From: Gammaproteobacteria bacterium
GTDB taxonomy: Bacteria > Pseudomonadota > Gammaproteobacteria > Thiohalomonadales > Thiohalomonadaceae
DNA length: 64,000 bases
Assembly (NCBI GenBank): GCA_026196275.1
Contig: JAPHTQ010000023.1
Coordinates: forward strand, 1 to 64,000
Direction of reading: 5' to 3'
The position numbers and the translations under genes are program-made. The notes under the pieces were generated by a model. That model saw only the letters and a list, made by a program, of their open reading frames with translations. It was not told the DNA's origin and made no database searches. This document shows positions 1-64,000 of this stretch, piece after piece (within the stretch, counting starts at the first letter, position 1; every line of letters begins with the position of its first letter).

Positions 1-1733
<1,733 letters not shown>

Positions 1734-1821
1734 ACAGCTATCCTGTCAATGCTTAAAGACTCAATAAATTAATCGTGATACCTGCGTAAAACACGATGCC
1801 GTGATTGCCTTGCCCATGCCC

Positions 1822-3069
1822 CTACAGCACCAGCGCCTGTTCATACTCATGGCGAAAGTGATAGAGCGAGCTCTCCATGACCTTGAGGGCGCCGTCGAGC
1901 ATGTGGCAACGACCGGCGCCGGGGAGGATCGTGCAGAGGTTCTCCAGCGCATCCAGATCCGCCCGACTGCCCTGACCGGTGTCGATCTTGCTGAGTAACA
2001 GCGCCGCGTAGTGGGTACCGGTCTTGCAGGGTGGACACTGGCCGCAGGAGGAGTGGGCGAAGAAGCTCACATATTCGCTGACCCGCTTGACGATGCCGGT
2101 GCCCTCCGAGATCACGATCATCGCTCCGGTGCCGAGACTCGATTGGCGCTCACGTACCGATTCGTAGTCCAGCGGTACGTCCAGATCCTTGGGCGTGAGC
2201 AGGGTGTTGGAGGGGCCGCCGGTGAACACCGCCTTGAGCTTCTTGTCCAGTAACATTCCGCCGCCGTAGTCGTTGATCAGGGTCGACAGCGGGGTGCCCA
2301 TCGGCAGTTCGTAGGCTCCGGGGTAGAGCACATCGCCGGTAAGGCAGTAGATCTTGGTGCCGGTGGAGGCGCCGAGCCCCAGTCCCTGGAACCACTCTGC
2401 CCCGTTACGCAGGATGTGCGGGACGTTGGACAGGGTCTCCATGTTGTTAATCAACGTCGGGCAGCCGTGCACCCCCGATTCGGCGGGGAAGGGTGGCTTG
2501 CCGCGCGGGAAGGGGAACTTGCCTTCGACGCTTTCAATGGCCGCCGTCTCCTCGCCACCGATGTAGTGGCCGGAGCTGGGCAGTACCCGGTACTCGATGG
2601 TTTTTCCCAGCACCTTCTCAATCGCAGCGATCTGCTCCGAGGCCTGCCACTGGGAAACGGCCTCGCGCATCGCCTCGATCGATTTTTGTTGGTCGGGATT
2701 GATATAGAAGATGATGTGGTTGATGCCGCAGGCCAGTGCGGTGATGGTTGCCCCTTCAATGACCTGATGAGGCGCCTGCTGCAGCAGGATGCGATCCTTG
2801 AAGGTGCCCGGCTCATCCTCGTTGCCATTGCAGATGAGGTACTTCTCCTTGCTGTTGCTCTGCGCGGCGACGAACCCCCATTTTTTGTAGGTGGGAAAGC
2901 CGCTACCGCCCAGTCCGCGTAATCCTGCCTCCCTAATCAGCGGGATGATCGCCTCCGGTGCCGCCAGGGCCTTGGCCAGCCCCTGGCCCCCTGCAGCGGC
3001 AAACCAGGCCTCCAGATCCGCCCCCACACGGTTGCTCTCGTGCAACAGCACCTGATTCAGCTGGCTCAT
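1822..3069 (-). CDS. NuoF-like NADH/FMN-binding iron-sulfur subunit
   Basis: About 415 residues, homologous to the 51-kDa NADH-binding subunit of complex I. Visible motifs in order: FMN/NAD glycine-rich loop GLRGLGGSGFPTYKKW (about residue 50), ICNGNEDEPGTFKDR, YIGGEETAAIESVEGK, and a C-terminal cluster motif CGQCPPCKTGTHY with a later Cys (LPGAGRC). NAD(H) binding is therefore plausible. An upstream in-frame start at 3135 exists, but ATG 3069 is chosen: it has AGGAG 8 nt upstream and sits 4 nt after the stop of the preceding flavoprotein gene, indicating translational coupling. No other complex I genes are nearby, so this is probably an electron-transfer module of a Kor complex rather than Nuo. 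The coupling to KorA is inferred from gene order. Confidence 0.8.
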   Translation of the reverse strand: MSQLNQVLLHESNRVGADLEAWFAAAGGQGLAKALAAPEAIIPLIREAGLRGLGGSGFPTYKKWGFVAAQSNSKEKYLICNGNEDEPGTFKDRILLQQAPHQVIEGATITALACGINHIIFYINPDQQKSIEAMREAVSQWQASEQIAAIEKVLGKTIEYRVLPSSGHYIGGEETAAIESVEGKFPFPRGKPPFPAESGVHGCPTLINNMETLSNVPHILRNGAEWFQGLGLGASTGTKIYCLTGDVLYPGAYELPMGTPLSTLINDYGGGMLLDKKLKAVFTGGPSNTLLTPKDLDVPLDYESVRERQSSLGTGAMIVISEGTGIVKRVSEYVSFFAHSSCGQCPPCKTGTHYAALLLSKIDTGQGSRADLDALENLCTILPGAGRCHMLDGALKVMESSLYHFRHEYEQALVL

Positions 3070-3073
3070 GGCA

Positions 3074-4714
3074 TCACTCCTGGGTGACCTTGTTGCGACG
3101 GTGACGGCGCAGGCCGTCGTAGTCGGCGTCGTCATCGAACTTGGCGCAGTCGGGGAACAGCATCGGGCTTTTGCGCTCCATCGGCATGCCGGAGATGGTC
3201 AGTTCGCGGCGCAGGCGGCTCAGGTGCTCCAGGCCGACCTGCTTGTGTCCCTTGTTGTGACGTTGGGCGGCGGCATGTTCACCGGCGCGCCGGCCGAAAC
3301 TGATGATCTCCAGAAGGGCGTTGCCCATGATACGGTTCTTGCCGTGAATGCCCCCGCTGGCCTCGCCGACACAGTAAAGACCCGGGACGGTGGTGGCGCC
3401 GTTGGCATCGATCACCACGCCGCCGTTTTGATAGTGCAGGGTAGGGTAGATGAGCAGCGGCGAGCGGCTCGGATCGATCCCCGCCTTTTTGCCCAGATTA
3501 AGCAGCTTGGGAAAACGCTGTTGCAGTATCCCGGGGTTGCGCAGCTCCAGCCCTGGTGTGTCGAGCCAGACGCCACAGACGCCGTCCTCGATCGTGATGC
3601 CGCGCCCCTCGGCACACTCTCTCAAGATCGCCGCGGCTACCACATCGCGTGGCAGCAGCTCGTCGATAAAGCGCTCGCCGTGGCCATTAAGCAGCCAGGT
3701 ACCGGCAGAGCGTACCCCTTCGGTGATCAGACTGCCGGCCAGGTGCTGGGGCCAGGCCAGGCCGGTAGGATGGTACTGGAAAGAGTCCAGTTCACGCAGC
3801 TTGGCACCCAGGCGGTAGGCGAGGATCAGTCCGTCGCCGGTAGCCCCGAAATGGTTGGAGGTAGGGAAGCCGTTAAGGTGCATCCGGCCGATCCCGCCGG
3901 TGGCGATAATCACCGTCTTGGCCACCACCTGGACATAACTGCAGTTTTTCAGGTTGGAGAGTACCGCACCGGCGCAGTGTCCTGATTCGTTCGCCAGCAA
4001 CTCCACCGCGGGGCTGTAGTCCCAGACATCGATATCGCTGTTCTGCACCGCCTCGCGCAACACCCGCATCATCTCCAGACCGGTGTAGTCGCGGTAGTAG
4101 CAGACGCGGTTGGCGGAGGTGCCACCGGCACGGCGGGTGAGCAGATCGCCAAACTCATCCAGATCGAACTGCATTCCCTGCTGGATCAGCCAGCGGATCA
4201 CATCCGGGCCGTCTTTGACCATCGCTGCCACCAGCTCGCGTTCGGCGTTGAAGTGGCCGGCCTTGAGGGTGTCGTCGAAGTGCATCTGCGGCGTGTCGCT
4301 CTTCTCTATGGAAGCCTGGATCCCCCCCTCGGCCATTACCGTGTTGCTATCGCCGAGACGCAGTTTGGTGGCAAGGATGACCTCGGCGCCAGCCTGTCGA
4401 GCCACCAGTGCGGCAGCGCAGCCGGCACCGCCGCCGCCGATCACCAGCACATCGGTTTTAACCACCGGTGCACCGGCCAGATCCGCCTCATCGATACGTG
4501 CATCGGCCTGCAGCAGTTCGGCCAGCTGGCGGTGGCAGCGGTCTCCGCTGTTGGGGCCGACCTTGATCGTGTCCAGGGTGTCGGCGCGGTAGTCCGGGTG
4601 GTATTGCTCGAGCAGCGTCTGCGTGTCATCGCCGGCCGGTTTGAGGGGACGTGCCGCACTGGCCTGGTAGGCGGACAACGCTTCGCTGTATGGGGTACCG
4701 TTGCTCACTGTCAT
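3074..4714 (-). CDS. FAD-dependent oxidoreductase of the fumarate reductase/succinate dehydrogenase flavoprotein family
   Basis: 546 residues. The Rossmann FAD-binding loop is at about residues 88-118 (VLVIGGGGAGCAAALVARQ), preceded by a ~85-residue extension not usual in SdhA/FrdA. Family landmarks follow: EGGIQAS, FQYHPTG, a GVRSAGTWLLNGHGERF-like segment, and the C-terminal GEASGGIHGKNRIMGNALLE. The HPTG and GE-GG-HG elements resemble the dicarboxylate site region of the family, but the true substrate is unknown. It lies between the 2Fe-2S/4Fe-4S gene (upstream, 6 nt gap) and the NuoF-like gene (4 nt gap) in one minus-strand run ending with KorA. It could be a quinone- or dicarboxylate-linked electron partner of the Kor enzyme. 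Alternatives are an L-aspartate-oxidase-like or adenylylsulfate-reductase-like flavoprotein, which fit less well. Confidence 0.75.
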   Translation of the reverse strand: MTVSNGTPYSEALSAYQASAARPLKPAGDDTQTLLEQYHPDYRADTLDTIKVGPNSGDRCHRQLAELLQADARIDEADLAGAPVVKTDVLVIGGGGAGCAAALVARQAGAEVILATKLRLGDSNTVMAEGGIQASIEKSDTPQMHFDDTLKAGHFNAERELVAAMVKDGPDVIRWLIQQGMQFDLDEFGDLLTRRAGGTSANRVCYYRDYTGLEMMRVLREAVQNSDIDVWDYSPAVELLANESGHCAGAVLSNLKNCSYVQVVAKTVIIATGGIGRMHLNGFPTSNHFGATGDGLILAYRLGAKLRELDSFQYHPTGLAWPQHLAGSLITEGVRSAGTWLLNGHGERFIDELLPRDVVAAAILRECAEGRGITIEDGVCGVWLDTPGLELRNPGILQQRFPKLLNLGKKAGIDPSRSPLLIYPTLHYQNGGVVIDANGATTVPGLYCVGEASGGIHGKNRIMGNALLEIISFGRRAGEHAAAQRHNKGHKQVGLEHLSRLRRELTISGMPMERKSPMLFPDCAKFDDDADYDGLRRHRRNKVTQE

Positions 4715-4720
4715 TCCCCT

Positions 4721-5383
4721 TTAGTTAGCCGCGTTGTCGGGTTGACTGCCGGGGCTGTTGCAATCGACCTCCAGCTCCCCCTTGCGCAGCAGCTCCAGAC
4801 GATGGATAAGGTTGGAGGGGCGGGCGTGGAAATAGGCGGTGACGCGGCGGGCAAACAGACCGACGTGGTTGGGGGCGATCGCCTCGGGGCAACCGGTCAT
4901 GCAGAGGTTGCACATAATACATTCAACGAACAGCTCGCCCGCCTCGCGGAAACGACCCTCACCGGCCAGCTTGACCCCCAGTTCCACGTTGATGTTTTTG
5001 GGACAGGCGCTGTAGCAGCCACCGCAGTGGCGACAGCTGTTGGCCTCCGGGAAGATGCGGTGAAACTCGGCCTGGACATCCCAGGAGTTTTTGATCTCGC
5101 CAAGCTCATAGTGATGGTGAGTCGGGTTGGGGAAGACCAGGAACAGCACCTGCATCCCCTCCTCAACCAGGGTCTGGCAGCCGAGCTCCATGCCGACCTT
5201 CTCCTGTCCCTCTCGCCGAACCAGTACCCGGCAGGAGCCACAGACACCCTCAAGGCAGCCGACCCCTTTGACCCTGGGGTAACCGGCATGCCAGAGGGCC
5301 TGGATCACCGACAGGGAAGGGGGGGCCTGAATGGCCTTGCCGTCGATGACGACGTTAACAAGTTGCTGGTTCTCTGCACTCAT
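4721..5383 (-). CDS. 2Fe-2S plus two 4Fe-4S protein, SdhB/FrdB-like
   Basis: 220 residues. The N-terminal half is a plant-type 2Fe-2S ferredoxin domain with GCLEGVCGSCRVLVR (about residues 57-71) and a later ELGCQTLV cysteine. The C-terminal half has two 4Fe-4S motifs, CRHCGGCYSACPKN and CIMCNLCMTGCPEA. This layout matches the electron-transfer subunit of succinate dehydrogenase/fumarate reductase-like complexes and pairs with the downstream flavoprotein. There is no membrane-anchor gene in the run, so the complex is probably soluble. It is the first gene of the minus-strand operon and is preceded by an FNR-like box about 160 nt upstream. Confidence 0.8.
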   Translation of the reverse strand: MSAENQQLVNVVIDGKAIQAPPSLSVIQALWHAGYPRVKGVGCLEGVCGSCRVLVRREGQEKVGMELGCQTLVEEGMQVLFLVFPNPTHHHYELGEIKNSWDVQAEFHRIFPEANSCRHCGGCYSACPKNINVELGVKLAGEGRFREAGELFVECIMCNLCMTGCPEAIAPNHVGLFARRVTAYFHARPSNLIHRLELLRKGELEVDCNSPGSQPDNAAN

Positions 5384-5542
5384 TCGGGTACCAAATTCAT
5401 CTGGCTGACAGGTTTTTCTGTCACACCAATTGCCTGAAAACCCTGTGATTTGTATGGCATGGGCGGGCTGTTAAAACCGGGGCATTGTACCGAAACTGCC
5501 TGCAGAATTCTCATATTTCAGTGAAAAAAGTTTCCTATCTAG

Positions 5543-5556
5543 TTGACTTTAATCAA
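5543..5556 (-). promoter_or_regulatory. FNR/ANR-like binding site upstream of the Kor operon
   Basis: TTGACTTTAATCAA matches the FNR consensus TTGAT-N4-ATCAA at 9 of 10 positions. On the minus strand an AT-rich hexamer (AAATAT, plus-strand 5514-5519) could serve as -10, which would put the box near -42, the usual place for class II activation. The box could also act on thrS, but oxygen control of thrS is unlikely. No footprint or start site is known; the assignment rests on the consensus match and position. Confidence 0.45.
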
Positions 5557-5741
5557 AAAATACCTAAGTAAAATACTTTGGTATTGGTTGTGGAAAGTGC
5601 CCTCCGGTCGGTTCGATATCATCTTGTCGGACTGGATATCGGCACAATTCGCGTTGTGGCTTCACTCCCGCATGAAGCTGTGATAGCATTGCCAATCAAT
5701 GAGATAGGCAGCCCCGCGGCTTCCTGCATAACCCGAATCCC

Positions 5742-5815
5742 AAGCACCGTGCGCGTCATGGTGCTTTTTTATTTTCACGTGGTCTCTCGTATGGATCACC
5801 ACTGAGCAAGAAGGA
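5742..5815 (+). promoter_or_regulatory. thrS translational operator with tRNA-Thr anticodon-arm mimic
   Basis: Two stem-loops joined by a U-rich single strand precede thrS. The proximal one pairs 5779-5785 with 5793-5799 (7 bp, two G-U) around a 7-nt loop CTCGTAT (5786-5792). Read as an anticodon loop this has U33, CGU as anticodon (a threonine anticodon) and A37. The distal hairpin pairs 5742-5751 with 5757-5766 and its loop also holds CGU. Known E. coli thrS control uses two such arms bound by the threonyl-tRNA synthetase dimer to block ribosome binding. The AAGAAGGA Shine-Dalgarno (5809-5816) follows directly. The layout is seen in the sequence; synthetase binding is inferred by analogy. 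The distal hairpin with its T-run also resembles an intrinsic terminator. Confidence 0.6.
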
Positions 5816-5821
5816 CAGAAC

Positions 5822-7747
5822 ATGCCTGTAATCACCCTTCCCGACGGTTCCCAGCGCCAGTTCGACAAGCCGGTGACGGTTCATGATGTGGCTGCCGATA
5901 TCGGCCCCGGCCTGGCCAAGGCTGCGTTGGCCGGCAAGATCGGCGAGCGTCTGGTCGATACCTCCTACCGCATCGAGGATGATGCGCAGCTGGCAATCAT
6001 CACCGATAAGAGTGAGGAAGGGCTGGAGATCATCCGCCACTCCACCGCCCACCTGTTGGCCCAGGCGGTCAAACGTCTCTATTCGGATGCACAGGTGACC
6101 ATCGGTCCGGTGATCGAGGATGGTTTCTACTACGATTTTGCCTACGAGCGTCCCTTTACCACCGAAGATCTGGAGAAGATCGAAAAGGAGATGGCGAAGA
6201 TCGTCGCCGACGATATTCCGGTCGAGCGTTCGGTGATGTCCCGTGAGGAGGCGATCGATCTCTTCGCCGGGATGGGCGAGGTCTACAAGGCGAAGATCAT
6301 CGAGGATATTCCCCACGGCGAGGAGTTGTCGCTCTACAAGCAGGGCGACTTTATCGATCTCTGCCGCGGTCCCCATGTCCCCTCCACCGGCAAACTCAAG
6401 GCCTTCAAGTTGATGAAGGTGGCCGGTGCCTACTGGCGCGGCGACTCGCGCAACGAGATGCTGACCCGGGTCTACGGCACTGCCTGGACCGACAAGAAGG
6501 CACTCAAGCAGTACCTGCATCGCCTGGAGGAGGCGGAGAAGCGCGACCATCGTAAGATCGGTCGTCAACTCGGCCTGTTCCACGCCCAGGAGGAGGCGCC
6601 GGGGATGGTTTTCTGGCATCCCAACGGCTGGACCCTGTGGCAGGCGGTGGAGCAGTACATGCGCAACGTCTTTCGTGACAACGGCTATCAGGAGATCCGC
6701 ACCCCCCAGGTGGTGGATCGCAGCCTGTGGGAGAAGTCCGGCCACTGGGACAAGTTCGGTGATATGATCTTCACCACCCACTCGGAGCACCGTGACTACG
6801 CGGTCAAACCGATGAACTGTCCCTGTCACGTACAGGTGTTCAACCAGGGGCTGAAGTCCTACCGCGAGCTGCCTCTTCGTCTGGCCGAGTTTGGCTCCTG
6901 TCATCGCAATGAGCCCTCAGGTACACTGCACGGCATCATGCGGGTGCGCAACTTCACCCAGGACGATGCACATATCTTCTGTACCGAAGAGCAGATCCAG
7001 CAGGAGGTATCGGTCTTTATCGACCTGCTCTATAAGGTCTACGCCGACTTCGGCTTTGATGAGGTTATCATCAAGCTCTCCACCCGCCCCGAACAGCGGG
7101 TCGGATCGGATGAGATATGGGATAAGGCGGAGCATTCGCTGGAGCGGGCCCTCAATACCAAGGGCTTGCCGTGGGACCTGCAGCCGGGCGAGGGGGCCTT
7201 CTACGGTCCGAAGATCGAATTCTCCCTCAAGGATTGCCTCGGGCGGGTCTGGCAGTGCGGTACCATTCAGGTCGATTTTTCCATGCCGGGACGGCTGGAT
7301 GCCCACTATATCGCCGAAGATGGCAGCAAACAGGTGCCGGTGATGCTGCACCGGGCGATCCTCGGTTCGATGGAGCGCTTTATCGGCATTCTCATCGAGC
7401 ATCATGCCGGTGCCTTCCCGTTGTGGCTGGCACCGACCCAGGCGGTGGTGTTGAATATCACCGATAATCAGGCCGATTTTGTCCGGGAGATCGAAGAAAA
7501 TCTGAGAAATCAGGGCATTCGCATCAAATCCGACTTGAGAAATGAGAAAATCGGCTTTAAAATCCGCGAGCACACGTTACACCGCATCCCCTATATGCTG
7601 GTCATCGGGGATCGGGAAATTGAGAACCGGACCGTGGCCGTGCGCACGCGAGGCGGTGAGGATCTTGGCACTATGTCCATTGAGGCATTCGCCGAGCGCC
7701 TGAAAACCGAAATCGCGAGCCACGGTCGCACTGTTTTGGAGGATTGA
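5822..7747 (+). CDS. thrS: threonyl-tRNA synthetase
   Basis: 641 residues, almost the same as E. coli ThrRS (642). It charges tRNA-Thr in the cytoplasm. Domains in order: N-terminal TGS domain, the second (editing) domain with the [11 protein letters not shown] histidine motif, the class II catalytic core with zinc-site residues in [10 protein letters not shown], the [11 protein letters not shown] motif 2 region, motif 3 region [21 protein letters not shown], and the C-terminal anticodon-binding domain from about residue 540. It starts at ATG 5822 with AAGAAGGA 6 nt upstream. The stop overlaps the Shine-Dalgarno/start zone of infC, as usual in gammaproteobacteria. Autoregulation through the leader operator is likely. 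Confidence 0.98.
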
Positions 7748-7751
7748 AGCA

Positions 7752-8276
7752 ATCGCTGCTAAAGAAAAACAGACCCGCTTGAATGACGATATTCGGGTCC
7801 CGGAAGTACGCCTCGTCGGCCATGACGGCGAGCAGATCGGAGTCGTTCCCATCGAAAAGGCGCTGGAAATCGCTGCCGAGTCCGAACTCGATCTGGTGGA
7901 GGTCTCTCCGGATGCCAAGCCCCCTGTTTGCCGTATCATGGATCACGGCAAGTTCATTTTTGAACAGCGCAAGAAGCAGCAGGCGGCCAAGAAAAAGCAG
8001 AAACAGGTCCAGGTAAAAGAAGTCAAATTCCGTCCCGGGACGGAAGAGGGAGATTATCAGGTCAAACTACGCAACCTGACACGCTTCCTCAATGACGGGG
8101 ACAGGGTCAAGGTAACCTTACGGTTCCGTGGCCGTGAAATGGCACACCAGGAGCTCGGTCGCGATCTGCTCAAGCGGATCGAGGCAGACCTTTCAGAGCT
8201 GGGAACGGTAGAACAGTTTCCGAGGATGGAAGGGCGACAAATGGTGATGCTGATGGCCCCAAAAAAGAAGAAGTAA
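7752..8276 (+). CDS. infC: translation initiation factor IF-3, probable ATC start codon
   Basis: IF-3 checks the start codon and keeps 30S subunits free. From ATC 7752 the protein has 174 residues (E. coli 180); from TTG 7779 it would have 165 and lose the N-terminal residues. No ATG exists in the region. A strong GGAGG at 7738-7742 is 9 nt from ATC 7752 but directly abuts ATT 7743 and is 36 nt from TTG 7779, so ATC is preferred. Rare AUU/AUC-class starts on infC are known to let IF-3 repress its own translation. Motifs seen: [42 protein letters not shown] and the basic tail APKKKK. It sits in the standard thrS-infC-rpmI-rplT operon. Confidence 0.93.
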
Positions 8277-8398
8277 ATGGCGGCAGGTCGCAATGCGATG
8301 TGCCAAATTTGCTTCGGACGCGCTACTGTCCATCAATTACGGTGCCAACAGTCACAAATGTGCGTTTTATTAAAACTTGCAATGCGGAGTAGTAAGCA

Positions 8399-8593
8399 AT
8401 GCCAAAGATGAAAACCAACAGAGGCGCGGCCAAGCGTTTCAAGCGCAGCGCTGGTGGCTTTAAGCGTAACCAGTCGTTCCGCCGCCACATCCTCACCAAG
8501 AAATCGACCAAGCGCAAGCGCCATCTGCGTACGGCCGAAATGGTTGCCGCTGTCGACGTACCAATGGTTCGTCGCATGTTGCCCTACAGCTGA
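8399..8593 (+). CDS. rpmI: 50S ribosomal protein L35
   Basis: 64 residues, very basic, standard length for bL35. The start [15 protein letters not shown] and the [12 protein letters not shown] segment are family hallmarks. A GGAG lies 11 nt before the ATG. The 122-nt gap after infC holds no gene; in E. coli the corresponding region contains the RNA target through which L20 represses rpmI-rplT, and the same could apply here, although no pseudoknot was verified by eye. Confidence 0.98.
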
Positions 8594-8606
8594 GGAGTAA
8601 GGAACG

Positions 8607-8963
8607 ATGCCAAGAGTAAAACGTGGTGTAACCGCACGGGCCAAACACAAAAAGGTTCTGGCCCAGGCAAAAGGTTATTCAGGTCGTCGCAAGAATGTTT
8701 TCCGCGTCGCCAAACAGGCCGTGATCAAGGCCGGTCAGTATGCATACCGCGACCGTCGTCAGCGCAAACGTCAGTTCCGCGCGCTTTGGATCGCCCGTAT
8801 CAATGCGGCTGCCCGTGAGTGCGGTATGTCCTACAGCCGCATGATCAACGGTCTGAAAAAGTCCGGCGTTGAGATCGATCGCAAGGTACTGGCAGACATC
8901 GCTGTGGCCGACAAGGCAGGTTTTGCTGCCCTGGCGGAAAAAGCGAAGAGCGCCCAGGCCTAA
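8607..8963 (+). CDS. rplT: 50S ribosomal protein L20
   Basis: 118 residues, the usual bL20 length. The long basic N-terminal helix ([18 protein letters not shown], then [17 protein letters not shown]) and the globular C-terminal part with [13 protein letters not shown]-type sequence (here [18 protein letters not shown]) are typical. It starts 13 nt after rpmI with GAGGAGTAAGG as ribosome site. L20 is an assembly protein of 23S rRNA and a translational autoregulator of this operon in E. coli. A strong intrinsic terminator follows about 50 nt downstream, separating it from pheS. Confidence 0.98.
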
Positions 8964-9015
8964 GCAGTAATTGTGTCGCGCAACCGGCGGAAATTTCGCC
9001 GGGGCAATGCACGGA

Positions 9016-9049
9016 AAGGGGGAAGGCCTAACAGTCTTCCCCCTTTTTG
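9016..9049 (+). terminator. intrinsic terminator after rplT
   Basis: AAAGGGGGAAG (9016-9026) pairs with CTTCCCCCTTT (9037-9047) as an 11-bp stem with a 10-nt loop, followed by a short T-run. A second hairpin CCGGCG/CGCCGG lies just upstream (8985-9002). It ends the thrS-rplT transcript, so pheS needs its own promoter or read-through. Confidence 0.85.
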
Positions 9050-9070
9050 CTTTAAATTCTTAAAAGACCT

Positions 9071-10340
<1,270 letters not shown>

Positions 10341-10345
10341 CTAAA

Positions 10346-10617
10346 TTCACCGCAAAGGCGCAAAGGACGCGAAGAAGAGCTGATGATGGATTGGGCGGGA
10401 TATGCCCTAACGGATTTTTACCGCAGAGGAGCAAAGACGCGGAGGTTGCAAATGCCGTCATTCCGGCGAAGACTGGAATCCATTAGGAAGTCACGCGGAT
10501 GTTTGGATTCAAGCTTGCAACGGGATGACGACGAAGTGTCGGCATAGTGGGCAGGTTGAGGCATGCCCTCTGGATTTAGCCATGTTTTCCTTAGCGCCTT
10601 TGCGCCTCTGCGGTGAA
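10346..10617. repeat. composite palindromic repeat inserted between pheS and pheT
   Basis: Outer arms TTCACCGCAAAGGCGCAAAG (from 10346) and, in reverse, CGCCTTTGCGCCTCTGCGG (ending near 10613) frame the spacer. An internal copy ACCGCAGAGGAGCAAAGACG starts near 10422. A second, different palindrome lies inside at 10456-10530: CGTCATTCC and GGAATCCA on the left against TGGATTC and GGGATGACG on the right, a common REP-like form. No ORF of note is present. Two repeat families are nested in a spacer that should normally be nearly zero in length. Confidence 0.75.
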
Positions 10618-10648
10618 ATAATTATTTTTGAATCAGGTTTGAAACAAC

Positions 10649-13027
10649 ATGAAATTCAGCGAACAGTGGTTGCGTGAGTGGGTCAATCCCGCCGTCTCTA
10701 GCGATGAGCTTTGTCACCAGTTGACCATGGCCGGTCTGGAGGTCGATGCGGTCGATCCGGTTGCCGGGGAGTTCAGCGACGTTGTTGTCGGCGAGGTGCT
10801 CAAGGTCGAGCCGCATCCCGATGCCGACAAGCTGCGGGTGACCCAGGTGAACGTGGGCGCCGAGGCGCTGCTCAACATCGTCTGTGGTGCGGCTAATGTG
10901 CGTGAGGGACTGAAAGTACCCGTCGCCGTGGTGGGTGCGAAGCTGCCCGGTGATTTCAGGATCAAGAAGGCCAAGCTGCGTGGTGTACCTTCCCACGGCA
11001 TGCTCTGTTCCGCCTCTGAGCTGGGACTGGCCGAAAGCTCGGAAGGGCTGATGGAGTTGCCGGCTGATGCCCCGGTCGGGGAAGATTTTCGCTGTTACCT
11101 TGAACTGGATGACGTCACCATTGAACTGGGGCTCACTCCCAACCGTGGCGACTGCCTGAGCCTTGCCGGTATCGCCCGCGAGATCGGGGTGCTCAACCAG
11201 GCGGCGGTCAGCGGTCCGCAGATCGAGGCCGTTGCGGGTTCGAGCGACGAGACCCTGGAGATCGATCTGCAGGCCAGTGCGGCATGCCCGCGGTACATCG
11301 GACGGGTAATTCGTGGTGTCAATGTCAAGGCGGAGACGCCGCTGTGGATGCAGGAGCGTTTGCGTCGCAGTGGTGTGCGTAGTCTCGGGCCCGTGGTTGA
11401 TGTCACCAATTACGTTTTGCTTGAACTGGGTCAGCCGATGCACGCTTTTGACCTGGCAAAACTCGATGGCGGCATCGTCGTGCGCATGGCCCGGGAGGGT
11501 GAGAAACTGGTGCTGCTCAATGAGCAGGAGGTGGAGCTGGATGAGCAGACCCTCGTGATTGCCGACCGCCGTGGTCCACTTGCCATGGCGGGGGTTATGG
11601 GCGGCCAATCGTCTGCCGTCGGTGATGAAACCGTCGATATCTTCCTTGAAAGTGCATTTTTCTCTCCGCAAAGCATCGTCGGTCGGGCACGCCGTTATGG
11701 TCTGCATACTGACTCATCTCACCGTTTCGAGCGCGGCGTTGACCCGCAGATGGCGGAACAGACGATGGAGCGCGCCACGGCACTGCTTCTGGCGATCACC
11801 GGTGGCAGTGCCGGTCCGCTGGAGGAGGTGTTGAGTGAGGATGAACTGCCGAAGCGTCACCCTATCCACCTGCGCCAGCAGCGGGTCAACCGCATTCTCG
11901 GTGGCAATATCGCCGCCAATGAGATCGAGGATATCCTTCAGCGCCTGGGGATGGCGCTTAACCGCATTGATGATGGCTGGCATGTTGAGGCCCCTTCGTT
12001 CCGTTTTGATATCGCCATCGAGGTGGACCTGATCGAGGAGATCGGCCGCATTGTCGGCTACGAGAACCTGCCGAGCAGCCGTCCGCAGGGGGCATTGACC
12101 ATGCAGGCCCGTCCTGAGGGACGGATCGGGCGGCGCGAACTCTCCCGTCTGCTGGTTGACCGCGGCTATCAGGAGGCGATCAGTTACAGCTTTGTCGATC
12201 CAAAGATGCAGAAGCGCTTTGACCCGCAGGGGGAGGGCGTGGCCCTGGCCAATCCCATCTCCAGCGATCTGGCGGTGATGCGTACCACCCTCTGGTCGGG
12301 CCTGATGCCACTGCTGCAACACAATCTGAACCGCCAGCAGCCTCGCGTCAAAATGTTCGAGTACGGTCTTAGGTTTATTCAGGAAGGTACTGAACTTAAA
12401 CAAGAAAATATGCTAGCAGGGTTGATTTACGGTACGCTGATGCCGGAGCAGTGGGACGCAAGCAGCCGCAAAGTCGATTTCTACGATCTCAAAGCCGATG
12501 TCGAGGCGTTACTCGCTCTGACCCGCCGCATGGATGAGTTCCACTTCGTGGCCGAAGTGCACCCGGCACTGCACCCCGGTCAGAGTGCCCGGATCTACCT
12601 GGGCGAGGAAGCCGTTGGTTGGCTTGGTATGCTCCACCCCAACCTTGAGCGTGAGCTGGATCTGCGTGGAAACAGCTATCTCTTTGAAATTAAAGCAGAT
12701 GCTATTTGTGGTAGATCTGTTGCTAATTTCGCCGAAATTTCTAAATATCCGGCGATTAGACGCGATCTCGCTGTGGTTGTCGATGAGCAGGTCAGTGCCG
12801 ACACCGTGCTGGATTGTATCCGTCGAAGCGCCCCCGCAAGCCTGACGGACTTAAAGCTGTTTGACCTCTATGCTGGCGAACATATTGATTCAGGAAGAAA
12901 AAGTCTCGCTTTGGGCTTGACCTTACAGGAAGGATCACGCACTCTTACCGACGAAGAAGTTGATGCTGCAATCAAACAGGTAGTAACTACCCTGGGTAGT
13001 GAGCTCGGGGCGACATTAAGAGAATAA
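10649..13027 (+). CDS. pheT: phenylalanyl-tRNA synthetase beta subunit
   Basis: 792 residues (E. coli 795). Domains in order: N-terminal EMAP-II/OB tRNA-binding domain (residues ~39-150, [15 protein letters not shown] and [13 protein letters not shown]), B3/B4 editing domain ([19 protein letters not shown]), B5 domains around 400-475, class II-like core, and the C-terminal ferredoxin-fold anticodon-binding domain (~700-792, [16 protein letters not shown]). It forms the alpha2-beta2 enzyme with PheS. It is 2 nt from ihfA, as in many gammaproteobacteria. Confidence 0.97.
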
Positions 13028-13029
13028 TT

Positions 13030-13329
13030 ATGGCGTTAACCAAAGCAGCTATTGCTGAGCAGCTATTTGAAGAGCTTGGATTGAACAAGCGGGAAGCCAA
13101 GGAGCTGGTTGAGCAATTTTTTGAAGAGATCCGTGTCGCGCTGGAAAATGGTTATCAGGTCAAGCTCTCCGGCTTTGGTAATTTTGACCTGCGTGACAAG
13201 AATGAGCGCCCCGGCCGCAATCCGAAAACCGGGGAGGAGATCCCGATAACGGCCCGACGGGTTGTTACCTTCCGTCCGGGACAGAAACTTAAGGCAAGGG
13301 TGGAAGCATATGCTGGAACCCAGCAATAA
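13030..13329 (+). CDS. ihfA: integration host factor subunit alpha
   Basis: 99 residues, standard for IhfA, which heterodimerises with IhfB and bends DNA sharply. The sequence [20 protein letters not shown], the arm region [19 protein letters not shown] and [20 protein letters not shown] are typical. The [13 protein letters not shown] beta-arm carries the intercalating proline. It follows pheT by 2 nt and its end overlaps the MerR gene by 20 nt. IHF often assists sigma-54 promoters, which is relevant to the regulon at 24-36 kb. Confidence 0.97.
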
Positions 13330-13666
13330 TAACGAACTGCCGCCTATTCCGGGAAAACGCTACTTCACCATCGGTGAGGTCAGTGAGCTGTGTGGCGTCA
13401 AACCACATGTGCTGCGTTACTGGGAACAGGAATTTCCACAACTTAAGCCGGTCAAACGTCGTGGCAATCGTCGCTACTATCAGCGACAGGACGTGCTTAT
13501 TATCCGCCAGATCCGTGCGCTGTTGTACGAGCAGGGCTTCACTATCGGTGGTGCCCGCCAGCAACTGGAGGGTGAGGACAACAAGGCCGATGCCAATCAG
13601 AGTCAGCAGATCGTCCGGCAGCTGCGCACCGAGCTGGAAGAGGTCCTTGACATCCTCAAGCGTTAA
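13310..13666 (+). CDS. MerR-family transcriptional regulator
   Basis: 118 residues. The winged helix-turn-helix occupies the N-terminal part: [25 protein letters not shown] (residues about 17-41), then [34 protein letters not shown]. The C-terminal ~35 residues form a short coiled coil with no cysteine-rich metal site. Start ATG 13310 is preferred over the upstream TTG at 13262 because of GGTGGAAG upstream and the common MLEPSNN-type start. The gene is a regular neighbour of ihfA in gammaproteobacteria; its effector is unknown. Confidence 0.88.
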
Positions 13667-13683
13667 TAAATCCGATTAGCGTA

Positions 13684-13712
13684 TTCTCAAACATCCTTAT
13701 CTGGTGTATGAT
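13684..13712 (+). promoter_or_regulatory. sigma-70 promoter of tRNA-Pro
   Basis: TTCTCA (13684-13689) and TATGAT (13707-13712) are spaced by 17 nt, about 37 nt before the tRNA. A GC-rich stretch GCGCGCC directly after the -10 resembles the discriminator of stringently controlled stable-RNA promoters. Confidence 0.6.
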
Positions 13713-13748
13713 GCGCGCCTTCATTCCTGCAGCGAATGACAGTTTTTT

Positions 13749-13825
<77 letters not shown>

Positions 13826-13842
13826 ATCAGGACAACGACTTG

Positions 13843-13868
13843 GGTCACCTTGACGGGTGGCCTTTTTT
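13843..13868 (+). terminator. intrinsic terminator after tRNA-Pro
   Basis: GGTCACC (13843-13849) pairs with GGTGGCC (13856-13862), one G-T pair, loop of 6, followed by six T. It lies 18 nt after the tRNA 3' end. Confidence 0.85.
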
Positions 13869-14003
13869 GTTTCTGCCGCCCCTGACTAAAGACCAGGGCA
13901 TTTGCGTTTTAAAGAGGCTGGTCTTCGCCTGCTTCAGTCGACATAATGTCAACTCCTATCTTCTCTACCACAGAGGCCACTCAGGCTGTCCTGTTTTGCC
14001 AAG

Positions 14004-15392
14004 ATGTCACGCCTATTAAAGAGCGAAATCCCCTTTCCTGACGGTAGCGGGATCAGTCAGCTGTTCGAGCCGCTCGCCGGGCGTCCCTGGTCGGCCTGGC
14101 TCGATAGCGGGACTGCCAGTGCAGCCACCGCCGGTTTCGATATCCTCGTTGCCGATCCGGTGAAGACCCTGGTTACCCGCCATGGCATGACCACCATAAC
14201 CTCGGCTGAGGGTGAGACGTTGAGCAGCGGCGATGATCCCTTCGACTTGCTCCGCACCGCCCTGGGGCCGAGGGAGCCTGTCGATTTGGAGGGTATCCCC
14301 TTTGCCGGCGGTGCGGTGGGCTATTTTGGCTACGACCTTGCGCGGTTGCTGGAGCGCCTGCCGGAGGTGGCCTGCGATGACCTGGGCATGCCGGAGATGG
14401 CCGTGGGGATCTATGAGTGGGCCGTGGTCTGTGACCGAGGCGAGAGGCGCTGCTGGCTGGTCTCCAGCCAGTATGGGGATGAGCGATCGCCACAGTGGCA
14501 ACGGCTGCTGGAACGCTTTGGCAGGGAGTGCCAGGGGAAGATTTACCCGTCTGGTCCGCCGATGCAGGCGACCGCTCCGGTCGAGGTCAATATGAGTCGT
14601 GAGCGCTACGCTCACGCCTTTGACCGTATCCAGCATTACCTGGAGGAGGGCGACTGTTATCAGGTCAATCTGGCACAACGTTTCTCACTGGCTGTGGAAG
14701 GCGACGCCTGGGAGGGCTACAAGCAGTTTCGCCAGCGCAGTGCCGGACCGTTCTCGGCCTACCTGGATCTGCCCGGCGGGCAGATCCTCTGCACCTCGCC
14801 CGAGCGTTTTCTCCGGCTTGAACAGGGCCGGGTGGAGACCCGGCCAATAAAGGGAACTCGGCGCCGCGATCCCGAGGCCGCCAGGGATGCTGAGCTGAGC
14901 ACCGAGCTTCAATGCAGCGAAAAGGATCGGGCCGAGAATCTGATGATCGTCGATCTGCTACGCAACGATTTGGGCAAGAGCTGCCGCACCGGTACGGTCA
15001 GGGTGCCGCAACTGTTTCAGCTGGAGAGTTTCGCCACCGTACACCACCTGGTCAGCAGTGTGGTGTGTGAACTGGGGGAGGGGCAGGATGCCCTGTCGCT
15101 GTTGCGCGGCTGTTTTCCCGGTGGCTCGATCACCGGTGCACCGAAACTGCGCGCGATGGCGATCATCGAAGAGCTGGAGCCGCACCGTCGCGGGGTCTAC
15201 TGCGGCAGCATCGGCTACATCGGTTTCAACGGCGAGATGGACAGTAATATCGTGATCCGTACCGCGATCCATCGAGAAGGCAGACTCTATTACTCCGCCG
15301 GTGGTGGCATCGTACGCGACTCCTCCTGCGAGGAGGAGTATCAGGAGAGCTTTGACAAGGCCGCGGCCTTTCTCAACTGCTTTAGCCAGTAA
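14004..15392 (+). CDS. pabB: aminodeoxychorismate synthase component I
   Basis: 462 residues. It converts chorismate with ammonia (from the PabA glutaminase) to 4-amino-4-deoxychorismate for folate synthesis. The chorismate-binding core covers residues ~195-460. The motif ETRPIKGTRRRD carries the lysine that distinguishes PabB (PIKGT) from anthranilate synthase TrpE (PIAGT). Further motifs: SEKDRAENLMIVDLLRNDLG, FPGGSITGAPKLRAM, and AGGGIVRDSSCEEEYQES. No clear Shine-Dalgarno precedes ATG 14004, so the start is somewhat uncertain. It stands alone between the tRNA-Pro terminator and the ABC exporter genes; pabA is not in the window. Confidence 0.93.
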   Translation: MSRLLKSEIPFPDGSGISQLFEPLAGRPWSAWLDSGTASAATAGFDILVADPVKTLVTRHGMTTITSAEGETLSSGDDPFDLLRTALGPREPVDLEGIPFAGGAVGYFGYDLARLLERLPEVACDDLGMPEMAVGIYEWAVVCDRGERRCWLVSSQYGDERSPQWQRLLERFGRECQGKIYPSGPPMQATAPVEVNMSRERYAHAFDRIQHYLEEGDCYQVNLAQRFSLAVEGDAWEGYKQFRQRSAGPFSAYLDLPGGQILCTSPERFLRLEQGRVETRPIKGTRRRDPEAARDAELSTELQCSEKDRAENLMIVDLLRNDLGKSCRTGTVRVPQLFQLESFATVHHLVSSVVCELGEGQDALSLLRGCFPGGSITGAPKLRAMAIIEELEPHRRGVYCGSIGYIGFNGEMDSNIVIRTAIHREGRLYYSAGGGIVRDSSCEEEYQESFDKAAAFLNCFSQ

Positions 15393-15488
15393 TGGGAGAT
15401 ATGCCGGAAATATTTTCCATAGCCACTATCCTGAAGGTATCAGGCGGTGTGTTCCGGGGAACATGTTGTAGCAAGGCAATCTTGAGCG

Positions 15489-16214
15489 ATGAGTGAACTG
15501 GCCGAAAACAGAGAGGTCGTCTTTCACGCCAGTGGCGTGACCAAGGTCTACCAGATGGGCGAGGTGCAGGTGCACGCCCTGCGGGGCATTGATCTTGACC
15601 TCTATGCCGGTGAGCTGGTGGTTCTTCTCGGTCCCTCGGGCAGCGGCAAGTCGACCCTGCTCAACATTCTCGGCGGACTCGACACAGCCACCAGCGGCCA
15701 TGTCTCCTATCATGGCCGTGATCTGACCCGGGCCGGTGACAGGGAGTTGACCGAGTACCGTCGCTACCACGTCGGCTTTGTCTTCCAGTTCTACAACCTT
15801 ATTCCCAGCCTCACTGCGCGGGAGAACGTGGCCGCGGTGACAGAGATCGCACGCCGACCGATGGCGCCGGAGAGAGCGCTTGAGGTGGTCGGTCTGGGCC
15901 ACCGGCTGGATCACTTTCCCTCGCAACTCTCCGGTGGTGAGCAGCAGCGTATCGCCATCGCCCGTGCGATTGCCAAGAACCCCGAGGTCCTGCTCTGCGA
16001 CGAGCCGACCGGTGCGCTCGATTCGGCCACCGGCATCGTCGTGCTGGAGGCGCTGGAGCGGGTGAACCGCGAACTGGGTACCACCACTGTACTCATCACC
16101 CACAATGCCGGTATCGCGGAGATGGCGGACCGGGTGATTCATCTTGCCGATGGCTCAATCAGTGATATGCACGTCAATACGGTGAAGAGAGCGGCCCGGG
16201 AGTTGAGCTGGTAA
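15489..16214 (+). CDS. ABC exporter ATP-binding protein (LolD/MacB/DevA type)
   Basis: 241 residues. Walker [14 protein letters not shown]-loop region [18 protein letters not shown], signature [15 protein letters not shown], Walker [12 protein letters not shown] and the switch histidine ITHN are all intact. The [10 protein letters not shown] sequence is typical of MacB/LolD-family ATPases. It is followed after 5 nt by an FtsX-type permease and then a membrane-fusion protein, giving a three-gene exporter of the DevBCA/MacAB kind. Substrate unknown; it may move lipid, peptide or glycolipid cargo to the envelope. Confidence 0.9.
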
Positions 16215-16219
16215 GGGCG

Positions 16220-18583
16220 ATGCGCGCACTCGATAAAAAGGTGCTGCGGGAGTTGTGGCAGATGCGTGGTCAGGCGCTGGCGATCATCGCCGTGATCGTC
16301 AGCGGTGTCACGACCATGGTGATGTTCCTCAGCACCTACGATTCGCTGATACAGACCCGCGAGAACTACTACGCCGAGAACCGCTTTGCCGAGGTCTTTG
16401 CCTCGCTCAAGCGCGCCCCCGAGCATCTGCTCGCCCGTATCCAGCTGATCCCGGGGGTCGAGCGTGCCGAGAGCCGTGTCGTTGCCGCGGTCAATCTCGA
16501 CATAGAGGGGTTCAACGAACCGGTGATCGGCAAGCTGATCTCCCTGCCCGACGCTGGCGATGCCCGGCTTAACCAGCTGCACCTGCGTCGCGGCCGGTTT
16601 ATCGAACCCTATCGTGATGATGAGGTGATGCTCAGTGAGGCCTTCGCCAATGCCCACCGATTGCAGCCTGGCGATCACCTGAGCGTGATCATCAAGGGCA
16701 AACGCAAGACACTGACCATCGTCGGTATCGTGTTGTCGCCCGAGTATGTCTATCAGATCGCCCCTGGGGCCTTTTTCCCCGATTTCAAACGCTATGGTGT
16801 GATGTGGATGGGCCGTAACGGCCTGGCCAGCGCCTACGATATGGACGGGGCATTTAATGATATCTCACTGACCCTTGGCAGCGGGGCCGCCGTGGGCACA
16901 ATACTCGACCAGCTTGATGATCTGCTCAAGCCCTACGGTGGGTACGGTGCGTATGCCCGTGAGGATCAATTCTCACATCGGTTTCTCTCCGAAGAGGTCC
17001 GTCAGCTTCGTACCATGGCCACGGTCTTTCCGTTGATCTTTATTGGTGTCGCGGCCTTTCTGCTCAATGTGGTGCTGAACCGGTTGATCAACACGCAGCG
17101 GGAGCAGATCGCGATCCTTAAGGCCTTCGGCTACAGCAATGCGGCGATCGGCTTGCACTTCGTCAAGCTGGTGCTGCTCATCGTGCTGCTTGGTATCACT
17201 ATCGGTGTGGCGCTGGGGGGCTACTGGGGCAGGGAGCTCAGCCTCATCTACATGGAATTTTACCGTTTTCCCTACCTCCACTACCTGCTCCGCCCATCGG
17301 TGGTAGTGGTTGCTGCGACGGTAACTGTGCTTGCGGCGATCAGCGGCACCTTGTTGGCAGTGAGGCAGGCGGCACGACTGTCACCGGCCGAGGGGATGCG
17401 ACCCAACTCCCCGGTGGTTTACCGCGCCAGCCTGATTGAGCGTCTCGGGCTGCAGCGCTTTTTCAGCCAGCCAACGCGCATGATTGTTCGCCACATCCAG
17501 CGCCGTCCTTTCAAATCCCTGTTGTCGGTGATCGGGATCGCCCTGGCCGGTGGCATCATGATGGTGGGCAATTTTCAGGAGGATGCTATCCGCTACATGG
17601 TCGAGGTACAGTTCTCCATCAGCAAGCGTGACGATCTTTCAGTGCGCTTTACCGACCCCACCTCTCGTCGTGCGCTGCATGAGCTGCAGGCGATCCCGGG
17701 TGTGCAGCATGTGGAGGTCTTCCGAACCCTGCCGGTACGGCTGCGTTTTGAGCACCGCACCTATCGCACCGCACTGGAAGGGGTGCAACCCGAGGGGGAG
17801 CTAATGCGGGTCCTTGATACCCGCCTGCAGCCTGTTGCGTTACCCCCGCAGGGGGTGGTGCTCACCGATCACCTGGCAAAGATACTGGGTGTGCTCCCCG
17901 GTGATATGCTCACCATTGAGGTGCTGGAGGAGAGCCAGCCGGTACTGCAGGTACCCGTAGTTGGCCTGAGCAAGCAGTACCTCGGTGTGTGGGGCTATAT
18001 GCGTATCGATGCCCTCAACCGCGTGATGGGCGAGGGCGAGGTTATCAGCGGCGCCTACCTCGCTGTTGACCCGCAGGCGAGGGGAGAGATCTATGCGCAG
18101 CTCAAGGAGATGCCGCGGGTGGCGGGCATCGTGGTGCGCAAGAGTGCGATCCAGAGCTTTTATGACACCATGGCCGAGACAGTACTGTTCTTCAGCTTTA
18201 TCGCCAATCTGCTGGGTGCCACCATTGCCGTTGGTGTAGTCTACAATACCGCGCGCATCGCATTGTCTGAGCGCGGCAGGGAACTGGCGAGCCTGCGGGT
18301 GCTGGGCTTTACCCATGGTGAGATCGCCTACATCCTGCTGGGGGAGCTGGTGCTGCTGACCCTGGTCGCCATTCCCCTGGGCTTTTTGGTGGGGGAGGGG
18401 TTATGTGCCTTTCTTGCCAGCCAGTTCAAAACCGATCTGTACCGGGTGCCACTGGTGCTTGAGTCGCAGACCTATGCCAATGCCGCTGCTGTGGTGCTGT
18501 TCTCGGCCTGCGCATCCGGGGCGGTAATCTGGCACAGACTGGGCAGGATTGATCTTGTCTCCGCACTGAAGACGCGGGAGTGA
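16220..18583 (+). CDS. FtsX/MacB-type ABC transporter permease
   Basis: 787 residues. One transmembrane helix near the N-terminus (residues ~17-40), a large periplasmic domain, then two FtsX-like blocks (about residues 265-390 and 665-785) with several helices each, separated by a second periplasmic domain after the MIVRHIQRRPFKSLLSVIGIALAGG segment. This duplicated form is larger than LolC/E or MacB and matches the paired-FtsX permease family. AAGGG lies just before ATG 16220. It works with the preceding ATPase and following HlyD-like adaptor. Confidence 0.85.
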   Translation: MRALDKKVLRELWQMRGQALAIIAVIVSGVTTMVMFLSTYDSLIQTRENYYAENRFAEVFASLKRAPEHLLARIQLIPGVERAESRVVAAVNLDIEGFNEPVIGKLISLPDAGDARLNQLHLRRGRFIEPYRDDEVMLSEAFANAHRLQPGDHLSVIIKGKRKTLTIVGIVLSPEYVYQIAPGAFFPDFKRYGVMWMGRNGLASAYDMDGAFNDISLTLGSGAAVGTILDQLDDLLKPYGGYGAYAREDQFSHRFLSEEVRQLRTMATVFPLIFIGVAAFLLNVVLNRLINTQREQIAILKAFGYSNAAIGLHFVKLVLLIVLLGITIGVALGGYWGRELSLIYMEFYRFPYLHYLLRPSVVVVAATVTVLAAISGTLLAVRQAARLSPAEGMRPNSPVVYRASLIERLGLQRFFSQPTRMIVRHIQRRPFKSLLSVIGIALAGGIMMVGNFQEDAIRYMVEVQFSISKRDDLSVRFTDPTSRRALHELQAIPGVQHVEVFRTLPVRLRFEHRTYRTALEGVQPEGELMRVLDTRLQPVALPPQGVVLTDHLAKILGVLPGDMLTIEVLEESQPVLQVPVVGLSKQYLGVWGYMRIDALNRVMGEGEVISGAYLAVDPQARGEIYAQLKEMPRVAGIVVRKSAIQSFYDTMAETVLFFSFIANLLGATIAVGVVYNTARIALSERGRELASLRVLGFTHGEIAYILLGELVLLTLVAIPLGFLVGEGLCAFLASQFKTDLYRVPLVLESQTYANAAAVVLFSACASGAVIWHRLGRIDLVSALKTRE

Positions 18584-18631
18584 TAAGCGAAGCTGAGTAA
18601 CAGCGGCTGAGGGTTAGACAGGAGTAATGAT

Positions 18632-19828
18632 GTGAAACGTGGCCTTGGAATGGTACTGCTGGGCTTACTGGTACTGGCCGGTATTATCTATGGTTTCATT
18701 CCGGCGCCGGTGGCGGTGGATAGTGCCCTGGCAGTACGCGATTCACTGCGCGTGACGGTCAGTGAAGAGGGAAGAACACGGGTAAAGGACCGTTTTATTG
18801 TCTCTGCGCCAGTGGCCGGCTACCTGCGCCGTATCGGACTGCAGGTCGGTGACCGTGTCAGCCATGGCGCTGTACTGGCAAGCCTTGAGCCGGTCCGCTC
18901 TGAGGTACTCGATGCGCGCAGCCGTGCTCTGGCCCAGGCACGGGTTGCCGCTGCCGAGGCGTCGCTCAGTGCGGCCACGGCCCGTGCCCGTGCCGCCGCT
19001 TCCGAAGCTCGCTATGCACGCAGTGAGTACCAGCGGTTGAGCCGGTTGTGCGAGAACGAGTGTTTCATCTCCGCGGATCAGCTGGAACGGGCTGAGGCAC
19101 AGGCGCTAGGCAGTGAGGCGAGCCAGCAATCGGCACAATTTGCGGTCGAAGTCGCACGTTTTGAACTGGCGGCGGCGCGTACGGCACTGGAGCACTCTGC
19201 GGCACAACCACAAGGCAGCGCCGCGGAGACCGTGCAGGTGCTCTCGCCAATCAACGGGCAGATCCTGGGCCTGCAGCGGGAGAGTGAAGGAGTGGTTGGT
19301 GCGGGCCAGCCCCTGCTGGAACTCGGTGATCCGAATGCCCTTGAAGTCGTTGTGGAGCTTCTTTCCACCGCGGCGGTACGGGTCGAGCCGGGGACCCGGG
19401 TCCTGTTCGAACGCTGGGGAGGGGAGAGCGTGCTGGAGGGGCGGGTAAGGGTCGTAGAGCCGACCGGCTTCACCAAGATCTCCGCCCTCGGGGTCGAGGA
19501 GCAGCGGGTGAGGGTCGTGATCGACCTGATCTCACCGCCAGGTGCCTGGCAACGGTTGGGCGACGGCTACCGGGTGGAGAGTACCTTTATCCTTTGGGAG
19601 GGGAATGACATCCTGCAGATCCCCGTCAGCGCGCTGTTCCGTCGCGGTGGCGAATGGACCGTGTTCGTTAGTGCCAACGAGCGGGCAGAGCGGCGCAGGG
19701 TCGAGGTGGGCCGCAGCAATGGCCTGCGGGCGCAGATCCTGAGTGGACTGAGCGAAGGGGAGCAGGTGATCCTGCACCCGGATGAAGGTATTGAGCACGG
19801 CACGCGGGTGCAACCGCGTCGAGAATAA
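18632..19828 (+). CDS. HlyD-family periplasmic adaptor (membrane-fusion protein)
   Basis: 398 residues. One N-terminal transmembrane segment (residues ~5-25), a split lipoyl/barrel-sandwich domain (VSAPVAGYLRRIGLQVGDRV near 60 and VLSPINGQILGLQRESEGVV near 205) and a long alpha-helical hairpin rich in Ala/Arg between them, then beta-barrel sections. GTG 18632 is chosen because GGAG is 7 nt upstream; the nearby ATG codons are out of frame. It completes the exporter with the two preceding genes. Its last residues (IEHGTRVQPRRE) and 23 identical nucleotides recur at 36.1 kb in a gene remnant. Confidence 0.88.
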   Translation: MKRGLGMVLLGLLVLAGIIYGFIPAPVAVDSALAVRDSLRVTVSEEGRTRVKDRFIVSAPVAGYLRRIGLQVGDRVSHGAVLASLEPVRSEVLDARSRALAQARVAAAEASLSAATARARAAASEARYARSEYQRLSRLCENECFISADQLERAEAQALGSEASQQSAQFAVEVARFELAAARTALEHSAAQPQGSAAETVQVLSPINGQILGLQRESEGVVGAGQPLLELGDPNALEVVVELLSTAAVRVEPGTRVLFERWGGESVLEGRVRVVEPTGFTKISALGVEEQRVRVVIDLISPPGAWQRLGDGYRVESTFILWEGNDILQIPVSALFRRGGEWTVFVSANERAERRRVEVGRSNGLRAQILSGLSEGEQVILHPDEGIEHGTRVQPRRE

Positions 19829-19884
19829 TCTGAAACCGGTGATTATGACGTGACCAGCAAGGGGCCTTGGCCACATGTTCCATA

Positions 19885-21198
19885 TCAGTCACGTTCGATG
19901 CCCAGTTTTTTCATCTTCTCCCAGAGGTTCTTGCGGCTGATCCCCAGTTCGTTGGCCGTTTCATTAATCTGAAAATCGTGACGGCGCAGGGCTTCGGTGA
20001 TGAGCTGGTGCTCGTATCGCGAGAGGCGATCGCGCAGATCGGTGCTGCTGTCGGACTCATCGTCCACCACATCGCCGGCAAAGGCGGAGGCGCCGATGCC
20101 TGGTTCGGGAGTGAGAATGGTCGCCCGTTCGATGCTGTGGTGAAGTTCCCGCAGATTACCGGGCCAGTCGTGCTGCAGCAGTTGCTGTTCGGCCGAGGGG
20201 AGCAGGTGGCGTTCATTGTCGGGATCGATCTCGTTGAGAAAGAGACGGGTGAACCAGAGAATATCCTCACGCCGCTCACGCAACGGGGGGATATGCACAT
20301 GGACCACATTGATACGGTAGTAGAGATCCTCGCGAAAGGTCCCCTCGGAGACCATCTGCTTCAGATCGCGGTGGGTGGCACAGATCAGGCGAAGGTCGAG
20401 GGGGATGGGGGTCTCACCGCCGACGCGCACCACCTGCCGTTCCTGAATGACCCGTAGCAGGCGCACCTGCATGTTGGGTGGCATGTCACCGATCTCATCT
20501 AGAAAGAGGGTGCCGCCATTGGCCTGTTCGAACACCCCGCGTCGGGTGCGAACGGCGCCGGTGAAGGCCCCTTTTTCCGAGCCGAACAGCTCGGACTCCA
20601 TCAACCCCTCAGGGATAGCGCCGCAATTGACGGCGACAAAGGGGCGATCACTCTCGCCAAAGGCACAGCGGTGCAAAAAACGCGCAGCGTGTTCTTTGCC
20701 GACCCCGGATTCGCCGGTGATCAGCACTGTGGCGTCGTGGCCGGAGACCCGGCAGAGGGTCTGTTCCAGCGTCCGCATGGTGGCGGAGATCCCCAGTACA
20801 GGCGCTCTCTCCTCACCCTGCGGTATCTGTTCGCGGCAAATGGCGCGCACCTTCTCCATCAGGATATCGAGATCAAAGGGTTTGGTGATGTAGTCCGCCG
20901 CGCCTTTCTTCAGCAGCTCGACCGCATCGCCGATGCTGCCGAAACCGGTGATGAATATGGTGGGGGGGAGTGTGCGCCCTTCCTTCAGTAACTGTTCGAA
21001 CAGCTCCGTGCCACTCATGTCGGGCAGCCGGATATCGCTGATCAGGGCGGCGTAGTCCTCAGTGCCTATATGGGACTGTGCGGCAAGCGCAGTCTTGAAC
21101 CAGTCACAACGGAAGCCCTCCAGCTCAAAGCGGTAGCAGAGTGATTCACCCATGATCGGGTCGTCTTCGACAAGGCAGAGGGTCTGTGGCGTGGTCAT
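19885..21198 (-). CDS. sigma-54-dependent response regulator (NtrC/AioR type)
   Basis: 437 residues. Receiver domain residues 1-120 with phospho-acceptor Asp in ALISDIRLPDMSG and Lys in TKPFD. AAA+ domain ~145-375 with Walker A GESGVGKEHA, the sigma-54 contact loop GAFTGA, and FLDEIGDMPPNMQVRLLRV. C-terminal Fis-type helix-turn-helix from ~395 (HDFQINETANELGISRKNLW). It should remodel sigma-54 polymerase from distant sites. Its start overlaps the end of the sensor kinase gene by 4 nt. Three sigma-54-like promoters with a shared palindrome occur at 24.6, 24.97 and 35.8 kb, and this is the obvious candidate activator. The same combination (PhnD-like protein, kinase, sigma-54 regulator) is known as AioXSR/ArxXSR in arsenite oxidisers. 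Confidence 0.92.
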   Translation of the reverse strand: MTTPQTLCLVEDDPIMGESLCYRFELEGFRCDWFKTALAAQSHIGTEDYAALISDIRLPDMSGTELFEQLLKEGRTLPPTIFITGFGSIGDAVELLKKGAADYITKPFDLDILMEKVRAICREQIPQGEERAPVLGISATMRTLEQTLCRVSGHDATVLITGESGVGKEHAARFLHRCAFGESDRPFVAVNCGAIPEGLMESELFGSEKGAFTGAVRTRRGVFEQANGGTLFLDEIGDMPPNMQVRLLRVIQERQVVRVGGETPIPLDLRLICATHRDLKQMVSEGTFREDLYYRINVVHVHIPPLRERREDILWFTRLFLNEIDPDNERHLLPSAEQQLLQHDWPGNLRELHHSIERATILTPEPGIGASAFAGDVVDDESDSSTDLRDRLSRYEHQLITEALRRHDFQINETANELGISRKNLWEKMKKLGIERD

Positions 21199-22634
21199 GA
21201 TGGTATCGGAATGGTTGCGGTGAAGCAGGTTTCGTCATCCCTGTTGGCGGCTTCAATGGTGCCGCCGAGCTGGGTGACGATTTGGTAACAGACCCATAGC
21301 CCCAAGCCGTTGCCATCGGCACGGTAGTGCACGAAGGGTTCGAACAGATGTGACATCTGTTTTTCCGGAATCGGCTCGCCGCTGTTGCAGATATGCAGCA
21401 CCAGCTTCCGTGTATCGGTAGTGACCCGGCAGAAGACCCGCCCGCGGGATGGGGTCGCCTTGACCGCATTGAGCAGCAGGTTGATGAGAATCTGTCGGAT
21501 CAGTGAGGCGGAGAGGGGGACGGTTCCCACTCGGACGTCCCACTTCAGTTTCGCCTGTTGGCGTTGGATGTCGGGGGTGATGAGGGTGCGGATGTCGTCC
21601 ATATCCTCGGGACCGAAGTCACGGCTGCTCTGGCGGGCTTCCACCAACAGGGCCGAGACGGTGTCCTTGATCTGCAAAAGCCCCCGTTCAAGCAGTGCCA
21701 GAGTTTTATCAGTCATCGCGTCGTTGTGGCCGTAGCGCTTCTGGGTGCTGATGGTATTGAGCATGCCGCCGAGCGGGTTATTGATTTCATGGGCGATGGA
21801 GGCGGTGAGCTGCCCCACCGCCGCGAGCCGCTCGGTGGCGATCACTTGCTGCTCCAGGCTCTGTTTGATCTGCAGTTCGTGCAGCATCGCCTTGAAGCGG
21901 GTGCCGACCTGGCCGATCTCATCCTTCGACTCGTACAGATCGCAGTGAAGGTTGTCGGGCGATTCACGGCCGATGCGTCCTAGACAACCGGCCAGCTTGA
22001 CCAATGGATCGGCCAGGCGCGTCCCCCAGTACCAACTCAGCGGCAGTAGTGCCCCGAGTACGATGAGTGTGGCGATGGCCGCACGTCCGGCAAAACGGAC
22101 GAAGCGGGGGGTGAAGCCCTCTCGCGGATAGCTGATCACCAGTGTGCCGAGACGGACCTTGTCGGAGATTATTGGAGTGGTGACGTAGAGGTGCTCTGTC
22201 TGTGGCAGGTCCAGCACCTGGGAGGTGGCATCGCTGTTCTGCCGCAGCTGTTGCTCCAGCAGGGCAAATTCGGCACCGGCGGTCGTTAGGGGAGAGTGCA
22301 TCTGAAACCGTTCGGGGTCGGAGGCCACATAGATATTATTATCATTGTTGATGATCAGGATATTCTGTGCCTGTAACGAGGAGCGGGTGAGCGCGGCGGC
22401 GCTGAATGGGGTGCGGACGATCTCGAAGGCGTGCCAGATATCGTCCTTGAGTATGGCCGGGACCAGGGTGTGCGCCATGACTCCGGCCAGCCCCTCTGCG
22501 TTGGCAATCAGATCCTGCTTCAGATCGTCATAGGCGCGGAAAATCAGAGCGGCGGTAATGGCGAAGGAGGTGATCAGGATCAGGACGGTGCCGCGTAGAG
22601 GGATTTTGTAGCGGAAGCTCAAATCACGGAACAT
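21195..22634 (-). CDS. membrane sensor histidine kinase
   Basis: About 479 residues from ATG 22634; an upstream in-frame extension to 22772 would run into the PhnD-like gene and is rejected. Transmembrane helices at residues ~15-35 and ~210-230 flank a periplasmic sensor domain of about 170 residues; a HAMP-like linker follows. The H-box is LTASIAHEINNPLGGML, then N-box LLLNAVKA and G-box GNGLGLWV-type sequence. It overlaps the PhnD-like gene by 11 nt and the regulator by 4 nt. It probably receives the signal from the periplasmic binding protein and phosphorylates the sigma-54 regulator. Confidence 0.88.
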   Translation of the reverse strand: MFRDLSFRYKIPLRGTVLILITSFAITAALIFRAYDDLKQDLIANAEGLAGVMAHTLVPAILKDDIWHAFEIVRTPFSAAALTRSSLQAQNILIINNDNNIYVASDPERFQMHSPLTTAGAEFALLEQQLRQNSDATSQVLDLPQTEHLYVTTPIISDKVRLGTLVISYPREGFTPRFVRFAGRAAIATLIVLGALLPLSWYWGTRLADPLVKLAGCLGRIGRESPDNLHCDLYESKDEIGQVGTRFKAMLHELQIKQSLEQQVIATERLAAVGQLTASIAHEINNPLGGMLNTISTQKRYGHNDAMTDKTLALLERGLLQIKDTVSALLVEARQSSRDFGPEDMDDIRTLITPDIQRQQAKLKWDVRVGTVPLSASLIRQILINLLLNAVKATPSRGRVFCRVTTDTRKLVLHICNSGEPIPEKQMSHLFEPFVHYRADGNGLGLWVCYQIVTQLGGTIEAANRDDETCFTATIPIPS

Positions 22635-23496
22635 GCCTGAATGCTCCAATCGTATGCGCCATCTCGGCGATATCCTCATAGGCAGCCGGATCGCCGGAGG
22701 TGAAACCGTCGAGATTGAGCCGGTCGAGCAGTGATGCGGCGGTCGGATCGCTGCCCATGCCGAGCAGCACATCGCCCATCTGGCTGTTCAGTGTCGCGGA
22801 GACGGTGGGGCCGGCCACCAGCGGCGGGAAGCCGAACTCTCTTGAACGGGTTACCACCCGGGTTGCGCGGGTGATCTCCGGGTTGAATCGCTGCATACTC
22901 TCCCAGACATAGCCGTCCACATGGGCACCGCCCGCCAGACCGACACTGACCGCTTCGATCGCGTTACGGTGGCCGCTGGTGAAGAAGGTCTTGCGGAAAA
23001 AGGTGTCTGGATCGATACCCTGCTGTATCAGCTGAAAACGGGGCACCAGAAAACCGGAGTTGGAGTCGGGATCGGCATAGGCGAAGACTCGGTCACGCAG
23101 GTCGGTAAGAGTGTTCGTTGCGGTATCCCGTATCGGTACGATGAGGTAGGAGCGGTAGAGTGGTTTTCCCTGGAAGAGCGGTACCGCAGTCAGTTGCAGG
23201 CGGGAGCGGTTGGTGACGTAGGGGAGGCCGCAGATCCAGGCAAAATCGAGTCTCCGGGCAAGCAGGTTGTTGATGATGTCGCGATAGGTGTTGCTCTGTT
23301 CGAACTGTACCGGACGTTCGAGATGCCGCTCAAGATAGTCGCGCCAGTCACGGATAAGCGAGGTTCGCTCCGTCTGGAACACGGGGGTGATGCCGATGCG
23401 TACCGGTGCCTGTTCATCGGCGCGTACCATCCGGTGCGACGCCAGCGTTGTGGCGGCGATGTACAGGAGCAGTTGGCGACGGTTTAGCATGGACAT
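22624..23496 (-). CDS. periplasmic PhnD-like ligand-binding protein (sensor component)
   Basis: 290 residues with an N-terminal signal segment (RRQLLLYIAATTLASHRMVRA). The body matches the phosphate/phosphonate-binding PhnD family: VRIGITPVFQTERTSL, LARRLDFAWICGLPYV, and a later YADPDSNSGFLVPRF and FFTSGHRNAIEAV. There are no ABC permease or ATPase genes, so a sensing role is more likely than transport, as for AioX, ArxX or the PhnD-like domain of TtrS. The only cysteine of the mature protein is Cys89 in WICGLPYV. Arsenite binding by AioX is known to need a conserved cysteine; whether Cys89 is equivalent needs an alignment. The ATG at 23490 is an alternative start. Confidence 0.85.
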   Translation of the reverse strand: MSMLNRRQLLLYIAATTLASHRMVRADEQAPVRIGITPVFQTERTSLIRDWRDYLERHLERPVQFEQSNTYRDIINNLLARRLDFAWICGLPYVTNRSRLQLTAVPLFQGKPLYRSYLIVPIRDTATNTLTDLRDRVFAYADPDSNSGFLVPRFQLIQQGIDPDTFFRKTFFTSGHRNAIEAVSVGLAGGAHVDGYVWESMQRFNPEITRATRVVTRSREFGFPPLVAGPTVSATLNSQMGDVLLGMGSDPTAASLLDRLNLDGFTSGDPAAYEDIAEMAHTIGAFRHVP

Positions 23497-23604
23497 CTCA
23501 TGTTTTTTTGCTTATCGGCGTGGTGTGGCGGTTGATTCAATATACCAGATATCCCGATCGCAGTTCTTCTGGTGCCGGGCCTCCGTGGCGAAGCGGCTGC
23601 GCAC

Positions 23605-24582
23605 TCAGCCGCCTGTAATGGCCATCAGGCGCCGGCCACGTGTGGGTGCTTGATTGAAATGGTGGTGTCCCGGTTTGTGCGCCAGCGCATGGAGGATCGC
23701 CTGGCGCACCGCCTCGTCGTCGGCGCCCGCGTGCAACATTTCGCCCAGTTCCACGCCCCCGATGCCGTCCAGACAGGTATGGAGCGTTCCGGTGGCGGTG
23801 AGCCGTACCCGGTTGCAGCTGGCGCAAAAGTGTTGCGACAGGGGGGTGATAAGCCCGAGGCGCAACCTGCCGTCACTACTCTGCCAGTAGCGGGCGGGGC
23901 CGCCGCCGTCGAGTTGTGTCTCGCAGAGATCGAAACGTACCTGCAGACGTTCCAGAATCGCCGCCATCTCTGCCGGACGGGAGTAGATGTCGCCCATGGG
24001 CATCGGCTCGATGAGACGCAGGATATAACCGCGACGGGCGCAGAACGCCGCCATCGCCTCCACGTCATGGTCGTTGATGCCTTCCATCACCACCATATTG
24101 ATCTTGATGGGGCCGAGCCCGACAGCATCGGCACTCTCCAGTCCTGCCCGGATTCGGTTCAGTACATCTGCGCCGGCCAGTTTTTTGAACCGTGCAGGGT
24201 CGAGACTGTCGAGGCTGACATTGATGCGTTTCAGGCCGGCCGCCTTGAGTGCGGCGGCATGGCGTTCGAGCAGGACGCCGTTGGTGGTCATCGAGATATC
24301 CTCGATGCCGGGCAGGGCGGCGATCCCCCTGACCAGTTCGGGCAGGTCTCGCCGGACCAGAGGCTCGCCGCCGGTGAGCCGTATCCGTCGGATACCGAGA
24401 TCGGCAAAGATGGCGGCCAGGCGGGTCAGTGCCGCAACATCGAGGAGGTTGGGCGGTTCCGGCGGCGCGCCGTCAGGCAGGCAGTAGCTGCAGCGCAGAT
24501 TGCAACGCGCCGTTACCGACAGGCGCAGATAGTTGGTCAGGCGGCCGTGCCCGTCTTGGAGTATTTTCACTGTACCCGTCAC
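23605..24582 (-). CDS. moaA: GTP 3',8-cyclase (molybdenum cofactor biosynthesis)
   Basis: 325 residues from GTG 24582. This radical-SAM enzyme makes 3',8-cyclo-GTP in the first step of molybdopterin synthesis. The SAM cluster motif CNLRCSYC is near residue 27, followed by LTGGEPLVRRDL; the C-terminal second cluster has CASCNRVRLT and a downstream Cys (LHTC). The protein ends in the conserved Gly-Gly. A longer GTG start at 24642 is possible but has no ribosome site and would place the candidate sigma-54 promoter (24619-24634) inside the gene; GGGG upstream of 24582 supports the shorter form. It is divergent from the molybdoenzyme operon and probably co-induced with it. Confidence 0.9.
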   Translation of the reverse strand: MTGTVKILQDGHGRLTNYLRLSVTARCNLRCSYCLPDGAPPEPPNLLDVAALTRLAAIFADLGIRRIRLTGGEPLVRRDLPELVRGIAALPGIEDISMTTNGVLLERHAAALKAAGLKRINVSLDSLDPARFKKLAGADVLNRIRAGLESADAVGLGPIKINMVVMEGINDHDVEAMAAFCARRGYILRLIEPMPMGDIYSRPAEMAAILERLQVRFDLCETQLDGGGPARYWQSSDGRLRLGLITPLSQHFCASCNRVRLTATGTLHTCLDGIGGVELGEMLHAGADDEAVRQAILHALAHKPGHHHFNQAPTRGRRLMAITGG

Positions 24583-24618
24583 ATGTTGTCCCCAACGTTG
24601 TCGTTTCCAAATGATTAC

Positions 24619-24634
24619 AGCAGGAAACGGGCCA
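24619..24634 (-). promoter_or_regulatory. candidate sigma-54 promoter of moaA
   Basis: On the minus strand TGGCCCGTTTCCTGCT matches the sigma-54 consensus TGGCACG-N4-TTGCW at 10 of 12 fixed positions, with both invariant GG and GC at the correct spacing. Transcription would start near 24608, about 25 nt before GTG 24582. The palindromic activator sites lie 85-215 bp upstream. Confidence 0.55.
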
Positions 24635-24687
24635 TGTTCCACAGGGGGCGCCTGTTCCCCCCGTTTCTACCTATTCAGCTTCGGGTT

Positions 24688-24827
24688 GTTACGTAACGGT
24701 AACGCGTGTCGTTCGCTGCGGCGACGATCCCGCGTGCTATCCGCGCTGCTGAGGAGATCACACGGCCGTTACCAACAGGTAACCCCTTGCAGACGATAGT
24801 GAGGCAAATAAGTTACCGAATGGTAAC
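24688..24827. promoter_or_regulatory. cluster of three GTTACC-N4-GGTAAC palindromes (candidate activator sites)
   Basis: GTTACGTAACGGTAAC (24688-24703, one mismatch), GTTACCAACAGGTAAC (24768-24783, perfect) and GTTACCGAATGGTAAC (24812-24827, perfect). The last two are 44 bp apart, about four helical turns, hence on the same face. They lie between the divergent moaA and molybdoenzyme promoters at distances usual for enhancer-binding proteins. The same palindrome recurs upstream of the porin at 35.92-35.97 kb. This 24583-25024 spacer otherwise holds no gene. Confidence 0.7.
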
Positions 24828-24968
24828 GAGGTGATGTCGATCCGATATGAGGCGGATTATCCTCGGCCACCAGTTCCACACCGCTGTTCTTACTGTCCCC
24901 CGATCTGAGGCCATTTATAGCGGACGGCCGGGTCACTCCAAGCCCTGTCAGCACGCTCTGTCTGGAGT

Positions 24969-24984
24969 TGGATCGGTTCTTGCT
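24969..24984 (+). promoter_or_regulatory. candidate sigma-54 promoter of the molybdoenzyme operon
   Basis: TGGATCGGTTCTTGCT matches TGGCACG-N4-TTGCW at 10 of 12 fixed positions with exact GG/GC spacing. Transcription would start near 24994, about 30 nt before the ATG at 25025, which has a strong AGGAGGAG. The three palindromes lie about 170-300 bp upstream of the start. Confidence 0.6.
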
Positions 24985-25024
24985 GCTAGCGAAAGCGAAT
25001 CAAACAAAAACAGGAGGAGTGGGG

Positions 25025-25735
25025 ATGAGCGAAGAGTTGAGAATGTCGCCGCGTGAGACCCGTGGAAAAGCGGGATTGCGGCGCTACGGGATGGTCATCG
25101 ATCTGCGTCGCTGTATCGGCTGCGATGCCTGTATGGTCGCCTGCAAGGCTGAATACGATGTGCCACTGGGAGTATTCCGCACCTGGGTGCCCTACCGTGT
25201 CGTGGGCAAGTATCCGACGGTCAAAAAGCAGTTTCTGCCGCGTCTCTGCAACCACTGCGACGACCCGCCCTGCGTACGCGCCTGCCCGGTGGGCGCCACC
25301 TACAAGGTGGAGGATGGCGGCTTCGTGCTGCAGCACTACGACCGCTGTATCGGCTGCAAGGCGTGCATGGCCTCCTGTCCCTACAACGCCCGCTTCATGC
25401 TGCCGGAGCACCGTACCCGCACCAACATCACCAGCGTGGTCGACAAGTGTACCTTCTGCTACCACCGCGTGATCCAGGGACTGGTGCCCGCCTGTGTACA
25501 GACCTGTGTCGGTCGTGCCCGCGTGTTTGGTGATATGAACGACCCCAACAGCGAGGTCTCGCAACTGGTCGCCCGTCACGCCACCCAGACCCTGCGGCCT
25601 GAGCAGGGAACCAAACCGCAGGTCTTCTACATCGGCGCCGATCGCAACATGACCGAGTATGGCCGCAACATCTACGATGCCAGTCCCGAACAGGATGACG
25701 AGCGCGCCGTATTCAACCGTAATCATAAAGTCTAG
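25025..25735 (+). CDS. four-cluster 4Fe-4S electron-transfer subunit of a molybdoenzyme (DmsB/PsrB/TtrB type)
   Basis: 236 residues. Four 4Fe-4S motifs can be traced: CIGCDACMVACKAE (~30), CNHCDDPPCVRACPVGA (~75), CIGCKACMASCPYNA (~108) and CTFCYHRVIQGLVPACVQTC (~142). This is the standard B subunit passing electrons between the NrfD anchor and the catalytic subunit. There is no Tat signal of its own, so export with the catalytic subunit is likely. It opens the ten-gene operon. The order B-C-A is that of ttrBCA (tetrathionate) and srdBCA (selenate) and differs from psrABC and from the arx operon, which has two Fe-S genes. Confidence 0.9.
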   Translation: MSEELRMSPRETRGKAGLRRYGMVIDLRRCIGCDACMVACKAEYDVPLGVFRTWVPYRVVGKYPTVKKQFLPRLCNHCDDPPCVRACPVGATYKVEDGGFVLQHYDRCIGCKACMASCPYNARFMLPEHRTRTNITSVVDKCTFCYHRVIQGLVPACVQTCVGRARVFGDMNDPNSEVSQLVARHATQTLRPEQGTKPQVFYIGADRNMTEYGRNIYDASPEQDDERAVFNRNHKV

Positions 25736-25747
25736 GGAGGGTCAACG

Positions 25748-26605
25748 ATGCTTGACTATAACGTATTTCACACCATCGCCTGGCCCGGAGCGTACGCCTG
25801 GTACTTCTTCGTCATCGGGATCTCCGTGGCGCTCTTCTTCTTCTCGGCGCTCTCCTGGTTTCGCGAGGAGTTCCAGCCGCTGCGAAAGTCGGGGTTTTAC
25901 CTCTCCTTCGTGTTGTTGGTTGTCGGCGGGCTGCTGCTGATCAGCGACTTGTCGCAGCCGATGCGCTTTCTCAACATGATCAATCCCGCCTACCTGAAGT
26001 TCGATTCGCCGCTGGCGTGGGGCAGTCTCAACCTGATCACCTTCGGCATCGCCTCGGTCGTCTACCTGTTCTTCATGAACAAGGGCGATGACGGTCTGGC
26101 AAAGAAAGCGGCGGTAATCGGTGCGCTGCTGGGCCTGGGACTGCCGATCTATACCGGCTTCGACCTGACCGTGCATCAGCACCGGCCGGTTTGGAACACA
26201 CCGTTGATGCCGGTGCTGTTCGTGGCGCTCTCTCTGCTCTCCGGTGCAGCGGTTGCCTCGTTCCTGGCCAAGGGCAATGAGAAACTGATGGTGATGCTGC
26301 GCCGCTTTATGCTTTGGGCCGGTGGCGCCACTGCAGCGATGCTCATCTCCCTGCTCGGTACCACCGCCTACGGCGGTTCGGCCGCGGAGATCACTTTCAT
26401 GTTCATGACATCAGGAACCATGGGGATGATCTTCATCGGGCTGGGGATGCTGGTAGGGCTGGCCGCCCCCATCGCACTGCTGCTGGCGCCGGTAGGACGA
26501 CAGCCGATGGGCGTAATGGCCGCCGGTGTGCTGCTGCTGGTCGGTGGCATGGCGCTGCGTTACGCCATTCTGATCGGGCCGCAAATCGTCCATACCTACT
26601 ACTAA
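25748..26605 (+). CDS. NrfD/PsrC-like membrane anchor, quinone-interacting subunit
   Basis: 285 residues with about eight transmembrane helices, beginning with WPGAYAWYFFVIGISVALFF and ending with GGMALRYAILIGPQI. The N-terminal helix pattern and the SDLSQPMRFLNMINPAYLKF region are those of NrfD-family subunits, which exchange electrons with the quinone pool from the periplasmic side. AGGGAGG precedes the ATG, 12 nt after the Fe-S gene. There is no heme-ligating histidine array of the cytochrome b kind. Direction of electron flow (oxidase or reductase) cannot be told from sequence. Confidence 0.88.
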   Translation: MLDYNVFHTIAWPGAYAWYFFVIGISVALFFFSALSWFREEFQPLRKSGFYLSFVLLVVGGLLLISDLSQPMRFLNMINPAYLKFDSPLAWGSLNLITFGIASVVYLFFMNKGDDGLAKKAAVIGALLGLGLPIYTGFDLTVHQHRPVWNTPLMPVLFVALSLLSGAAVASFLAKGNEKLMVMLRRFMLWAGGATAAMLISLLGTTAYGGSAAEITFMFMTSGTMGMIFIGLGMLVGLAAPIALLLAPVGRQPMGVMAAGVLLLVGGMALRYAILIGPQIVHTYY

Positions 26606-26636
26606 AAACCGTGGTGAAAGCGGAGGAGTGAATACT

Positions 26637-29270
26637 ATGTTAGAAATGACACGCAGAACTTTCATGAAGGCCAGCGCCGGCACCACGGCAGCGGCATTGG
26701 CAGCACCGTCGATGCTCCATGCGATGGAGAATGAGCTGGGCGGTCGCGACTACAATCCCGATACGCTGAAGGAACGCAAGGCGATCCCCACCAACTGTCA
26801 CGTCTGTAACATTCAGGACGGGGCGATGGCCTTCGTCGAGGATGGCCGGGTGGTCAAGCTGGAGGGCAACCCCAACCATGTCTCCACCCGTGGCCGACTC
26901 TGTGCCAAGGGCAATGCCGGGATGTGGTACAGCTACGACCCGGACCGGATCATGTATCCGCTCAAACGCGTCGGCAAACGGGGCGAGGGCAAGTGGAAGC
27001 GGATCAGCTGGGACGAGGCGCTGAGCGAGGTGACCGCCCGTATCGACGATGTGCTGAAGAATGGCGACCCCAACGAGATCATGCTGAAGTACGGGCGTAA
27101 CCGCACCGGCGGTGTGCTGCACCGTTTTATGGATACGCTGGGATCGGCTACCGTCCTCAACCACACCTCGGTGTGCGAATCATCCAAAAAGGTGGGGATG
27201 GAGCCGACCTGGGGCCCCGACATCGAGACCCCGGACTTCGCCAACAGCAAATATATCCTCAACTTCGGCTCCAACATCCTGGAGGCGGCCTACTTCCACA
27301 ACCCCTATTCGCAGCGTATCACCGAGGGGCGTGTGGACAGCAACGCCAAGATCGTCACCTTCGACGTGCGCCTGTCCAACACCGCCGGCTTCTCTGACGA
27401 GTGGATCCCGGTCTATCCCGGCACCGACGGGGCGGTGGCGCTGGCTATCGGTCATGTGATCCTGCGCGAAGATCTGCAGGACTCCGGCTTCATCACCGAC
27501 TGGACCAACGTCACTGTCGAGGAGCTCAAGGAACACTACCGGCAATTCACGCCGCAGTGGGCCGAGGAGCTCTCCGGTGTGCCGGCCGATACCATCGAGC
27601 GCATCGCCCGTGAGTTCGCCCTGGCCAAACCGGCCACCACCTACACCTACCGCGGTCCGGCCAAGCACCTCTACGGCGCCTACAACGAGAAGGCCTGCAT
27701 GATGCTCTCGATCATGACCGGCAACGTGGAGAAGCGCGGCGGCTACTGTCTGCCCCGCGGTATGGGCTACGGTCAGCCGCAGCCGGAACCGCCGAAGCCT
27801 AAGCACGGTTCGATCCTGAAGAATCCACCGGAGTTTCCGCTCGCCTCGCATCACGTCAGCCACCTGGTGCCGTTCTGGATCGCCGAGGGGCGGCAGAAGA
27901 TCAGTGTCTATATCAACTATATGGATAACCCGGTCTATACCAACCCGGGCTCCGAGACGGTGTGGGGCGAGCTGTTCCGCAACGAGGAGCTGATCCCCTT
28001 CCGCGTGGTGCTCACCCCGTTCATGGGTGAGGAGGCGCAGACTGCGGATATCATTCTGCCGGAGCTGCCCTACCTGGAGCGTTGGGAGCCGGAGTCGATG
28101 CCCAACTCCCTGTGGCCGTGGCTGGGGATCCGTCAGCCGGTGATCGAGCCGCTGGGCGAGGGCAAGGAACACCGCGTCTATCTGCAGGAGATCATCCACC
28201 GCCTCGACCCGGACGGATCCCGCGGGATGAAGCAGTACTGGAACTTCAAGGACTCCGAGGACTACATGCGCCAGCAGTTCGAGAACGTCCCCGGGCTGAA
28301 GGAGGTCGGCGGTCTCGACTGGCTGAAGAAGCACGGCGTCTGGCCCGTCTACGGCAAGCTCAACCCGGCCACCGGCAAGATCAGCGACAAGACCGGTCGC
28401 GAGATCCGCGCCGAGTACGGCCTGCACATGAAGGAGCTCTCCGCTGCCGATATGCTGGGCGCCAGCGTGGATGAAAAGGGGATTATCCACAAGAACGGCA
28501 AGGCGATCGGCGTGCAGAGGCACGGCAAGAACTACGTCGGCTTCCCCAGCGGCAGCCGGCTGATCAATGTCCGTGTCGACGAGTGGGCGGAGTACGGCTT
28601 CAATCCGATGCCCACCTTCAAGCGCATTCCGTGGCACGAGAATCTCAAGGATGACGAGATGATTCTCACCACCTACAAGTACAACGTCCACGTGCAGTCT
28701 CGCACCGCCTCGGTCAAGTGGCTGGCGGAGATCGTCCACCGCAACTGGGCGCCGATCAACACCGAAACGGCCAAACGGATCGGCGTGAAGACCGGCGACC
28801 TGATTCGGGTGGAGAGCCCGGTGGGCCACCTGGTCACCAAGGCCTATGTCACCGAGGGGCAGCACCCCAACGTCATCGCCATCTCCACCGGTTGCGGCCA
28901 CTGGGGTTACGGTCGCCTGGCGCAACTCAAGCTCAAGGAGAAGGGCGGCCAGTACGGCGCCCAGGAGGATCCGGACATGAACAACGTCTGGTGGGAGGAC
29001 AAGGGGGTTCACCCCAACAACATCATCCCCGCCGTCGCCGACCCTATCGGCGGATCCGCCGGTTGGTACGACACCGTGGTGAAGGTGACCAAGGCGAAGG
29101 CGGGTGACAAGTATGGCGACACGGAGGCATCCTGGGACAAGCACTTCGAGTGGTACAAAAAAACCATGAGCTTTACCTACGTGGGCGATGCGCACCGCAA
29201 GATGCACCCGGAGATGGCCTCCTGGGCCGGCCCCGATAGTGTCGAGCCCAAAGAGCCATCCGGTCACTAA
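26637..29270 (+). CDS. Tat-exported molybdopterin oxidoreductase catalytic subunit (DMSO reductase family, PsrA/ArrA/TtrA-like clade)
   Basis: 877 residues from ATG 26637 (GGAGGAG 8 nt upstream; GTG 26628 is less likely). Tat signal TRRTFMKASAG at residues 5-15. The Fe-S motif reads C54-x2-C57-x3-D61-x27-C89: position three, normally Cys, is Asp. The following K91 of LCAKG is kept. Cys180 in HTSVCESSKK is the likely molybdenum ligand, as in the PsrA/PhsA/ArrA group. C-terminal cofactor-binding domain includes STGCGHWGYGRLAQ. Sequence alone does not name the substrate: sulfur oxyanion/polysulfide, arsenic and selenium oxyanions are all plausible. It does not look like a canonical ArxA or ArrA, which keep four cysteines. 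Confidence 0.88.
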   Translation: MLEMTRRTFMKASAGTTAAALAAPSMLHAMENELGGRDYNPDTLKERKAIPTNCHVCNIQDGAMAFVEDGRVVKLEGNPNHVSTRGRLCAKGNAGMWYSYDPDRIMYPLKRVGKRGEGKWKRISWDEALSEVTARIDDVLKNGDPNEIMLKYGRNRTGGVLHRFMDTLGSATVLNHTSVCESSKKVGMEPTWGPDIETPDFANSKYILNFGSNILEAAYFHNPYSQRITEGRVDSNAKIVTFDVRLSNTAGFSDEWIPVYPGTDGAVALAIGHVILREDLQDSGFITDWTNVTVEELKEHYRQFTPQWAEELSGVPADTIERIAREFALAKPATTYTYRGPAKHLYGAYNEKACMMLSIMTGNVEKRGGYCLPRGMGYGQPQPEPPKPKHGSILKNPPEFPLASHHVSHLVPFWIAEGRQKISVYINYMDNPVYTNPGSETVWGELFRNEELIPFRVVLTPFMGEEAQTADIILPELPYLERWEPESMPNSLWPWLGIRQPVIEPLGEGKEHRVYLQEIIHRLDPDGSRGMKQYWNFKDSEDYMRQQFENVPGLKEVGGLDWLKKHGVWPVYGKLNPATGKISDKTGREIRAEYGLHMKELSAADMLGASVDEKGIIHKNGKAIGVQRHGKNYVGFPSGSRLINVRVDEWAEYGFNPMPTFKRIPWHENLKDDEMILTTYKYNVHVQSRTASVKWLAEIVHRNWAPINTETAKRIGVKTGDLIRVESPVGHLVTKAYVTEGQHPNVIAISTGCGHWGYGRLAQLKLKEKGGQYGAQEDPDMNNVWWEDKGVHPNNIIPAVADPIGGSAGWYDTVVKVTKAKAGDKYGDTEASWDKHFEWYKKTMSFTYVGDAHRKMHPEMASWAGPDSVEPKEPSGH

Positions 29271-29290
29271 ATCGGACCAGCGGTATTGTG

Positions 29291-29311
29291 GGCCCCGTTC
29301 CGGACGGGGCC
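29291..29311 (+). promoter_or_regulatory. intercistronic GC-rich hairpin
   Basis: GGCCCCGT (29291-29298) pairs perfectly with ACGGGGCC (29304-29311), loop TCCGG, with no T-run. It lies between the catalytic subunit and the accessory genes and could stabilise the upstream messenger part or lower expression of the downstream part. Effect inferred. Confidence 0.5.
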
Positions 29312-29335
29312 GCACTTACTTAAGAGAGGAATACT

Positions 29336-30055
29336 ATGATCGAGTCCAGGGAACAACCCAATACCATTGATGAACTTAAGAGCCGCGCCCACTGGTACCG
29401 GCTGCTGGCGGGCGTCTTCGCCGAGGAGCCGCAGGCGCCCTTTTTGCGCGAGCTGCGCAGTCAGGCGTGCATAGAGTCTCTGGCAGAGGTCGGTGTGAGT
29501 TTCGGCGAGGATTTCCTTGCTACCGATGAAGAGATGCTGCTGGATGATCTGGCCGCGGAGTACACTATGCTGTTTGTCGCCCCCGGTGGCTTCCCACCGG
29601 TCGAATCGGTGCGGCTACAGGGCGGCTACCGCCAGAGCGCGTCCAGTGAGGTGCGCGATGCCTATACCGCCGAGGGGTTCAGCGTGCAGTCCGGGCGTTT
29701 TGCCATCTTCGATGACCACCTTGCCGCGCAAATGCAGTTCGTCGCCGCGCTGCTCGAGCGTCAGGCCGAGGCGTTGGCGGCTGCCGAGGAGCAGGAGGCC
29801 CGGCGTCTGGAGAAGACGGTCAAACGCTTCTGGATAAAGCATCTGGGGCGCTGGTGCCGGGGCTATGCCCAGCTGGTAGAGGAGGCCGCTGAGCACAGCT
29901 TCTACCGCGAGATGGCGCGACTGCTCGACGCCTTCGTCACGGCAGAACTCGATATTATGGGACTGGATGTGGCCGATGAGGATGGCGGCAAGCTTCGTGC
30001 GCCGAAGCCCAAGGCGGTTACCGAGCCAATGCAGTGTGGTGGAGCCGCCACATGA
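29336..30055 (+). CDS. TorD/DmsD-family molybdoenzyme maturation chaperone
   Basis: 239 residues, mostly helical. The EYTMLFVAPGGFPPVESV and FDDHLAAQMQFVAALLERQ segments are hallmarks of the TorD/DmsD/NarJ-like family, which binds the Tat signal of the apo-catalytic subunit until cofactor is inserted. It follows the catalytic gene by 65 nt, with GAGAGGAA before the ATG. Its end overlaps the next gene by 4 nt (ATGA). Its client is most likely the adjacent catalytic subunit. Confidence 0.85.
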   Translation: MIESREQPNTIDELKSRAHWYRLLAGVFAEEPQAPFLRELRSQACIESLAEVGVSFGEDFLATDEEMLLDDLAAEYTMLFVAPGGFPPVESVRLQGGYRQSASSEVRDAYTAEGFSVQSGRFAIFDDHLAAQMQFVAALLERQAEALAAAEEQEARRLEKTVKRFWIKHLGRWCRGYAQLVEEAAEHSFYREMARLLDAFVTAELDIMGLDVADEDGGKLRAPKPKAVTEPMQCGGAAT

Positions 30056-30453
30056 GTCTGTTGCTGTGGGATGAGCTGACCGTGCTGTGGCAGTCGGGCG
30101 ACTTTCGCGGCGTGCACGACTGGATCAACGAGCGCTGGTCGCGCACCGTGCAGGAGTCGCCGCAGGGGGATGCCGATCCCTTTGCCCGCTTTCTGCAGGG
30201 GATGGCCTTCGCCGCCCTGGCGTTCCACTTCGCCGAGGAGCAGAACGGTGAAAGCGCCGCCATCTTTGTCGAGGATGGCCTCGATACCCTGTCGCGGTTT
30301 CCGCCATCCTATGCCGGTGTTGAACTGTCGCCTATCGTCGATGCCCTGGCGGAGCTTCGCCACAACCTGCCATCCGCCGACTCCGGTCTGCCCATCCCGC
30401 CTGTCGTCTCCGGGGTGCGGGCGCTTCGCTTCGCCGGGAGAGTGGTGCAGTGA
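30052..30453 (+). CDS. DUF309-like small protein
   Basis: 133 residues, soluble and helical. The pattern GDFRGVHDWINERW, then FARFLQGMAFAALAFHFAEEQN and LDTLSRFPPSYAGVEL resembles DUF309 proteins, whose role is not established. No signal peptide, cysteine pair or membrane segment. ATG 30052 overlaps the TorD stop (ATGA), and the stop overlaps the next GTG by 4 nt, so it is translationally coupled in the operon. It may be a second maturation helper. The DUF309 match is by eye. Confidence 0.65.
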   Translation: MSLLLWDELTVLWQSGDFRGVHDWINERWSRTVQESPQGDADPFARFLQGMAFAALAFHFAEEQNGESAAIFVEDGLDTLSRFPPSYAGVELSPIVDALAELRHNLPSADSGLPIPPVVSGVRALRFAGRVVQ

Positions 30454-31130
30454 ACGATTGCCGCTTTTTAAGCTGGCGTGACGCCGCCGCAGCCGCCGCC
30501 CAGGAGCCTGGTTACCTTCACGAGGCGGCCGTGTCCGCGGAGGAGCGGCTGGACGGCTGCTCCGTTGTCTCCGCCACGGGTGACCTTGAGCGTGTCGATG
30601 CGCTACTCGCCGCCGGTGCGCAGGAGGTGTTGCTGGGAGAGGGCGCACTGCGCGACAGCACGCTGGTGCGCGAGGCGGTCACCCGCCACGGGGAGCGGAT
30701 CGGCCTCTGGCTGCCGGTGCGTCGCGCTGAGGCCAGTTGGGGGCTCGACACCGTCAGCAATGCCGACTTCAGCACGCTGGCTATCACCAATCCGGTACCG
30801 CGTTGGATGATCTGCCAGGCTGACGGCACGCTCACCGATGTCGACGCCTGCTGGTGGGCGGGGGAGATGATCAAGGCCGGTTGCGGCAAGGTGTTGGTCT
30901 CGGTGGCGACGCCGGAGGATGACGACCTGCTCGCTTGCGCCGAGATGGCGGAGTGCGCTGGGGAGCGTTTCTGGCTCGATGCCGGGTCGGCCGATATCGA
31001 AGAGTTGCGCTTTTGGGTCCGCTACGGCCAGGCGCGACGGCTGGTGCTGCCGGCCGGGAGTGATACCGTTTCGATTCATACGGCGCTCGCACAGCGGCTG
31101 GACGACAGCGAAGGATTTCCAGATGCTTAG
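30450..31130 (+). CDS. HisA/HisF-like TIM-barrel-like protein of unknown function
   Basis: 226 residues. The layout DLERVDALLAAGAQEVLLG, GALRDSTLVREAVTRHGERI, then QADGTLTDVDACWWAGEMIK and RRLVLPAGSD recalls the ribulose-phosphate-binding (beta/alpha) barrel of HisA, but the HisA active-site sequences (the N-terminal ALDLIDG-type strand and the TDISRDG-type loop) are not recognisable. Phosphoribosyl isomerase activity is therefore doubtful. GTG 30450 overlaps the previous stop; the end overlaps the next gene by 8 nt. Its conserved coupling inside a molybdoenzyme operon is unexplained. An unrelated barrel is also possible. Confidence 0.5.
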   Translation: MNDCRFLSWRDAAAAAAQEPGYLHEAAVSAEERLDGCSVVSATGDLERVDALLAAGAQEVLLGEGALRDSTLVREAVTRHGERIGLWLPVRRAEASWGLDTVSNADFSTLAITNPVPRWMICQADGTLTDVDACWWAGEMIKAGCGKVLVSVATPEDDDLLACAEMAECAGERFWLDAGSADIEELRFWVRYGQARRLVLPAGSDTVSIHTALAQRLDDSEGFPDA

Positions 31131-31563
31131 AGCGATATTACTGCTTATGTCGCTACTGTTCAGTACCGGCGCAGCTGCTGAGGAGGTGGTGGATGCCGAG
31201 GCACTGGCGGCGTTGGAGGGGGCCGGGCACTGGCCGGTGGTCGATGTGCGGGATCTCGCCGACCAGAGCCGCGTCCCCATCCCCGGCGCCCTGGAGTTCG
31301 GCCCGGAGTTGGCGCTGAGCGGACCGGTGCTGGTGGTCGGCTCCGAGAACAGCATCGCGCGCTTGACCGCTGTCGCGCTTGAGTCGCGTTTCGACGGAGT
31401 GCAGGCTTACGCCGTTGAGGGGGGGATCGATACCCTGCGTACCATCCGCACCGAACTCCTGCCCTCACTCGGCGGCGACAGCATGCCGGGAACCTTTACC
31501 ATCCCCAGCGACACCTGCCAGCCGGGTCCGGCGCTGCATACCTTTTCCGATGAGGAGCGTTGA
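31123..31563 (+). CDS. exported rhodanese-like protein lacking the catalytic cysteine
   Basis: 146 residues from ATG 31123. A signal peptide (MLRAILLLMSLLFSTGAAA) predicts a periplasmic location. VVDVRDLADQSRVPIPGALEF is the first half of a rhodanese fold; the position of the active-site loop reads VVGSENS (residues 71-77), with Gly where the sulfur-carrying Cys should be. The only cysteine of the mature protein lies near the C-terminus in SDTCQPGP. It is unlikely to act as a normal sulfurtransferase; binding of a substrate or partner is more likely. Its start lies inside the end of the HisA-like gene. Confidence 0.7.
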   Translation: MLRAILLLMSLLFSTGAAAEEVVDAEALAALEGAGHWPVVDVRDLADQSRVPIPGALEFGPELALSGPVLVVGSENSIARLTAVALESRFDGVQAYAVEGGIDTLRTIRTELLPSLGGDSMPGTFTIPSDTCQPGPALHTFSDEER

Positions 31564-31569
31564 GGCGTT

Positions 31570-32640
31570 ATGTCGCTGCCTGTTGGAGATCTGCCTGAAC
31601 TGCGTAATTCGCGCTGTGTGCGCTACCGTTTTCGCTACAGCCAGTGCAGCCGTTGTGCCGACAGCTGCCCGCCGGGGGCGTTGACACCCGGCGAGGAGGG
31701 GGTGGAGCTGGATGTCACACGCTGCAGCGGTTGCGGTCTGTGTGTGCCCGCCTGTCCCGTGGGCGCCTTTCATCAACCCGCCTTCCCGGCCGCTGCCCTG
31801 GCGAAGCCTGCCGATAAACAGCTCTCCGTGGCCTGCAAACCCTCCGGCGAGGAGGGTGATTTGCGTATTCCCTGTCTCGGCGACATCGAGCCGGCGTTGC
31901 TGGCCAGTCTGGCCGTGCGCAAAATCGCCGTAACCTTGCGCGGGGTGGGCCACTGCGCCGAGTGTGCGTATGCGCCACAGGGCGGTGAGGCGCTGCAGTC
32001 ACTGTTGGCGGGCATGGAGGCGCTGGCCGAGTCCGCGCCCGCCCACTGGAGCGCTCCGGTGGTTGGCGGAAACGTCGGTGGCACCGGCTATCGCGCGGAT
32101 CGGCGTCAGCTCTTTCGCCGTTTCAGCAACCGTGCCGTGCAGAGTATTCGTGACGAGGGTGGTGTGGAAGAGGTGCCTGAGCAGGCGATAAGGGCCGCGG
32201 CCCACTTCGTGCCGGCCCGGCGGCAATTGGCGGAACGCGTGCTGGAACGGCTCGACGGGATCGATGCCGGGTCGCCGTTGCCGGCACTGTTCGGGGTCGC
32301 AGCCGTGGCGCCGATTACCGGCCGTTGTACCGGCTGTGAGGCGTGTGCCAGGGTCTGCCCCACCGGCGCCCTGAAGATCGACGAGGCGGAGAGCCGCTGG
32401 GCGTTGCGCTTTCGTGCCGTCCAGTGTGTCGGTTGCGGCGTCTGTATCGAGGCTTGCGGGCCGGAGGCGTTGCAGCTTGAACCGCGTTGGCACCCCGAGT
32501 CTGTTGAGTCAGACTCCTCCCTGCATGAACTCGGACGCTACCGCTGTGAAAGTTGCGGTCGTTTCTTCATCGGACTGGAGAATGGGAGCTGTCCGGTCTG
32601 CCGCGATGACGAAGAGAATTTTGACGCTATATTTGGCTGA
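31570..32640 (+). CDS. polyferredoxin with C-terminal zinc-ribbon-like motif
   Basis: 356 residues, cytoplasmic by lack of a signal. N-terminal pair: an atypical C16-x9-C26-x2-C29-x3-C33-P and a canonical C52-x2-C55-x2-C58-x3-C62-P. The middle part has further cysteines (SVACKPS, IPCLGD, HCAECAY) recalling iron-sulfur adaptor proteins. A second pair follows at about 256-300 (CTGCEACARVCPTG and CVGCGVCIEACGPE). The end has CESCG and CPVC, a rubredoxin/zinc-ribbon-like arrangement. It may move electrons or sulfur inside the cell for maturation of the molybdoenzyme or for TusA. No named family was recognised with certainty. Confidence 0.7.
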   Translation: MSLPVGDLPELRNSRCVRYRFRYSQCSRCADSCPPGALTPGEEGVELDVTRCSGCGLCVPACPVGAFHQPAFPAAALAKPADKQLSVACKPSGEEGDLRIPCLGDIEPALLASLAVRKIAVTLRGVGHCAECAYAPQGGEALQSLLAGMEALAESAPAHWSAPVVGGNVGGTGYRADRRQLFRRFSNRAVQSIRDEGGVEEVPEQAIRAAAHFVPARRQLAERVLERLDGIDAGSPLPALFGVAAVAPITGRCTGCEACARVCPTGALKIDEAESRWALRFRAVQCVGCGVCIEACGPEALQLEPRWHPESVESDSSLHELGRYRCESCGRFFIGLENGSCPVCRDDEENFDAIFG

Positions 32641-32653
32641 GGAGGTGGATAAC

Positions 32654-33046
32654 ATGCAGTGGGAATTTACACCGGAAGAGGTGGTCAAGAGAGAGGTTGA
32701 TTACGGCCTGGAAACGTTTCGCCGCGATCTTTTCGAAGAGGTTGCGGGTAACCTGGGCAGTGATGATGAGAATTTTCTGCAACAAAGTTTCGACCTGATC
32801 TACGACCTTTGCTACTGGGAGGCGACCGGTCGCGAGTTTTCCGATTTTGTGATCACCCTCGACGAAAACGTTCCCCTGGAGGCGCATGTGCTGCAGGCAA
32901 TCAAGGAGCATATGCGCGACAACATCACAATGCTGGGTGCGATCCTCCAGCGGATGATTATGGACGGTGTCGAGAGTGGCCTGGTGCTGGAGCAGGCGAT
33001 AGCGAACGCGGCCGAAAAGCACAAGCTCGCTGTGGCACAAAGCTGA
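32654..33046 (+). CDS. unrecognised acidic helical protein
   Basis: 130 residues from ATG 32654, with a strong GAGGAGGT 7-8 nt upstream that overlaps the previous stop. Rich in Glu/Asp and predicted helical: VKREVDYGLETFRRDLFEEV, then FLQQSFDLIYDLCYWEATGR and IKEHMRDNITMLGAILQRMI. One cysteine, no membrane segment. I do not recognise a family. Its stop shares one nucleotide with the tusA start (TGATG), so it is made together with TusA and could be its partner or a chaperone. Confidence 0.6.
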   Translation: MQWEFTPEEVVKREVDYGLETFRRDLFEEVAGNLGSDDENFLQQSFDLIYDLCYWEATGREFSDFVITLDENVPLEAHVLQAIKEHMRDNITMLGAILQRMIMDGVESGLVLEQAIANAAEKHKLAVAQS

Positions 33047-33306
33047 TGAGCAAGGATACCGGTGGCCACGCAAATCCCCGTGTTGAACGCGAGCTGGACC
33101 TGAGCGGTCTCAATTGCCCGTTGCCGATCCTGAAGACGAAGGCGGAACTGGCTACCATGGCGCCGGGCGAAGTGCTGCGGATCATCGTTACCAACAGCGA
33201 TTCCGTTCGGGAGATCGAGCACTACGCCAAACAGACGGGCGCGGAGTTGCGGCAGGACTCTTCTGCCGGTGACGGCTCCTTCATCTTCTATTTTAAAAAG
33301 GGGTGA
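33046..33306 (+). CDS. tusA: TusA-family sulfur carrier protein
   Basis: 86 residues. The sulfur-carrying motif NCPLPILKTK (Cys about residue 24) and the IVTNSDSVREIEHYAKQTG segment define the TusA/SirA family. TusA proteins carry a persulfide; in sulfur oxidisers they pass sulfur to DsrEFH or Hdr-like complexes, and in E. coli they influence tRNA thiolation and molybdenum-cofactor supply. Here it ends the molybdoenzyme operon, with no dsr or hdr genes in view. That suggests either sulfur substrate handling or sulfuration of the molybdenum centre. Confidence 0.88.
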   Translation: MSKDTGGHANPRVERELDLSGLNCPLPILKTKAELATMAPGEVLRIIVTNSDSVREIEHYAKQTGAELRQDSSAGDGSFIFYFKKG

Positions 33307-33320
33307 CTGTCTCCCCCCTG

Positions 33321-33482
33321 GCAGCCTGTCGGACTTAGGATGCTCCTGCTGCGCCGGTGGGAGAGCGGCCCAAATTTCCCTGATTTGTCGTTGCGTAGAC
33401 CCACTATGCGCCTCGAAATCATAAAAATTTGGTCTTGCTCTCCCACCTTGCTCGCTACGGGCACCTAAGTCCGACAGGCTGC
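33321..33482. repeat. MITE-like palindromic element (162 bp)
   Basis: Perfect 19-bp terminal inverted repeats GCAGCCTGTCGGACTTAGG (33321-33339) and its complement (33464-33482). A second inner pair, GGTGGGAG...CCCAAATTT against AAATTTGG...CTCCCACC (about 33356-33377 and 33425-33447), continues the hairpin. No ORF, no obvious target-site duplication. It fills the spacer between tusA and cysB and could end transcription of the operon. Confidence 0.8.
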
Positions 33483-33530
33483 TAGCATGCCACAGGATTT
33501 CAGCTGGTTTCATCACGATAGAGGTACTCA

Positions 33531-34541
33531 ATGACACTGCAACAATTGCGCTGCATCGTCGCGGTTTCGCGGCAGCGGCTGAACATCACCGCTGCGGCAC
33601 GTGCGCTGTACATGACGCAACCTGGCGTAAGTCGCCATGTCAGGATGTTCGAGGATGAGATCGGTGTCAGGGTTTTCAGCCGCTCCGGCCCGAGCCTCTC
33701 CCATGTCACTACCGCCGGCAAGGCGATCATTGAGCAGGCCGAACAGATCCTTCACGCCTCGCAGCATCTGCAGGATCTGGGCCGCTCACTATCGGATCCC
33801 ACCTCCGGTACGCTGGCCATCGGCACCACGCACACCCAGGCACGATACATCCTGCCTGATGTGATCAGCCGCTTTGTGGGCAGATACCCAAAGGTCAGTC
33901 TGCAGCTCCACCAGGGTACACCGCAGCAGGTGGCAGCGATGGCCGATGAGGGGTTGATCAATATGGTTATCGCAACGGAGGCGATCGAGCGGCACGAGTC
34001 ACTCGTTGCGCTGCCCTGTTATTCGTGGGATTACGCGGTTATCCTTCCCTGCGACCACCCGCTGGCCCGGCAGGGTCAGCTTGACCTGCAGATGTTGTCC
34101 CAATACCCGATCATCACCTATATCGAAGGTTTTACCGGTCGCGCCACCATCGATCAGGCGTTTGCGGCTGAGGAGATCGTCCCGAACATAACGGTTACAG
34201 CGGCTGACGCGGATATCATCAAGACCTATGTGCGTAACGGGATCGGCATCGGCATCGTTGCGAACATGGCCTATGATCCTGAAGTTGATGCGGATCTCTG
34301 CGTTATGGATGGGGCCGGACTCTTTCCTTCCTCTACTACCCGCCTCGGCATCCGACGCGACGCCATTTTGCGTCGTTTCGATCTCGATTTCATCGAGTAT
34401 TTCGCGCCGCATCTCAGGTGCGAACTGGTAGAGCGTGCCGTCGGTGAAAAATCGCAGGCCGCCGTCGATGCCCTGTTTACATCCGTTCCGCACTACGCGC
34501 CCCGGCTGGCGTCGTTTTCCCCCTCACTGGCGACAGCCTGA
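33531..34541 (+). CDS. cysB: CysB-type LysR-family transcriptional regulator
   Basis: 336 residues (E. coli CysB 324). N-terminal winged HTH MTLQQLRCIVAV...ALYMTQPGVSRHVRMFEDEIG; sensor domain with the CysB-specific IGTTHTQARYILPDVI, EGFTGRATIDQAF and VTAADADIIKTYVRNGIGIG. CysB activates sulfate assimilation genes in response to N-acetylserine and sulfur limitation. No cys gene is adjacent, so it may control the global cys set, or may have been placed beside the TusA/molybdoenzyme operon for sulfur sensing. It is oriented like that operon but separated by the palindromic element. Confidence 0.88.
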   Translation: MTLQQLRCIVAVSRQRLNITAAARALYMTQPGVSRHVRMFEDEIGVRVFSRSGPSLSHVTTAGKAIIEQAEQILHASQHLQDLGRSLSDPTSGTLAIGTTHTQARYILPDVISRFVGRYPKVSLQLHQGTPQQVAAMADEGLINMVIATEAIERHESLVALPCYSWDYAVILPCDHPLARQGQLDLQMLSQYPIITYIEGFTGRATIDQAFAAEEIVPNITVTAADADIIKTYVRNGIGIGIVANMAYDPEVDADLCVMDGAGLFPSSTTRLGIRRDAILRRFDLDFIEYFAPHLRCELVERAVGEKSQAAVDALFTSVPHYAPRLASFSPSLATA

Positions 34542-34550
34542 TTCCGAAAT

Positions 34551-34583
34551 AAAAAAATCCGGTGTTCATTGCAAACACCGGAT
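34551..34583 (-). terminator. intrinsic terminator of the porin gene
   Basis: On the minus strand ATCCGGTGTT and AACACCGGAT form a perfect 10-bp stem (plus-strand 34557-34566 and 34574-34583, loop 7) followed by seven T. It also lies just after cysB, but the plus-strand side has no T-run. Confidence 0.85.
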
Positions 34584-34607
34584 AAATCCGCTCTACGGGC
34601 AGTAACC

Positions 34608-34635
34608 GGATGGGCACGCTGCGTTTTGCCCATCC
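34608..34635. repeat. short palindromic repeat (GGATGGGCA/TGCCCATCC)
   Basis: 9-bp arms GGATGGGCA (34608-34616) and TGCCCATCC (34627-34635) around CGCTGCGTTT. The wording is that of a widespread dispersed intergenic repeat of gammaproteobacteria. It lies just past the porin stop codon. Confidence 0.6.
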
Positions 34636-34657
34636 TACATGCTTTCGCTCAGGTCGG

Positions 34658-35665
34658 TTAGAAATCGTAAACCATACCGATGGAGATGCCGGAGGCCTTG
34701 TCCCCGGCGGCGGGAGCTCCCGGGCTGGCACCGTGGCCCCAGTTGAAGGGGTGGTAGGTGCCGCCGTCATCGTTGTCCACCGTGGCGTAGGAGACGTAGA
34801 CGATCGTGTTCTTGTAGAGCGGGTAGTCATAGCCCACGGCAATCATCGTTGCCCCGTCATCGCTGTTTTTTACCCCTTCGTCCGCGGTGGTGTACTGGAT
34901 CTTTGCCGTACCGCTTCCGGCGTTGAAACCGGCACCCAGGGTCATAATGGTGCGGTCGCCATCGTCGACGCCACCCTCATTGGTGTTCTGCACGCCCATC
35001 GCCTTGACGCTTCCCATGCCGAAGTCGTAGCCGGCACTGACCGCTATCACCGACTCCGGTGTACCGCCGGCGGCAAGTGCATCACCCAGGGCGAAGTAGG
35101 TCAGACCGAGATCGACCCCGGCCGCGTTGAAGGTGACGCGGGCGCCGTTGGCACTGCCATCTTCGGTGCCCTGCTCGAACTTGTGGGTCAGGGCGATGGT
35201 GGCGCTGCCAAATGCCGGTAGCACATAATGGAGCGCATCGTTGACACGCCCGGGCATTGCGGTGCCGGTAAAGGTGCCGGCATCACCGACCTGATCAGCG
35301 AAGAGGTTGGCGTCGTAGACGTACTGGTTGGCGGCGGGAAGGCGGCCGGCAAGCAGGGTGCCGAAGCCGCCCTTGAGACCCAGATAGCTATCGCGCGTGG
35401 TCCCCCAGCGTGTATCGGCAGAGCCGTCGTCGCTCATGCTGATACCGCCTTCGAGCTGGAACATGCCAGTCAGGCCGTTCTCGAAGTCGGTGGAACCCTT
35501 GACCCCCAGACGGGATGAGTTGCTGGAGAGGTAGGTGCTGCTGGTGGTGTCGTTATCGAGACTGTCAGCGGAGAGATGAACCTTGCCATAGATATCAATA
35601 TCGGCCATCACCCCCATGGGCAATAGTGCGGCAGATACGGCAACTGCGATTAATTTTCTTTTCAT
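34658..35665 (-). CDS. general trimeric outer-membrane porin
   Basis: 335 residues from ATG 35665; the longer frame to 35737 has no support. Signal peptide MKRKLIAVAVSAALLPMGVMA, then IDIYGKVHLSADSL and SSRLGVKGSTDFENGLTGMFQLEGG, typical of 16-strand gammaproteobacterial porins; the last residue is Phe (MVYDF), the assembly signal. An acidic loop region resembling the constriction loop is visible. The upstream region has a candidate sigma-54 promoter and two copies of the palindrome found at the molybdoenzyme operon, so it probably admits the substrate of that enzyme. Confidence 0.9.
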   Translation of the reverse strand: MKRKLIAVAVSAALLPMGVMADIDIYGKVHLSADSLDNDTTSSTYLSSNSSRLGVKGSTDFENGLTGMFQLEGGISMSDDGSADTRWGTTRDSYLGLKGGFGTLLAGRLPAANQYVYDANLFADQVGDAGTFTGTAMPGRVNDALHYVLPAFGSATIALTHKFEQGTEDGSANGARVTFNAAGVDLGLTYFALGDALAAGGTPESVIAVSAGYDFGMGSVKAMGVQNTNEGGVDDGDRTIMTLGAGFNAGSGTAKIQYTTADEGVKNSDDGATMIAVGYDYPLYKNTIVYVSYATVDNDDGGTYHPFNWGHGASPGAPAAGDKASGISIGMVYDF

Positions 35666-35771
35666 TGGTGCTCCCCCTTGATGGAGTATGGATAAAAACC
35701 AGGGACGGATGACGCTCTCCATCCGTTGGTGTAACAACTGCGACGCCCTGCAGCGTTATCACACAGAGATA

Positions 35772-35787
35772 AGCAATAGCCGGGCCA
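35772..35787 (-). promoter_or_regulatory. candidate sigma-54 promoter of the porin
   Basis: On the minus strand TGGCCCGGCTATTGCT matches TGGCACG-N4-TTGCW at 11 of 12 fixed positions. Transcription would start near 35762, about 97 nt before the porin ATG. It is the best sigma-54 match in the window. Confidence 0.65.
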
Positions 35788-35919
35788 TCTCGTCATCGTT
35801 CATACAGAATAGGGGTGCGCCGGGACTGTTGTGTGGCAAAACATCTGTTATGCCATGTTGGTTCTGCCAGGAACGGCAGTGTTGTTGCTTCCGATATTTT
35901 CTTTCATAATCATTGTCGG

Positions 35920-35968
35920 GTTACCGTTCTGTAACCTTTGGCGGCATACTCCATTACCAATCAGTAAC
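35920..35968. promoter_or_regulatory. two GTTACC-N4-GGTAAC-like palindromes upstream of the porin
   Basis: GTTACCGTTCTGTAAC (35920-35935, one mismatch) and ATTACCAATCAGTAAC (35953-35968, two mismatches), 33 bp apart or about three helical turns. They are about 165-200 bp upstream of the predicted porin start. The rest of the 35666-36162 spacer shows no intact gene. Confidence 0.6.
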
Positions 35969-36021
35969 ATCGTAATGCTGTGATGGTAGGCGTTGTCGTG
36001 CACAGCAGAGGAGTGGATGTG

Positions 36022-36129
36022 ATGAACAAACGTAACGATCAGGCAGTGCAGTAGATCGAACTGGAACTGCGTGGTTTTCGTTTAGATGAAAGCATTGATC
36101 ACGGCACGCGGGTGCAACCGCGAAAGTAA
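36022..36129 (+). pseudogene. short gene remnant with HlyD-tail similarity and internal TAG
   Basis: A GAGGAG site precedes ATG 36022. The frame reads MNKRNDQAVQ, then TAG at 36052-36054, then IELELRGFRLDESIDHGTRV and QPRK before TAA. The last part, IDHGTRVQPRK, matches the C-terminus of the HlyD-like protein ending at 19828 (IEHGTRVQPRRE), with 23 identical nucleotides. It looks like a relic of a second adaptor gene joined to other sequence. It may not be expressed. Confidence 0.4.
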
Positions 36130-36162
36130 AATTGTCTGCAGAGCGAAGAGGAACTAATAAAC

Positions 36163-37098
36163 ATGTGTGTTCGCCGTACGCTGAATTTCTTGCTGTCTGC
36201 ATTGTTGATGAGCAGCATTGCCGCCACTGCACAAGAGGACGATGTACTGCAGCTGCAGCAACTCGATGAGCATGTCTATGCTGTGGTTGGCCCCTTTGGT
36301 AACCGCAGTGCGGAGAACCTGGGCAACAATGCGACCTTCGGTTTTGTGGTGACCGGTGAGGGCGTGGTGGTGATCGACGCCGGTGGTAGCTACAAGGGAG
36401 CAGCAGCTATTGATGCGCAAATCCGCAAGGTGACGGATAAACCGGTGAAGGCAGTGATCAATACCGGAGGACAGGATCACCGCTGGTTAGGCAACAGTTT
36501 TTTCAAGGAGCGTGGTGCGCAGATTATCGCCAGCGAGGCGACGGTAACCGATCACCGTCAACGCCTGCAAGACCAGATGTTCGCCCTGGGCAACCTGGTA
36601 GGCAACGAGGGGATGGCAGGTACCGAAGCGGTCTATGCCGACAAGCTCTTCAGCGAGCGTACGAGCTTCACCCTGGGGGGAACCACTTTCGAGCTTATCC
36701 ATGCAGGACCGGCGCATACCCCCGGCGACACCTTGGTCTGGTTGCCGAAGGAGCGCATCGTGTTCAGTGGCGACATCGTCTACACCGGGCGGATGTTGGG
36801 GGTGATGCCCTATTCAAACAGCCGTCACTGGATCGAAGCCTTCAATACGATGGCTGCACTTGAGCCTGAACAGATCGTGCCCGGGCACGGTCCTGTCATT
36901 ACTCTGGAGAGAGCCCGGAGTGATACGCTCGACTACCTGACCTTTCTGCGCAATGCCGTAGGCAGCTTTATGGACGAGGGTGGCAGCATTACCGAAATTG
37001 GCAGCATCGACCAGTCACCCTTCAGCTACCTGGTGGATTATGAAATCCTCAAGGGGCGCAATGCCCAGCAGGTCTATCAGGAGATGGAGTGGGAGTAG
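36163..37098 (+). CDS. exported metallo-beta-lactamase-fold protein with altered metal site
   Basis: 311 residues with signal peptide (LNFLLSALLMSSIAATA). The fold is shown by TFGFVVTGEGVVVIDAGG, then AGPAHTPGDTLVWLPKERI, FSGDIVYTGRML and VPGHGPVI. The usual HxHxDH zinc motif after NT is replaced by NTGGQDHRWLGN (residues 100-111), so most ligands of the first zinc site are missing, while later His/Asp/His residues remain. Members of this fold occur with sulfur-oxidation (SoxH-like) and quinoprotein clusters. Its function here is unknown. It is divergent from the porin and may share its control region. Confidence 0.75.
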   Translation: MCVRRTLNFLLSALLMSSIAATAQEDDVLQLQQLDEHVYAVVGPFGNRSAENLGNNATFGFVVTGEGVVVIDAGGSYKGAAAIDAQIRKVTDKPVKAVINTGGQDHRWLGNSFFKERGAQIIASEATVTDHRQRLQDQMFALGNLVGNEGMAGTEAVYADKLFSERTSFTLGGTTFELIHAGPAHTPGDTLVWLPKERIVFSGDIVYTGRMLGVMPYSNSRHWIEAFNTMAALEPEQIVPGHGPVITLERARSDTLDYLTFLRNAVGSFMDEGGSITEIGSIDQSPFSYLVDYEILKGRNAQQVYQEMEWE

Positions 37099-37171
37099 TC
37101 GCGGCGCACGGTGCACTCCGCAGGGAAGCTTGTGGCCGCCACTGCGCGCAACTGTGCTGATGTAAACCTTT

Positions 37172-37459
37172 CTAGCAGCAGGCTTGTCCACTGGCGGTGG
37201 GGCTACAGCCGCAGCTCTCTGTTACGACAGGTTTCGACTCTACGGCCTGCGCATCGAAAGCGGCGTCGAGCTTTTGCGCCGCCTCGTCACGAATGTGGCG
37301 GGCGATCTCGATCACCGCGTCGATTTGGTGTTCCGGCACACCCGCCTCACGCAGCCGTTGCAGTTGGCACTGGCCCATCGCCGGATGGCTGGCAGCGATG
37401 CCGGCGGCCAGCGATACCATGGCGACGATGGAAGAGTGAAGTTGCGGTTGTTCGGTCAT
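37172..37459 (-). CDS. small AhpD/carboxymuconolactone-decarboxylase-like protein with Cys-rich tail
   Basis: 95 residues. The helical stretch VSLAAGIAASHPAMGQCQLQ and EIARHIRDEAAQ recalls the AhpD/CMD fold, but the redox CxxC is missing. The end SCGCSPTASGQACC is rich in cysteine and could bind a soft metal or metalloid. AGGAG precedes ATG 37459. It is the last gene of the minus-strand arsenic island, 166 nt after the permease gene. Confidence 0.6.
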   Translation of the reverse strand: MTEQPQLHSSIVAMVSLAAGIAASHPAMGQCQLQRLREAGVPEHQIDAVIEIARHIRDEAAQKLDAAFDAQAVESKPVVTESCGCSPTASGQACC

Positions 37460-37579
37460 CGATTATCTCCTCTTTGATCTAAATATTTCATTATCGGTGT
37501 TCATTGCTGTCTGCCTTTGGCTCTATGCGTTGCATTCTTGCGACGGTGCGGCAGAGTGAAGAAATCCATTCTCATTCAA

Positions 37580-37607
37580 CTTTGCGCCTCTGCGCCTTTG
37601 CGGTGAG
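37580..37607. repeat. dispersed repeat copy (TTTGCGCCTCTGCGCCTTTG)
   Basis: This sequence and the following CGGTGA are one arm of the repeat that frames the pheS-pheT spacer at 10346-10617. Here it stands alone, just downstream of the DUF318 permease stop. Confidence 0.6.
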
Positions 37608-37625
37608 ATTTTTAGGGGCGCGGCA

Positions 37626-38585
37626 CTATACGGCAACGAGGTTGAAGCCCCAGCCCACCAGGGTGAAGGCCACTGCCAGTACGCCGGCGTAGAGCGCCAG
37701 AGCCGGCCACTTGATCACCTTGCGCAGGATGATCATCTCCGGCAGGGAGAGAGCGGCGATGCTCATCATAAAGGCCAGGGTGGTGCCGATGGCGACCCCC
37801 TTGCCGAGCATCGCCTCGGCCACCGGGATCACGCCGGTGGCGTTGGAGTAGAGCGGCACGCCGAGCAGTACCGCGCCGGGCACCGCCAGCCAGTTGTCTT
37901 TACCGCCAAGGTACTCGGTGACCCACCCTTCCGGTACATAGCCGTGGAACAGGGCGCCGACGGCGATGCCGGCGATGACCCATTTCCAGAGCCGACCGAC
38001 GATCTCCTTCACCTCGGACCAGGCGTAGCGGTGGCGACCCGCCAGGGAGGTGTCGGGCGCTGCCATCTGCATCTGCCCCATCTGGATCTTCCAGACATAC
38101 TCCTCGACCCAGCGCTCGGGCCTGAAGCGCTCCATGACGATACCGCCGACATAGGCGACGGTTAGCCCTGCCGCCACGTACATCAGTGTTAGCTCCCAGC
38201 CAAGGATACCGGCGAGGATAACCACCGCCACCTCGTTGATCATCGGTGAGGCGATGAGGAAGGAGAAGGTGACCCCCAGCGGGATCCCCGCTTCGACGAA
38301 GCCGATAAAGAGCGGCACCGAGGAGCAGGAGCAGAAGGGGGTGACCGCACCGAGCCCAACGGCGGTGCCACGGGCCAGCCACTTGGGCTTGCCACGCACG
38401 TAATCTCGCACCTTCTCCGGTGAGAGCAGGGCGCGCAGCAGGCCCATCACGTAGATGATTACCACCAGCATGACGAAGATCTTGGCGGTGTCCATGACGA
38501 AGAAGTGGAGCGCAGCGCCGGTGTGGGAGGCCGGATCGATCCCCATCCAGTCGAAGACGATGAAGTTGGCGAGTGCGTCGAACAT
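37626..38585 (-). CDS. DUF318 permease (ArsP-related)
   Basis: 319 residues with about eight to ten membrane helices. The family signature PFCSCSSVPLFIGFVEAGIP and FLIASPMINEVAVVIL is intact. Related proteins include ArsP, which exports trivalent organoarsenicals, and permeases found beside small redox proteins. GGAG lies upstream of ATG 38585. It sits in the arsenic island, so export of an arsenic species is plausible; the substrate is not proven by sequence. Confidence 0.82.
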   Translation of the reverse strand: MFDALANFIVFDWMGIDPASHTGAALHFFVMDTAKIFVMLVVIIYVMGLLRALLSPEKVRDYVRGKPKWLARGTAVGLGAVTPFCSCSSVPLFIGFVEAGIPLGVTFSFLIASPMINEVAVVILAGILGWELTLMYVAAGLTVAYVGGIVMERFRPERWVEEYVWKIQMGQMQMAAPDTSLAGRHRYAWSEVKEIVGRLWKWVIAGIAVGALFHGYVPEGWVTEYLGGKDNWLAVPGAVLLGVPLYSNATGVIPVAEAMLGKGVAIGTTLAFMMSIAALSLPEMIILRKVIKWPALALYAGVLAVAFTLVGWGFNLVAV

Positions 38586-38600
38586 GAGAGGCTCCAGGTT

Positions 38601-39821
38601 TTATTCTGCGCTGGCAGAGGTGGTGGTGACGGGTTGCGGCAGGGCAAAGGAGAGTACCGCAGCGGCCAGCACGAAGATGGTGGAGAACCAGAGGCACCCC
38701 TCCAGACCATAGTGCTGATAGGCCCAGCCGGAGAGTACCGTCCCGGTCAGTCGCCCCCCGGCGTTGGCCATGTAGTAGAAACCGACGTTCATCGCCACCT
38801 TGTCGTGGTCCGAGTAGGCGAGGATGAGGTAGGAGTGGACCGCCGAGTTGATGGCGAAGACCGCGCCGAAGAGCAGCAGGCCGGTGACGATCACCGCATC
38901 GGCCGGCCACCCCTGCTGCAATCCCAGCGCGATACCGGCGGGGAAGAGCGCCAGGACGAAGGCCCATAGCCGTGCGCTGCCGCCGCCCGGCCCCCGGCCG
39001 TGTCGGCTGTGGCGCAGCAGTTTCGGCGCAGCAATCTGGACAAAGCCGTAGCCGATCACCCACAGTGCCATGAAGCTGCCCACCTCGGTGAAGGACCACG
39101 CCAGCACCTCGTAGAGGAAGACAGGCAGACCCACCACGAACCAGACATCGCGCGAGCCGAAGAGGAAGAAGCGGGCCGCCGAGAGCCAGTTGATAGCAGG
39201 AATGTTCGAGAAGAGCTGGGCGAACTTCGGCTTGGACTTCATTTTGCCCACCCCGGCGGGGAGTAGCTGTGCAGTGATGATCAGTACCAGTGCCAGCATC
39301 CCGGCCAACACTGTCAGCGCGCCGCGAAAACCGACCCACTCCAGCAGCGCCGCACCGATAAAAAAGCCGGCACCCTTGAGCGCGTTCTTCGAGCCGGTGA
39401 GCAGCGCCACCCAGCGGAAGAGAGTCGACTCCTGCCCATCCTGCACCAGGCCCTTTACCGACGCCTTTGCCGACATCTTGTTCAGATCCTTGGCGATGCC
39501 CGAAAGCGCCTGCGCCGCCATCACATAGGGCACCGAGAGCCATACGTCAGGCACGGTCAGCATCAGAAGCGCCGCTACCTGCATTCCCATGCCGATCTGC
39601 ATGGTCAGGTTCAGCCCGATGCGTGCCCCCAGCCAGCCGCCTACCAGGTTAGTGACGATGCCGAAAAACTCATAAAAGAGAAACAGCATCGCCACCTCGA
39701 ACGGCGAGTAGCCGAGCTGGTGGAAGTAGAGCACCACCAGCATGCGAATGGCGCCATCGGTAATAGTGAATGACCAATACCCGCCGGTGACCACAAGATA
39801 ATTTTTCAGATTTTCATTCAT
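38601..39821 (-). CDS. arsJ: ArsJ, organoarsenical efflux MFS transporter
   Basis: 406 residues, about twelve helices. Characteristic ArsJ sequence: GYWSFTITDGAIRMLVVLYF, then FFGIVTNLVGGWLGARIGLN and QALSGIAKDLNKMSAK. ArsJ is known to expel 1-arseno-3-phosphoglycerate, made from arsenate by a partner GAPDH, and the GAPDH gene lies directly upstream in the same operon (35 nt gap). Together they give arsenate resistance without reduction. Confidence 0.92.
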   Translation of the reverse strand: MNENLKNYLVVTGGYWSFTITDGAIRMLVVLYFHQLGYSPFEVAMLFLFYEFFGIVTNLVGGWLGARIGLNLTMQIGMGMQVAALLMLTVPDVWLSVPYVMAAQALSGIAKDLNKMSAKASVKGLVQDGQESTLFRWVALLTGSKNALKGAGFFIGAALLEWVGFRGALTVLAGMLALVLIITAQLLPAGVGKMKSKPKFAQLFSNIPAINWLSAARFFLFGSRDVWFVVGLPVFLYEVLAWSFTEVGSFMALWVIGYGFVQIAAPKLLRHSRHGRGPGGGSARLWAFVLALFPAGIALGLQQGWPADAVIVTGLLLFGAVFAINSAVHSYLILAYSDHDKVAMNVGFYYMANAGGRLTGTVLSGWAYQHYGLEGCLWFSTIFVLAAAVLSFALPQPVTTTSASAE

Positions 39822-39856
39822 AAAAAAGTTTTCAACGCAAAGGCGTTAAAAATTCT

Positions 39857-40858
39857 CTAGAGAGACAACGCGACCTTGCGCGCGAGGTCCATCATGCGAT
39901 TGACGTAGCCCCATTCGTTGTCGTACCAGGCGTAGATCTTTACCTGGGTGCCGTCGGTCACCATGGTGGAGAGGGCATCAACGATACTGGAGCGAGGGTC
40001 ATTGACGTAATCCACGGAAACCAGTGGACGCTCCTCATAGCCGAGAATGCCCTTGAGTTCGCCTTCGGCGGCTTCCCTGAAGTAGCCGTTGATCTCCTCC
40101 GCCATCACCGGACGGGACGCTTCGAAGACGAAGTCGGTGAGCGAAGCATTAAGAAGAGGAACCCGAACGGCGTGGCCGTTAAGCTTGCCGGCAAGCTCGG
40201 GGAAGATTTTGGTGATCGCCCTGGCCGAGCCGGTGGTGGTGGGGATGAGCGACTGGCCACAGGCGCGTGCACGGCGCAGATCCTTGTGTCCCTTGTCGAC
40301 GATGGTCTGGGTGTTGGTGATGTCGTGGATGGTGGTCATGCAGCCGTGAACGATACCGACCTTCTCGTGCATCACCTTGACCACCGGGGCGAGGCAGTTG
40401 GTGGTGCAGGAGGCGGCGGTGAGCAGATTGTGTACCGCTGGATCGTACTGATCGTCATTGATACCGTAGACAACATTGAGCGCCCCCTCGGTGGGGGCGG
40501 CGACGATCACCTTCTTTATCCCCTGGTCGAAGTAGGCCTGCAGTGTCTCCGGTTTTTTATGGTGCTTGCCGGTCGCCTCGATGATGATGTCGCAACCGGA
40601 CCAGTCGCCATCGGCGATAGCCGCATGGCTGCTGTAGCCGATGCGTTTTTCGTCGACGAGCAGGGCATCATCGTCTGCACCACACTCATGGTTCCAGGTG
40701 CCGTGCACCGAGTCGAACTGCAGCAGATGCGCTGAACCTGCCGCATCGGTGGCGATCTCGTTGATACGCACAATCTCGAATTCGGGAAAATTCCAACCAG
40801 CCCGCAGACCGAGCCGGCCCATGCGGCCAAAACCGTTGATGCCAACCTTGATTGTCAT
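39857..40858 (-). CDS. glyceraldehyde-3-phosphate dehydrogenase, ArsJ-associated
   Basis: 333 residues. NAD-binding [13 protein letters not shown] at the N-terminus; catalytic Cys in ASCTTNC at about residue 155; STT/TGSA substrate loops ([17 protein letters not shown]) and [12 protein letters not shown] at the end. With arsenate in place of phosphate the enzyme forms 1-arseno-3-phosphoglycerate. Its position next to arsJ and behind arsR marks it as the dedicated arsenate-modifying copy rather than the glycolytic gap. Confidence 0.92.
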
Positions 40859-40928
40859 TACTCAATTCTCTTTTGAAGAAACTCTTAGGGCGGATTGACC
40901 CGTGACGGCGTGATCCGACCCACCACTC

Positions 40929-41165
40929 CTATTCGCTGACCCATTGGCGGATCAGATCAGGTCCCGGCAGACCACCGGCGTGGACCAGCTGACCGTCAAC
41001 CACCACCCCCGGGGTCGACATGACGCCGTAGGCCATGATCTCGGCGATGTCGGTGACCTTCTCCAGTTCGATTTGAACCCCTGCCTGATCGGCAGCGGTC
41101 TGGATCAGCTTTGCGGTGGTTTCGCAGTTCTTGCAGCCGGAACCGAGTACCTTGATATTTTTCAT
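40929..41165 (-). CDS. small thioredoxin-like redox protein
   Basis: 78 residues from ATG 41165 (AGGAG 6 nt upstream). The active site GSGCKNCETTAKLIQ carries CxxC at about residues 10-13, and MSTPGVVVDGQLVHAGG is the cis-proline region. It belongs to the small redox-active disulfide proteins often found with DUF318 permeases. In the arsenic island it may reduce or carry a metalloid. Confidence 0.85.
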   Translation of the reverse strand: MKNIKVLGSGCKNCETTAKLIQTAADQAGVQIELEKVTDIAEIMAYGVMSTPGVVVDGQLVHAGGLPGPDLIRQWVSE

Positions 41166-41175
41166 GCTCAACTCC

Positions 41176-42096
41176 TTACAGGTCGTATTCGCCACTATAG
41201 GGGGTATCGCCCTCTACCACAGGCAGGGTCAGTTCGTTGCCCCAGTGGGACCAGCCGCCGTTATAGAGTCGTACATCGTTGTAACCGAGGTGTTTCAGAT
41301 GCATCCAGGCCAGACTCATGCGGAAGCCATCGTGGCAGTAGATATAGACGGTTTTCTCTTTCGGCACGCTGGCGTAGAGCCTTGCCAGCTCCTCGTCGGA
41401 TTTCCACTTCTGGTTGGCGGTGCCATCCAGGCTGACCACGTTGATGGCGCCGGGGATATGGCCGCCCATGATGGAATGGCGGATCACCTCGCCGGTGTAC
41501 ATGTCGTGCGGACGCGCATCGAGCAGTACCACGTCGGGATCGCGTCGTGAGACCACATCGTCATAGACATCGGTCCACTCGACGAACAATGCCGGGTTTG
41601 CCGGCTTGAGGGTAACCTTCCCCGGCTTTTTCACCGATTCACGCTCGGTGCTCATCTCCTCGAAGGCGCTCCATTCGACGGTACTGCCGTTGAGGATCTT
41701 CACCTGGTCCATGTTGAAACCGTAAAGCTCCAGCAGGTAATAGAGTCGGGATACGAGCGCGGTGTTGGAATCGTCGTAGAGCACCAGCGTGGAGTCGTCG
41801 TTCACCCCCCAGCGGCGCAGTGTCGCCTGAAACGCCTCGCGCGAGGGGAAGCGCATCAGCGGAGTGGCGTGGTTATCACCCAGATCCTTGAAACGCTGCA
41901 CCTGCACGGCGCCGGGAATATGCCCCACGGTCAGGTAACGATGTGGGTGGTAGCGCACCTCCAGCACCAGCAGGTTGTCATCCTCGATATGTTCGCCAAG
42001 CCAGTCGGAGTCGACCAGGAAGGCGGGCTTGCCGAGCGCCAGGGCGGGTAGAGCCAAAAGGAGCAGTAACAGCAAGGGGGCATAAGAACGTTTCAT
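41176..42096 (-). CDS. exported two-domain rhodanese-type sulfurtransferase
   Basis: 306 residues with signal peptide (LLLLLLLALPALALG), so probably periplasmic. Two rhodanese domains: the N-terminal one (VLEVRYHPHRYLTVGHIPGA) ends in VLYDDSNTA without Cys, the C-terminal one (LLDARPHDMYTGE...GHIPGA) has the catalytic Cys in IYCHDGFRMS. It may transfer sulfur from thiosulfate or 3-mercaptopyruvate. Its place between arsR and the redox protein suggests production of thiol- or thio-arsenic species, but this is inference. Confidence 0.85.
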   Translation of the reverse strand: MKRSYAPLLLLLLLALPALALGKPAFLVDSDWLGEHIEDDNLLVLEVRYHPHRYLTVGHIPGAVQVQRFKDLGDNHATPLMRFPSREAFQATLRRWGVNDDSTLVLYDDSNTALVSRLYYLLELYGFNMDQVKILNGSTVEWSAFEEMSTERESVKKPGKVTLKPANPALFVEWTDVYDDVVSRRDPDVVLLDARPHDMYTGEVIRHSIMGGHIPGAINVVSLDGTANQKWKSDEELARLYASVPKEKTVYIYCHDGFRMSLAWMHLKHLGYNDVRLYNGGWSHWGNELTLPVVEGDTPYSGEYDL

Positions 42097-42129
42097 GAAT
42101 TTTCTCCGTATCTTGTCGGGTGATGGGAT

Positions 42130-42477
42130 TCAGGCGGAGCAGACACCGCCGGGACGGTTGGGCATCTCGCCCAAGGCCGAGGCATCATGGAGGAAGGGTG
42201 CCTCGCTTTTCACACCTTCCGCAGCCGCACGAATTACCTCGTGTGCCCACGGTGGCAACCCATCCCGTATCCGGTAGTAGTTCCACAGTCCCTCCTTGCG
42301 ATCAGTGACAACTCCAACCTTGCGCAGCGCTGCCAAGTGGTGGGAGACCTTGGGTTGGGGCAGGCCCAGCGCATGGGTCAGCTCACAGACACAAAGCTCA
42401 TCATGACTGGCCAGCAGCACCACACAACGCAGCCGGGTGGCATCGGAAAGCGCCTTGAACAGCTTTATTGTATCCAT
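42130..42477 (-). CDS. arsR: ArsR-family metalloregulator
   Basis: 115 residues. Winged HTH: KALSDATRLRCVVLLASHDE, then LGLPQPKVSHHLAALRKVGV. The metalloid-binding motif is ELCVCELT (CVC in the recognition region), as in As(III)-responsive ArsR; extra C-terminal cysteine in GGVCSA. It should repress the island on the same strand and release DNA with As(III). A matching palindromic operator lies immediately upstream. Confidence 0.93.
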   Translation of the reverse strand: MDTIKLFKALSDATRLRCVVLLASHDELCVCELTHALGLPQPKVSHHLAALRKVGVVTDRKEGLWNYYRIRDGLPPWAHEVIRAAAEGVKSEAPFLHDASALGEMPNRPGGVCSA

Positions 42478-42490
42478 ATTGACCTATCTC

Positions 42491-42512
42491 TATATCTAAA
42501 TATGTAGATATA
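42491..42512 (-). promoter_or_regulatory. ArsR operator
   Basis: ATATCTA (42492-42498) and TAGATAT (42505-42511) form an inverted repeat with a 6-nt centre, 14 nt upstream of arsR. AT-rich palindromes of this kind are the usual ArsR/SmtB operators; it overlaps the likely -10 of the arsR promoter. Confidence 0.7.
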
Positions 42513-42579
42513 ATAAATAAGTCGTCCACATGGCGCAAGAGTATGAGGAGAAAAAAGAGTGGTGCGTTAGGTGTTGCGC

Positions 42580-43935
42580 TTACACCGGCCGGTAATGCGA
42601 GAGGCGCTTTAGTGCACGGGGTAGATGAACCTCGGCCACGGTACCCCTGCCTTCACGCGGCATCAGTTTTACCTCCCAGCCGTTGGCCTCAGCCAGTTGT
42701 CGTGCAATGGCCAGCCCCAGTCCGCTGCCGCCCGTGCGGCTGTTACGTGATTTTTCCAGACGAAAAAAGGGCTGAAAGACTGTCTCACGCATATTTTCGG
42801 GTATACCCGGCCCGCGATCGCTGACGTGAATGGTCAGTCCGTTGGCGCCACAGGTGTAGTCGATGCGAATGGGTTCGGACGCACCATAGCGAAGGGCGTT
42901 ATCCAGCAGGTTTGAGATGATACGGCAGAGGGCGAGACGGTTTACCTTGCTGCGACAAGGGCCACTATCGATAAACTCGACAATGGCACCACCGCGTACG
43001 GCGTCATCGGCCAATCCCTGCAGTGCCTCGCGGATGTCCGTCTGCTCCAGCTGGTTTTCTCCCAGTGCGCGGCCGACATCAAGGAATTGCCCGATAAGGC
43101 TGTTCATCTCATTCAAATCGCGCTCAAGGCTGTTTCTCAGCTCCGCATCCATCTCCTCGGGCAGCATCGCCAGTGCCAACTGCATGCGCGCCAGGGGCGT
43201 ACGCAGGTCGTGGGAGATCCCGGTCAGCATGGTGGTACGGTGTTCCAGCAGCTGCTGAATCTTCTGAGACATGGCGTTGAAACTGGTTGCCAGGGAGGAG
43301 AGCTCCCTGACGCCCTGTTCCGGCAGGGGCTCGGGCCAGACACCGGTGCCGATGAGCTGGGCGGCGCTGGAGATATCTTCAATCGGACGACTTATCCAGC
43401 GAGCTAGCAGGACCGTGGTCAACAGGATCACGATGCCACCGACACTGAGAACGATAAACAGGGCAAAAGGCGGATGTACGCCGATGCGAAATTCAGGGAA
43501 TCCTACCCGTACCGTTTCACCATCAACCATAATGTCGGCCCAGTACCAGGCATTCCCATGGTCATCATGGCTGGTTAGCAGCCGTGTATCGGGACCGATC
43601 AGCCGATGCAGGGATGTCTCGACAAACCACAGGTAAGGCAGCAGGCTGTTCGTGTATTGATGCGGGCTGGAGTCGTTGGTGATCCGGATACTGTGATCCT
43701 GCCAGAGATTTTCAGCAAAGGCGCTCGCCTCGCTCTCGCCGGCTTGATGCCACTGTTGGGCGGAGTCCTGCATGATGGTGACCAAGTCATCTGCTGAGCG
43801 CTTACCCAGTGGCACCAGCGTAAGGTAGCTGATAATGGCCAGGGTGAAGAGTTGAAAGAGGATGGAAACACCGCCGATCGTGATGAAGATCCGGCGAAAC
43901 AGACTGTTGCGTCGAGAAAGGGTCTTGGTCGACAT
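42580..43935 (-). CDS. EnvZ-type sensor histidine kinase
   Basis: 451 residues. Two membrane helices (about 12-40 and 180-200) flank a ~140-residue periplasmic domain; HAMP (WISRPIEDISSAAQLIGTG), dimerisation/H-box (TGISHDLRTPLARMQLALAM), N-box (SNLLDNALRYG), and G1 (VSDRGPGIPE), F-box and GGSGLGLAIARQ follow. It is 2 nt after the response regulator gene. The signal is unknown. It is divergent from a cytochrome c'-FadL operon, which may be the target. Confidence 0.9.
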   Translation of the reverse strand: MSTKTLSRRNSLFRRIFITIGGVSILFQLFTLAIISYLTLVPLGKRSADDLVTIMQDSAQQWHQAGESEASAFAENLWQDHSIRITNDSSPHQYTNSLLPYLWFVETSLHRLIGPDTRLLTSHDDHGNAWYWADIMVDGETVRVGFPEFRIGVHPPFALFIVLSVGGIVILLTTVLLARWISRPIEDISSAAQLIGTGVWPEPLPEQGVRELSSLATSFNAMSQKIQQLLEHRTTMLTGISHDLRTPLARMQLALAMLPEEMDAELRNSLERDLNEMNSLIGQFLDVGRALGENQLEQTDIREALQGLADDAVRGGAIVEFIDSGPCRSKVNRLALCRIISNLLDNALRYGASEPIRIDYTCGANGLTIHVSDRGPGIPENMRETVFQPFFRLEKSRNSRTGGSGLGLAIARQLAEANGWEVKLMPREGRGTVAEVHLPRALKRLSHYRPV

Positions 43936-43937
43936 GT

Positions 43938-44651
43938 TCAGCTGTCCGGACAGAACATATACCCTTCACCCCAGACGGTGCGGATAAAGGAGGGCAGGGA
44001 GGGGTCTGTTTCGAGTTTTCGTCGCAGACGGGTGATGCGCACATCAATGCTGCGATCATAGGGATTACGCTCATAGCCCTTGAGCTGGCTGAGCAGCGCA
44101 TCCCGTTCCAGTACCTGGTTGGGGTGTTCGGCAAATATCCTTAGCAGGGAGAATTCCCCGGTAGTCAGTGCCACCACTTCATCATGATAAAACAGCTGAT
44201 GGCGCTGCAGATCGAGCCGGTACGGCCCGAAGGCGATGATCTGGGCAGCAGGCTTTCCGGCTGTCTGTTCATCAGAAGTGGATCGCCGTCGCATAACAGC
44301 GCGAATGCGAGCCAGCAGTTCGCGTGGATTGAACGGTTTGGCAAGATAGTCATCCGCGCCGATCTCCAGGCCGACGATTCGATCCACATCATCGCCCCGT
44401 GCCGAGATCATGATCAGTGGCAGGTGGGATTCGCTGCGTAACTGTTTCGCCAGGGTCAGTCCATCCTCGCCGGGCAACATCAAATCGAGAATAACAAGGT
44501 CCACCTCCTGCGTTGCCAGGACCTGTTTCATCTCGACGCCATCCTGTACGGCAGTAACGTGGTACCCGTTTTCGGTCAGGTAGCGGCTCAGCAGGCTGCA
44601 CAGGGCCGGATCATCGTCAACGACCAGAAGCTGCTCTTTTTTTTCGGACAT
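43938..44651 (-). CDS. OmpR-family response regulator
   Basis: 237 residues. Receiver with acidic triad DDD near residue 11, phospho-acceptor in VDLVILDLMLPGEDG and Lys in AKPFNPRELL; winged-helix output domain from ~135 with QLKGYERNPYDRSIDVRITR and TVWGEGYMF. First gene of the pair, with GTTAC repeats about 35-60 nt upstream of its start. Confidence 0.93.
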   Translation of the reverse strand: MSEKKEQLLVVDDDPALCSLLSRYLTENGYHVTAVQDGVEMKQVLATQEVDLVILDLMLPGEDGLTLAKQLRSESHLPLIMISARGDDVDRIVGLEIGADDYLAKPFNPRELLARIRAVMRRRSTSDEQTAGKPAAQIIAFGPYRLDLQRHQLFYHDEVVALTTGEFSLLRIFAEHPNQVLERDALLSQLKGYERNPYDRSIDVRITRLRRKLETDPSLPSFIRTVWGEGYMFCPDS

Positions 44652-44686
44652 CTGTTCGATCGCTCATGGATTGACTGAAATATTTT

Positions 44687-44711
44687 GTAACAATCGGTTA
44701 CAGCTTGTTAC
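44687..44711. promoter_or_regulatory. GTTAC repeats in the divergent control region
   Basis: GTAAC (44687-44691, inverted), GTTAC (44697-44701) and GTTAC (44707-44711) are spaced by exactly 10 bp from start to start, one helical turn, as expected for OmpR-family tandem binding. They lie between the regulator gene and the cytochrome c' gene. The arrangement differs from the GTTACC-N4-GGTAAC palindromes of the sigma-54 regulon. Confidence 0.45.
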
Positions 44712-44809
44712 CGGTACGAAATTGGATAGCAACAGTATCGGCGTAACGTTTGACTGGAACCGGGAGCGCCACGGTGAAACACAAACAGCATTGTACTTGG
44801 GAGAAAAAG

Positions 44810-45436
44810 ATGAACACAACAGAAAACCAAACCACACAAAAAACCATGACAACCAGACTTCGCCACCTTGCAGCGGTCTCACTGATGCTCTCATGCGGAG
44901 CGGTCATGGCCGAGCAGGCACCGGCAGCCAAACCGGATATGAAGGCGCTGCAGAAGGTCATGAAACAGCAGATCAGCCTGATGACACCGGACAGGCAAAA
45001 GCAGGTTATGGCACTGTCGCCCGAAACCAAGGGCGCACTGATGACAATCTACGCCAAGCATACCCGCCGCAGCGACACCATCACCCTGCGCCAGGTGATG
45101 CACGAGGTATTGTCCGATTATCAGAGCATCGCCACCGGCCTGATGACCGATAACGGCGAGCAGGCTGCCGGGGCGGCACGTCGTCTTGCCAACCACCGCC
45201 TGCCGCGTGGTGGTCTGCTGCCCTACTTCCAGCCGGATCAGGTGAACGATGAGAAGCTCTCCGTGCTGGTCTCCTTTAACGATGCGGTGGAGGGTAATGC
45301 CCTGCGCCTGGCCGATGCAGCTGATAAGGGTGATTTGTCCACGGCCGCTGACTATTACAAGAAGGTAACCGATGGCTGCATGGCCTGTCACGCCACCTTC
45401 CGCGGTGTGCCCGGCCAGACACCCTACCTGCGCTAG
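44810..45436 (+). CDS. cytochrome c'-like monoheme protein (class II c type)
   Basis: 208 residues from ATG 44810 (GGGAG upstream; the frame is open further up without a ribosome site). Signal peptide RLRHLAAVSLMLSCGAVMA after an unusual polar lead of ~15 residues. The single heme site is near the C-terminus, CMACHATF, as in cytochrome c' four-helix bundles. Cytochrome c' binds NO or acts in electron transfer. A hairpin (45451-45458 with 45469-45476) separates it from the FadL gene. Confidence 0.8.
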   Translation: MNTTENQTTQKTMTTRLRHLAAVSLMLSCGAVMAEQAPAAKPDMKALQKVMKQQISLMTPDRQKQVMALSPETKGALMTIYAKHTRRSDTITLRQVMHEVLSDYQSIATGLMTDNGEQAAGAARRLANHRLPRGGLLPYFQPDQVNDEKLSVLVSFNDAVEGNALRLADAADKGDLSTAADYYKKVTDGCMACHATFRGVPGQTPYLR

Positions 45437-45564
45437 GCATAAAACGCTAACAGCCACAATCGGAGGAGTGTGGCTGGAAATCTCATCATTGTCCGGAAAT
45501 CAATGACCTGAAAGGGTCGATTAACAATCAATTATGTACGGCAAAACCCTAGGGGGGAGATATC

Positions 45565-46749
45565 ATGAAACAACGAAATGTAATGCTCAAGAGTGCAATT
45601 GCTGTGGCACTGGGCCTTGGCTCGGCTGCGGCCAACGCGACCAACGGTGATCAAATGCTGGGTGTGACCGCGACCCAGTGGGGTATGGCGGGTGCTGTTA
45701 CCGCGGCACCGCAGGATGCCGGTACCGTACTGACCAACCCGGCCGGTCTGGCGGTGATCGAGATGGATGAGTTCCGCTCCGACATGGGCTTCGGTTTCCT
45801 CAACCCGCCACGCACGGCCAACGGTAATAAGAGTGACTCCGACCTCTATATGATGCCCTCGGGTGCCATCGCGTTCCGGATCAACAATCGTCTCACCGCC
45901 GGCATGGGCATGGCAGGGCTTTCGGGGATGGGTGTCGACTTTTCTGATGTTAATCCTACCCCGGGTTCGGGTAACCAGGCGGTAGTGACCACGAAACAGT
46001 TCTACAAAATTGCCCCCGGCTTTGCCTACCAAGTGAATGACAAGCTCTCCCTGGGTGCGGCGCTGAATATCGACTATCAGAGCCTGGCCATCAGCAATCC
46101 CGACATGCAACTCCCGCAAAACCAGGTCTTCGGATTCGGCGCCACCTTCGGTGCGATCTACAAGATCAACCCGGTGCTGCAACTGGGCTTCTCCTATGTC
46201 TCGGAGCAGAACATGGACGCATTCAAATGGAATGTGGTCAGCGATCTGGATGATCCGACTGCCCCCCCCGGTGGAGTGTATGAGATGACCATGGACGCGC
46301 CGGCCCAGTATAGCCTTGGACTCGCCTGGACCCCGAGCGATACGCTGCTTATCGAGGCGGACATCAAGCAGATCATGTTCAGTGATGTGCTCAACAAGGT
46401 CGATCTCAAGACTCCAGGCGGGACGAATACGATGGAGTTTGGCTGGGACGACCAGACCGTCTACGCCATCGCCGTGCAGAAGCAGGTGAATGAGAAGACC
46501 ACCGTGCGGATGGGCTACAACTACGGTGCCTCGCCCATCGAGGCAGAGGATGTTGCGAACAACATCGGTTCGCTGGCGGTCACCGAAAAGCACCTGACAC
46601 TGGGCCTGACCCGTCAACTGAGCAAGAAGTTCTCAGGCTCGCTCTCCTACGCCAAGGCGTTTGAGAACAAGGTGGAGCACGATGTATCTCCGGCATACAT
46701 CGAGCTGGAGCAGAACGTGTTCAATCTGCAACTCACCTACAAGAACTAA
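45565..46749 (+). CDS. FadL/OMPP1/TodX-family outer-membrane transporter
   Basis: 394 residues. Signal peptide ending NANA/ANA (LGLGSAAANA), then the FadL N-terminal plug with NPAGLAV (NPA motif) and an outer-membrane barrel with alternating beta-strands to the C-terminus. FadL proteins admit long-chain fatty acids or other hydrophobic molecules. A GGGGGGAGA ribosome site precedes the ATG. It is followed by a DUF2892 gene and a terminator, forming a small operon with the cytochrome c' gene. Confidence 0.9.
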   Translation: MKQRNVMLKSAIAVALGLGSAAANATNGDQMLGVTATQWGMAGAVTAAPQDAGTVLTNPAGLAVIEMDEFRSDMGFGFLNPPRTANGNKSDSDLYMMPSGAIAFRINNRLTAGMGMAGLSGMGVDFSDVNPTPGSGNQAVVTTKQFYKIAPGFAYQVNDKLSLGAALNIDYQSLAISNPDMQLPQNQVFGFGATFGAIYKINPVLQLGFSYVSEQNMDAFKWNVVSDLDDPTAPPGGVYEMTMDAPAQYSLGLAWTPSDTLLIEADIKQIMFSDVLNKVDLKTPGGTNTMEFGWDDQTVYAIAVQKQVNEKTTVRMGYNYGASPIEAEDVANNIGSLAVTEKHLTLGLTRQLSKKFSGSLSYAKAFENKVEHDVSPAYIELEQNVFNLQLTYKN

Positions 46750-46761
46750 GAGGAGCGCTAT

Positions 46762-46962
46762 ATGACCGTCGATAAAATCGTGCACCTGGCCGCCGGGCTG
46801 ATGATCCTCATCTCCCTGGGACTGGCGCACTATCATGATCCGGCCTGGTTGTGGCTCACCGCCTTTGTCGGCCTGAACCTGGCACAGAGCGGGATCACCA
46901 ACTTCTGCCCGCTGGCGTTTATGCTGAAAAAGAGTGGCGTGCCGGAGGGTAACTGCTGCTAG
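46762..46962 (+). CDS. DUF2892 inner-membrane protein
   Basis: 66 residues with two membrane helices. TVDKIVHLAAGLMILISLGL and LNLAQSGITNFCPLAFMLKK match DUF2892 (related to the C-terminal part of YgaP), often found with rhodaneses and sulfide-stress genes. The cysteine in NFCPL and the terminal CC could be redox active. GAGGAG is upstream. Confidence 0.82.
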   Translation: MTVDKIVHLAAGLMILISLGLAHYHDPAWLWLTAFVGLNLAQSGITNFCPLAFMLKKSGVPEGNCC

Positions 46963-46992
46963 TAACAGTGACTGGATAGCCAGTGACCACAG

Positions 46993-47026
46993 AAGGGCGC
47001 AGGGGGTTCTCCTTGCGCCCTTTTTT
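46993..47026 (+). terminator. intrinsic terminator after the FadL-DUF2892 operon
   Basis: AAGGGCGCA (46993-47001) pairs perfectly with TGCGCCCTT (47014-47022), loop 12, followed by a run of T to 47026. Confidence 0.88.
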
Positions 47027-47112
47027 GCTTCATGGGTTATTGAGTTTGAGGGCAGCAAAAACAATGAGCAACGAAATCATTGACGGGGAGAACCTTCTCG
47101 ATTAGAGTTAAA

Positions 47113-47126
47113 AGTAATTAATCACT
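47113..47126. promoter_or_regulatory. putative TetR operator, copy 1
   Basis: AGTAATTAATCACT, a near-palindrome (AGTNATTAATNACT), 12 nt before the TetR start. A second copy, AGTAATTAATTGCT, precedes the next gene at 47809-47822, which suggests autoregulation plus control of the pump operon. Confidence 0.5.
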
Positions 47127-47138
47127 CACAAATGAACT

Positions 47139-47726
47139 ATGGGCAAATCACACGAAGTGCGCAAGCAGGAGATCATCGAGGCAACCATGGCCTTGTCGGT
47201 CGAGAAGGGGCTGAAAAAGCTCACTACCCAGGCGATCGCCGACCGGGTGGGGATCGCCCAGCCGACGATTTTTCGCCATTTCAAGAGTCGTGATGCGATC
47301 TTCGGCGCAGTGATCAACTGGGTCGGGGATAGCCTGTTCAAGGTTATCGGTGACCTGTTTTCCACCCCGGGACCGGCCGATGAGCGCCTGCATCAGATCA
47401 TTCTCAAGCAGTTGGCCTTCATGGGCAAACACCGGGCGATCCCAAGGGTCCTCTTCTCCGATCGCCTCCATCTGGAGTCACCCAAACTCAAAACGGTGGT
47501 CCAGACCATGATGGATGGCTACGCGCAGCGACTCACCCGGCTGATTGAAGAGGGTATCGAGCAGAGGGTATTTAGCCCAGAGCTGGAGCCGGATCGCACT
47601 GCCCGCTTTATTCTCGCCGCCATTCAGGGGTTGGTGATGCGCTGGTCGGTCTACGAGTTCAACTTCTCCCTAGAGGAGGAGGCCGAGCCGCTGTGGCAAT
47701 TTCTCCAGCCCTCGCTCAGACCGTGA
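47139..47726 (+). CDS. TetR-family transcriptional regulator
   Basis: 195 residues. N-terminal HTH: EIIEATMALSVEKGLKKLTT, then IADRVGIAQPTIFRHFKSRD. The C-terminal helical ligand-binding domain is of the AcrR/TetR type. The Shine-Dalgarno is poor. It stands directly before an RND/ABC efflux operon and is probably its repressor. Confidence 0.9.
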   Translation: MGKSHEVRKQEIIEATMALSVEKGLKKLTTQAIADRVGIAQPTIFRHFKSRDAIFGAVINWVGDSLFKVIGDLFSTPGPADERLHQIILKQLAFMGKHRAIPRVLFSDRLHLESPKLKTVVQTMMDGYAQRLTRLIEEGIEQRVFSPELEPDRTARFILAAIQGLVMRWSVYEFNFSLEEEAEPLWQFLQPSLRP

Positions 47727-47808
47727 ATAGGGGCATCGTAACAGTAGCGAACAGAGTGGCCGGTCAGGTTATTGCCTGAGGGCAGTCTGTTTTTTTGATC
47801 CGTATGCA

Positions 47809-47822
47809 AGTAATTAATTGCT
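47809..47822. promoter_or_regulatory. putative TetR operator, copy 2
   Basis: AGTAATTAATTGCT, about 16 nt before the cytochrome c' gene that opens the efflux operon; it shares the first 10 bases with copy 1 at 47113. Confidence 0.5.
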
Positions 47823-47837
47823 TTTGAGGATAATGTG

Positions 47838-48251
47838 ATGCGACGACGGTACAGCTGGCTATGGATGATTGTCCTGATGCAGATCTCGACCCCGATAATG
47901 GCGGAAGGCGGTCCGATGGATGAAATCATGTTAGGACTCAGTGAGGAGATGACGCGGATCGGTGACGGGATATGGGCCGAGGAGTTTTCAACGATCGCGC
48001 TGGCGGCCGAGGCGATCGCCGAACATCCCTTGCCGCCGCTGATGCAACGGCTAAAGCTGCTTGCAGACCTAGGCAGCAACTCATCGCAGTTCATGGCCGC
48101 AGACAAGGCATTAAAGGCTGCGGCCCTGGAGGTCGTGGCGGCAGCGAAGCAGGAAGATCTCGAAGCGGTACTCAACCGTTATCAGGCAGTGCAACAACAT
48201 TGCGTTGACTGTCACAGCTGGTACCGCAACAGCATTCAGCCTCAAAACTAA
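47838..48251 (+). CDS. small exported cytochrome c'-like protein
   Basis: 137 residues. Signal peptide MRRRYSWLWMIVLMQISTPIMA. A helical body ends in a single C-terminal heme motif CVDCHSWYR, the class II c arrangement. GAGG lies 9 nt before ATG 47838 (GTG 47835 is an alternative). It begins the efflux operon, 19 nt before the RND adaptor. Why a heme protein is coupled to an efflux pump is not clear; a role in sensing or in oxidative/nitrosative stress is possible. Confidence 0.75.
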   Translation: MRRRYSWLWMIVLMQISTPIMAEGGPMDEIMLGLSEEMTRIGDGIWAEEFSTIALAAEAIAEHPLPPLMQRLKLLADLGSNSSQFMAADKALKAAALEVVAAAKQEDLEAVLNRYQAVQQHCVDCHSWYRNSIQPQN

Positions 48252-48270
48252 ACGCGATTGGATAACAGGA

Positions 48271-49440
48271 ATGGATATCAACAGGGTTAAAAAACACTCT
48301 CGACAAAGCGGCATAATAAAGCTTCGTGCAACATATCTACTGTTACTTGGGATCGCAGTGATTGTCGTTATCGCCGGGTTACAGCTGCGCGAGCGCCTGG
48401 CGATACCGGATGCGATCCCGATGCCCCCCCTGGTGGTGGAAACGGTCCAGATAACACCCAGCCCCTTTGTGGTGACAGCCGGCTATAGCGGCACTATTGA
48501 GGCGCAAAGACGTGCAATGATCGCCTCGCGTCTGGCCTCGACGGTTAGCGCCATTTCCGTCAGGGAGGGGGATGTTGTGGAGCAGAAGCAGTTACTGCTA
48601 AGCCTCGATGATGCTGAACAACGCCAGGAGCTGCAGCGCCTGAATGCAGCAGCAGACCGTATTCGTGCGGATCTGAAGTATTGGCGCGGACAGCTCAAGA
48701 TTGACCAGAATCTCTTCGCCAAAGGAACTATCAGCGAGCAGAAACTGCAGGAGACGGCACGCCAGGTGGCAACCTTGAGTGCGTCGCTGGAGGAGAACAG
48801 CCATGCCAGGGCCACTGCCGAGACCCGTCTTGGTTATGCCGAGGTGGTCGCGCCGTTCCCGGGGATCGTCCAGTCAGTGCCGGTCAATGAGGGAGAGGCG
48901 GTTAACCCGGGAAGTCCACTAGTGGAATTAGTCGACACGAAAACACTCAAGGCGGTGATTAGCGCACCGCAGGCCGATCAGCAACAACTCTCACCGGGAC
49001 TGCCGGTCTATCTGCATCTTCACAGAATGACCACCTCATGGCAGGGAGAGATCGGTCATATCTATCCCGCTCTTGATAGCCGCAGCCGCAATCTTACTTT
49101 CGATGTTCCCCTCGACAATGGCACTGATCTTCCGCTGCATGTTGGAATGAGCGTGGAGGCTGTTGTCGAACTCGAGAAGTTCGATGACGCAATATCGGTT
49201 CCGCTGCAGGCGGTGCAGCAACGCAGGGGCGACGAGGGTGTTTTTGCCATCAGGGAGGGACGAGCCGTCTGGCTGCCAGTCAAAACCGGGAAAATTCAGG
49301 ATGGTCGCGTGCAGATCCTCGATGGCATCAAGGTTGATGAACGGGTGATCAGTACCCCTTACCCGACCCTTGAAGAAGGCACAATGGTGCAACGTTATCA
49401 GGAAGAAAAAGAAGGCCAAACTGCCTCCTCCGAGGAGTAA
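48271..49440 (+). CDS. RND efflux periplasmic adaptor (membrane-fusion protein)
   Basis: 389 residues from ATG 48271. One membrane helix (IIKLRATYLLLLGIAVIVVI), a barrel-sandwich domain (SGTIEAQRRAMIASRLASTV ... VSAISVREGDVVEQKQLLL), a coiled-coil hairpin, and the returning half YAEVVAPFPGIVQSVPVNEG. It links the inner-membrane RND pump with the TolC-like channel encoded downstream. Confidence 0.9.
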   Translation: MDINRVKKHSRQSGIIKLRATYLLLLGIAVIVVIAGLQLRERLAIPDAIPMPPLVVETVQITPSPFVVTAGYSGTIEAQRRAMIASRLASTVSAISVREGDVVEQKQLLLSLDDAEQRQELQRLNAAADRIRADLKYWRGQLKIDQNLFAKGTISEQKLQETARQVATLSASLEENSHARATAETRLGYAEVVAPFPGIVQSVPVNEGEAVNPGSPLVELVDTKTLKAVISAPQADQQQLSPGLPVYLHLHRMTTSWQGEIGHIYPALDSRSRNLTFDVPLDNGTDLPLHVGMSVEAVVELEKFDDAISVPLQAVQQRRGDEGVFAIREGRAVWLPVKTGKIQDGRVQILDGIKVDERVISTPYPTLEEGTMVQRYQEEKEGQTASSEE

Positions 49441-49521
49441 GCGGGTTTTTGTCGCTAAAACAAAAATGATGAAGTACACAAACATGAAATTCTTTTTCCA
49501 CATCCGTTGTGGAGGTGTCTG

Positions 49522-52500
49522 GTGAGCTGGCCCCGTTTTTCACTGCGTTACCGCTATACGGTCTTTGCCGCATTGATCGCTGTGGTGATATTCGGCGTGA
49601 TAGCCCGCCTGGAGCTGCCGATCCAGCTCTTCCCCGACTCCGATCCGCCGGTGGTCACTGTCATTACCTCCTATCCCGGTGTGGCTGCTGTGGATGTGGC
49701 CAAGAATCTCAGTAAGCCGATGGAGGAGGAGTTCGGCGGTATCGATGGCGTTCGCAAGGTGACCTCCACCAGCCAGGTCGGGCTCTCCATCGTCAAGGCG
49801 GAGTTCCATTACAGCCGTGAGGTCGAGGAGGCGGCACTGGATGTGCAGAATGCCATCGGGCGCATTCGTCACCGCTTGCCGGAGGGGATCGGTGAGCCAC
49901 AGGTGCTGCAGTTCTCCTCCTCGGACAAACCGATCATGACCCTTGCGCTGAGCGGTGAGGGGATGTCGCTGCAGGCGGTGCGTGAGTTGGCCGACAATGC
50001 CATCCGTGATCGTCTGCAGGTGATCGATGGGGTCGCCGCGGTGGATGTGTTCGGCGGCCACAAGCGTCAGCTTGAGATCAGTGTCCAGCGCGACAAGCTG
50101 CGTGCCTATGGGTTGGATATGGCCACCCTGCGTTCCGCATTGCAGGGGTGGAATCTGAGCGAGCCCGGCGGACGTATCGACCGGGGTGAGCAGGAGGCGG
50201 TGATCCGCTTTGAGCGGCCACTGCGTGATGCCGTTGATGCCGCCTCACTGGTTGTTTTCCGCCAGGGGGATCACATCGTACGGCTCGGTGATGTGGCTAC
50301 GGTTGAGGTGCACGCCGGAGAGGCCCGTTCTGCCTACCACTTCAACGGCGAGGCGGCCATCGCGGTGCAATTGCTCAAGCGCGACGAGGCCAACACAGTA
50401 GAGGTGGCGCAACGGGTACGTGCCGAACTGGAGCAGTTACGCTCGGCCTTTCCGCAACTGGATATTGCCGTAGCGGATGATGACTCGGTCTTTACCGAGC
50501 TGGTCATCAGCAACATGACCAGCAGCATCTTCACCGCCATTATCCTGACGATCATTGTGGTGCTGTTGTTCCTTACCCACCTGCGCCAGGCGCTGATCAT
50601 CGCCACATCCATTCCCGTCGCCTTCCTGATGACCTTCAGTCTGATGTATCTGGCGGAGATAGAGCTGCACATGGTGACCATGTCGGCGATCATCCTCTCC
50701 ATCGGCCTGCTGGTGGACGATGGCATCGTGGTGCTGGAGAACGTCCACCGGCACCTGCTGAAGGGTGAGCCGCCGGTACAGGCGGCGATCCGCGGCACCG
50801 AGGAGATCTTCCTGGCCGACCTGGCCGGCACACTCACTACCATCGCGGTGCTGGTGCCGCTGATGTTCCTCGGCGGTTTTGTGGGTAAGTTGTTCGGCCC
50901 GCTGGCCTGGACCCTGGCCTTTGCCCTGGGCTCCTCTTTCGTCATCTCGGTCACGCTGATCCCGCTGCTGACCGCGCTGTGGCTCCACCCCGAAGATGAG
51001 GGAAAGGGACGTTTCGCCCACTGGGTGCACCCCTTTACCGCCTTCATCGACGGGCTGCGGGATGGCTATCTTGCCCTGCTTGGCTGGAGTATGCGCCACC
51101 CCTGGCGAACCCTGTTGACAGCCTTTTTGCTTCTGGCCATTAGCGCGCGATTGATGACCATGCTCGGCAGCGAAATGCTGCCCAAATTCGATTCGGGCAA
51201 TTTCCAGATCATGCTCGATACCGTGCCGGGCACGCCTCTGGAAAAAACCATAGAGGCGGTCAACGAGACCGAGCGGTTGTTACTGGCCGAGGCGGAGGTG
51301 GTGGCGGTCAGTACCCAGGTCGGTTACGAACCCGGTGGTCACTACCTTGGCAGCCGCGGGGCCATGGACGTCAATCAGGCAGAATTTGTGGTCAACCTGA
51401 CGGCGCGTAACCGCCGTGAAGAGACGCTCTGGTCGATCATGGACAGGGTGCGTAAGGGCTTGCAGGAGATCCCGGGGGTCTCACTGGCCGTGGTCAAGGA
51501 GAAGGGCGGAACGGCGCGATCGAGCACTACAGCACCGCTGGATGTGCGCTTTAGCGGCCCCGATCCGGTCGAGCTGGATCGTCTCGGTAGTGAGCTGATC
51601 GAAAAACTTCGCACCATTCCCGGGGTCACCAACCTCTACAAAAACTGGGGGATGGATACGCCTGAGATCCATGTTTCCGTTAACCGTGAACGCGCTGCGG
51701 AGCTGGGTTTTAGCGGCAAGCAGATCGCACAGGCCGTCTATGAAGCGACCGAGGGGGAGGTGATCGCCCCTTACCGTCAACCACGTGACCGGGATCTCGA
51801 TATCTTTCTGCGCTACCACCCTAAAGATCGCGAGGGACCGAATGATCTGAACGATGTACACCTTCAGTCACAGGATGGAAGCCAGGTACCGCTGCGTGAG
51901 CTGGCCACGCTGGAGACCCGTTTTGGCCCACGCATCGTCACCCGCGAGGATCTGCAACAGACCCTGGATGTTCTCGGTTACCACTATGGCCGACCACTCT
52001 CCGACACTATCGCCGATATCGATAAGGTGGTCGCAAAGATGGCGTTACCGAGTGGCTATCAGGTGACGATCGGCGGTGAGCAGACCGATTTCGAGGAGGC
52101 ACGTTTCCGCATTCTACGCGCCCTGGCGCTGGGGATCCTGGCGGTCTACCTGGTGCTGGTGGCGCAGTTCCGTTCCTTCAAACATCCGTTTACGATCTTC
52201 ATGGCAGTGCCGTTTCAGTTCATCGGTGTAGTGTTGGCGCTGCTGCTGGCGGGCAAGTATCTCTCCATGCCGGCGCTGTTGGGTGTCATTCTGCTGGTCG
52301 GCACCGTGGTCAACAACAGTATCGTGCTTATCGACTACATCCTGGCGCAGCGACGCGAAGGGGTGGGGCTGGAGAAGGCGATCACCGAAGCGGTGTCGGT
52401 ACGTTACCGCCCGATCATGATGACCGCCCTGTCGGATGTGGCGGGCATGTTGCCGCTGTCGCTGGAGCTGGCTGTAGGTGCCGAACGCTTCTCTCCCATT

Positions 52501-52641
52501 GCTACCGTTGTTATCGGCGGCATCCTGGCGGCGACACTACTCACCCTGATCGTGATCCCGGTGCTATTCATGTTGTTTGAACGCATCGTACCTACCGGGA
52601 CAGATCAAGACGACGAAATTCTCAAACAGATGGATGCGTGA
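49522..52641 (+). CDS. RND-family efflux pump, inner-membrane component
   Basis: 1039 residues from GTG 49522, which has GGAGGT 5 nt upstream; an earlier TTG at 49507 is inside the ribosome site. Twelve helices in two repeats with two large periplasmic loops. Typical RND segments: IQLFPDSDPPVVTVITSYPG, SIGLLVDDGIVVLENVHRHL with the proton-relay acidic pair, and SVRYRPIMMTALSDVAGMLP. The subfamily looks closest to hydrophobe/amphiphile pumps (HAE type) rather than heavy-metal CusA. Export substrate unknown. Confidence 0.93.
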   Translation: MSWPRFSLRYRYTVFAALIAVVIFGVIARLELPIQLFPDSDPPVVTVITSYPGVAAVDVAKNLSKPMEEEFGGIDGVRKVTSTSQVGLSIVKAEFHYSREVEEAALDVQNAIGRIRHRLPEGIGEPQVLQFSSSDKPIMTLALSGEGMSLQAVRELADNAIRDRLQVIDGVAAVDVFGGHKRQLEISVQRDKLRAYGLDMATLRSALQGWNLSEPGGRIDRGEQEAVIRFERPLRDAVDAASLVVFRQGDHIVRLGDVATVEVHAGEARSAYHFNGEAAIAVQLLKRDEANTVEVAQRVRAELEQLRSAFPQLDIAVADDDSVFTELVISNMTSSIFTAIILTIIVVLLFLTHLRQALIIATSIPVAFLMTFSLMYLAEIELHMVTMSAIILSIGLLVDDGIVVLENVHRHLLKGEPPVQAAIRGTEEIFLADLAGTLTTIAVLVPLMFLGGFVGKLFGPLAWTLAFALGSSFVISVTLIPLLTALWLHPEDEGKGRFAHWVHPFTAFIDGLRDGYLALLGWSMRHPWRTLLTAFLLLAISARLMTMLGSEMLPKFDSGNFQIMLDTVPGTPLEKTIEAVNETERLLLAEAEVVAVSTQVGYEPGGHYLGSRGAMDVNQAEFVVNLTARNRREETLWSIMDRVRKGLQEIPGVSLAVVKEKGGTARSSTTAPLDVRFSGPDPVELDRLGSELIEKLRTIPGVTNLYKNWGMDTPEIHVSVNRERAAELGFSGKQIAQAVYEATEGEVIAPYRQPRDRDLDIFLRYHPKDREGPNDLNDVHLQSQDGSQVPLRELATLETRFGPRIVTREDLQQTLDVLGYHYGRPLSDTIADIDKVVAKMALPSGYQVTIGGEQTDFEEARFRILRALALGILAVYLVLVAQFRSFKHPFTIFMAVPFQFIGVVLALLLAGKYLSMPALLGVILLVGTVVNNSIVLIDYILAQRREGVGLEKAITEAVSVRYRPIMMTALSDVAGMLPLSLELAVGAERFSPIATVVIGGILAATLLTLIVIPVLFMLFERIVPTGTDQDDEILKQMDA

Positions 52642-52703
52642 TTTTTTTAATATCAGAAGCAAACAGGCACTAACGAACTGGTAGACACGGCAGAGGTGGG
52701 ACA

Positions 52704-54044
52704 GTGAAATATTTTGGCAGATTAATGATGGTGCTGCTTATCTGGAGTGGTGCAGAGAACGCTCTGGCTGAAACACTGTCGATTCATCAGGCGCTGGAGC
52801 GGGCGCTGCTGAATAATCCAGGTATCGAGCGACAACGTCAACAGGTGGAAAGTGAGAAGCTGGGAGAGAGTATCGCTCAGGCAAAACGACTGCCGGAACT
52901 GGGACTGGAAGCGGGTGTCACCCACTATTCGGATCCCACTCTGGTGTGGCCGATACACGAGCCGGGCAGTTTCCCTCCCTTTGATGATGACGTAGCAAAC
53001 GTCGGGGTGAATCTGAAACTTCCGCTCTATATGGGAGGCAAGCTGGTGGCGTCTGTGAACCTGGCACAAAAGCTGACCCAGTCGGCTGAGTTGCAGTTGC
53101 AGGCATCAAAGCAGGAGCTCATGTTCAATGTTGTCTCTACCTACGGAAAGAGTTTGCAACTGCAACATCTGCGCGATGCGATGCAACACCGTATTCGGAA
53201 CCTTGAATCGCAACTCAGGGATGTGCGTAAACGTTTTGAGTCAGGACGGGTTGCAGAGGTCGATGTGGCGCGGATCAAGACCAGGCTCTCCGAGGCCCGT
53301 TATGAGATGGTTGCTCTGGAGCAGGGGATGAACAATAGTCTCCAACTTCTCGCTACATTACTGGGAGACGATCAGGCACCGACTGTACTGGATGAATTGC
53401 CAATGCCGCCTCTTTCATCAGAGACAGGGCCCTCAGCGTGGGTCGAGAAAGCACTCGACAGACACCCCGGCTTGCGCCAGGCGCAAACCGGGGTTCAGGC
53501 AGCCGAACAGCGTATCGATATCGCCCGTGGCGAACGTTTGCCACAGCTGCATATGGTTGGCAACAGCCGTTATCTTGAGAGCGGTAGTGGCGAGGGGCAG
53601 GATGAGTGGCTGTTAGGTTTGGAGCTTTCAATACCTCTTTTCGACGGATCGGCTCGCCGTGACCGGGTTAGTCAGGCCGTAATTGAAAAACAGGTCGCCC
53701 AGTTTGAACTGCAGGAACTGCGTGACACGATTGACTACCAGGTTCGCGTCGCTTATTCCGATGTCACTACGGATGAATTGCAGTTAAGTGTCACAGAACA
53801 GGGCCTGGAAGAAGCCGAAGAGGTCCTGCGTATCGAAAAGCTCCGCTACAGTGCCGGATCAAGCACCATCACGGATCTTCTTGGTGCCGAAGCCGACCTC
53901 TGGAATGCCCGTGCCAAACGGACCCAGGCGGCTTATGACGTGATCATCAGCAAGAGCCGTCTGCTCAAGGAGACAGGGCAGATCACCCCGGAGCTTTTTA
54001 CACAGACCGGAACCATATTGAATAGTGAGAAGGAAATACGATGA
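52704..54044 (+). CDS. TolC-family outer-membrane efflux channel
   Basis: 446 residues from GTG 52704 (AGGTGGG upstream). Signal peptide ending ALA (WSGAENALAE). Two outer-membrane efflux protein repeats with long helices, including RIEKLRYSAGSSTITDLLGA, a common TolC-family sequence. It can serve both the RND pump upstream and the ABC exporter downstream. Its stop overlaps the next ATG by 4 nt. Confidence 0.9.
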   Translation: MKYFGRLMMVLLIWSGAENALAETLSIHQALERALLNNPGIERQRQQVESEKLGESIAQAKRLPELGLEAGVTHYSDPTLVWPIHEPGSFPPFDDDVANVGVNLKLPLYMGGKLVASVNLAQKLTQSAELQLQASKQELMFNVVSTYGKSLQLQHLRDAMQHRIRNLESQLRDVRKRFESGRVAEVDVARIKTRLSEARYEMVALEQGMNNSLQLLATLLGDDQAPTVLDELPMPPLSSETGPSAWVEKALDRHPGLRQAQTGVQAAEQRIDIARGERLPQLHMVGNSRYLESGSGEGQDEWLLGLELSIPLFDGSARRDRVSQAVIEKQVAQFELQELRDTIDYQVRVAYSDVTTDELQLSVTEQGLEEAEEVLRIEKLRYSAGSSTITDLLGAEADLWNARAKRTQAAYDVIISKSRLLKETGQITPELFTQTGTILNSEKEIR

Positions 54045-55057
54045 GACGATATCGCTGGATAATTCCCGTCATTATTCTTCTGCTTGCCGGATTAATCACG
54101 CTGACACTTAAGGTACAGCGCGGTGATCAGACCCCGGAGGGGAAACTCGAGGCTTCCGGAACGATTGAGGTGACGGATGTGCGGGTGGGTTTTCGCATGC
54201 CGGGCACTCTGTTGCAACGGCCGGTTGAAGAAGGTGACAGGGTGGTTAAGGGGCAGCACATCGGCGCACTGGATGATCGGGAAATTCAGGCCAGGATGCA
54301 GGAGGTCGCAGCCGAGGTGCGTGTTGCCAGGGCAACACTGGAAGAGCTTGAAAGCGGATTTCGTCCCGAAGAGATCGCACAGGCAGAAGCGGCAGTGCGC
54401 GAGGCAGAGGTTCAGGCAAGGAACCATGCCTCAGAGGCGAAACGATCCAGGTTCCTATTTGCCGAAGGTGGCGCCAGCCGTGAGCAACGTGATCGTGACG
54501 TGACCACCGCTCTGGCCTCGGCCTCGAGGCTGCAAGCGGCAAAAGAGAAACTTGAGCTGCTACAGAATGGGCACCGCAAGGAGAAGATCGCTGCTGCACG
54601 GGCACGCCACGAACAGGCACTGGCCATGATGGAAACGCTACGTGTGACATTGGATGATATGCGGGTGTCCAGTCCCTTCGACGGGGTGGTGCTACGTACT
54701 CATGCCGAGGTCGGTGAGGTTCTGGCGGCGGCACGTCCGGTGGCAACTATTGCGGATCTATCAAAACCGCGGTTGCGTGTCTATGTTCCGGAGCACCACA
54801 TCGGACGCATTCGGTTAGGAGCCAACGCCGAGATCATGGTGGATGCTTTTCCTGAGCGACGTTTCCCCGGCAGCGTCAGTTTCATCTCAAGCGAGGCGGA
54901 ATTTACCCCCAAGAATGTTCAAACCCGCGAGGAGCGGGTGAAGCTGGTTTTCGCCGTAGACATACAACTGGACAATCCTGACGGGATCCTCAATCCGGGG
55001 ATGCCGGCCGATGCCTGGATAGAACTGTACAACGAGAAGGGGGTTGATAATGAATAA
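54041..55057 (+). CDS. HlyD-family adaptor, YbhG-like
   Basis: 338 residues. One N-terminal helix (IIPVIILLLAGLITLTL), then LEASGTIEVTDVRVGFRMPG, long coiled coil with EEIAQAEAAVREAEVQAR and VSSPFDGVVLRTHAEVGEVL. The architecture and gene order (adaptor, ATPases, two ABC-2 permeases) are those of ybhGFSR of E. coli, a multidrug/cation exporter. ATG overlaps the TolC stop. Confidence 0.88.
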   Translation: MRRYRWIIPVIILLLAGLITLTLKVQRGDQTPEGKLEASGTIEVTDVRVGFRMPGTLLQRPVEEGDRVVKGQHIGALDDREIQARMQEVAAEVRVARATLEELESGFRPEEIAQAEAAVREAEVQARNHASEAKRSRFLFAEGGASREQRDRDVTTALASASRLQAAKEKLELLQNGHRKEKIAAARARHEQALAMMETLRVTLDDMRVSSPFDGVVLRTHAEVGEVLAAARPVATIADLSKPRLRVYVPEHHIGRIRLGANAEIMVDAFPERRFPGSVSFISSEAEFTPKNVQTREERVKLVFAVDIQLDNPDGILNPGMPADAWIELYNEKGVDNE

Positions 55058-55466
55058 CGGTAAAGAGACCGCCAAATGGTGGATTTTGGCGATAATTGCT
55101 GTCGCTTTTGGTGTCCTGACGATCAAAAGTGGCGGTGCGGTTCTCTTCTTCGAGGGTGAGGCCCGCGAGGCCGCCGGCGATTATGTACCTTTCGTTCTGT
55201 GGTTCAACTTTGTTGCCGGTTTTGCTTATGTTGCTGCGGGTGTGGGATTCGCCACGCGCTGGTCCTGTGCACCCCGATTGGCAGTGCTCATCGCTGTGGC
55301 GACGCTGGGGGTGTTCGCCGCCTTCGGAATACATGTTATCAACGGCGGTGCCTTTGAGATGCGCACGGTGGCCGCTATGAGTCTTCGCTCCCTTGTGTGG
55401 TTGACGACCGCGGTCCTTGCCTGGCGTTGGGCAAAGTTGTCCTCAGCACAGCAACCGCATTCCTGA
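55050..55466 (+). CDS. unrecognised four-helix membrane protein
   Basis: 138 residues from ATG 55050, overlapping the adaptor stop by 8 nt. Four hydrophobic segments: WWILAIIAVAFGVLTIKSGG, YVPFVLWFNFVAGFAYVAAG, LAVLIAVATLGVFAAFGIHV and LRSLVWLTTAVLAW. No family recognised with certainty. Being translationally coupled to an export adaptor, it may be an accessory membrane component of the exporter. Confidence 0.65.
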   Translation: MNNGKETAKWWILAIIAVAFGVLTIKSGGAVLFFEGEAREAAGDYVPFVLWFNFVAGFAYVAAGVGFATRWSCAPRLAVLIAVATLGVFAAFGIHVINGGAFEMRTVAAMSLRSLVWLTTAVLAWRWAKLSSAQQPHS

Positions 55467-55489
55467 CAAGCATAGTAAAGGGGCTAATA

Positions 55490-56362
55490 ATGGCCGTCAG
55501 CACAATTGCCCAAAATCGTATTGTACGGAGTCTTGGCAGTTTGCAACGACGTGACAGGCGTCTGTTGTGGGGCTATGGATTGTTGAGCTTGTTGCTGGTA
55601 GTGCTTGCCGAGTGGGGGGCGTTCTATTTTTCCATGGCAGAGTACTTTGGGGTCGAGGTGATAGTGCTGCGTGCGTCTATCTATGTGTTCCTTGCCCTGA
55701 TTCTGTGGGGCACGATACTGAAGATTAATCGTCACCAGATCGCGAACTTGTTGTGGCGTGAACAGGAGCACTTCGAGGCGATCCTCTCCGCCTATGACAG
55801 TGCCATCGCCTTGAAGGACCCCTATACAGGTGGGCACGGCCGACGCGTGGCGGCCTATGCCGCAACGATCGCAGAGGCGATGGGATTGGACGAGAGCAAG
55901 ATCGAGCGTATCTACCATGCCGGCTTGCTGCACGATATCGGCAAGCTGGCCACCCCTGATCTTGTCCTGAAAAAACCTCATAAGCTGACCTTTGATGAAT
56001 TCAAGAAAATCCGGGAACACCCGGGTGTGGGCGCTGAAATCATCGAGAAGATCCCCCAACTGCGAAAGCTTGCACCAGCGGTGCGCCATCACCACGAGCG
56101 ATTCAATGGTTGTGGTTATCCCCACTCCCTGGCCGCCTTGAGGATCCCGCTGGAGGCCCGGATCATTGCCGTGGCGGATGTGCTGGATGCGATGAGTAGC
56201 GATCGCAGTTATCGCCCCGCCTTGAGCTGGGAGAGGGCGCTGAGCGAAATCCGGCAGATGGCGGGTACTTATTTTGATCCACAGATCGTTGCGATGCTCT
56301 TCGAGGAGCCTTGCCGCTCGGCACTTAACCGATTGCATGAAAAAGCACGGGAGGCGGAATGA
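55490..56362 (+). CDS. membrane HD-GYP domain protein (probable cyclic-di-GMP phosphodiesterase)
   Basis: 290 residues from ATG 55490. Two membrane helices (about 26-48 and 55-75), then an HD-GYP domain: DPYTGGHGRRVAAYA, the HD pair in AGLLHDIGKLATPDLVLKKP, HPGVGAEII, HHHERFNGCGYP and IAVADVLDAMSSDRSYRP. The metal-binding residues look intact, with GCGYP in the GYP position. It is embedded in an ABC exporter operon, with its stop overlapping the first ATPase gene by 4 nt, so pump synthesis and cyclic-di-GMP turnover may be linked. Confidence 0.88.
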   Translation: MAVSTIAQNRIVRSLGSLQRRDRRLLWGYGLLSLLLVVLAEWGAFYFSMAEYFGVEVIVLRASIYVFLALILWGTILKINRHQIANLLWREQEHFEAILSAYDSAIALKDPYTGGHGRRVAAYAATIAEAMGLDESKIERIYHAGLLHDIGKLATPDLVLKKPHKLTFDEFKKIREHPGVGAEIIEKIPQLRKLAPAVRHHHERFNGCGYPHSLAALRIPLEARIIAVADVLDAMSSDRSYRPALSWERALSEIRQMAGTYFDPQIVAMLFEEPCRSALNRLHEKAREAE

Positions 56363-57282
56363 AAGAGGCCGTAGTTACTCGCGGTCTCGGCCGCTCCTTT
56401 GCTGGGGAATGGGCAGTACGCGGGCTCGATCTGTCCATTCCCTATGGTGAGATTTTCGGCCTGGTTGGTCCTGATGGAGCCGGCAAGACCACAACCCTGC
56501 GTATGCTGGCGGGGGTGCTTGCACAGAGCGAGGGTGAGGCCTTCGTTGCGGGATTCCCGATCAATGGCGGAGAGGAGGAGATCAAGCGCCGCATCGCGTA
56601 TATGTCGCAACGTTTTGGACTCTATGGTGATCTCAGCGTAGAGGAGAATATGTATTTCTACGCCGATCTCTATCAGGTGCCACAGCGTGAGCGGGGAAAG
56701 ACCATGGATCGCCTGTTGGGTTTTTCCAATCTCACACCGTTTCGAAAACGCCTGGCACGTAACCTATCGGGCGGGATGAAACAGAAACTGGGTCTGGCCT
56801 GTGCACTCATCCATCAACCTGAAGTGCTGTTTCTCGATGAACCGACCAACGGTGTCGATCCGATATCACGGCGTGATTTCTGGCGAATTCTCTACAACAT
56901 GCTCAAGGAGGGCGTCACTATCGTCGTCTCGACCGCTTATCTGGATGAGGCGGAGCGGTGTGCACGTGTTGGTCTGCTCGATCAAGGTCGTCTGCTTTTG
57001 TGTGATACGCCGCAAAAACTCAAGGCGGGACTTCCCGGACAGATGTACGAGCTGGAGTCGGAAAATGGACGAAAAGCCCGTGAGGTGCTCGCTGAGAAGC
57101 TGGGGCAGCAGCGAGTTGGACTCTTTGGCGGACGTGTTCACCTGGCCACTGATAACGAACAGCAGTTGCAGCAGGCGCTATCATGGCTTGCGGAAGAGGG
57201 AGTCGTGGTGTATGCCTCCCGACGTATCGTGCCGAGTATGGAGGATGTCTTTATTCAGGCGGTTAGCGGGGACAAGGCGTAA
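56359..57282 (+). CDS. ABC transporter ATPase, YbhF N-terminal-half-like
   Basis: 307 residues. Walker A GPDGAGKTTTLR (Asp in place of the usual Asn, as in the first half of YbhF), Q-loop MSQRFGLYGDLSVEENM, signature NLSGGMKQKLGL, Walker B VLFLDEPTNGVDP. The switch position reads VSTAYLDEAERC, with no His; this substitution may make the site non-hydrolysing, as in asymmetric ABC pairs. YbhF carries both ATPase halves in one chain; here they are two genes. Confidence 0.88.
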   Translation: MKEAVVTRGLGRSFAGEWAVRGLDLSIPYGEIFGLVGPDGAGKTTTLRMLAGVLAQSEGEAFVAGFPINGGEEEIKRRIAYMSQRFGLYGDLSVEENMYFYADLYQVPQRERGKTMDRLLGFSNLTPFRKRLARNLSGGMKQKLGLACALIHQPEVLFLDEPTNGVDPISRRDFWRILYNMLKEGVTIVVSTAYLDEAERCARVGLLDQGRLLLCDTPQKLKAGLPGQMYELESENGRKAREVLAEKLGQQRVGLFGGRVHLATDNEQQLQQALSWLAEEGVVVYASRRIVPSMEDVFIQAVSGDKA

Positions 57283-58208
57283 TGAGTGCGGCGGTGGATG
57301 TCACTGACTTGACTCGACGTTTCGGCGATTTTGTCGCTGTCGATCACGTCACTCTGAAAGTGGAGCAGGGACGTATTTTCGGCTTTCTTGGCCCCAATGG
57401 GTCGGGTAAGTCGACCACTATCCGCATGCTTACCGGTCTTCTGCAGCCGAGCGAGGGTAGGGGCCAGGTGCTTGGGCTTGATGTAATGACCGAATTTGAG
57501 GCGATCAAGAAGCGCATCGGTTATATGTCGCAAAAATTTTCACTCTACGACGATCTCAGCGTGGAGGAGAATATCGATTTTTTCAGTGGTCTCTACGGGG
57601 TAGAACGTCACCACCGTTCCGAGCGCAAGAAGTGGGTGCTGGAGATGGCCGGCCTGACCCAGATGCGTAGCCATATCACCGCTTCGCTGGCTGGTGGCTG
57701 GAAACAACGTCTTGCCCTGGGTTGTGCCGTGCTTCATGAGCCGCCGATCCTTTTTCTTGATGAACCCACATCAGGCGTGGATCCCATGGCGCGTCGCCTG
57801 TTCTGGGATCTGATCGCCCATATGTCTCACAACGGAACTACGGTTTTCGTCACCACTCATTATATGGACGAAGCAGAGTATTGCGATGAGTTGGCACTGA
57901 TCTACCGTGGTCGTCTAATCGCCCGTGGCGAACCATCCAAACTTAAAAGAGAGTCCCTGTCACGGCAGATCGTGGAGCTGCGCCCACAACGCCCCTATGC
58001 TGCGCTTGAAGCACTTGAATCTGAATCATGGATTCATGATGTTGCACTGTTCGGTGATACGCTTCATGTGACCGTGGAGGATGCAGAGCAGGTTATGCCG
58101 AGACTTGAGACTTTTTTCCAGAAGCAGGGTTTTGGCGAGGTGCCTTCAGAGTTAGTGATGCCTACAATGGAGGATGTGTTCGTTGGTCTGATTGAGGCAG
58201 AAGGTTGA
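57282..58208 (+). CDS. ABC transporter ATPase, YbhF C-terminal-half-like
   Basis: 308 residues. Walker A GPNGSGKSTTIR, Q-loop MSQKFSLYDDLSVEENI, signature SLAGGWKQRLALG, Walker B ILFLDEPTSGVDP and switch His in VTTHYMDEAEYC. ATG 57282 shares one nucleotide with the previous stop (TAATG). It probably forms a heterodimer with the preceding ATPase, carrying the active switch histidine that the partner lacks. Confidence 0.9.
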   Translation: MSAAVDVTDLTRRFGDFVAVDHVTLKVEQGRIFGFLGPNGSGKSTTIRMLTGLLQPSEGRGQVLGLDVMTEFEAIKKRIGYMSQKFSLYDDLSVEENIDFFSGLYGVERHHRSERKKWVLEMAGLTQMRSHITASLAGGWKQRLALGCAVLHEPPILFLDEPTSGVDPMARRLFWDLIAHMSHNGTTVFVTTHYMDEAEYCDELALIYRGRLIARGEPSKLKRESLSRQIVELRPQRPYAALEALESESWIHDVALFGDTLHVTVEDAEQVMPRLETFFQKQGFGEVPSELVMPTMEDVFVGLIEAEG

Positions 58209-59326
58209 TGAGCACGTTATCCGGGCTGCGTCTGTGGGCTATTGTACGAAAGGAGTTTGTACATATCCGTCGTGACCCGCGTAGTTTGGCCATGGCGTTT
58301 TTGATGCCATTGATTCTTCTGGTGCTGTTCGGTTACGCCATCACCATGGATATCAATAACCTGGATTTGGTGGTGGTTGATCACGACAAGAGCAGTGCGA
58401 GTCGTAACTATATCCAGCGCTTTTCCGCTTCGGGCTATTTCACCATTATCGCGTACAGTGATGAAGAGGAGGATGCGCGGCGTTTACTTGATTCTGGTGA
58501 TGCGCACATAGGGTTGATCATCCCACGCCATTTCTCCCGCGATCTTGAATCAAAACAGACGGTGGCGGTACAGGCGCTCTCTGATGGCTCGGATGCCAAC
58601 ACCGCCTCTATCGGCCAGGGCTATGTCGAGGGGGTAACGGGCCGTTTCAATGCCGAGTATCTCTCCTCCTTTACTACTCCCCTGCTCGAGAACCGTCTTC
58701 GGGTCTGGTACAACCCGGAGCTGAAAAGTCGATGGTTCATTATCCCCGGCCTGATGGCGGTGATTATGACTGTGATCACAGCTCTTCTCACTTCGCTGAC
58801 CGTTTCCAGGGAGTGGGAGAGCGGCACCATGGAGCAGCTGATCAGTACGCCGGTTCAACCCATTGAGCTTTTGCTGGGAAAAATGTTGCCGTACTTCCTT
58901 ATCGGCATGTTCGACATGCTGATTGCCACCGGACTCTCGGTTTGGCTGTTCGGAGTGCCGCTCAGAGGCAGTCTACTGTTTCTTGTCGGCTCGACATCAT
59001 TGTTTCTCTTTGGTGGCCTTGGTCTGGGTATACTTATCTCCACTGTTGCACGCTCACAGCTTGTGGCGAGTCAGGTGGCCATGGTCACTACCTTTATTCC
59101 GGCATTCCTTCTATCGGGTTTTCTCTATTCAATCGAAAATATGCCTCAACCCTTGCAGGTAATCACACACCTGGTTCAGGCACGCTACTTCGTTTCGGTA
59201 TTAAAGGCGATATTTCTCAAGGCAAGTCCTCCGGTCTATCTGCTGGAGGAGTTGCTTTTCCTCACTCTGTTCGCCGTTATCGTAACAACCGTTGCGATAA
59301 GAAAATTCGAGAAGAAAATTCGCTGA
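58208..59326 (+). CDS. ABC-2 type permease, YbhS-like
   Basis: 372 residues from ATG 58208 (TGATG overlap with the previous stop; TTG 58205 is unlikely). N-terminal helix after VRKEFVHIRRDPRSLAMAFL, a periplasmic domain of ~150 residues, then five helices with WESGTMEQLISTPVQPIELL between them, the ABC-2 permease hallmark. Confidence 0.9.
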   Translation: MSTLSGLRLWAIVRKEFVHIRRDPRSLAMAFLMPLILLVLFGYAITMDINNLDLVVVDHDKSSASRNYIQRFSASGYFTIIAYSDEEEDARRLLDSGDAHIGLIIPRHFSRDLESKQTVAVQALSDGSDANTASIGQGYVEGVTGRFNAEYLSSFTTPLLENRLRVWYNPELKSRWFIIPGLMAVIMTVITALLTSLTVSREWESGTMEQLISTPVQPIELLLGKMLPYFLIGMFDMLIATGLSVWLFGVPLRGSLLFLVGSTSLFLFGGLGLGILISTVARSQLVASQVAMVTTFIPAFLLSGFLYSIENMPQPLQVITHLVQARYFVSVLKAIFLKASPPVYLLEELLFLTLFAVIVTTVAIRKFEKKIR

Positions 59327-59333
59327 GGCATTT

Positions 59334-60440
59334 ATGTGGGAACGTGTTTATCGAATGATGGTAAAGGAATTTCTACAAATGCTTCGCGATCGGCGAATGA
59401 AATTCCTCATCTTTGTCACCCCGGTGATTCAGCTTATCATCTTTGGCTATGCCGCCACGACCGATGTGGATCATATTCGAACTGCCGTCTACGACCTTGA
59501 CAGAAGCGCAGACAGTCGTGCCCTGGTGGATGCCTTTACCGGATCGGGATATTTTCAGCTCAATGCCTGGTTGACGGATGAGGCCCAGGTTGTTGAGCAG
59601 CTGGACCGGGGTAAGGTGATCATGGTGCTGCGTATCGGGCGTGGCTTTAGCGAGGCCCTGCGAAGTGGTAAAACCAACTCCGTGCAGGTGTTGGTCGATG
59701 GTACCGACTCCAATACGGGAACCCTGGCGATGAGTTACGCCCAGCGTATCATTAGCGAATTTCCGGCTCGCCGGCTTGAACTGCCTGCCCAGGAAGGCGT
59801 TGTAGTACTGCGTAGCCGGGCCTGGTACAACCCCGATCTGAAGAGTCGAAATTTCAACGTCCCCGGGGTGATGGCCCTGATCCTCATGCTCACCTCGCTG
59901 TTACTGACCTCCATGGCGGTGGTGCGTGAACGCGAAATCGGAACACTAGAGCAGCTGATGGTGACGCCGATCCGTCCGATGGAGCTGATTTTGGGGAAGA
60001 CTCTTCCCTTTGTGGTCATCGCCTATATCCAGTTGGTGATGGTCATGATGGTTTCACTCTACTGGTTCGAGGTGCCGATGGTGGGTAATCCCGTGATTCT
60101 CCTTTTCGGTGCCGGCCTTTACCTGATGTCGACGCTGGGAGTGGGGCTATTTATTTCCACTGTTTCCCAGACACAGCAACAGGCGCTGATGTCTTCCTTT
60201 TTCTTTTTCTTCCCGGCGATACTGCTCTCCGGTTTTATGTTTCCCATTGAGAACATGCCGCAAGCGGCGCAGTGGATCACCTATTTCAATCCTTTGCGAT
60301 ATTTTCTGGTTGTAGTGCGGGATGTTTTTCTAAAGGGAAATGAATTCCTCGTGCTTTGGCCCCAGTTTGCTGCACAGGCATTGCTCGGTATCAGTCTTCT
60401 GGTTTTGAGTGCATTACGTTTCAGAAAACGCATAACATAA
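59334..60440 (+). CDS. ABC-2 type permease, YbhR-like
   Basis: 368 residues. Same architecture as its neighbour: VKEFLQMLRDRRMKFLIFVT at the N-terminus, a periplasmic domain, and REREIGTLEQLMVTPIRPME before the last helices. ATG 59334 lies 7 nt after the preceding stop. It completes the YbhGFSR-like exporter. Confidence 0.9.
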   Translation: MWERVYRMMVKEFLQMLRDRRMKFLIFVTPVIQLIIFGYAATTDVDHIRTAVYDLDRSADSRALVDAFTGSGYFQLNAWLTDEAQVVEQLDRGKVIMVLRIGRGFSEALRSGKTNSVQVLVDGTDSNTGTLAMSYAQRIISEFPARRLELPAQEGVVVLRSRAWYNPDLKSRNFNVPGVMALILMLTSLLLTSMAVVREREIGTLEQLMVTPIRPMELILGKTLPFVVIAYIQLVMVMMVSLYWFEVPMVGNPVILLFGAGLYLMSTLGVGLFISTVSQTQQQALMSSFFFFFPAILLSGFMFPIENMPQAAQWITYFNPLRYFLVVVRDVFLKGNEFLVLWPQFAAQALLGISLLVLSALRFRKRIT

Positions 60441-60453
60441 GGTTTGTGAAGAA

Positions 60454-61473
60454 ATGAGCTCAATCTCAACAATGTGCTACAGGCTATTGATTGTGCCGAC
60501 TTTTCTTTCTCTTTTTACGCCCCCCCTCTTTGCCGAATCGGATCCACCTGAAACGTTCGTCAGTCTACAAATGGAAAATGACTTTTTTGCCAGCAGCGGG
60601 GATCGTTATTATACCCATGGAACCCAATTGTCGGTCCTGAAGAGGGAGGAGCCACCAGAAGGGTTATCTCGTCTGGCTGAATGGGTCCCCTTTTATGAAC
60701 AAGGGGAGCAGCTCAGCCTGGTTAATTATACGTTTGGACAGAAAATATTCACTCCCGATGAGACCGAAGGGACCTCTGTGGTCGAGGATGACCGGCCCTA
60801 CGCCGGTTATCTCTATGCCAGTGTTGCGGTATTGTCCCAGATTAGCTCAAGCGATCAGGTTGATTATGGGAATATGTTTGATATCACTATTGGTATTGTG
60901 GGTCCCAGTGCGATGGGGGAGCAGGCGCAAACCGGTTTCCACGATCTTGTTGGTATCGACAGCCCAGAGGGGTGGGATAATCAACTCGAGGATGAGCTGG
61001 CGATCGGGCTGTCATATTCCAGATTTTGGCGTCTCGTTCGACCCATCTCACAGGGATTGGAGTTAGGTGTGGCACCTCACATGACCATGGTTGTCGGTAA
61101 TGCCTATACCTATGGGGCTGGTGGTGTGATGTTTCGCCTTGGCGATGGCTTGAAGCGGGATCTCAATCCCCCCAATATTCGTCCCGGCTTCCCAGGTCTG
61201 GCCTATTTTCGCCAAGGTGCCGAACCGAGCTGGTATCTGTTCCTGGGTTTTGAAACCCGCCTGATAGCACGCAATATTTTTCTCGATGGAAATACCTTTA
61301 AAGATAGCCACAGCGTGGAAAAGGAGAACCTTGTCGGCGATATGCAGTTTGGTCTGGTCTATCTGTTTGACCGCTGGCGTCTTTCGTTCAGCAATATGCT
61401 ACGCACAAAAGAGTTTACAACCCAGGAGAACAACACCCATTATGGTGCCGTGAATATTACCTACGGCTTTTGA
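60454..61473 (+). CDS. LpxR-family lipid A 3'-O-deacylase
   Basis: 339 residues. Signal peptide ending LFAES; then LQMENDFFASSGDRYYTHGT, the LpxR active-site region with Asn-Asp (END) and the YTHG segment, and DDRPYAGYLYASVAVL. C-terminal Phe (NITYGF) marks an outer-membrane barrel. LpxR of Salmonella removes the 3'-acyloxyacyl chain of lipid A. It follows the exporter genes by 13 nt, so envelope remodelling and efflux may be co-expressed. Confidence 0.85.
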   Translation: MSSISTMCYRLLIVPTFLSLFTPPLFAESDPPETFVSLQMENDFFASSGDRYYTHGTQLSVLKREEPPEGLSRLAEWVPFYEQGEQLSLVNYTFGQKIFTPDETEGTSVVEDDRPYAGYLYASVAVLSQISSSDQVDYGNMFDITIGIVGPSAMGEQAQTGFHDLVGIDSPEGWDNQLEDELAIGLSYSRFWRLVRPISQGLELGVAPHMTMVVGNAYTYGAGGVMFRLGDGLKRDLNPPNIRPGFPGLAYFRQGAEPSWYLFLGFETRLIARNIFLDGNTFKDSHSVEKENLVGDMQFGLVYLFDRWRLSFSNMLRTKEFTTQENNTHYGAVNITYGF

Positions 61474-61523
61474 GCTCCATTATTCTTCAGTCCACCGAAC
61501 TGGCGATAAAAGGGCACAGTTTA

Positions 61524-62897
61524 ATGAATGGTGTGATTATCTGGTTTCGCCGCGATCTGCGCCTGCACGATAACCCGGCACTGATCTGGGCGGCGCAACA
61601 GGGACACCCCATCATTGCCCTCTATATCGACAGCGCGGAAGAGGAGGGGGAATGGGTCACGGGTGCAGCCAGCCGCTGGTGGCTTCAGCAGAGCCTGGAT
61701 ACACTCTCGCAACAGCTTGCAGAGGAAGGGATACGACTGCATTTTTTCCAGGGCCGGGCTGCCGATGTACTGCTTCAGGTGGTACGTGAAACCGCTATCA
61801 TGAACGTGGGCTGTACCCGTCTTTCCGAACCCCATCTTCAGGCACGTGATCGGAAGTCAAAAGAGCAGCTGGCTGAGGCGGGTGTTACGCTGCACATTTT
61901 CGATGAGTGGCACCTACTCCAGCCGGACAGTCTGCTCAATCAGCAGGGTAAGCCCTATAAGGTGTTTACCCCTTTCTGGAAGCGGTTGCGGCGTGAGCTG
62001 ACAGGCTTTCCCGTTGCCGAAACAGGCTCCCAAAGTACGCCGCACTTTCTCAAGCCTTCACCCCGGCAACCCTCGGGAGGCGGCTCTCTGGCTGAGTTGG
62101 CGCTGTGTGATCTCCATCCCTGGCAGCAGAAACTCGCCGTTCACTGGCAGCCGGGGGAGCGCTTCGCATGGCAGCGTCTGGAGCTGTTCCTTGGCGGCAT
62201 GCTCGGTGACTATCCTGTCAGCCGTGATCGGCCCGCTGTGGATGGCATCTCAATGCTCTCGCCCCATCTCCACTTTGGCGAGATCACGGCACGCCAGATC
62301 CTTCGTGAACTGATGCCACTCCTTGATCATTCCGCCACCTCGGCAGCGGCAGAGGCGTGGTTGCGACAGTTGGGATGGGCGGAGTTTGCCCGCTATGTAC
62401 TGTGGCATTTTCCCTATACGACGGATCAGCCGATGGACCCGCGTTTCGGCAATAACTTCTGGCAGATGGACGAGGTGAAATTCACCGCCTGGAAAAAGGG
62501 GGAGACCGGAGTTGCCATCATTGATGCGGGAATGCGACAGCTGTGGCAAAGTGGCTGGATGCACAACCGGGTACGCATGCTGGTGGCCTCTTTTCTGACC
62601 AAGAACCTCGGCCTGCCGTGGCAGGCGGGGGCAAGCTGGTTCTGGGAGACGCTGGTTGATGCGGATTTGGCGAATAACAGTATGGGCTGGCAGTGGGTGG
62701 CCGGGTGCGGGGTGGATGCCTCCCCCTATTTTCGCATCTTCAATCCCGAAACCCAGGCGCAAAGATTTGATCAAGAGGGTGCCTATTGCCGGCACTGGCT
62801 GGGAGATGAGTATGGGCAGCCGAGGCGTCAGCCGCTGGTCGATCTGAAGCGCAGCCGTGAGCAGGCTCTGGAGCGGTACCAAAGCAGGGTGCGATGA
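61524..62897 (+). CDS. phrB: deoxyribodipyrimidine photolyase
   Basis: 457 residues from ATG 61524. N-terminal photolyase alpha/beta domain begins MNGVIIWFRRDLRLHDNPAL; the FAD-binding C-terminal domain has SRDRPAVDGISMLSPHLHFG, MDPRFGNNFWQMDEVKFTAW-type sequence, GMRQLWQSGWMHNRVRMLVA and DADLANNSMGWQWVAGCGVD. It repairs cyclobutane pyrimidine dimers with blue light. The stop overlaps the mtfA start (ATGA). Confidence 0.93.
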   Translation: MNGVIIWFRRDLRLHDNPALIWAAQQGHPIIALYIDSAEEEGEWVTGAASRWWLQQSLDTLSQQLAEEGIRLHFFQGRAADVLLQVVRETAIMNVGCTRLSEPHLQARDRKSKEQLAEAGVTLHIFDEWHLLQPDSLLNQQGKPYKVFTPFWKRLRRELTGFPVAETGSQSTPHFLKPSPRQPSGGGSLAELALCDLHPWQQKLAVHWQPGERFAWQRLELFLGGMLGDYPVSRDRPAVDGISMLSPHLHFGEITARQILRELMPLLDHSATSAAAEAWLRQLGWAEFARYVLWHFPYTTDQPMDPRFGNNFWQMDEVKFTAWKKGETGVAIIDAGMRQLWQSGWMHNRVRMLVASFLTKNLGLPWQAGASWFWETLVDADLANNSMGWQWVAGCGVDASPYFRIFNPETQAQRFDQEGAYCRHWLGDEYGQPRRQPLVDLKRSREQALERYQSRVR

Positions 62898-63679
62898 GAC
62901 TGACCGAATGGCTGCAGCGCTGGTGGCGTGCGCGGGTACTGCTGAAAAAGCGTATCGCCGAGCCTGTATGGCGGCGTGTTGTGGCGGATGTGCCGGTGAT
63001 TGCCCGCCTGTCGAGCGCGGATCAGCATCGTCTGCGTAAGTTGAGCAGCTTTTTTCTGCATCAAAAGGTTATCGTCGGTGCCGCAGGTATGGAGCTCGAT
63101 GAGTACATGCGAGCGGTGATCGCCGCACAGGCATCCTTGCTGGTGCTGAATCTCGGTCTGGAGTACTACGCCGGCTGGGTTGAGATCATTGTCTATCCGG
63201 ATGCTTTTATCGTCTCCCATGGGCAGCAGGATGATGCCGGGGTGATGCACCACTCACGCCGTGCATTGAGTGGTGAGGCGTGGGGCAGGGGGCCGGTTAT
63301 CCTCTCCTGGGAGGATATCCGTCCGAAGCCGTACGCTGCTCACGGGCATGGCCTTAATGTGGTATTGCATGAGTTTGCGCACAAGCTCGATCTCCTCGAT
63401 GGGAGTGCCAATGGCATGCCGCCCCTGCACAGCTCCATGCCCCCGCAACAGTGGAGCGATGATTTTACCCGGGCCTACCACCGGATGTTGAGCCATCTTG
63501 ACCACGGTCACCGTAGCCGCATCGATCCCTATGCCATTGAGAGTCCGGCGGAGTTTTTTGCTGTGGTGAGTGAGTTCTTTTTCGAGAAACCGGAGCTTTT
63601 GCAGGAGGAGCTGCCGGCCGTCTATGCCGAGCTTGTGGCGTTTTATCGTCAGGATCCGCTTCAGTATTCGGCATCGTGA
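62894..63679 (+). CDS. mtfA: MtfA-like zinc-dependent peptidase
   Basis: 261 residues. Zinc-binding HEFAHKLD at about residue 158 with downstream ESPAEFFAVVSEFFFE supplying the third ligand; gluzincin-like MtfA/M90 family. In E. coli MtfA is an aminopeptidase that also binds the repressor Mlc. Its 3' end overlaps the convergent YebC-family gene by 19 nt. Confidence 0.9.
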   Translation: MRLTEWLQRWWRARVLLKKRIAEPVWRRVVADVPVIARLSSADQHRLRKLSSFFLHQKVIVGAAGMELDEYMRAVIAAQASLLVLNLGLEYYAGWVEIIVYPDAFIVSHGQQDDAGVMHHSRRALSGEAWGRGPVILSWEDIRPKPYAAHGHGLNVVLHEFAHKLDLLDGSANGMPPLHSSMPPQQWSDDFTRAYHRMLSHLDHGHRSRIDPYAIESPAEFFAVVSEFFFEKPELLQEELPAVYAELVAFYRQDPLQYSAS

Positions 63680-64000
63680 TAGACGTTTTGCACATCATCA
63701 ACATCGTTGAGCATGTCGATGAACTTCTCCAGCGTTTCCACATCCTCGCCGCTGATCGGGGTTGAGCCTTTCGGCACATACTGGATCTCATCAACGTCGA
63801 ACTCGATCTCGCCAAAGGCATTGAGCAGCGCCTGCCTGGCCTTGTTGTATTCGGTATGGGGAACAAAAACGGTGAGTTTGCCTTCTTCACTCTCCACGTC
63901 AGAAACGTCGACATCCTCTTCCAGCAGGGTTTCCAGCACACTCTCTTCATCGCCTTCAAAGACCAGGATCGCGGCATGGTCGAACATGTGGCTAACCGTA
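63661..64000 (-). CDS. YebC/PmpR-family protein, C-terminal part (5' end outside window)
   Basis: About 113 residues visible; the frame continues past the window edge through TVSHMFD, so ATG 63987 is internal. The acidic domains II/III are clear: VLETLLEEDVDVSDVESEEG and TPISGEDVETLEKFIDMLND, ending DVQNVYHDAEY. This matches the C-terminal part of YebC/YeeN-type proteins, known as translation factors for polyproline stretches or DNA-binding regulators. Confidence 0.85.
   Translation of the reverse strand, partial: TVSHMFDHAAILVFEGDEESVLETLLEEDVDVSDVESEEGKLTVFVPHTEYNKARQALLNAFGEIEFDVDEIQYVPKGSTPISGEDVETLEKFIDMLNDVDDVQNVYHDAEY

Follow-up and report, generated by a model that had tools for sequence, protein, structure and literature searches.

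The window, by which we mean the whole 64-kb stretch of DNA that was analysed, contains a predicted regulatory operon, a divergent molybdoenzyme operon and a porin gene, arranged as follows.

19885 to 21198, minus strand: R, an AioR/ArxR-type response regulator with a receiver domain (PF00072), a sigma-54 AAA+ domain (PF00158) and a Fis-type HTH (PF02954).
21195 to 22634, minus strand: S, a sensor histidine kinase (HATPase_c/HisKA), its start, MFRDLSFRYK, set by homologue comparison.
22624 to 23496, minus strand: X, an AioX/ArxX-type periplasmic arsenic-oxyanion-binding protein.
23605 to 24584, minus strand: moaA, GTP 3',8-cyclase (Radical_SAM, Mob_synth_C), likely start ATG at 24584.
25025 to 25735, plus strand: B, a 4Fe-4S electron-transfer subunit (Fer4_11).
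25748 to 26605, plus strand: C, an NrfD/PsrC-type membrane anchor (PF03916).
26628 to 29270, plus strand: A, a TAT-exported molybdopterin oxidoreductase of an uncharacterised clade (Pfam, motif and tree).
29336 to 30055, plus strand: D, a TorD-like chaperone (PF02613).
30034 to 33306, plus strand: downstream of D, genes for a DUF309-like protein, a hypothetical protein, a small exported protein, a polyferredoxin, a further hypothetical protein and TusA.
33531 to 34541: a CysB-type LysR gene adjoining the enzyme operon.
34658 to 35737, minus strand: a porin (Porin_4/Porin_1, by Pfam).

On the minus strand the gene order is moaA, X, S, R, which makes moaA the predicted first gene of a moaA-X-S-R operon, so that a regulated promoter ahead of moaA would form an autoregulatory loop. 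Because S overlaps both of its neighbours, X, S and R are probably translationally coupled. An earlier note on this DNA had described a sigma-54 activator with a Fis-type HTH at 19885 to 21198, beside a kinase and a PhnD-like sensor. Pfam found the domains of the activator as described, and R, of the AtoC family, is 55 to 81% identical to the R proteins of other X-S-R loci, with the recognition region kept. R is no orphan sigma-54 activator but part of a three-component system of the AioXSR/ArxXSR type, with an AioX-type sensor.

The assignment of X rests on its match to the AioX structure 6esv (E = 2e-57), compared with a weaker match to ArrX (E = 6e-35), and on its predicted binding pocket. 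X is single-copy in the genome at E ≤ 1e-30, and all AioX arsenite-pocket residues (Y88, C106, Y131, S161, S163, H192 and D210) are present in it, as Y71, C89, Y114, S145, S147, H176 and D194. AioX V56/F57, which are absent from ArrX and PhnD, correspond to V39 and F40. These features identify the regulatory system, at the level of sequence, as AioXSR/ArxXSR-type with a complete arsenite pocket in its sensor and, because the pocket residues are kept, arsenite is most likely the external signal. We consider it unlikely that the system, though real, senses something else (arsenate, antimonite, thioarsenate or another oxyanion) on which the enzyme would then act. ArrX, an arsenate sensor, is related to X, enzyme A is neither ArxA nor ArrA (see below), and the TusA gene and CysB-type regulator that adjoin the operon hint at sulfur chemistry. 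Against this, in published tests (PMC5908839) AioX and ArxX recognised arsenite but did not bind any of nine further oxyanions, and the window X has V56/F57 and S163 (AioX numbering), whereas the X proteins beside arr genes have A56 and T163 in all seven cases. V56 and S163 are likewise found in X beside the new-type enzyme represented by A and in most X beside arx genes.

The two intergenic regions of interest, between moaA and the enzyme operon and upstream of the porin, contain three candidate sigma-54 promoters and five copies of the palindrome GTTACC-N4-GGTAAC, hereafter the box.

24634 to 24619, minus strand: candidate sigma-54 promoter of moaA-X-S-R, TGGCCCGTTTCCTGCT, 10/12.
24688 to 24703, no strand: box 1, GTTACGTAACGGTAAC, one mismatch.
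24768 to 24783, no strand: box 2, GTTACCAACAGGTAAC, exact, 0 mismatches.
24812 to 24827, no strand: box 3, GTTACCGAATGGTAAC, exact, 44 bp from box 2.
24969 to 24984, plus strand: predicted sigma-54 promoter of the molybdoenzyme operon, TGGATCGGTTCTTGCT, 10/12, with boxes at −201 and −157.
35787 to 35772, minus strand: predicted sigma-54 promoter of the porin, TGGCCCGGCTATTGCT, 11/12.
35920 to 35935, no strand: porin box, GTTACCGTTCTGTAAC, one mismatch.
35953 to 35968, no strand: porin box, ATTACCAATCAGTAAC, two mismatches, 33 bp from the 35920 box.

All three sigma-54 matches were correct as first reported, in coordinates and in scores of 10, 10 and 11 of 12, and a recheck returned the same five palindrome positions (24688, 24768, 24812, 35920 and 35953) and the same spacings of 44 and 33 bp. 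The earlier note put each promoter about 90 to 300 bp from the boxes, but the box nearest the moaA promoter starts 54 bp from it. The genome encodes rpoN. On their own, the sigma-54 matches are no rarer than expected by chance: the window has 4 that score 10/12 or better, versus 6.9 expected per 64 kb. They gain their weight from the adjoining boxes and from conservation.

The box itself is rare. Pattern searches, from which all genome-wide counts given here derive, located only two exact copies in the 2.54 Mb of the genome, and both lie in the region that separates moaA from the enzyme operon. Sites with at most one mismatch numbered seven, four of which lie inside the moaA/enzyme and porin intergenic regions; first-order Markov sequences of the window's composition gave 0 exact boxes and 0.07 boxes with at most one mismatch per 64 kb, and relatives without the enzyme operon carry about 0.13 exact boxes per genome. 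At two mismatches or fewer the genome count (56) was no higher than that of a reversed control (65), which means that only near-perfect sites carry meaning. This last count is what could be said for regarding the boxes as accidental matches in intergenic DNA that is richer in AT, a reading to which we attach almost no probability, since the exact sites, the spacing and the conservation at the porin described below already contradict it. Four sites elsewhere in the genome were considered as further regulon members and dropped: C4:23712 lies in a coding region and lacks a sigma-54 site of at least 10/12, C37:2583 lies inside an MlaA-like gene, although a 10/12 sigma-54 site adjoins it, and C68:9669 and C15:17508 lie near sox genes and lack a sigma-54 site. 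A scan of the window found no box with two or fewer mismatches at the ArsP, ArsJ and GAPDH genes (37.6 to 40.9 kb).

The geometry of the box is that of a known operator. AioR of Agrobacterium tumefaciens GW4 binds GTT-N10-AAC, and its DNase I footprint is the 16-bp palindrome GTTCGGATTTCCGAAC (PMC5335332). The box at 24812 fits the published motif fully and GTT-N10-AAC is present in four of the five boxes, that at 35953 being off at the first base. By length and symmetry, then, the palindrome is a predicted AioR-type box. The AioXSR regulons of GW4 and of Rhizobium sp. NT-26 also resemble that of the window in having homologous X, S and R, an RpoN promoter and a 16-bp GTT-N10-AAC box, and in GW4 AioR likewise controls a gene beyond the oxidase (mcp). 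They differ in their target enzyme (AioBA, as against the B-C-A-D molybdoenzyme), in the half-site (GTTCGG in the GW4 mcp footprint versus GTTACC), in the phased pairing of the window boxes and in the porin, no counterpart of which was found in the AioXSR literature searched.

To follow the box beyond this genome, we scanned the named genomes and found 79 loci with a related X. The X-upstream set comprised 85 regions (61 kb), and the other 1.4 Mb of sequence served for comparison. Boxes with at most one mismatch occurred 74 times upstream of X and 22 times in the comparison sequence, an enrichment of ~78-fold (85 loci), although some of the loci are closely related and the counts are not counts of independent events. 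Eight control palindromes had no sites in the same 85 regions. Some X-S-R loci, e.g. L054, L067, L072, L097 and L109, have no box directly upstream of X. Among 216 sigma-54-like sites in the X-S-R loci, 67 had a box at −260 to −25, compared with 0 to 3 for each of ten control palindromes near the same sites. Neighbouring boxes were spaced 32 to 34 bp apart in 18 pairs and 40 to 45 bp apart in 31, and no pairs at 35 to 39 or 46 to 50 bp were found in these loci. The spacing near whole helical turns, first remarked on for the window, is thus a general property.

Across different taxa the box tracks X-S-R over loci of the aio, arx and arr types and those of the new enzyme. G009, a member of the same family, offers an independent case: an arx operon there carries the exact box 3 sequence of the window, with a second box at a distance of 43 bp and a sigma-54 site scoring 11/12. 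The G009 X-S-R genes lie on a separate contig, beside an ArsP-ArsJ-GAPDH island as in the window. The predicted molybdoenzyme promoter agrees at 15 of 16 bases with the one ahead of the arx genes on Sulfuricella plasmid pSCD, TGGATCGGTTCTTGCA. Boxes and a sigma-54 site also occur at the corresponding place before the enzyme operon in other relatives and in the plasmid copy of Azoarcus KH32C. With nine strong sigma-54 activator domains encoded in the genome, the pairing of R with the box rests on this conservation. The palindrome might instead be the operator of another regulator (the CysB-type LysR neighbour at 33531 to 34541, an ArsR or one of the eight strong sigma-54 activators besides R), but we judge this very improbable, because the box follows X-S-R over enzyme types and taxa regardless of other neighbours and matches the demonstrated AioR footprint in its geometry.

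The promoter ahead of moaA is, on its sequence, the weakest and least certain of the three. It scores 10/12 and has CTGC at the −12 element. The regulon may comprise just the enzyme operon and the porin, the moaA-X-S-R site being fortuitous and the operon served by a housekeeping promoter, a view that we find plausible but somewhat less probable than true membership. Some 7 sites scoring 10/12 or better would arise by chance in 64 kb, most other loci lack a sigma-54 site directed at X, and the aioXSR genes of NT-26 are transcribed from RpoD and RpoE2 promoters and are not induced by arsenite (PMC6011840). Conversely, the site recurs as TGGCGCGCTTCCTGCA upstream of X in G010 and G016 (Thiohalomonas) together with the same three boxes, which stand out in the alignment as islands of identity in an otherwise diverged intergenic region; this sequence match at the moaA site is common only to near relatives. 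In Thioalkalivibrio jannaschii, moaA and a SoeABC-like molybdoenzyme were transcribed more strongly in response to arsenite (PMC6620896), a precedent for moaA within an arsenite response.

The porin, on comparative sequence evidence, is a true regulon member. Nine genomes including that of the window (L027, L125, L123, L109, L097, L057, L063 and G016:C73 being the others) have porin orthologues with both the box and a sigma-54 site, the latter scoring 10 to 11 of 12, with upstream boxes of up to three mismatches and several of these paired at 33 bp. The G016 porin is unlinked, lying on a different contig from X-S-R. Neither box nor sigma-54 site was found at the porin homologues of G001, G006, G028, G038 and G053, genomes without X, nor at that of G009, although G009 has X. 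A G010 porin near a PstS gene (L140), with a box and no sigma-54 site, was left out of the count.

Enzyme A falls outside the known arsenic oxidoreductases. Its best NCBIfam match is PhsA at 343 bits, about half the curated cut-off (694), and the polysulfide and thiosulfate reductases PsrA/PhsA, its best general family match, share its NrfD-type anchor; the arsenite-type control predicted in the window sets it apart from them. Neither the ArxA motif XGRGWG (GRGWG) nor the ArrA motif (R/K)GRY (RGRY) was found in A, most members of whose clade have [YFW]GR[ND]R at that position, and in a maximum-likelihood tree this clade (support 100/100) is separate from the ArxA-plus-ArrA clade (98/99). Four identities were rejected: ArxA arsenite oxidase, on the missing motif and the separate clade; ArrA arsenate reductase, on the missing motif and a score of 198 bits against the NF041714 cut-off of 1600; AioA arsenite oxidase, on a TIGR02693 score of 35 bits versus 359 and on Fer4 and NrfD partners in place of the Rieske protein AioB; and the SoeABC-like cluster 2 of Thioalkalivibrio, whose protein lacks the TAT signal that A has.

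The surroundings of A were also compared with those of the arx and arr enzymes. The ArxXSR/arxB2ABCD clusters of Alkalilimnicola ehrlichii, Sulfuricella denitrificans pSCD and Azoarcus sp. CIB share with the window the divergent arrangement of X-S-R and molybdoenzyme operon and the TorD chaperone, and pSCD further shares a near-identical sigma-54 site and box and has moaA within its arx operon; the window operon differs in its order B-C-A-D and in having no separate arxB2. The ArrXSR/ArrA systems are similar in their homologous sensor, and seven beta-proteobacterial arr loci have the same box. A new-type operon and an arx operon share one contig (L065/L095) but have separate X-S-R sets, and their enzymes therefore probably differ in function. 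Most of the genes at 30034 to 33306 are conserved beside A in relatives. Genes of the ars type occur near new-type loci (8/28) at about the rates seen for arx (3/11) and arr loci (3/7) and therefore do not settle the substrate. We tentatively propose, with a little less than even confidence, that B-C-A-D represents one more family of quinone-linked arsenic oxidoreductases, additional to Aio, Arx and Arr, which ranges from Proteobacteria as far as a Planctomycetes bin and is induced together with a porin dedicated to the metalloid oxyanion.

The proposal that a single sigma-54 regulon joins moaA, the molybdoenzyme operon and the porin survived every comparative test tried, and box and sigma-54 site recur in many genomes before the enzyme operon and porin orthologues. 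The sequences support such a regulon at all three promoters, strongly at two, and an arsenite-responsive regulon of the AioXSR/ArxXSR type with three promoters is very probably the best explanation. In the mechanism that we envisage, periplasmic X would bind an arsenic oxyanion (arsenite is the most likely one) and signal via the kinase S to R. Phosphorylated R would bind pairs of the 16-bp box whose members are in phase, at three or four helical turns, and DNA looping would allow it to activate RpoN polymerase about 100 to 200 bp away, where transcription would start. Three targets are predicted: the BCA-TorD operon, which encodes a periplasmic molybdoenzyme linked to quinones; the moaA-X-S-R operon, whose induction would provide positive feedback and raise the supply of molybdopterin; and the outer-membrane porin, which may provide passage for the oxyanion or its product.

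This type of switch is already known; the porin and the uncharacterised molybdoenzyme family are new to the AioXSR/ArxXSR kind. The window provides base-level candidate sites for regulators of a family that is known chiefly from aerobic oxidisers of arsenite, and comparison shows one box serving arx-, arr- and aio-type enzymes as well as a fourth, uncharacterised molybdoenzyme family. The predicted membership of the porin makes the route of metalloids over the outer membrane a direct question, and the box with its phasing may be used to find more arsenic-responsive genes in genomes and metagenomes.

The uncharacterised molybdopterin oxidoreductase of the window (hereafter A) belongs to a clade that the tree separates, with full support, from ArxA and ArrA; the motif of this clade, present in most of its members, is [YFW]GR[ND]R. 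In about two dozen loci of this clade, the genes follow the order B-C-A-TorD-polyferredoxin and lie divergent to X-S-R, the genes for an AioX/ArxX-type periplasmic sensor, a histidine kinase and an AioR/ArxR-type sigma-54 response regulator. Loci with an A-type enzyme include L024, L026, L027, L030, L049, L056, L100, L106 and L118, among others. The window features concerned are as follows.

26628-29270, molybdopterin oxidoreductase A
30034-34541, 3' of the enzyme genes: small DUF309-like protein, polyferredoxin, TusA and CysB-type regulator
37626-40858, arsenic island: ArsP-type permease, ArsJ and ArsJ-associated GAPDH

A sister group of molybdopterin oxidoreductases (L090, L099, L115, L122, L130, L132 and L134) carries GR[MHA]K in place of the motif, at the same position. 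Some of its members lie near X-S-R, and the enzyme genes of L099 and L090 are preceded by a sigma-54 site and by boxes, exact or near copies of the palindrome GTTACC-N4-GGTAAC that is the predicted site of the response regulator. The exact palindrome occurs twice in genome G045 (G045:C2:37593 and 43444), with 5.9 kb between the copies.

A single contig (JACRPA010000003.1; L065 and L095) holds both an operon like that of the window and an arx operon, with ~10 kb between them; a separate copy of X-S-R accompanies each of the two. In G009, a genome of the same family as the window's organism (L167, 3820-3878; L168), an arx operon has the exact window box, while X-S-R is on a different contig, adjoining an ArsP-ArsJ-GAPDH island that resembles the window's. 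Because the window island contains no box at up to two mismatches, its control is probably different.

Sensors of arx loci and of loci like the window's mostly have V56 and S163 (AioX numbering), whereas those adjoining arr-type enzymes in L062, L074, L092, L117, L119 and L126 have A56 and T163. A56/T163 versus V56/S163 is a possible signature of arsenate versus arsenite. The DUF309-like, polyferredoxin, TusA and CysB-type genes might hint at sulfur or thioarsenate chemistry.
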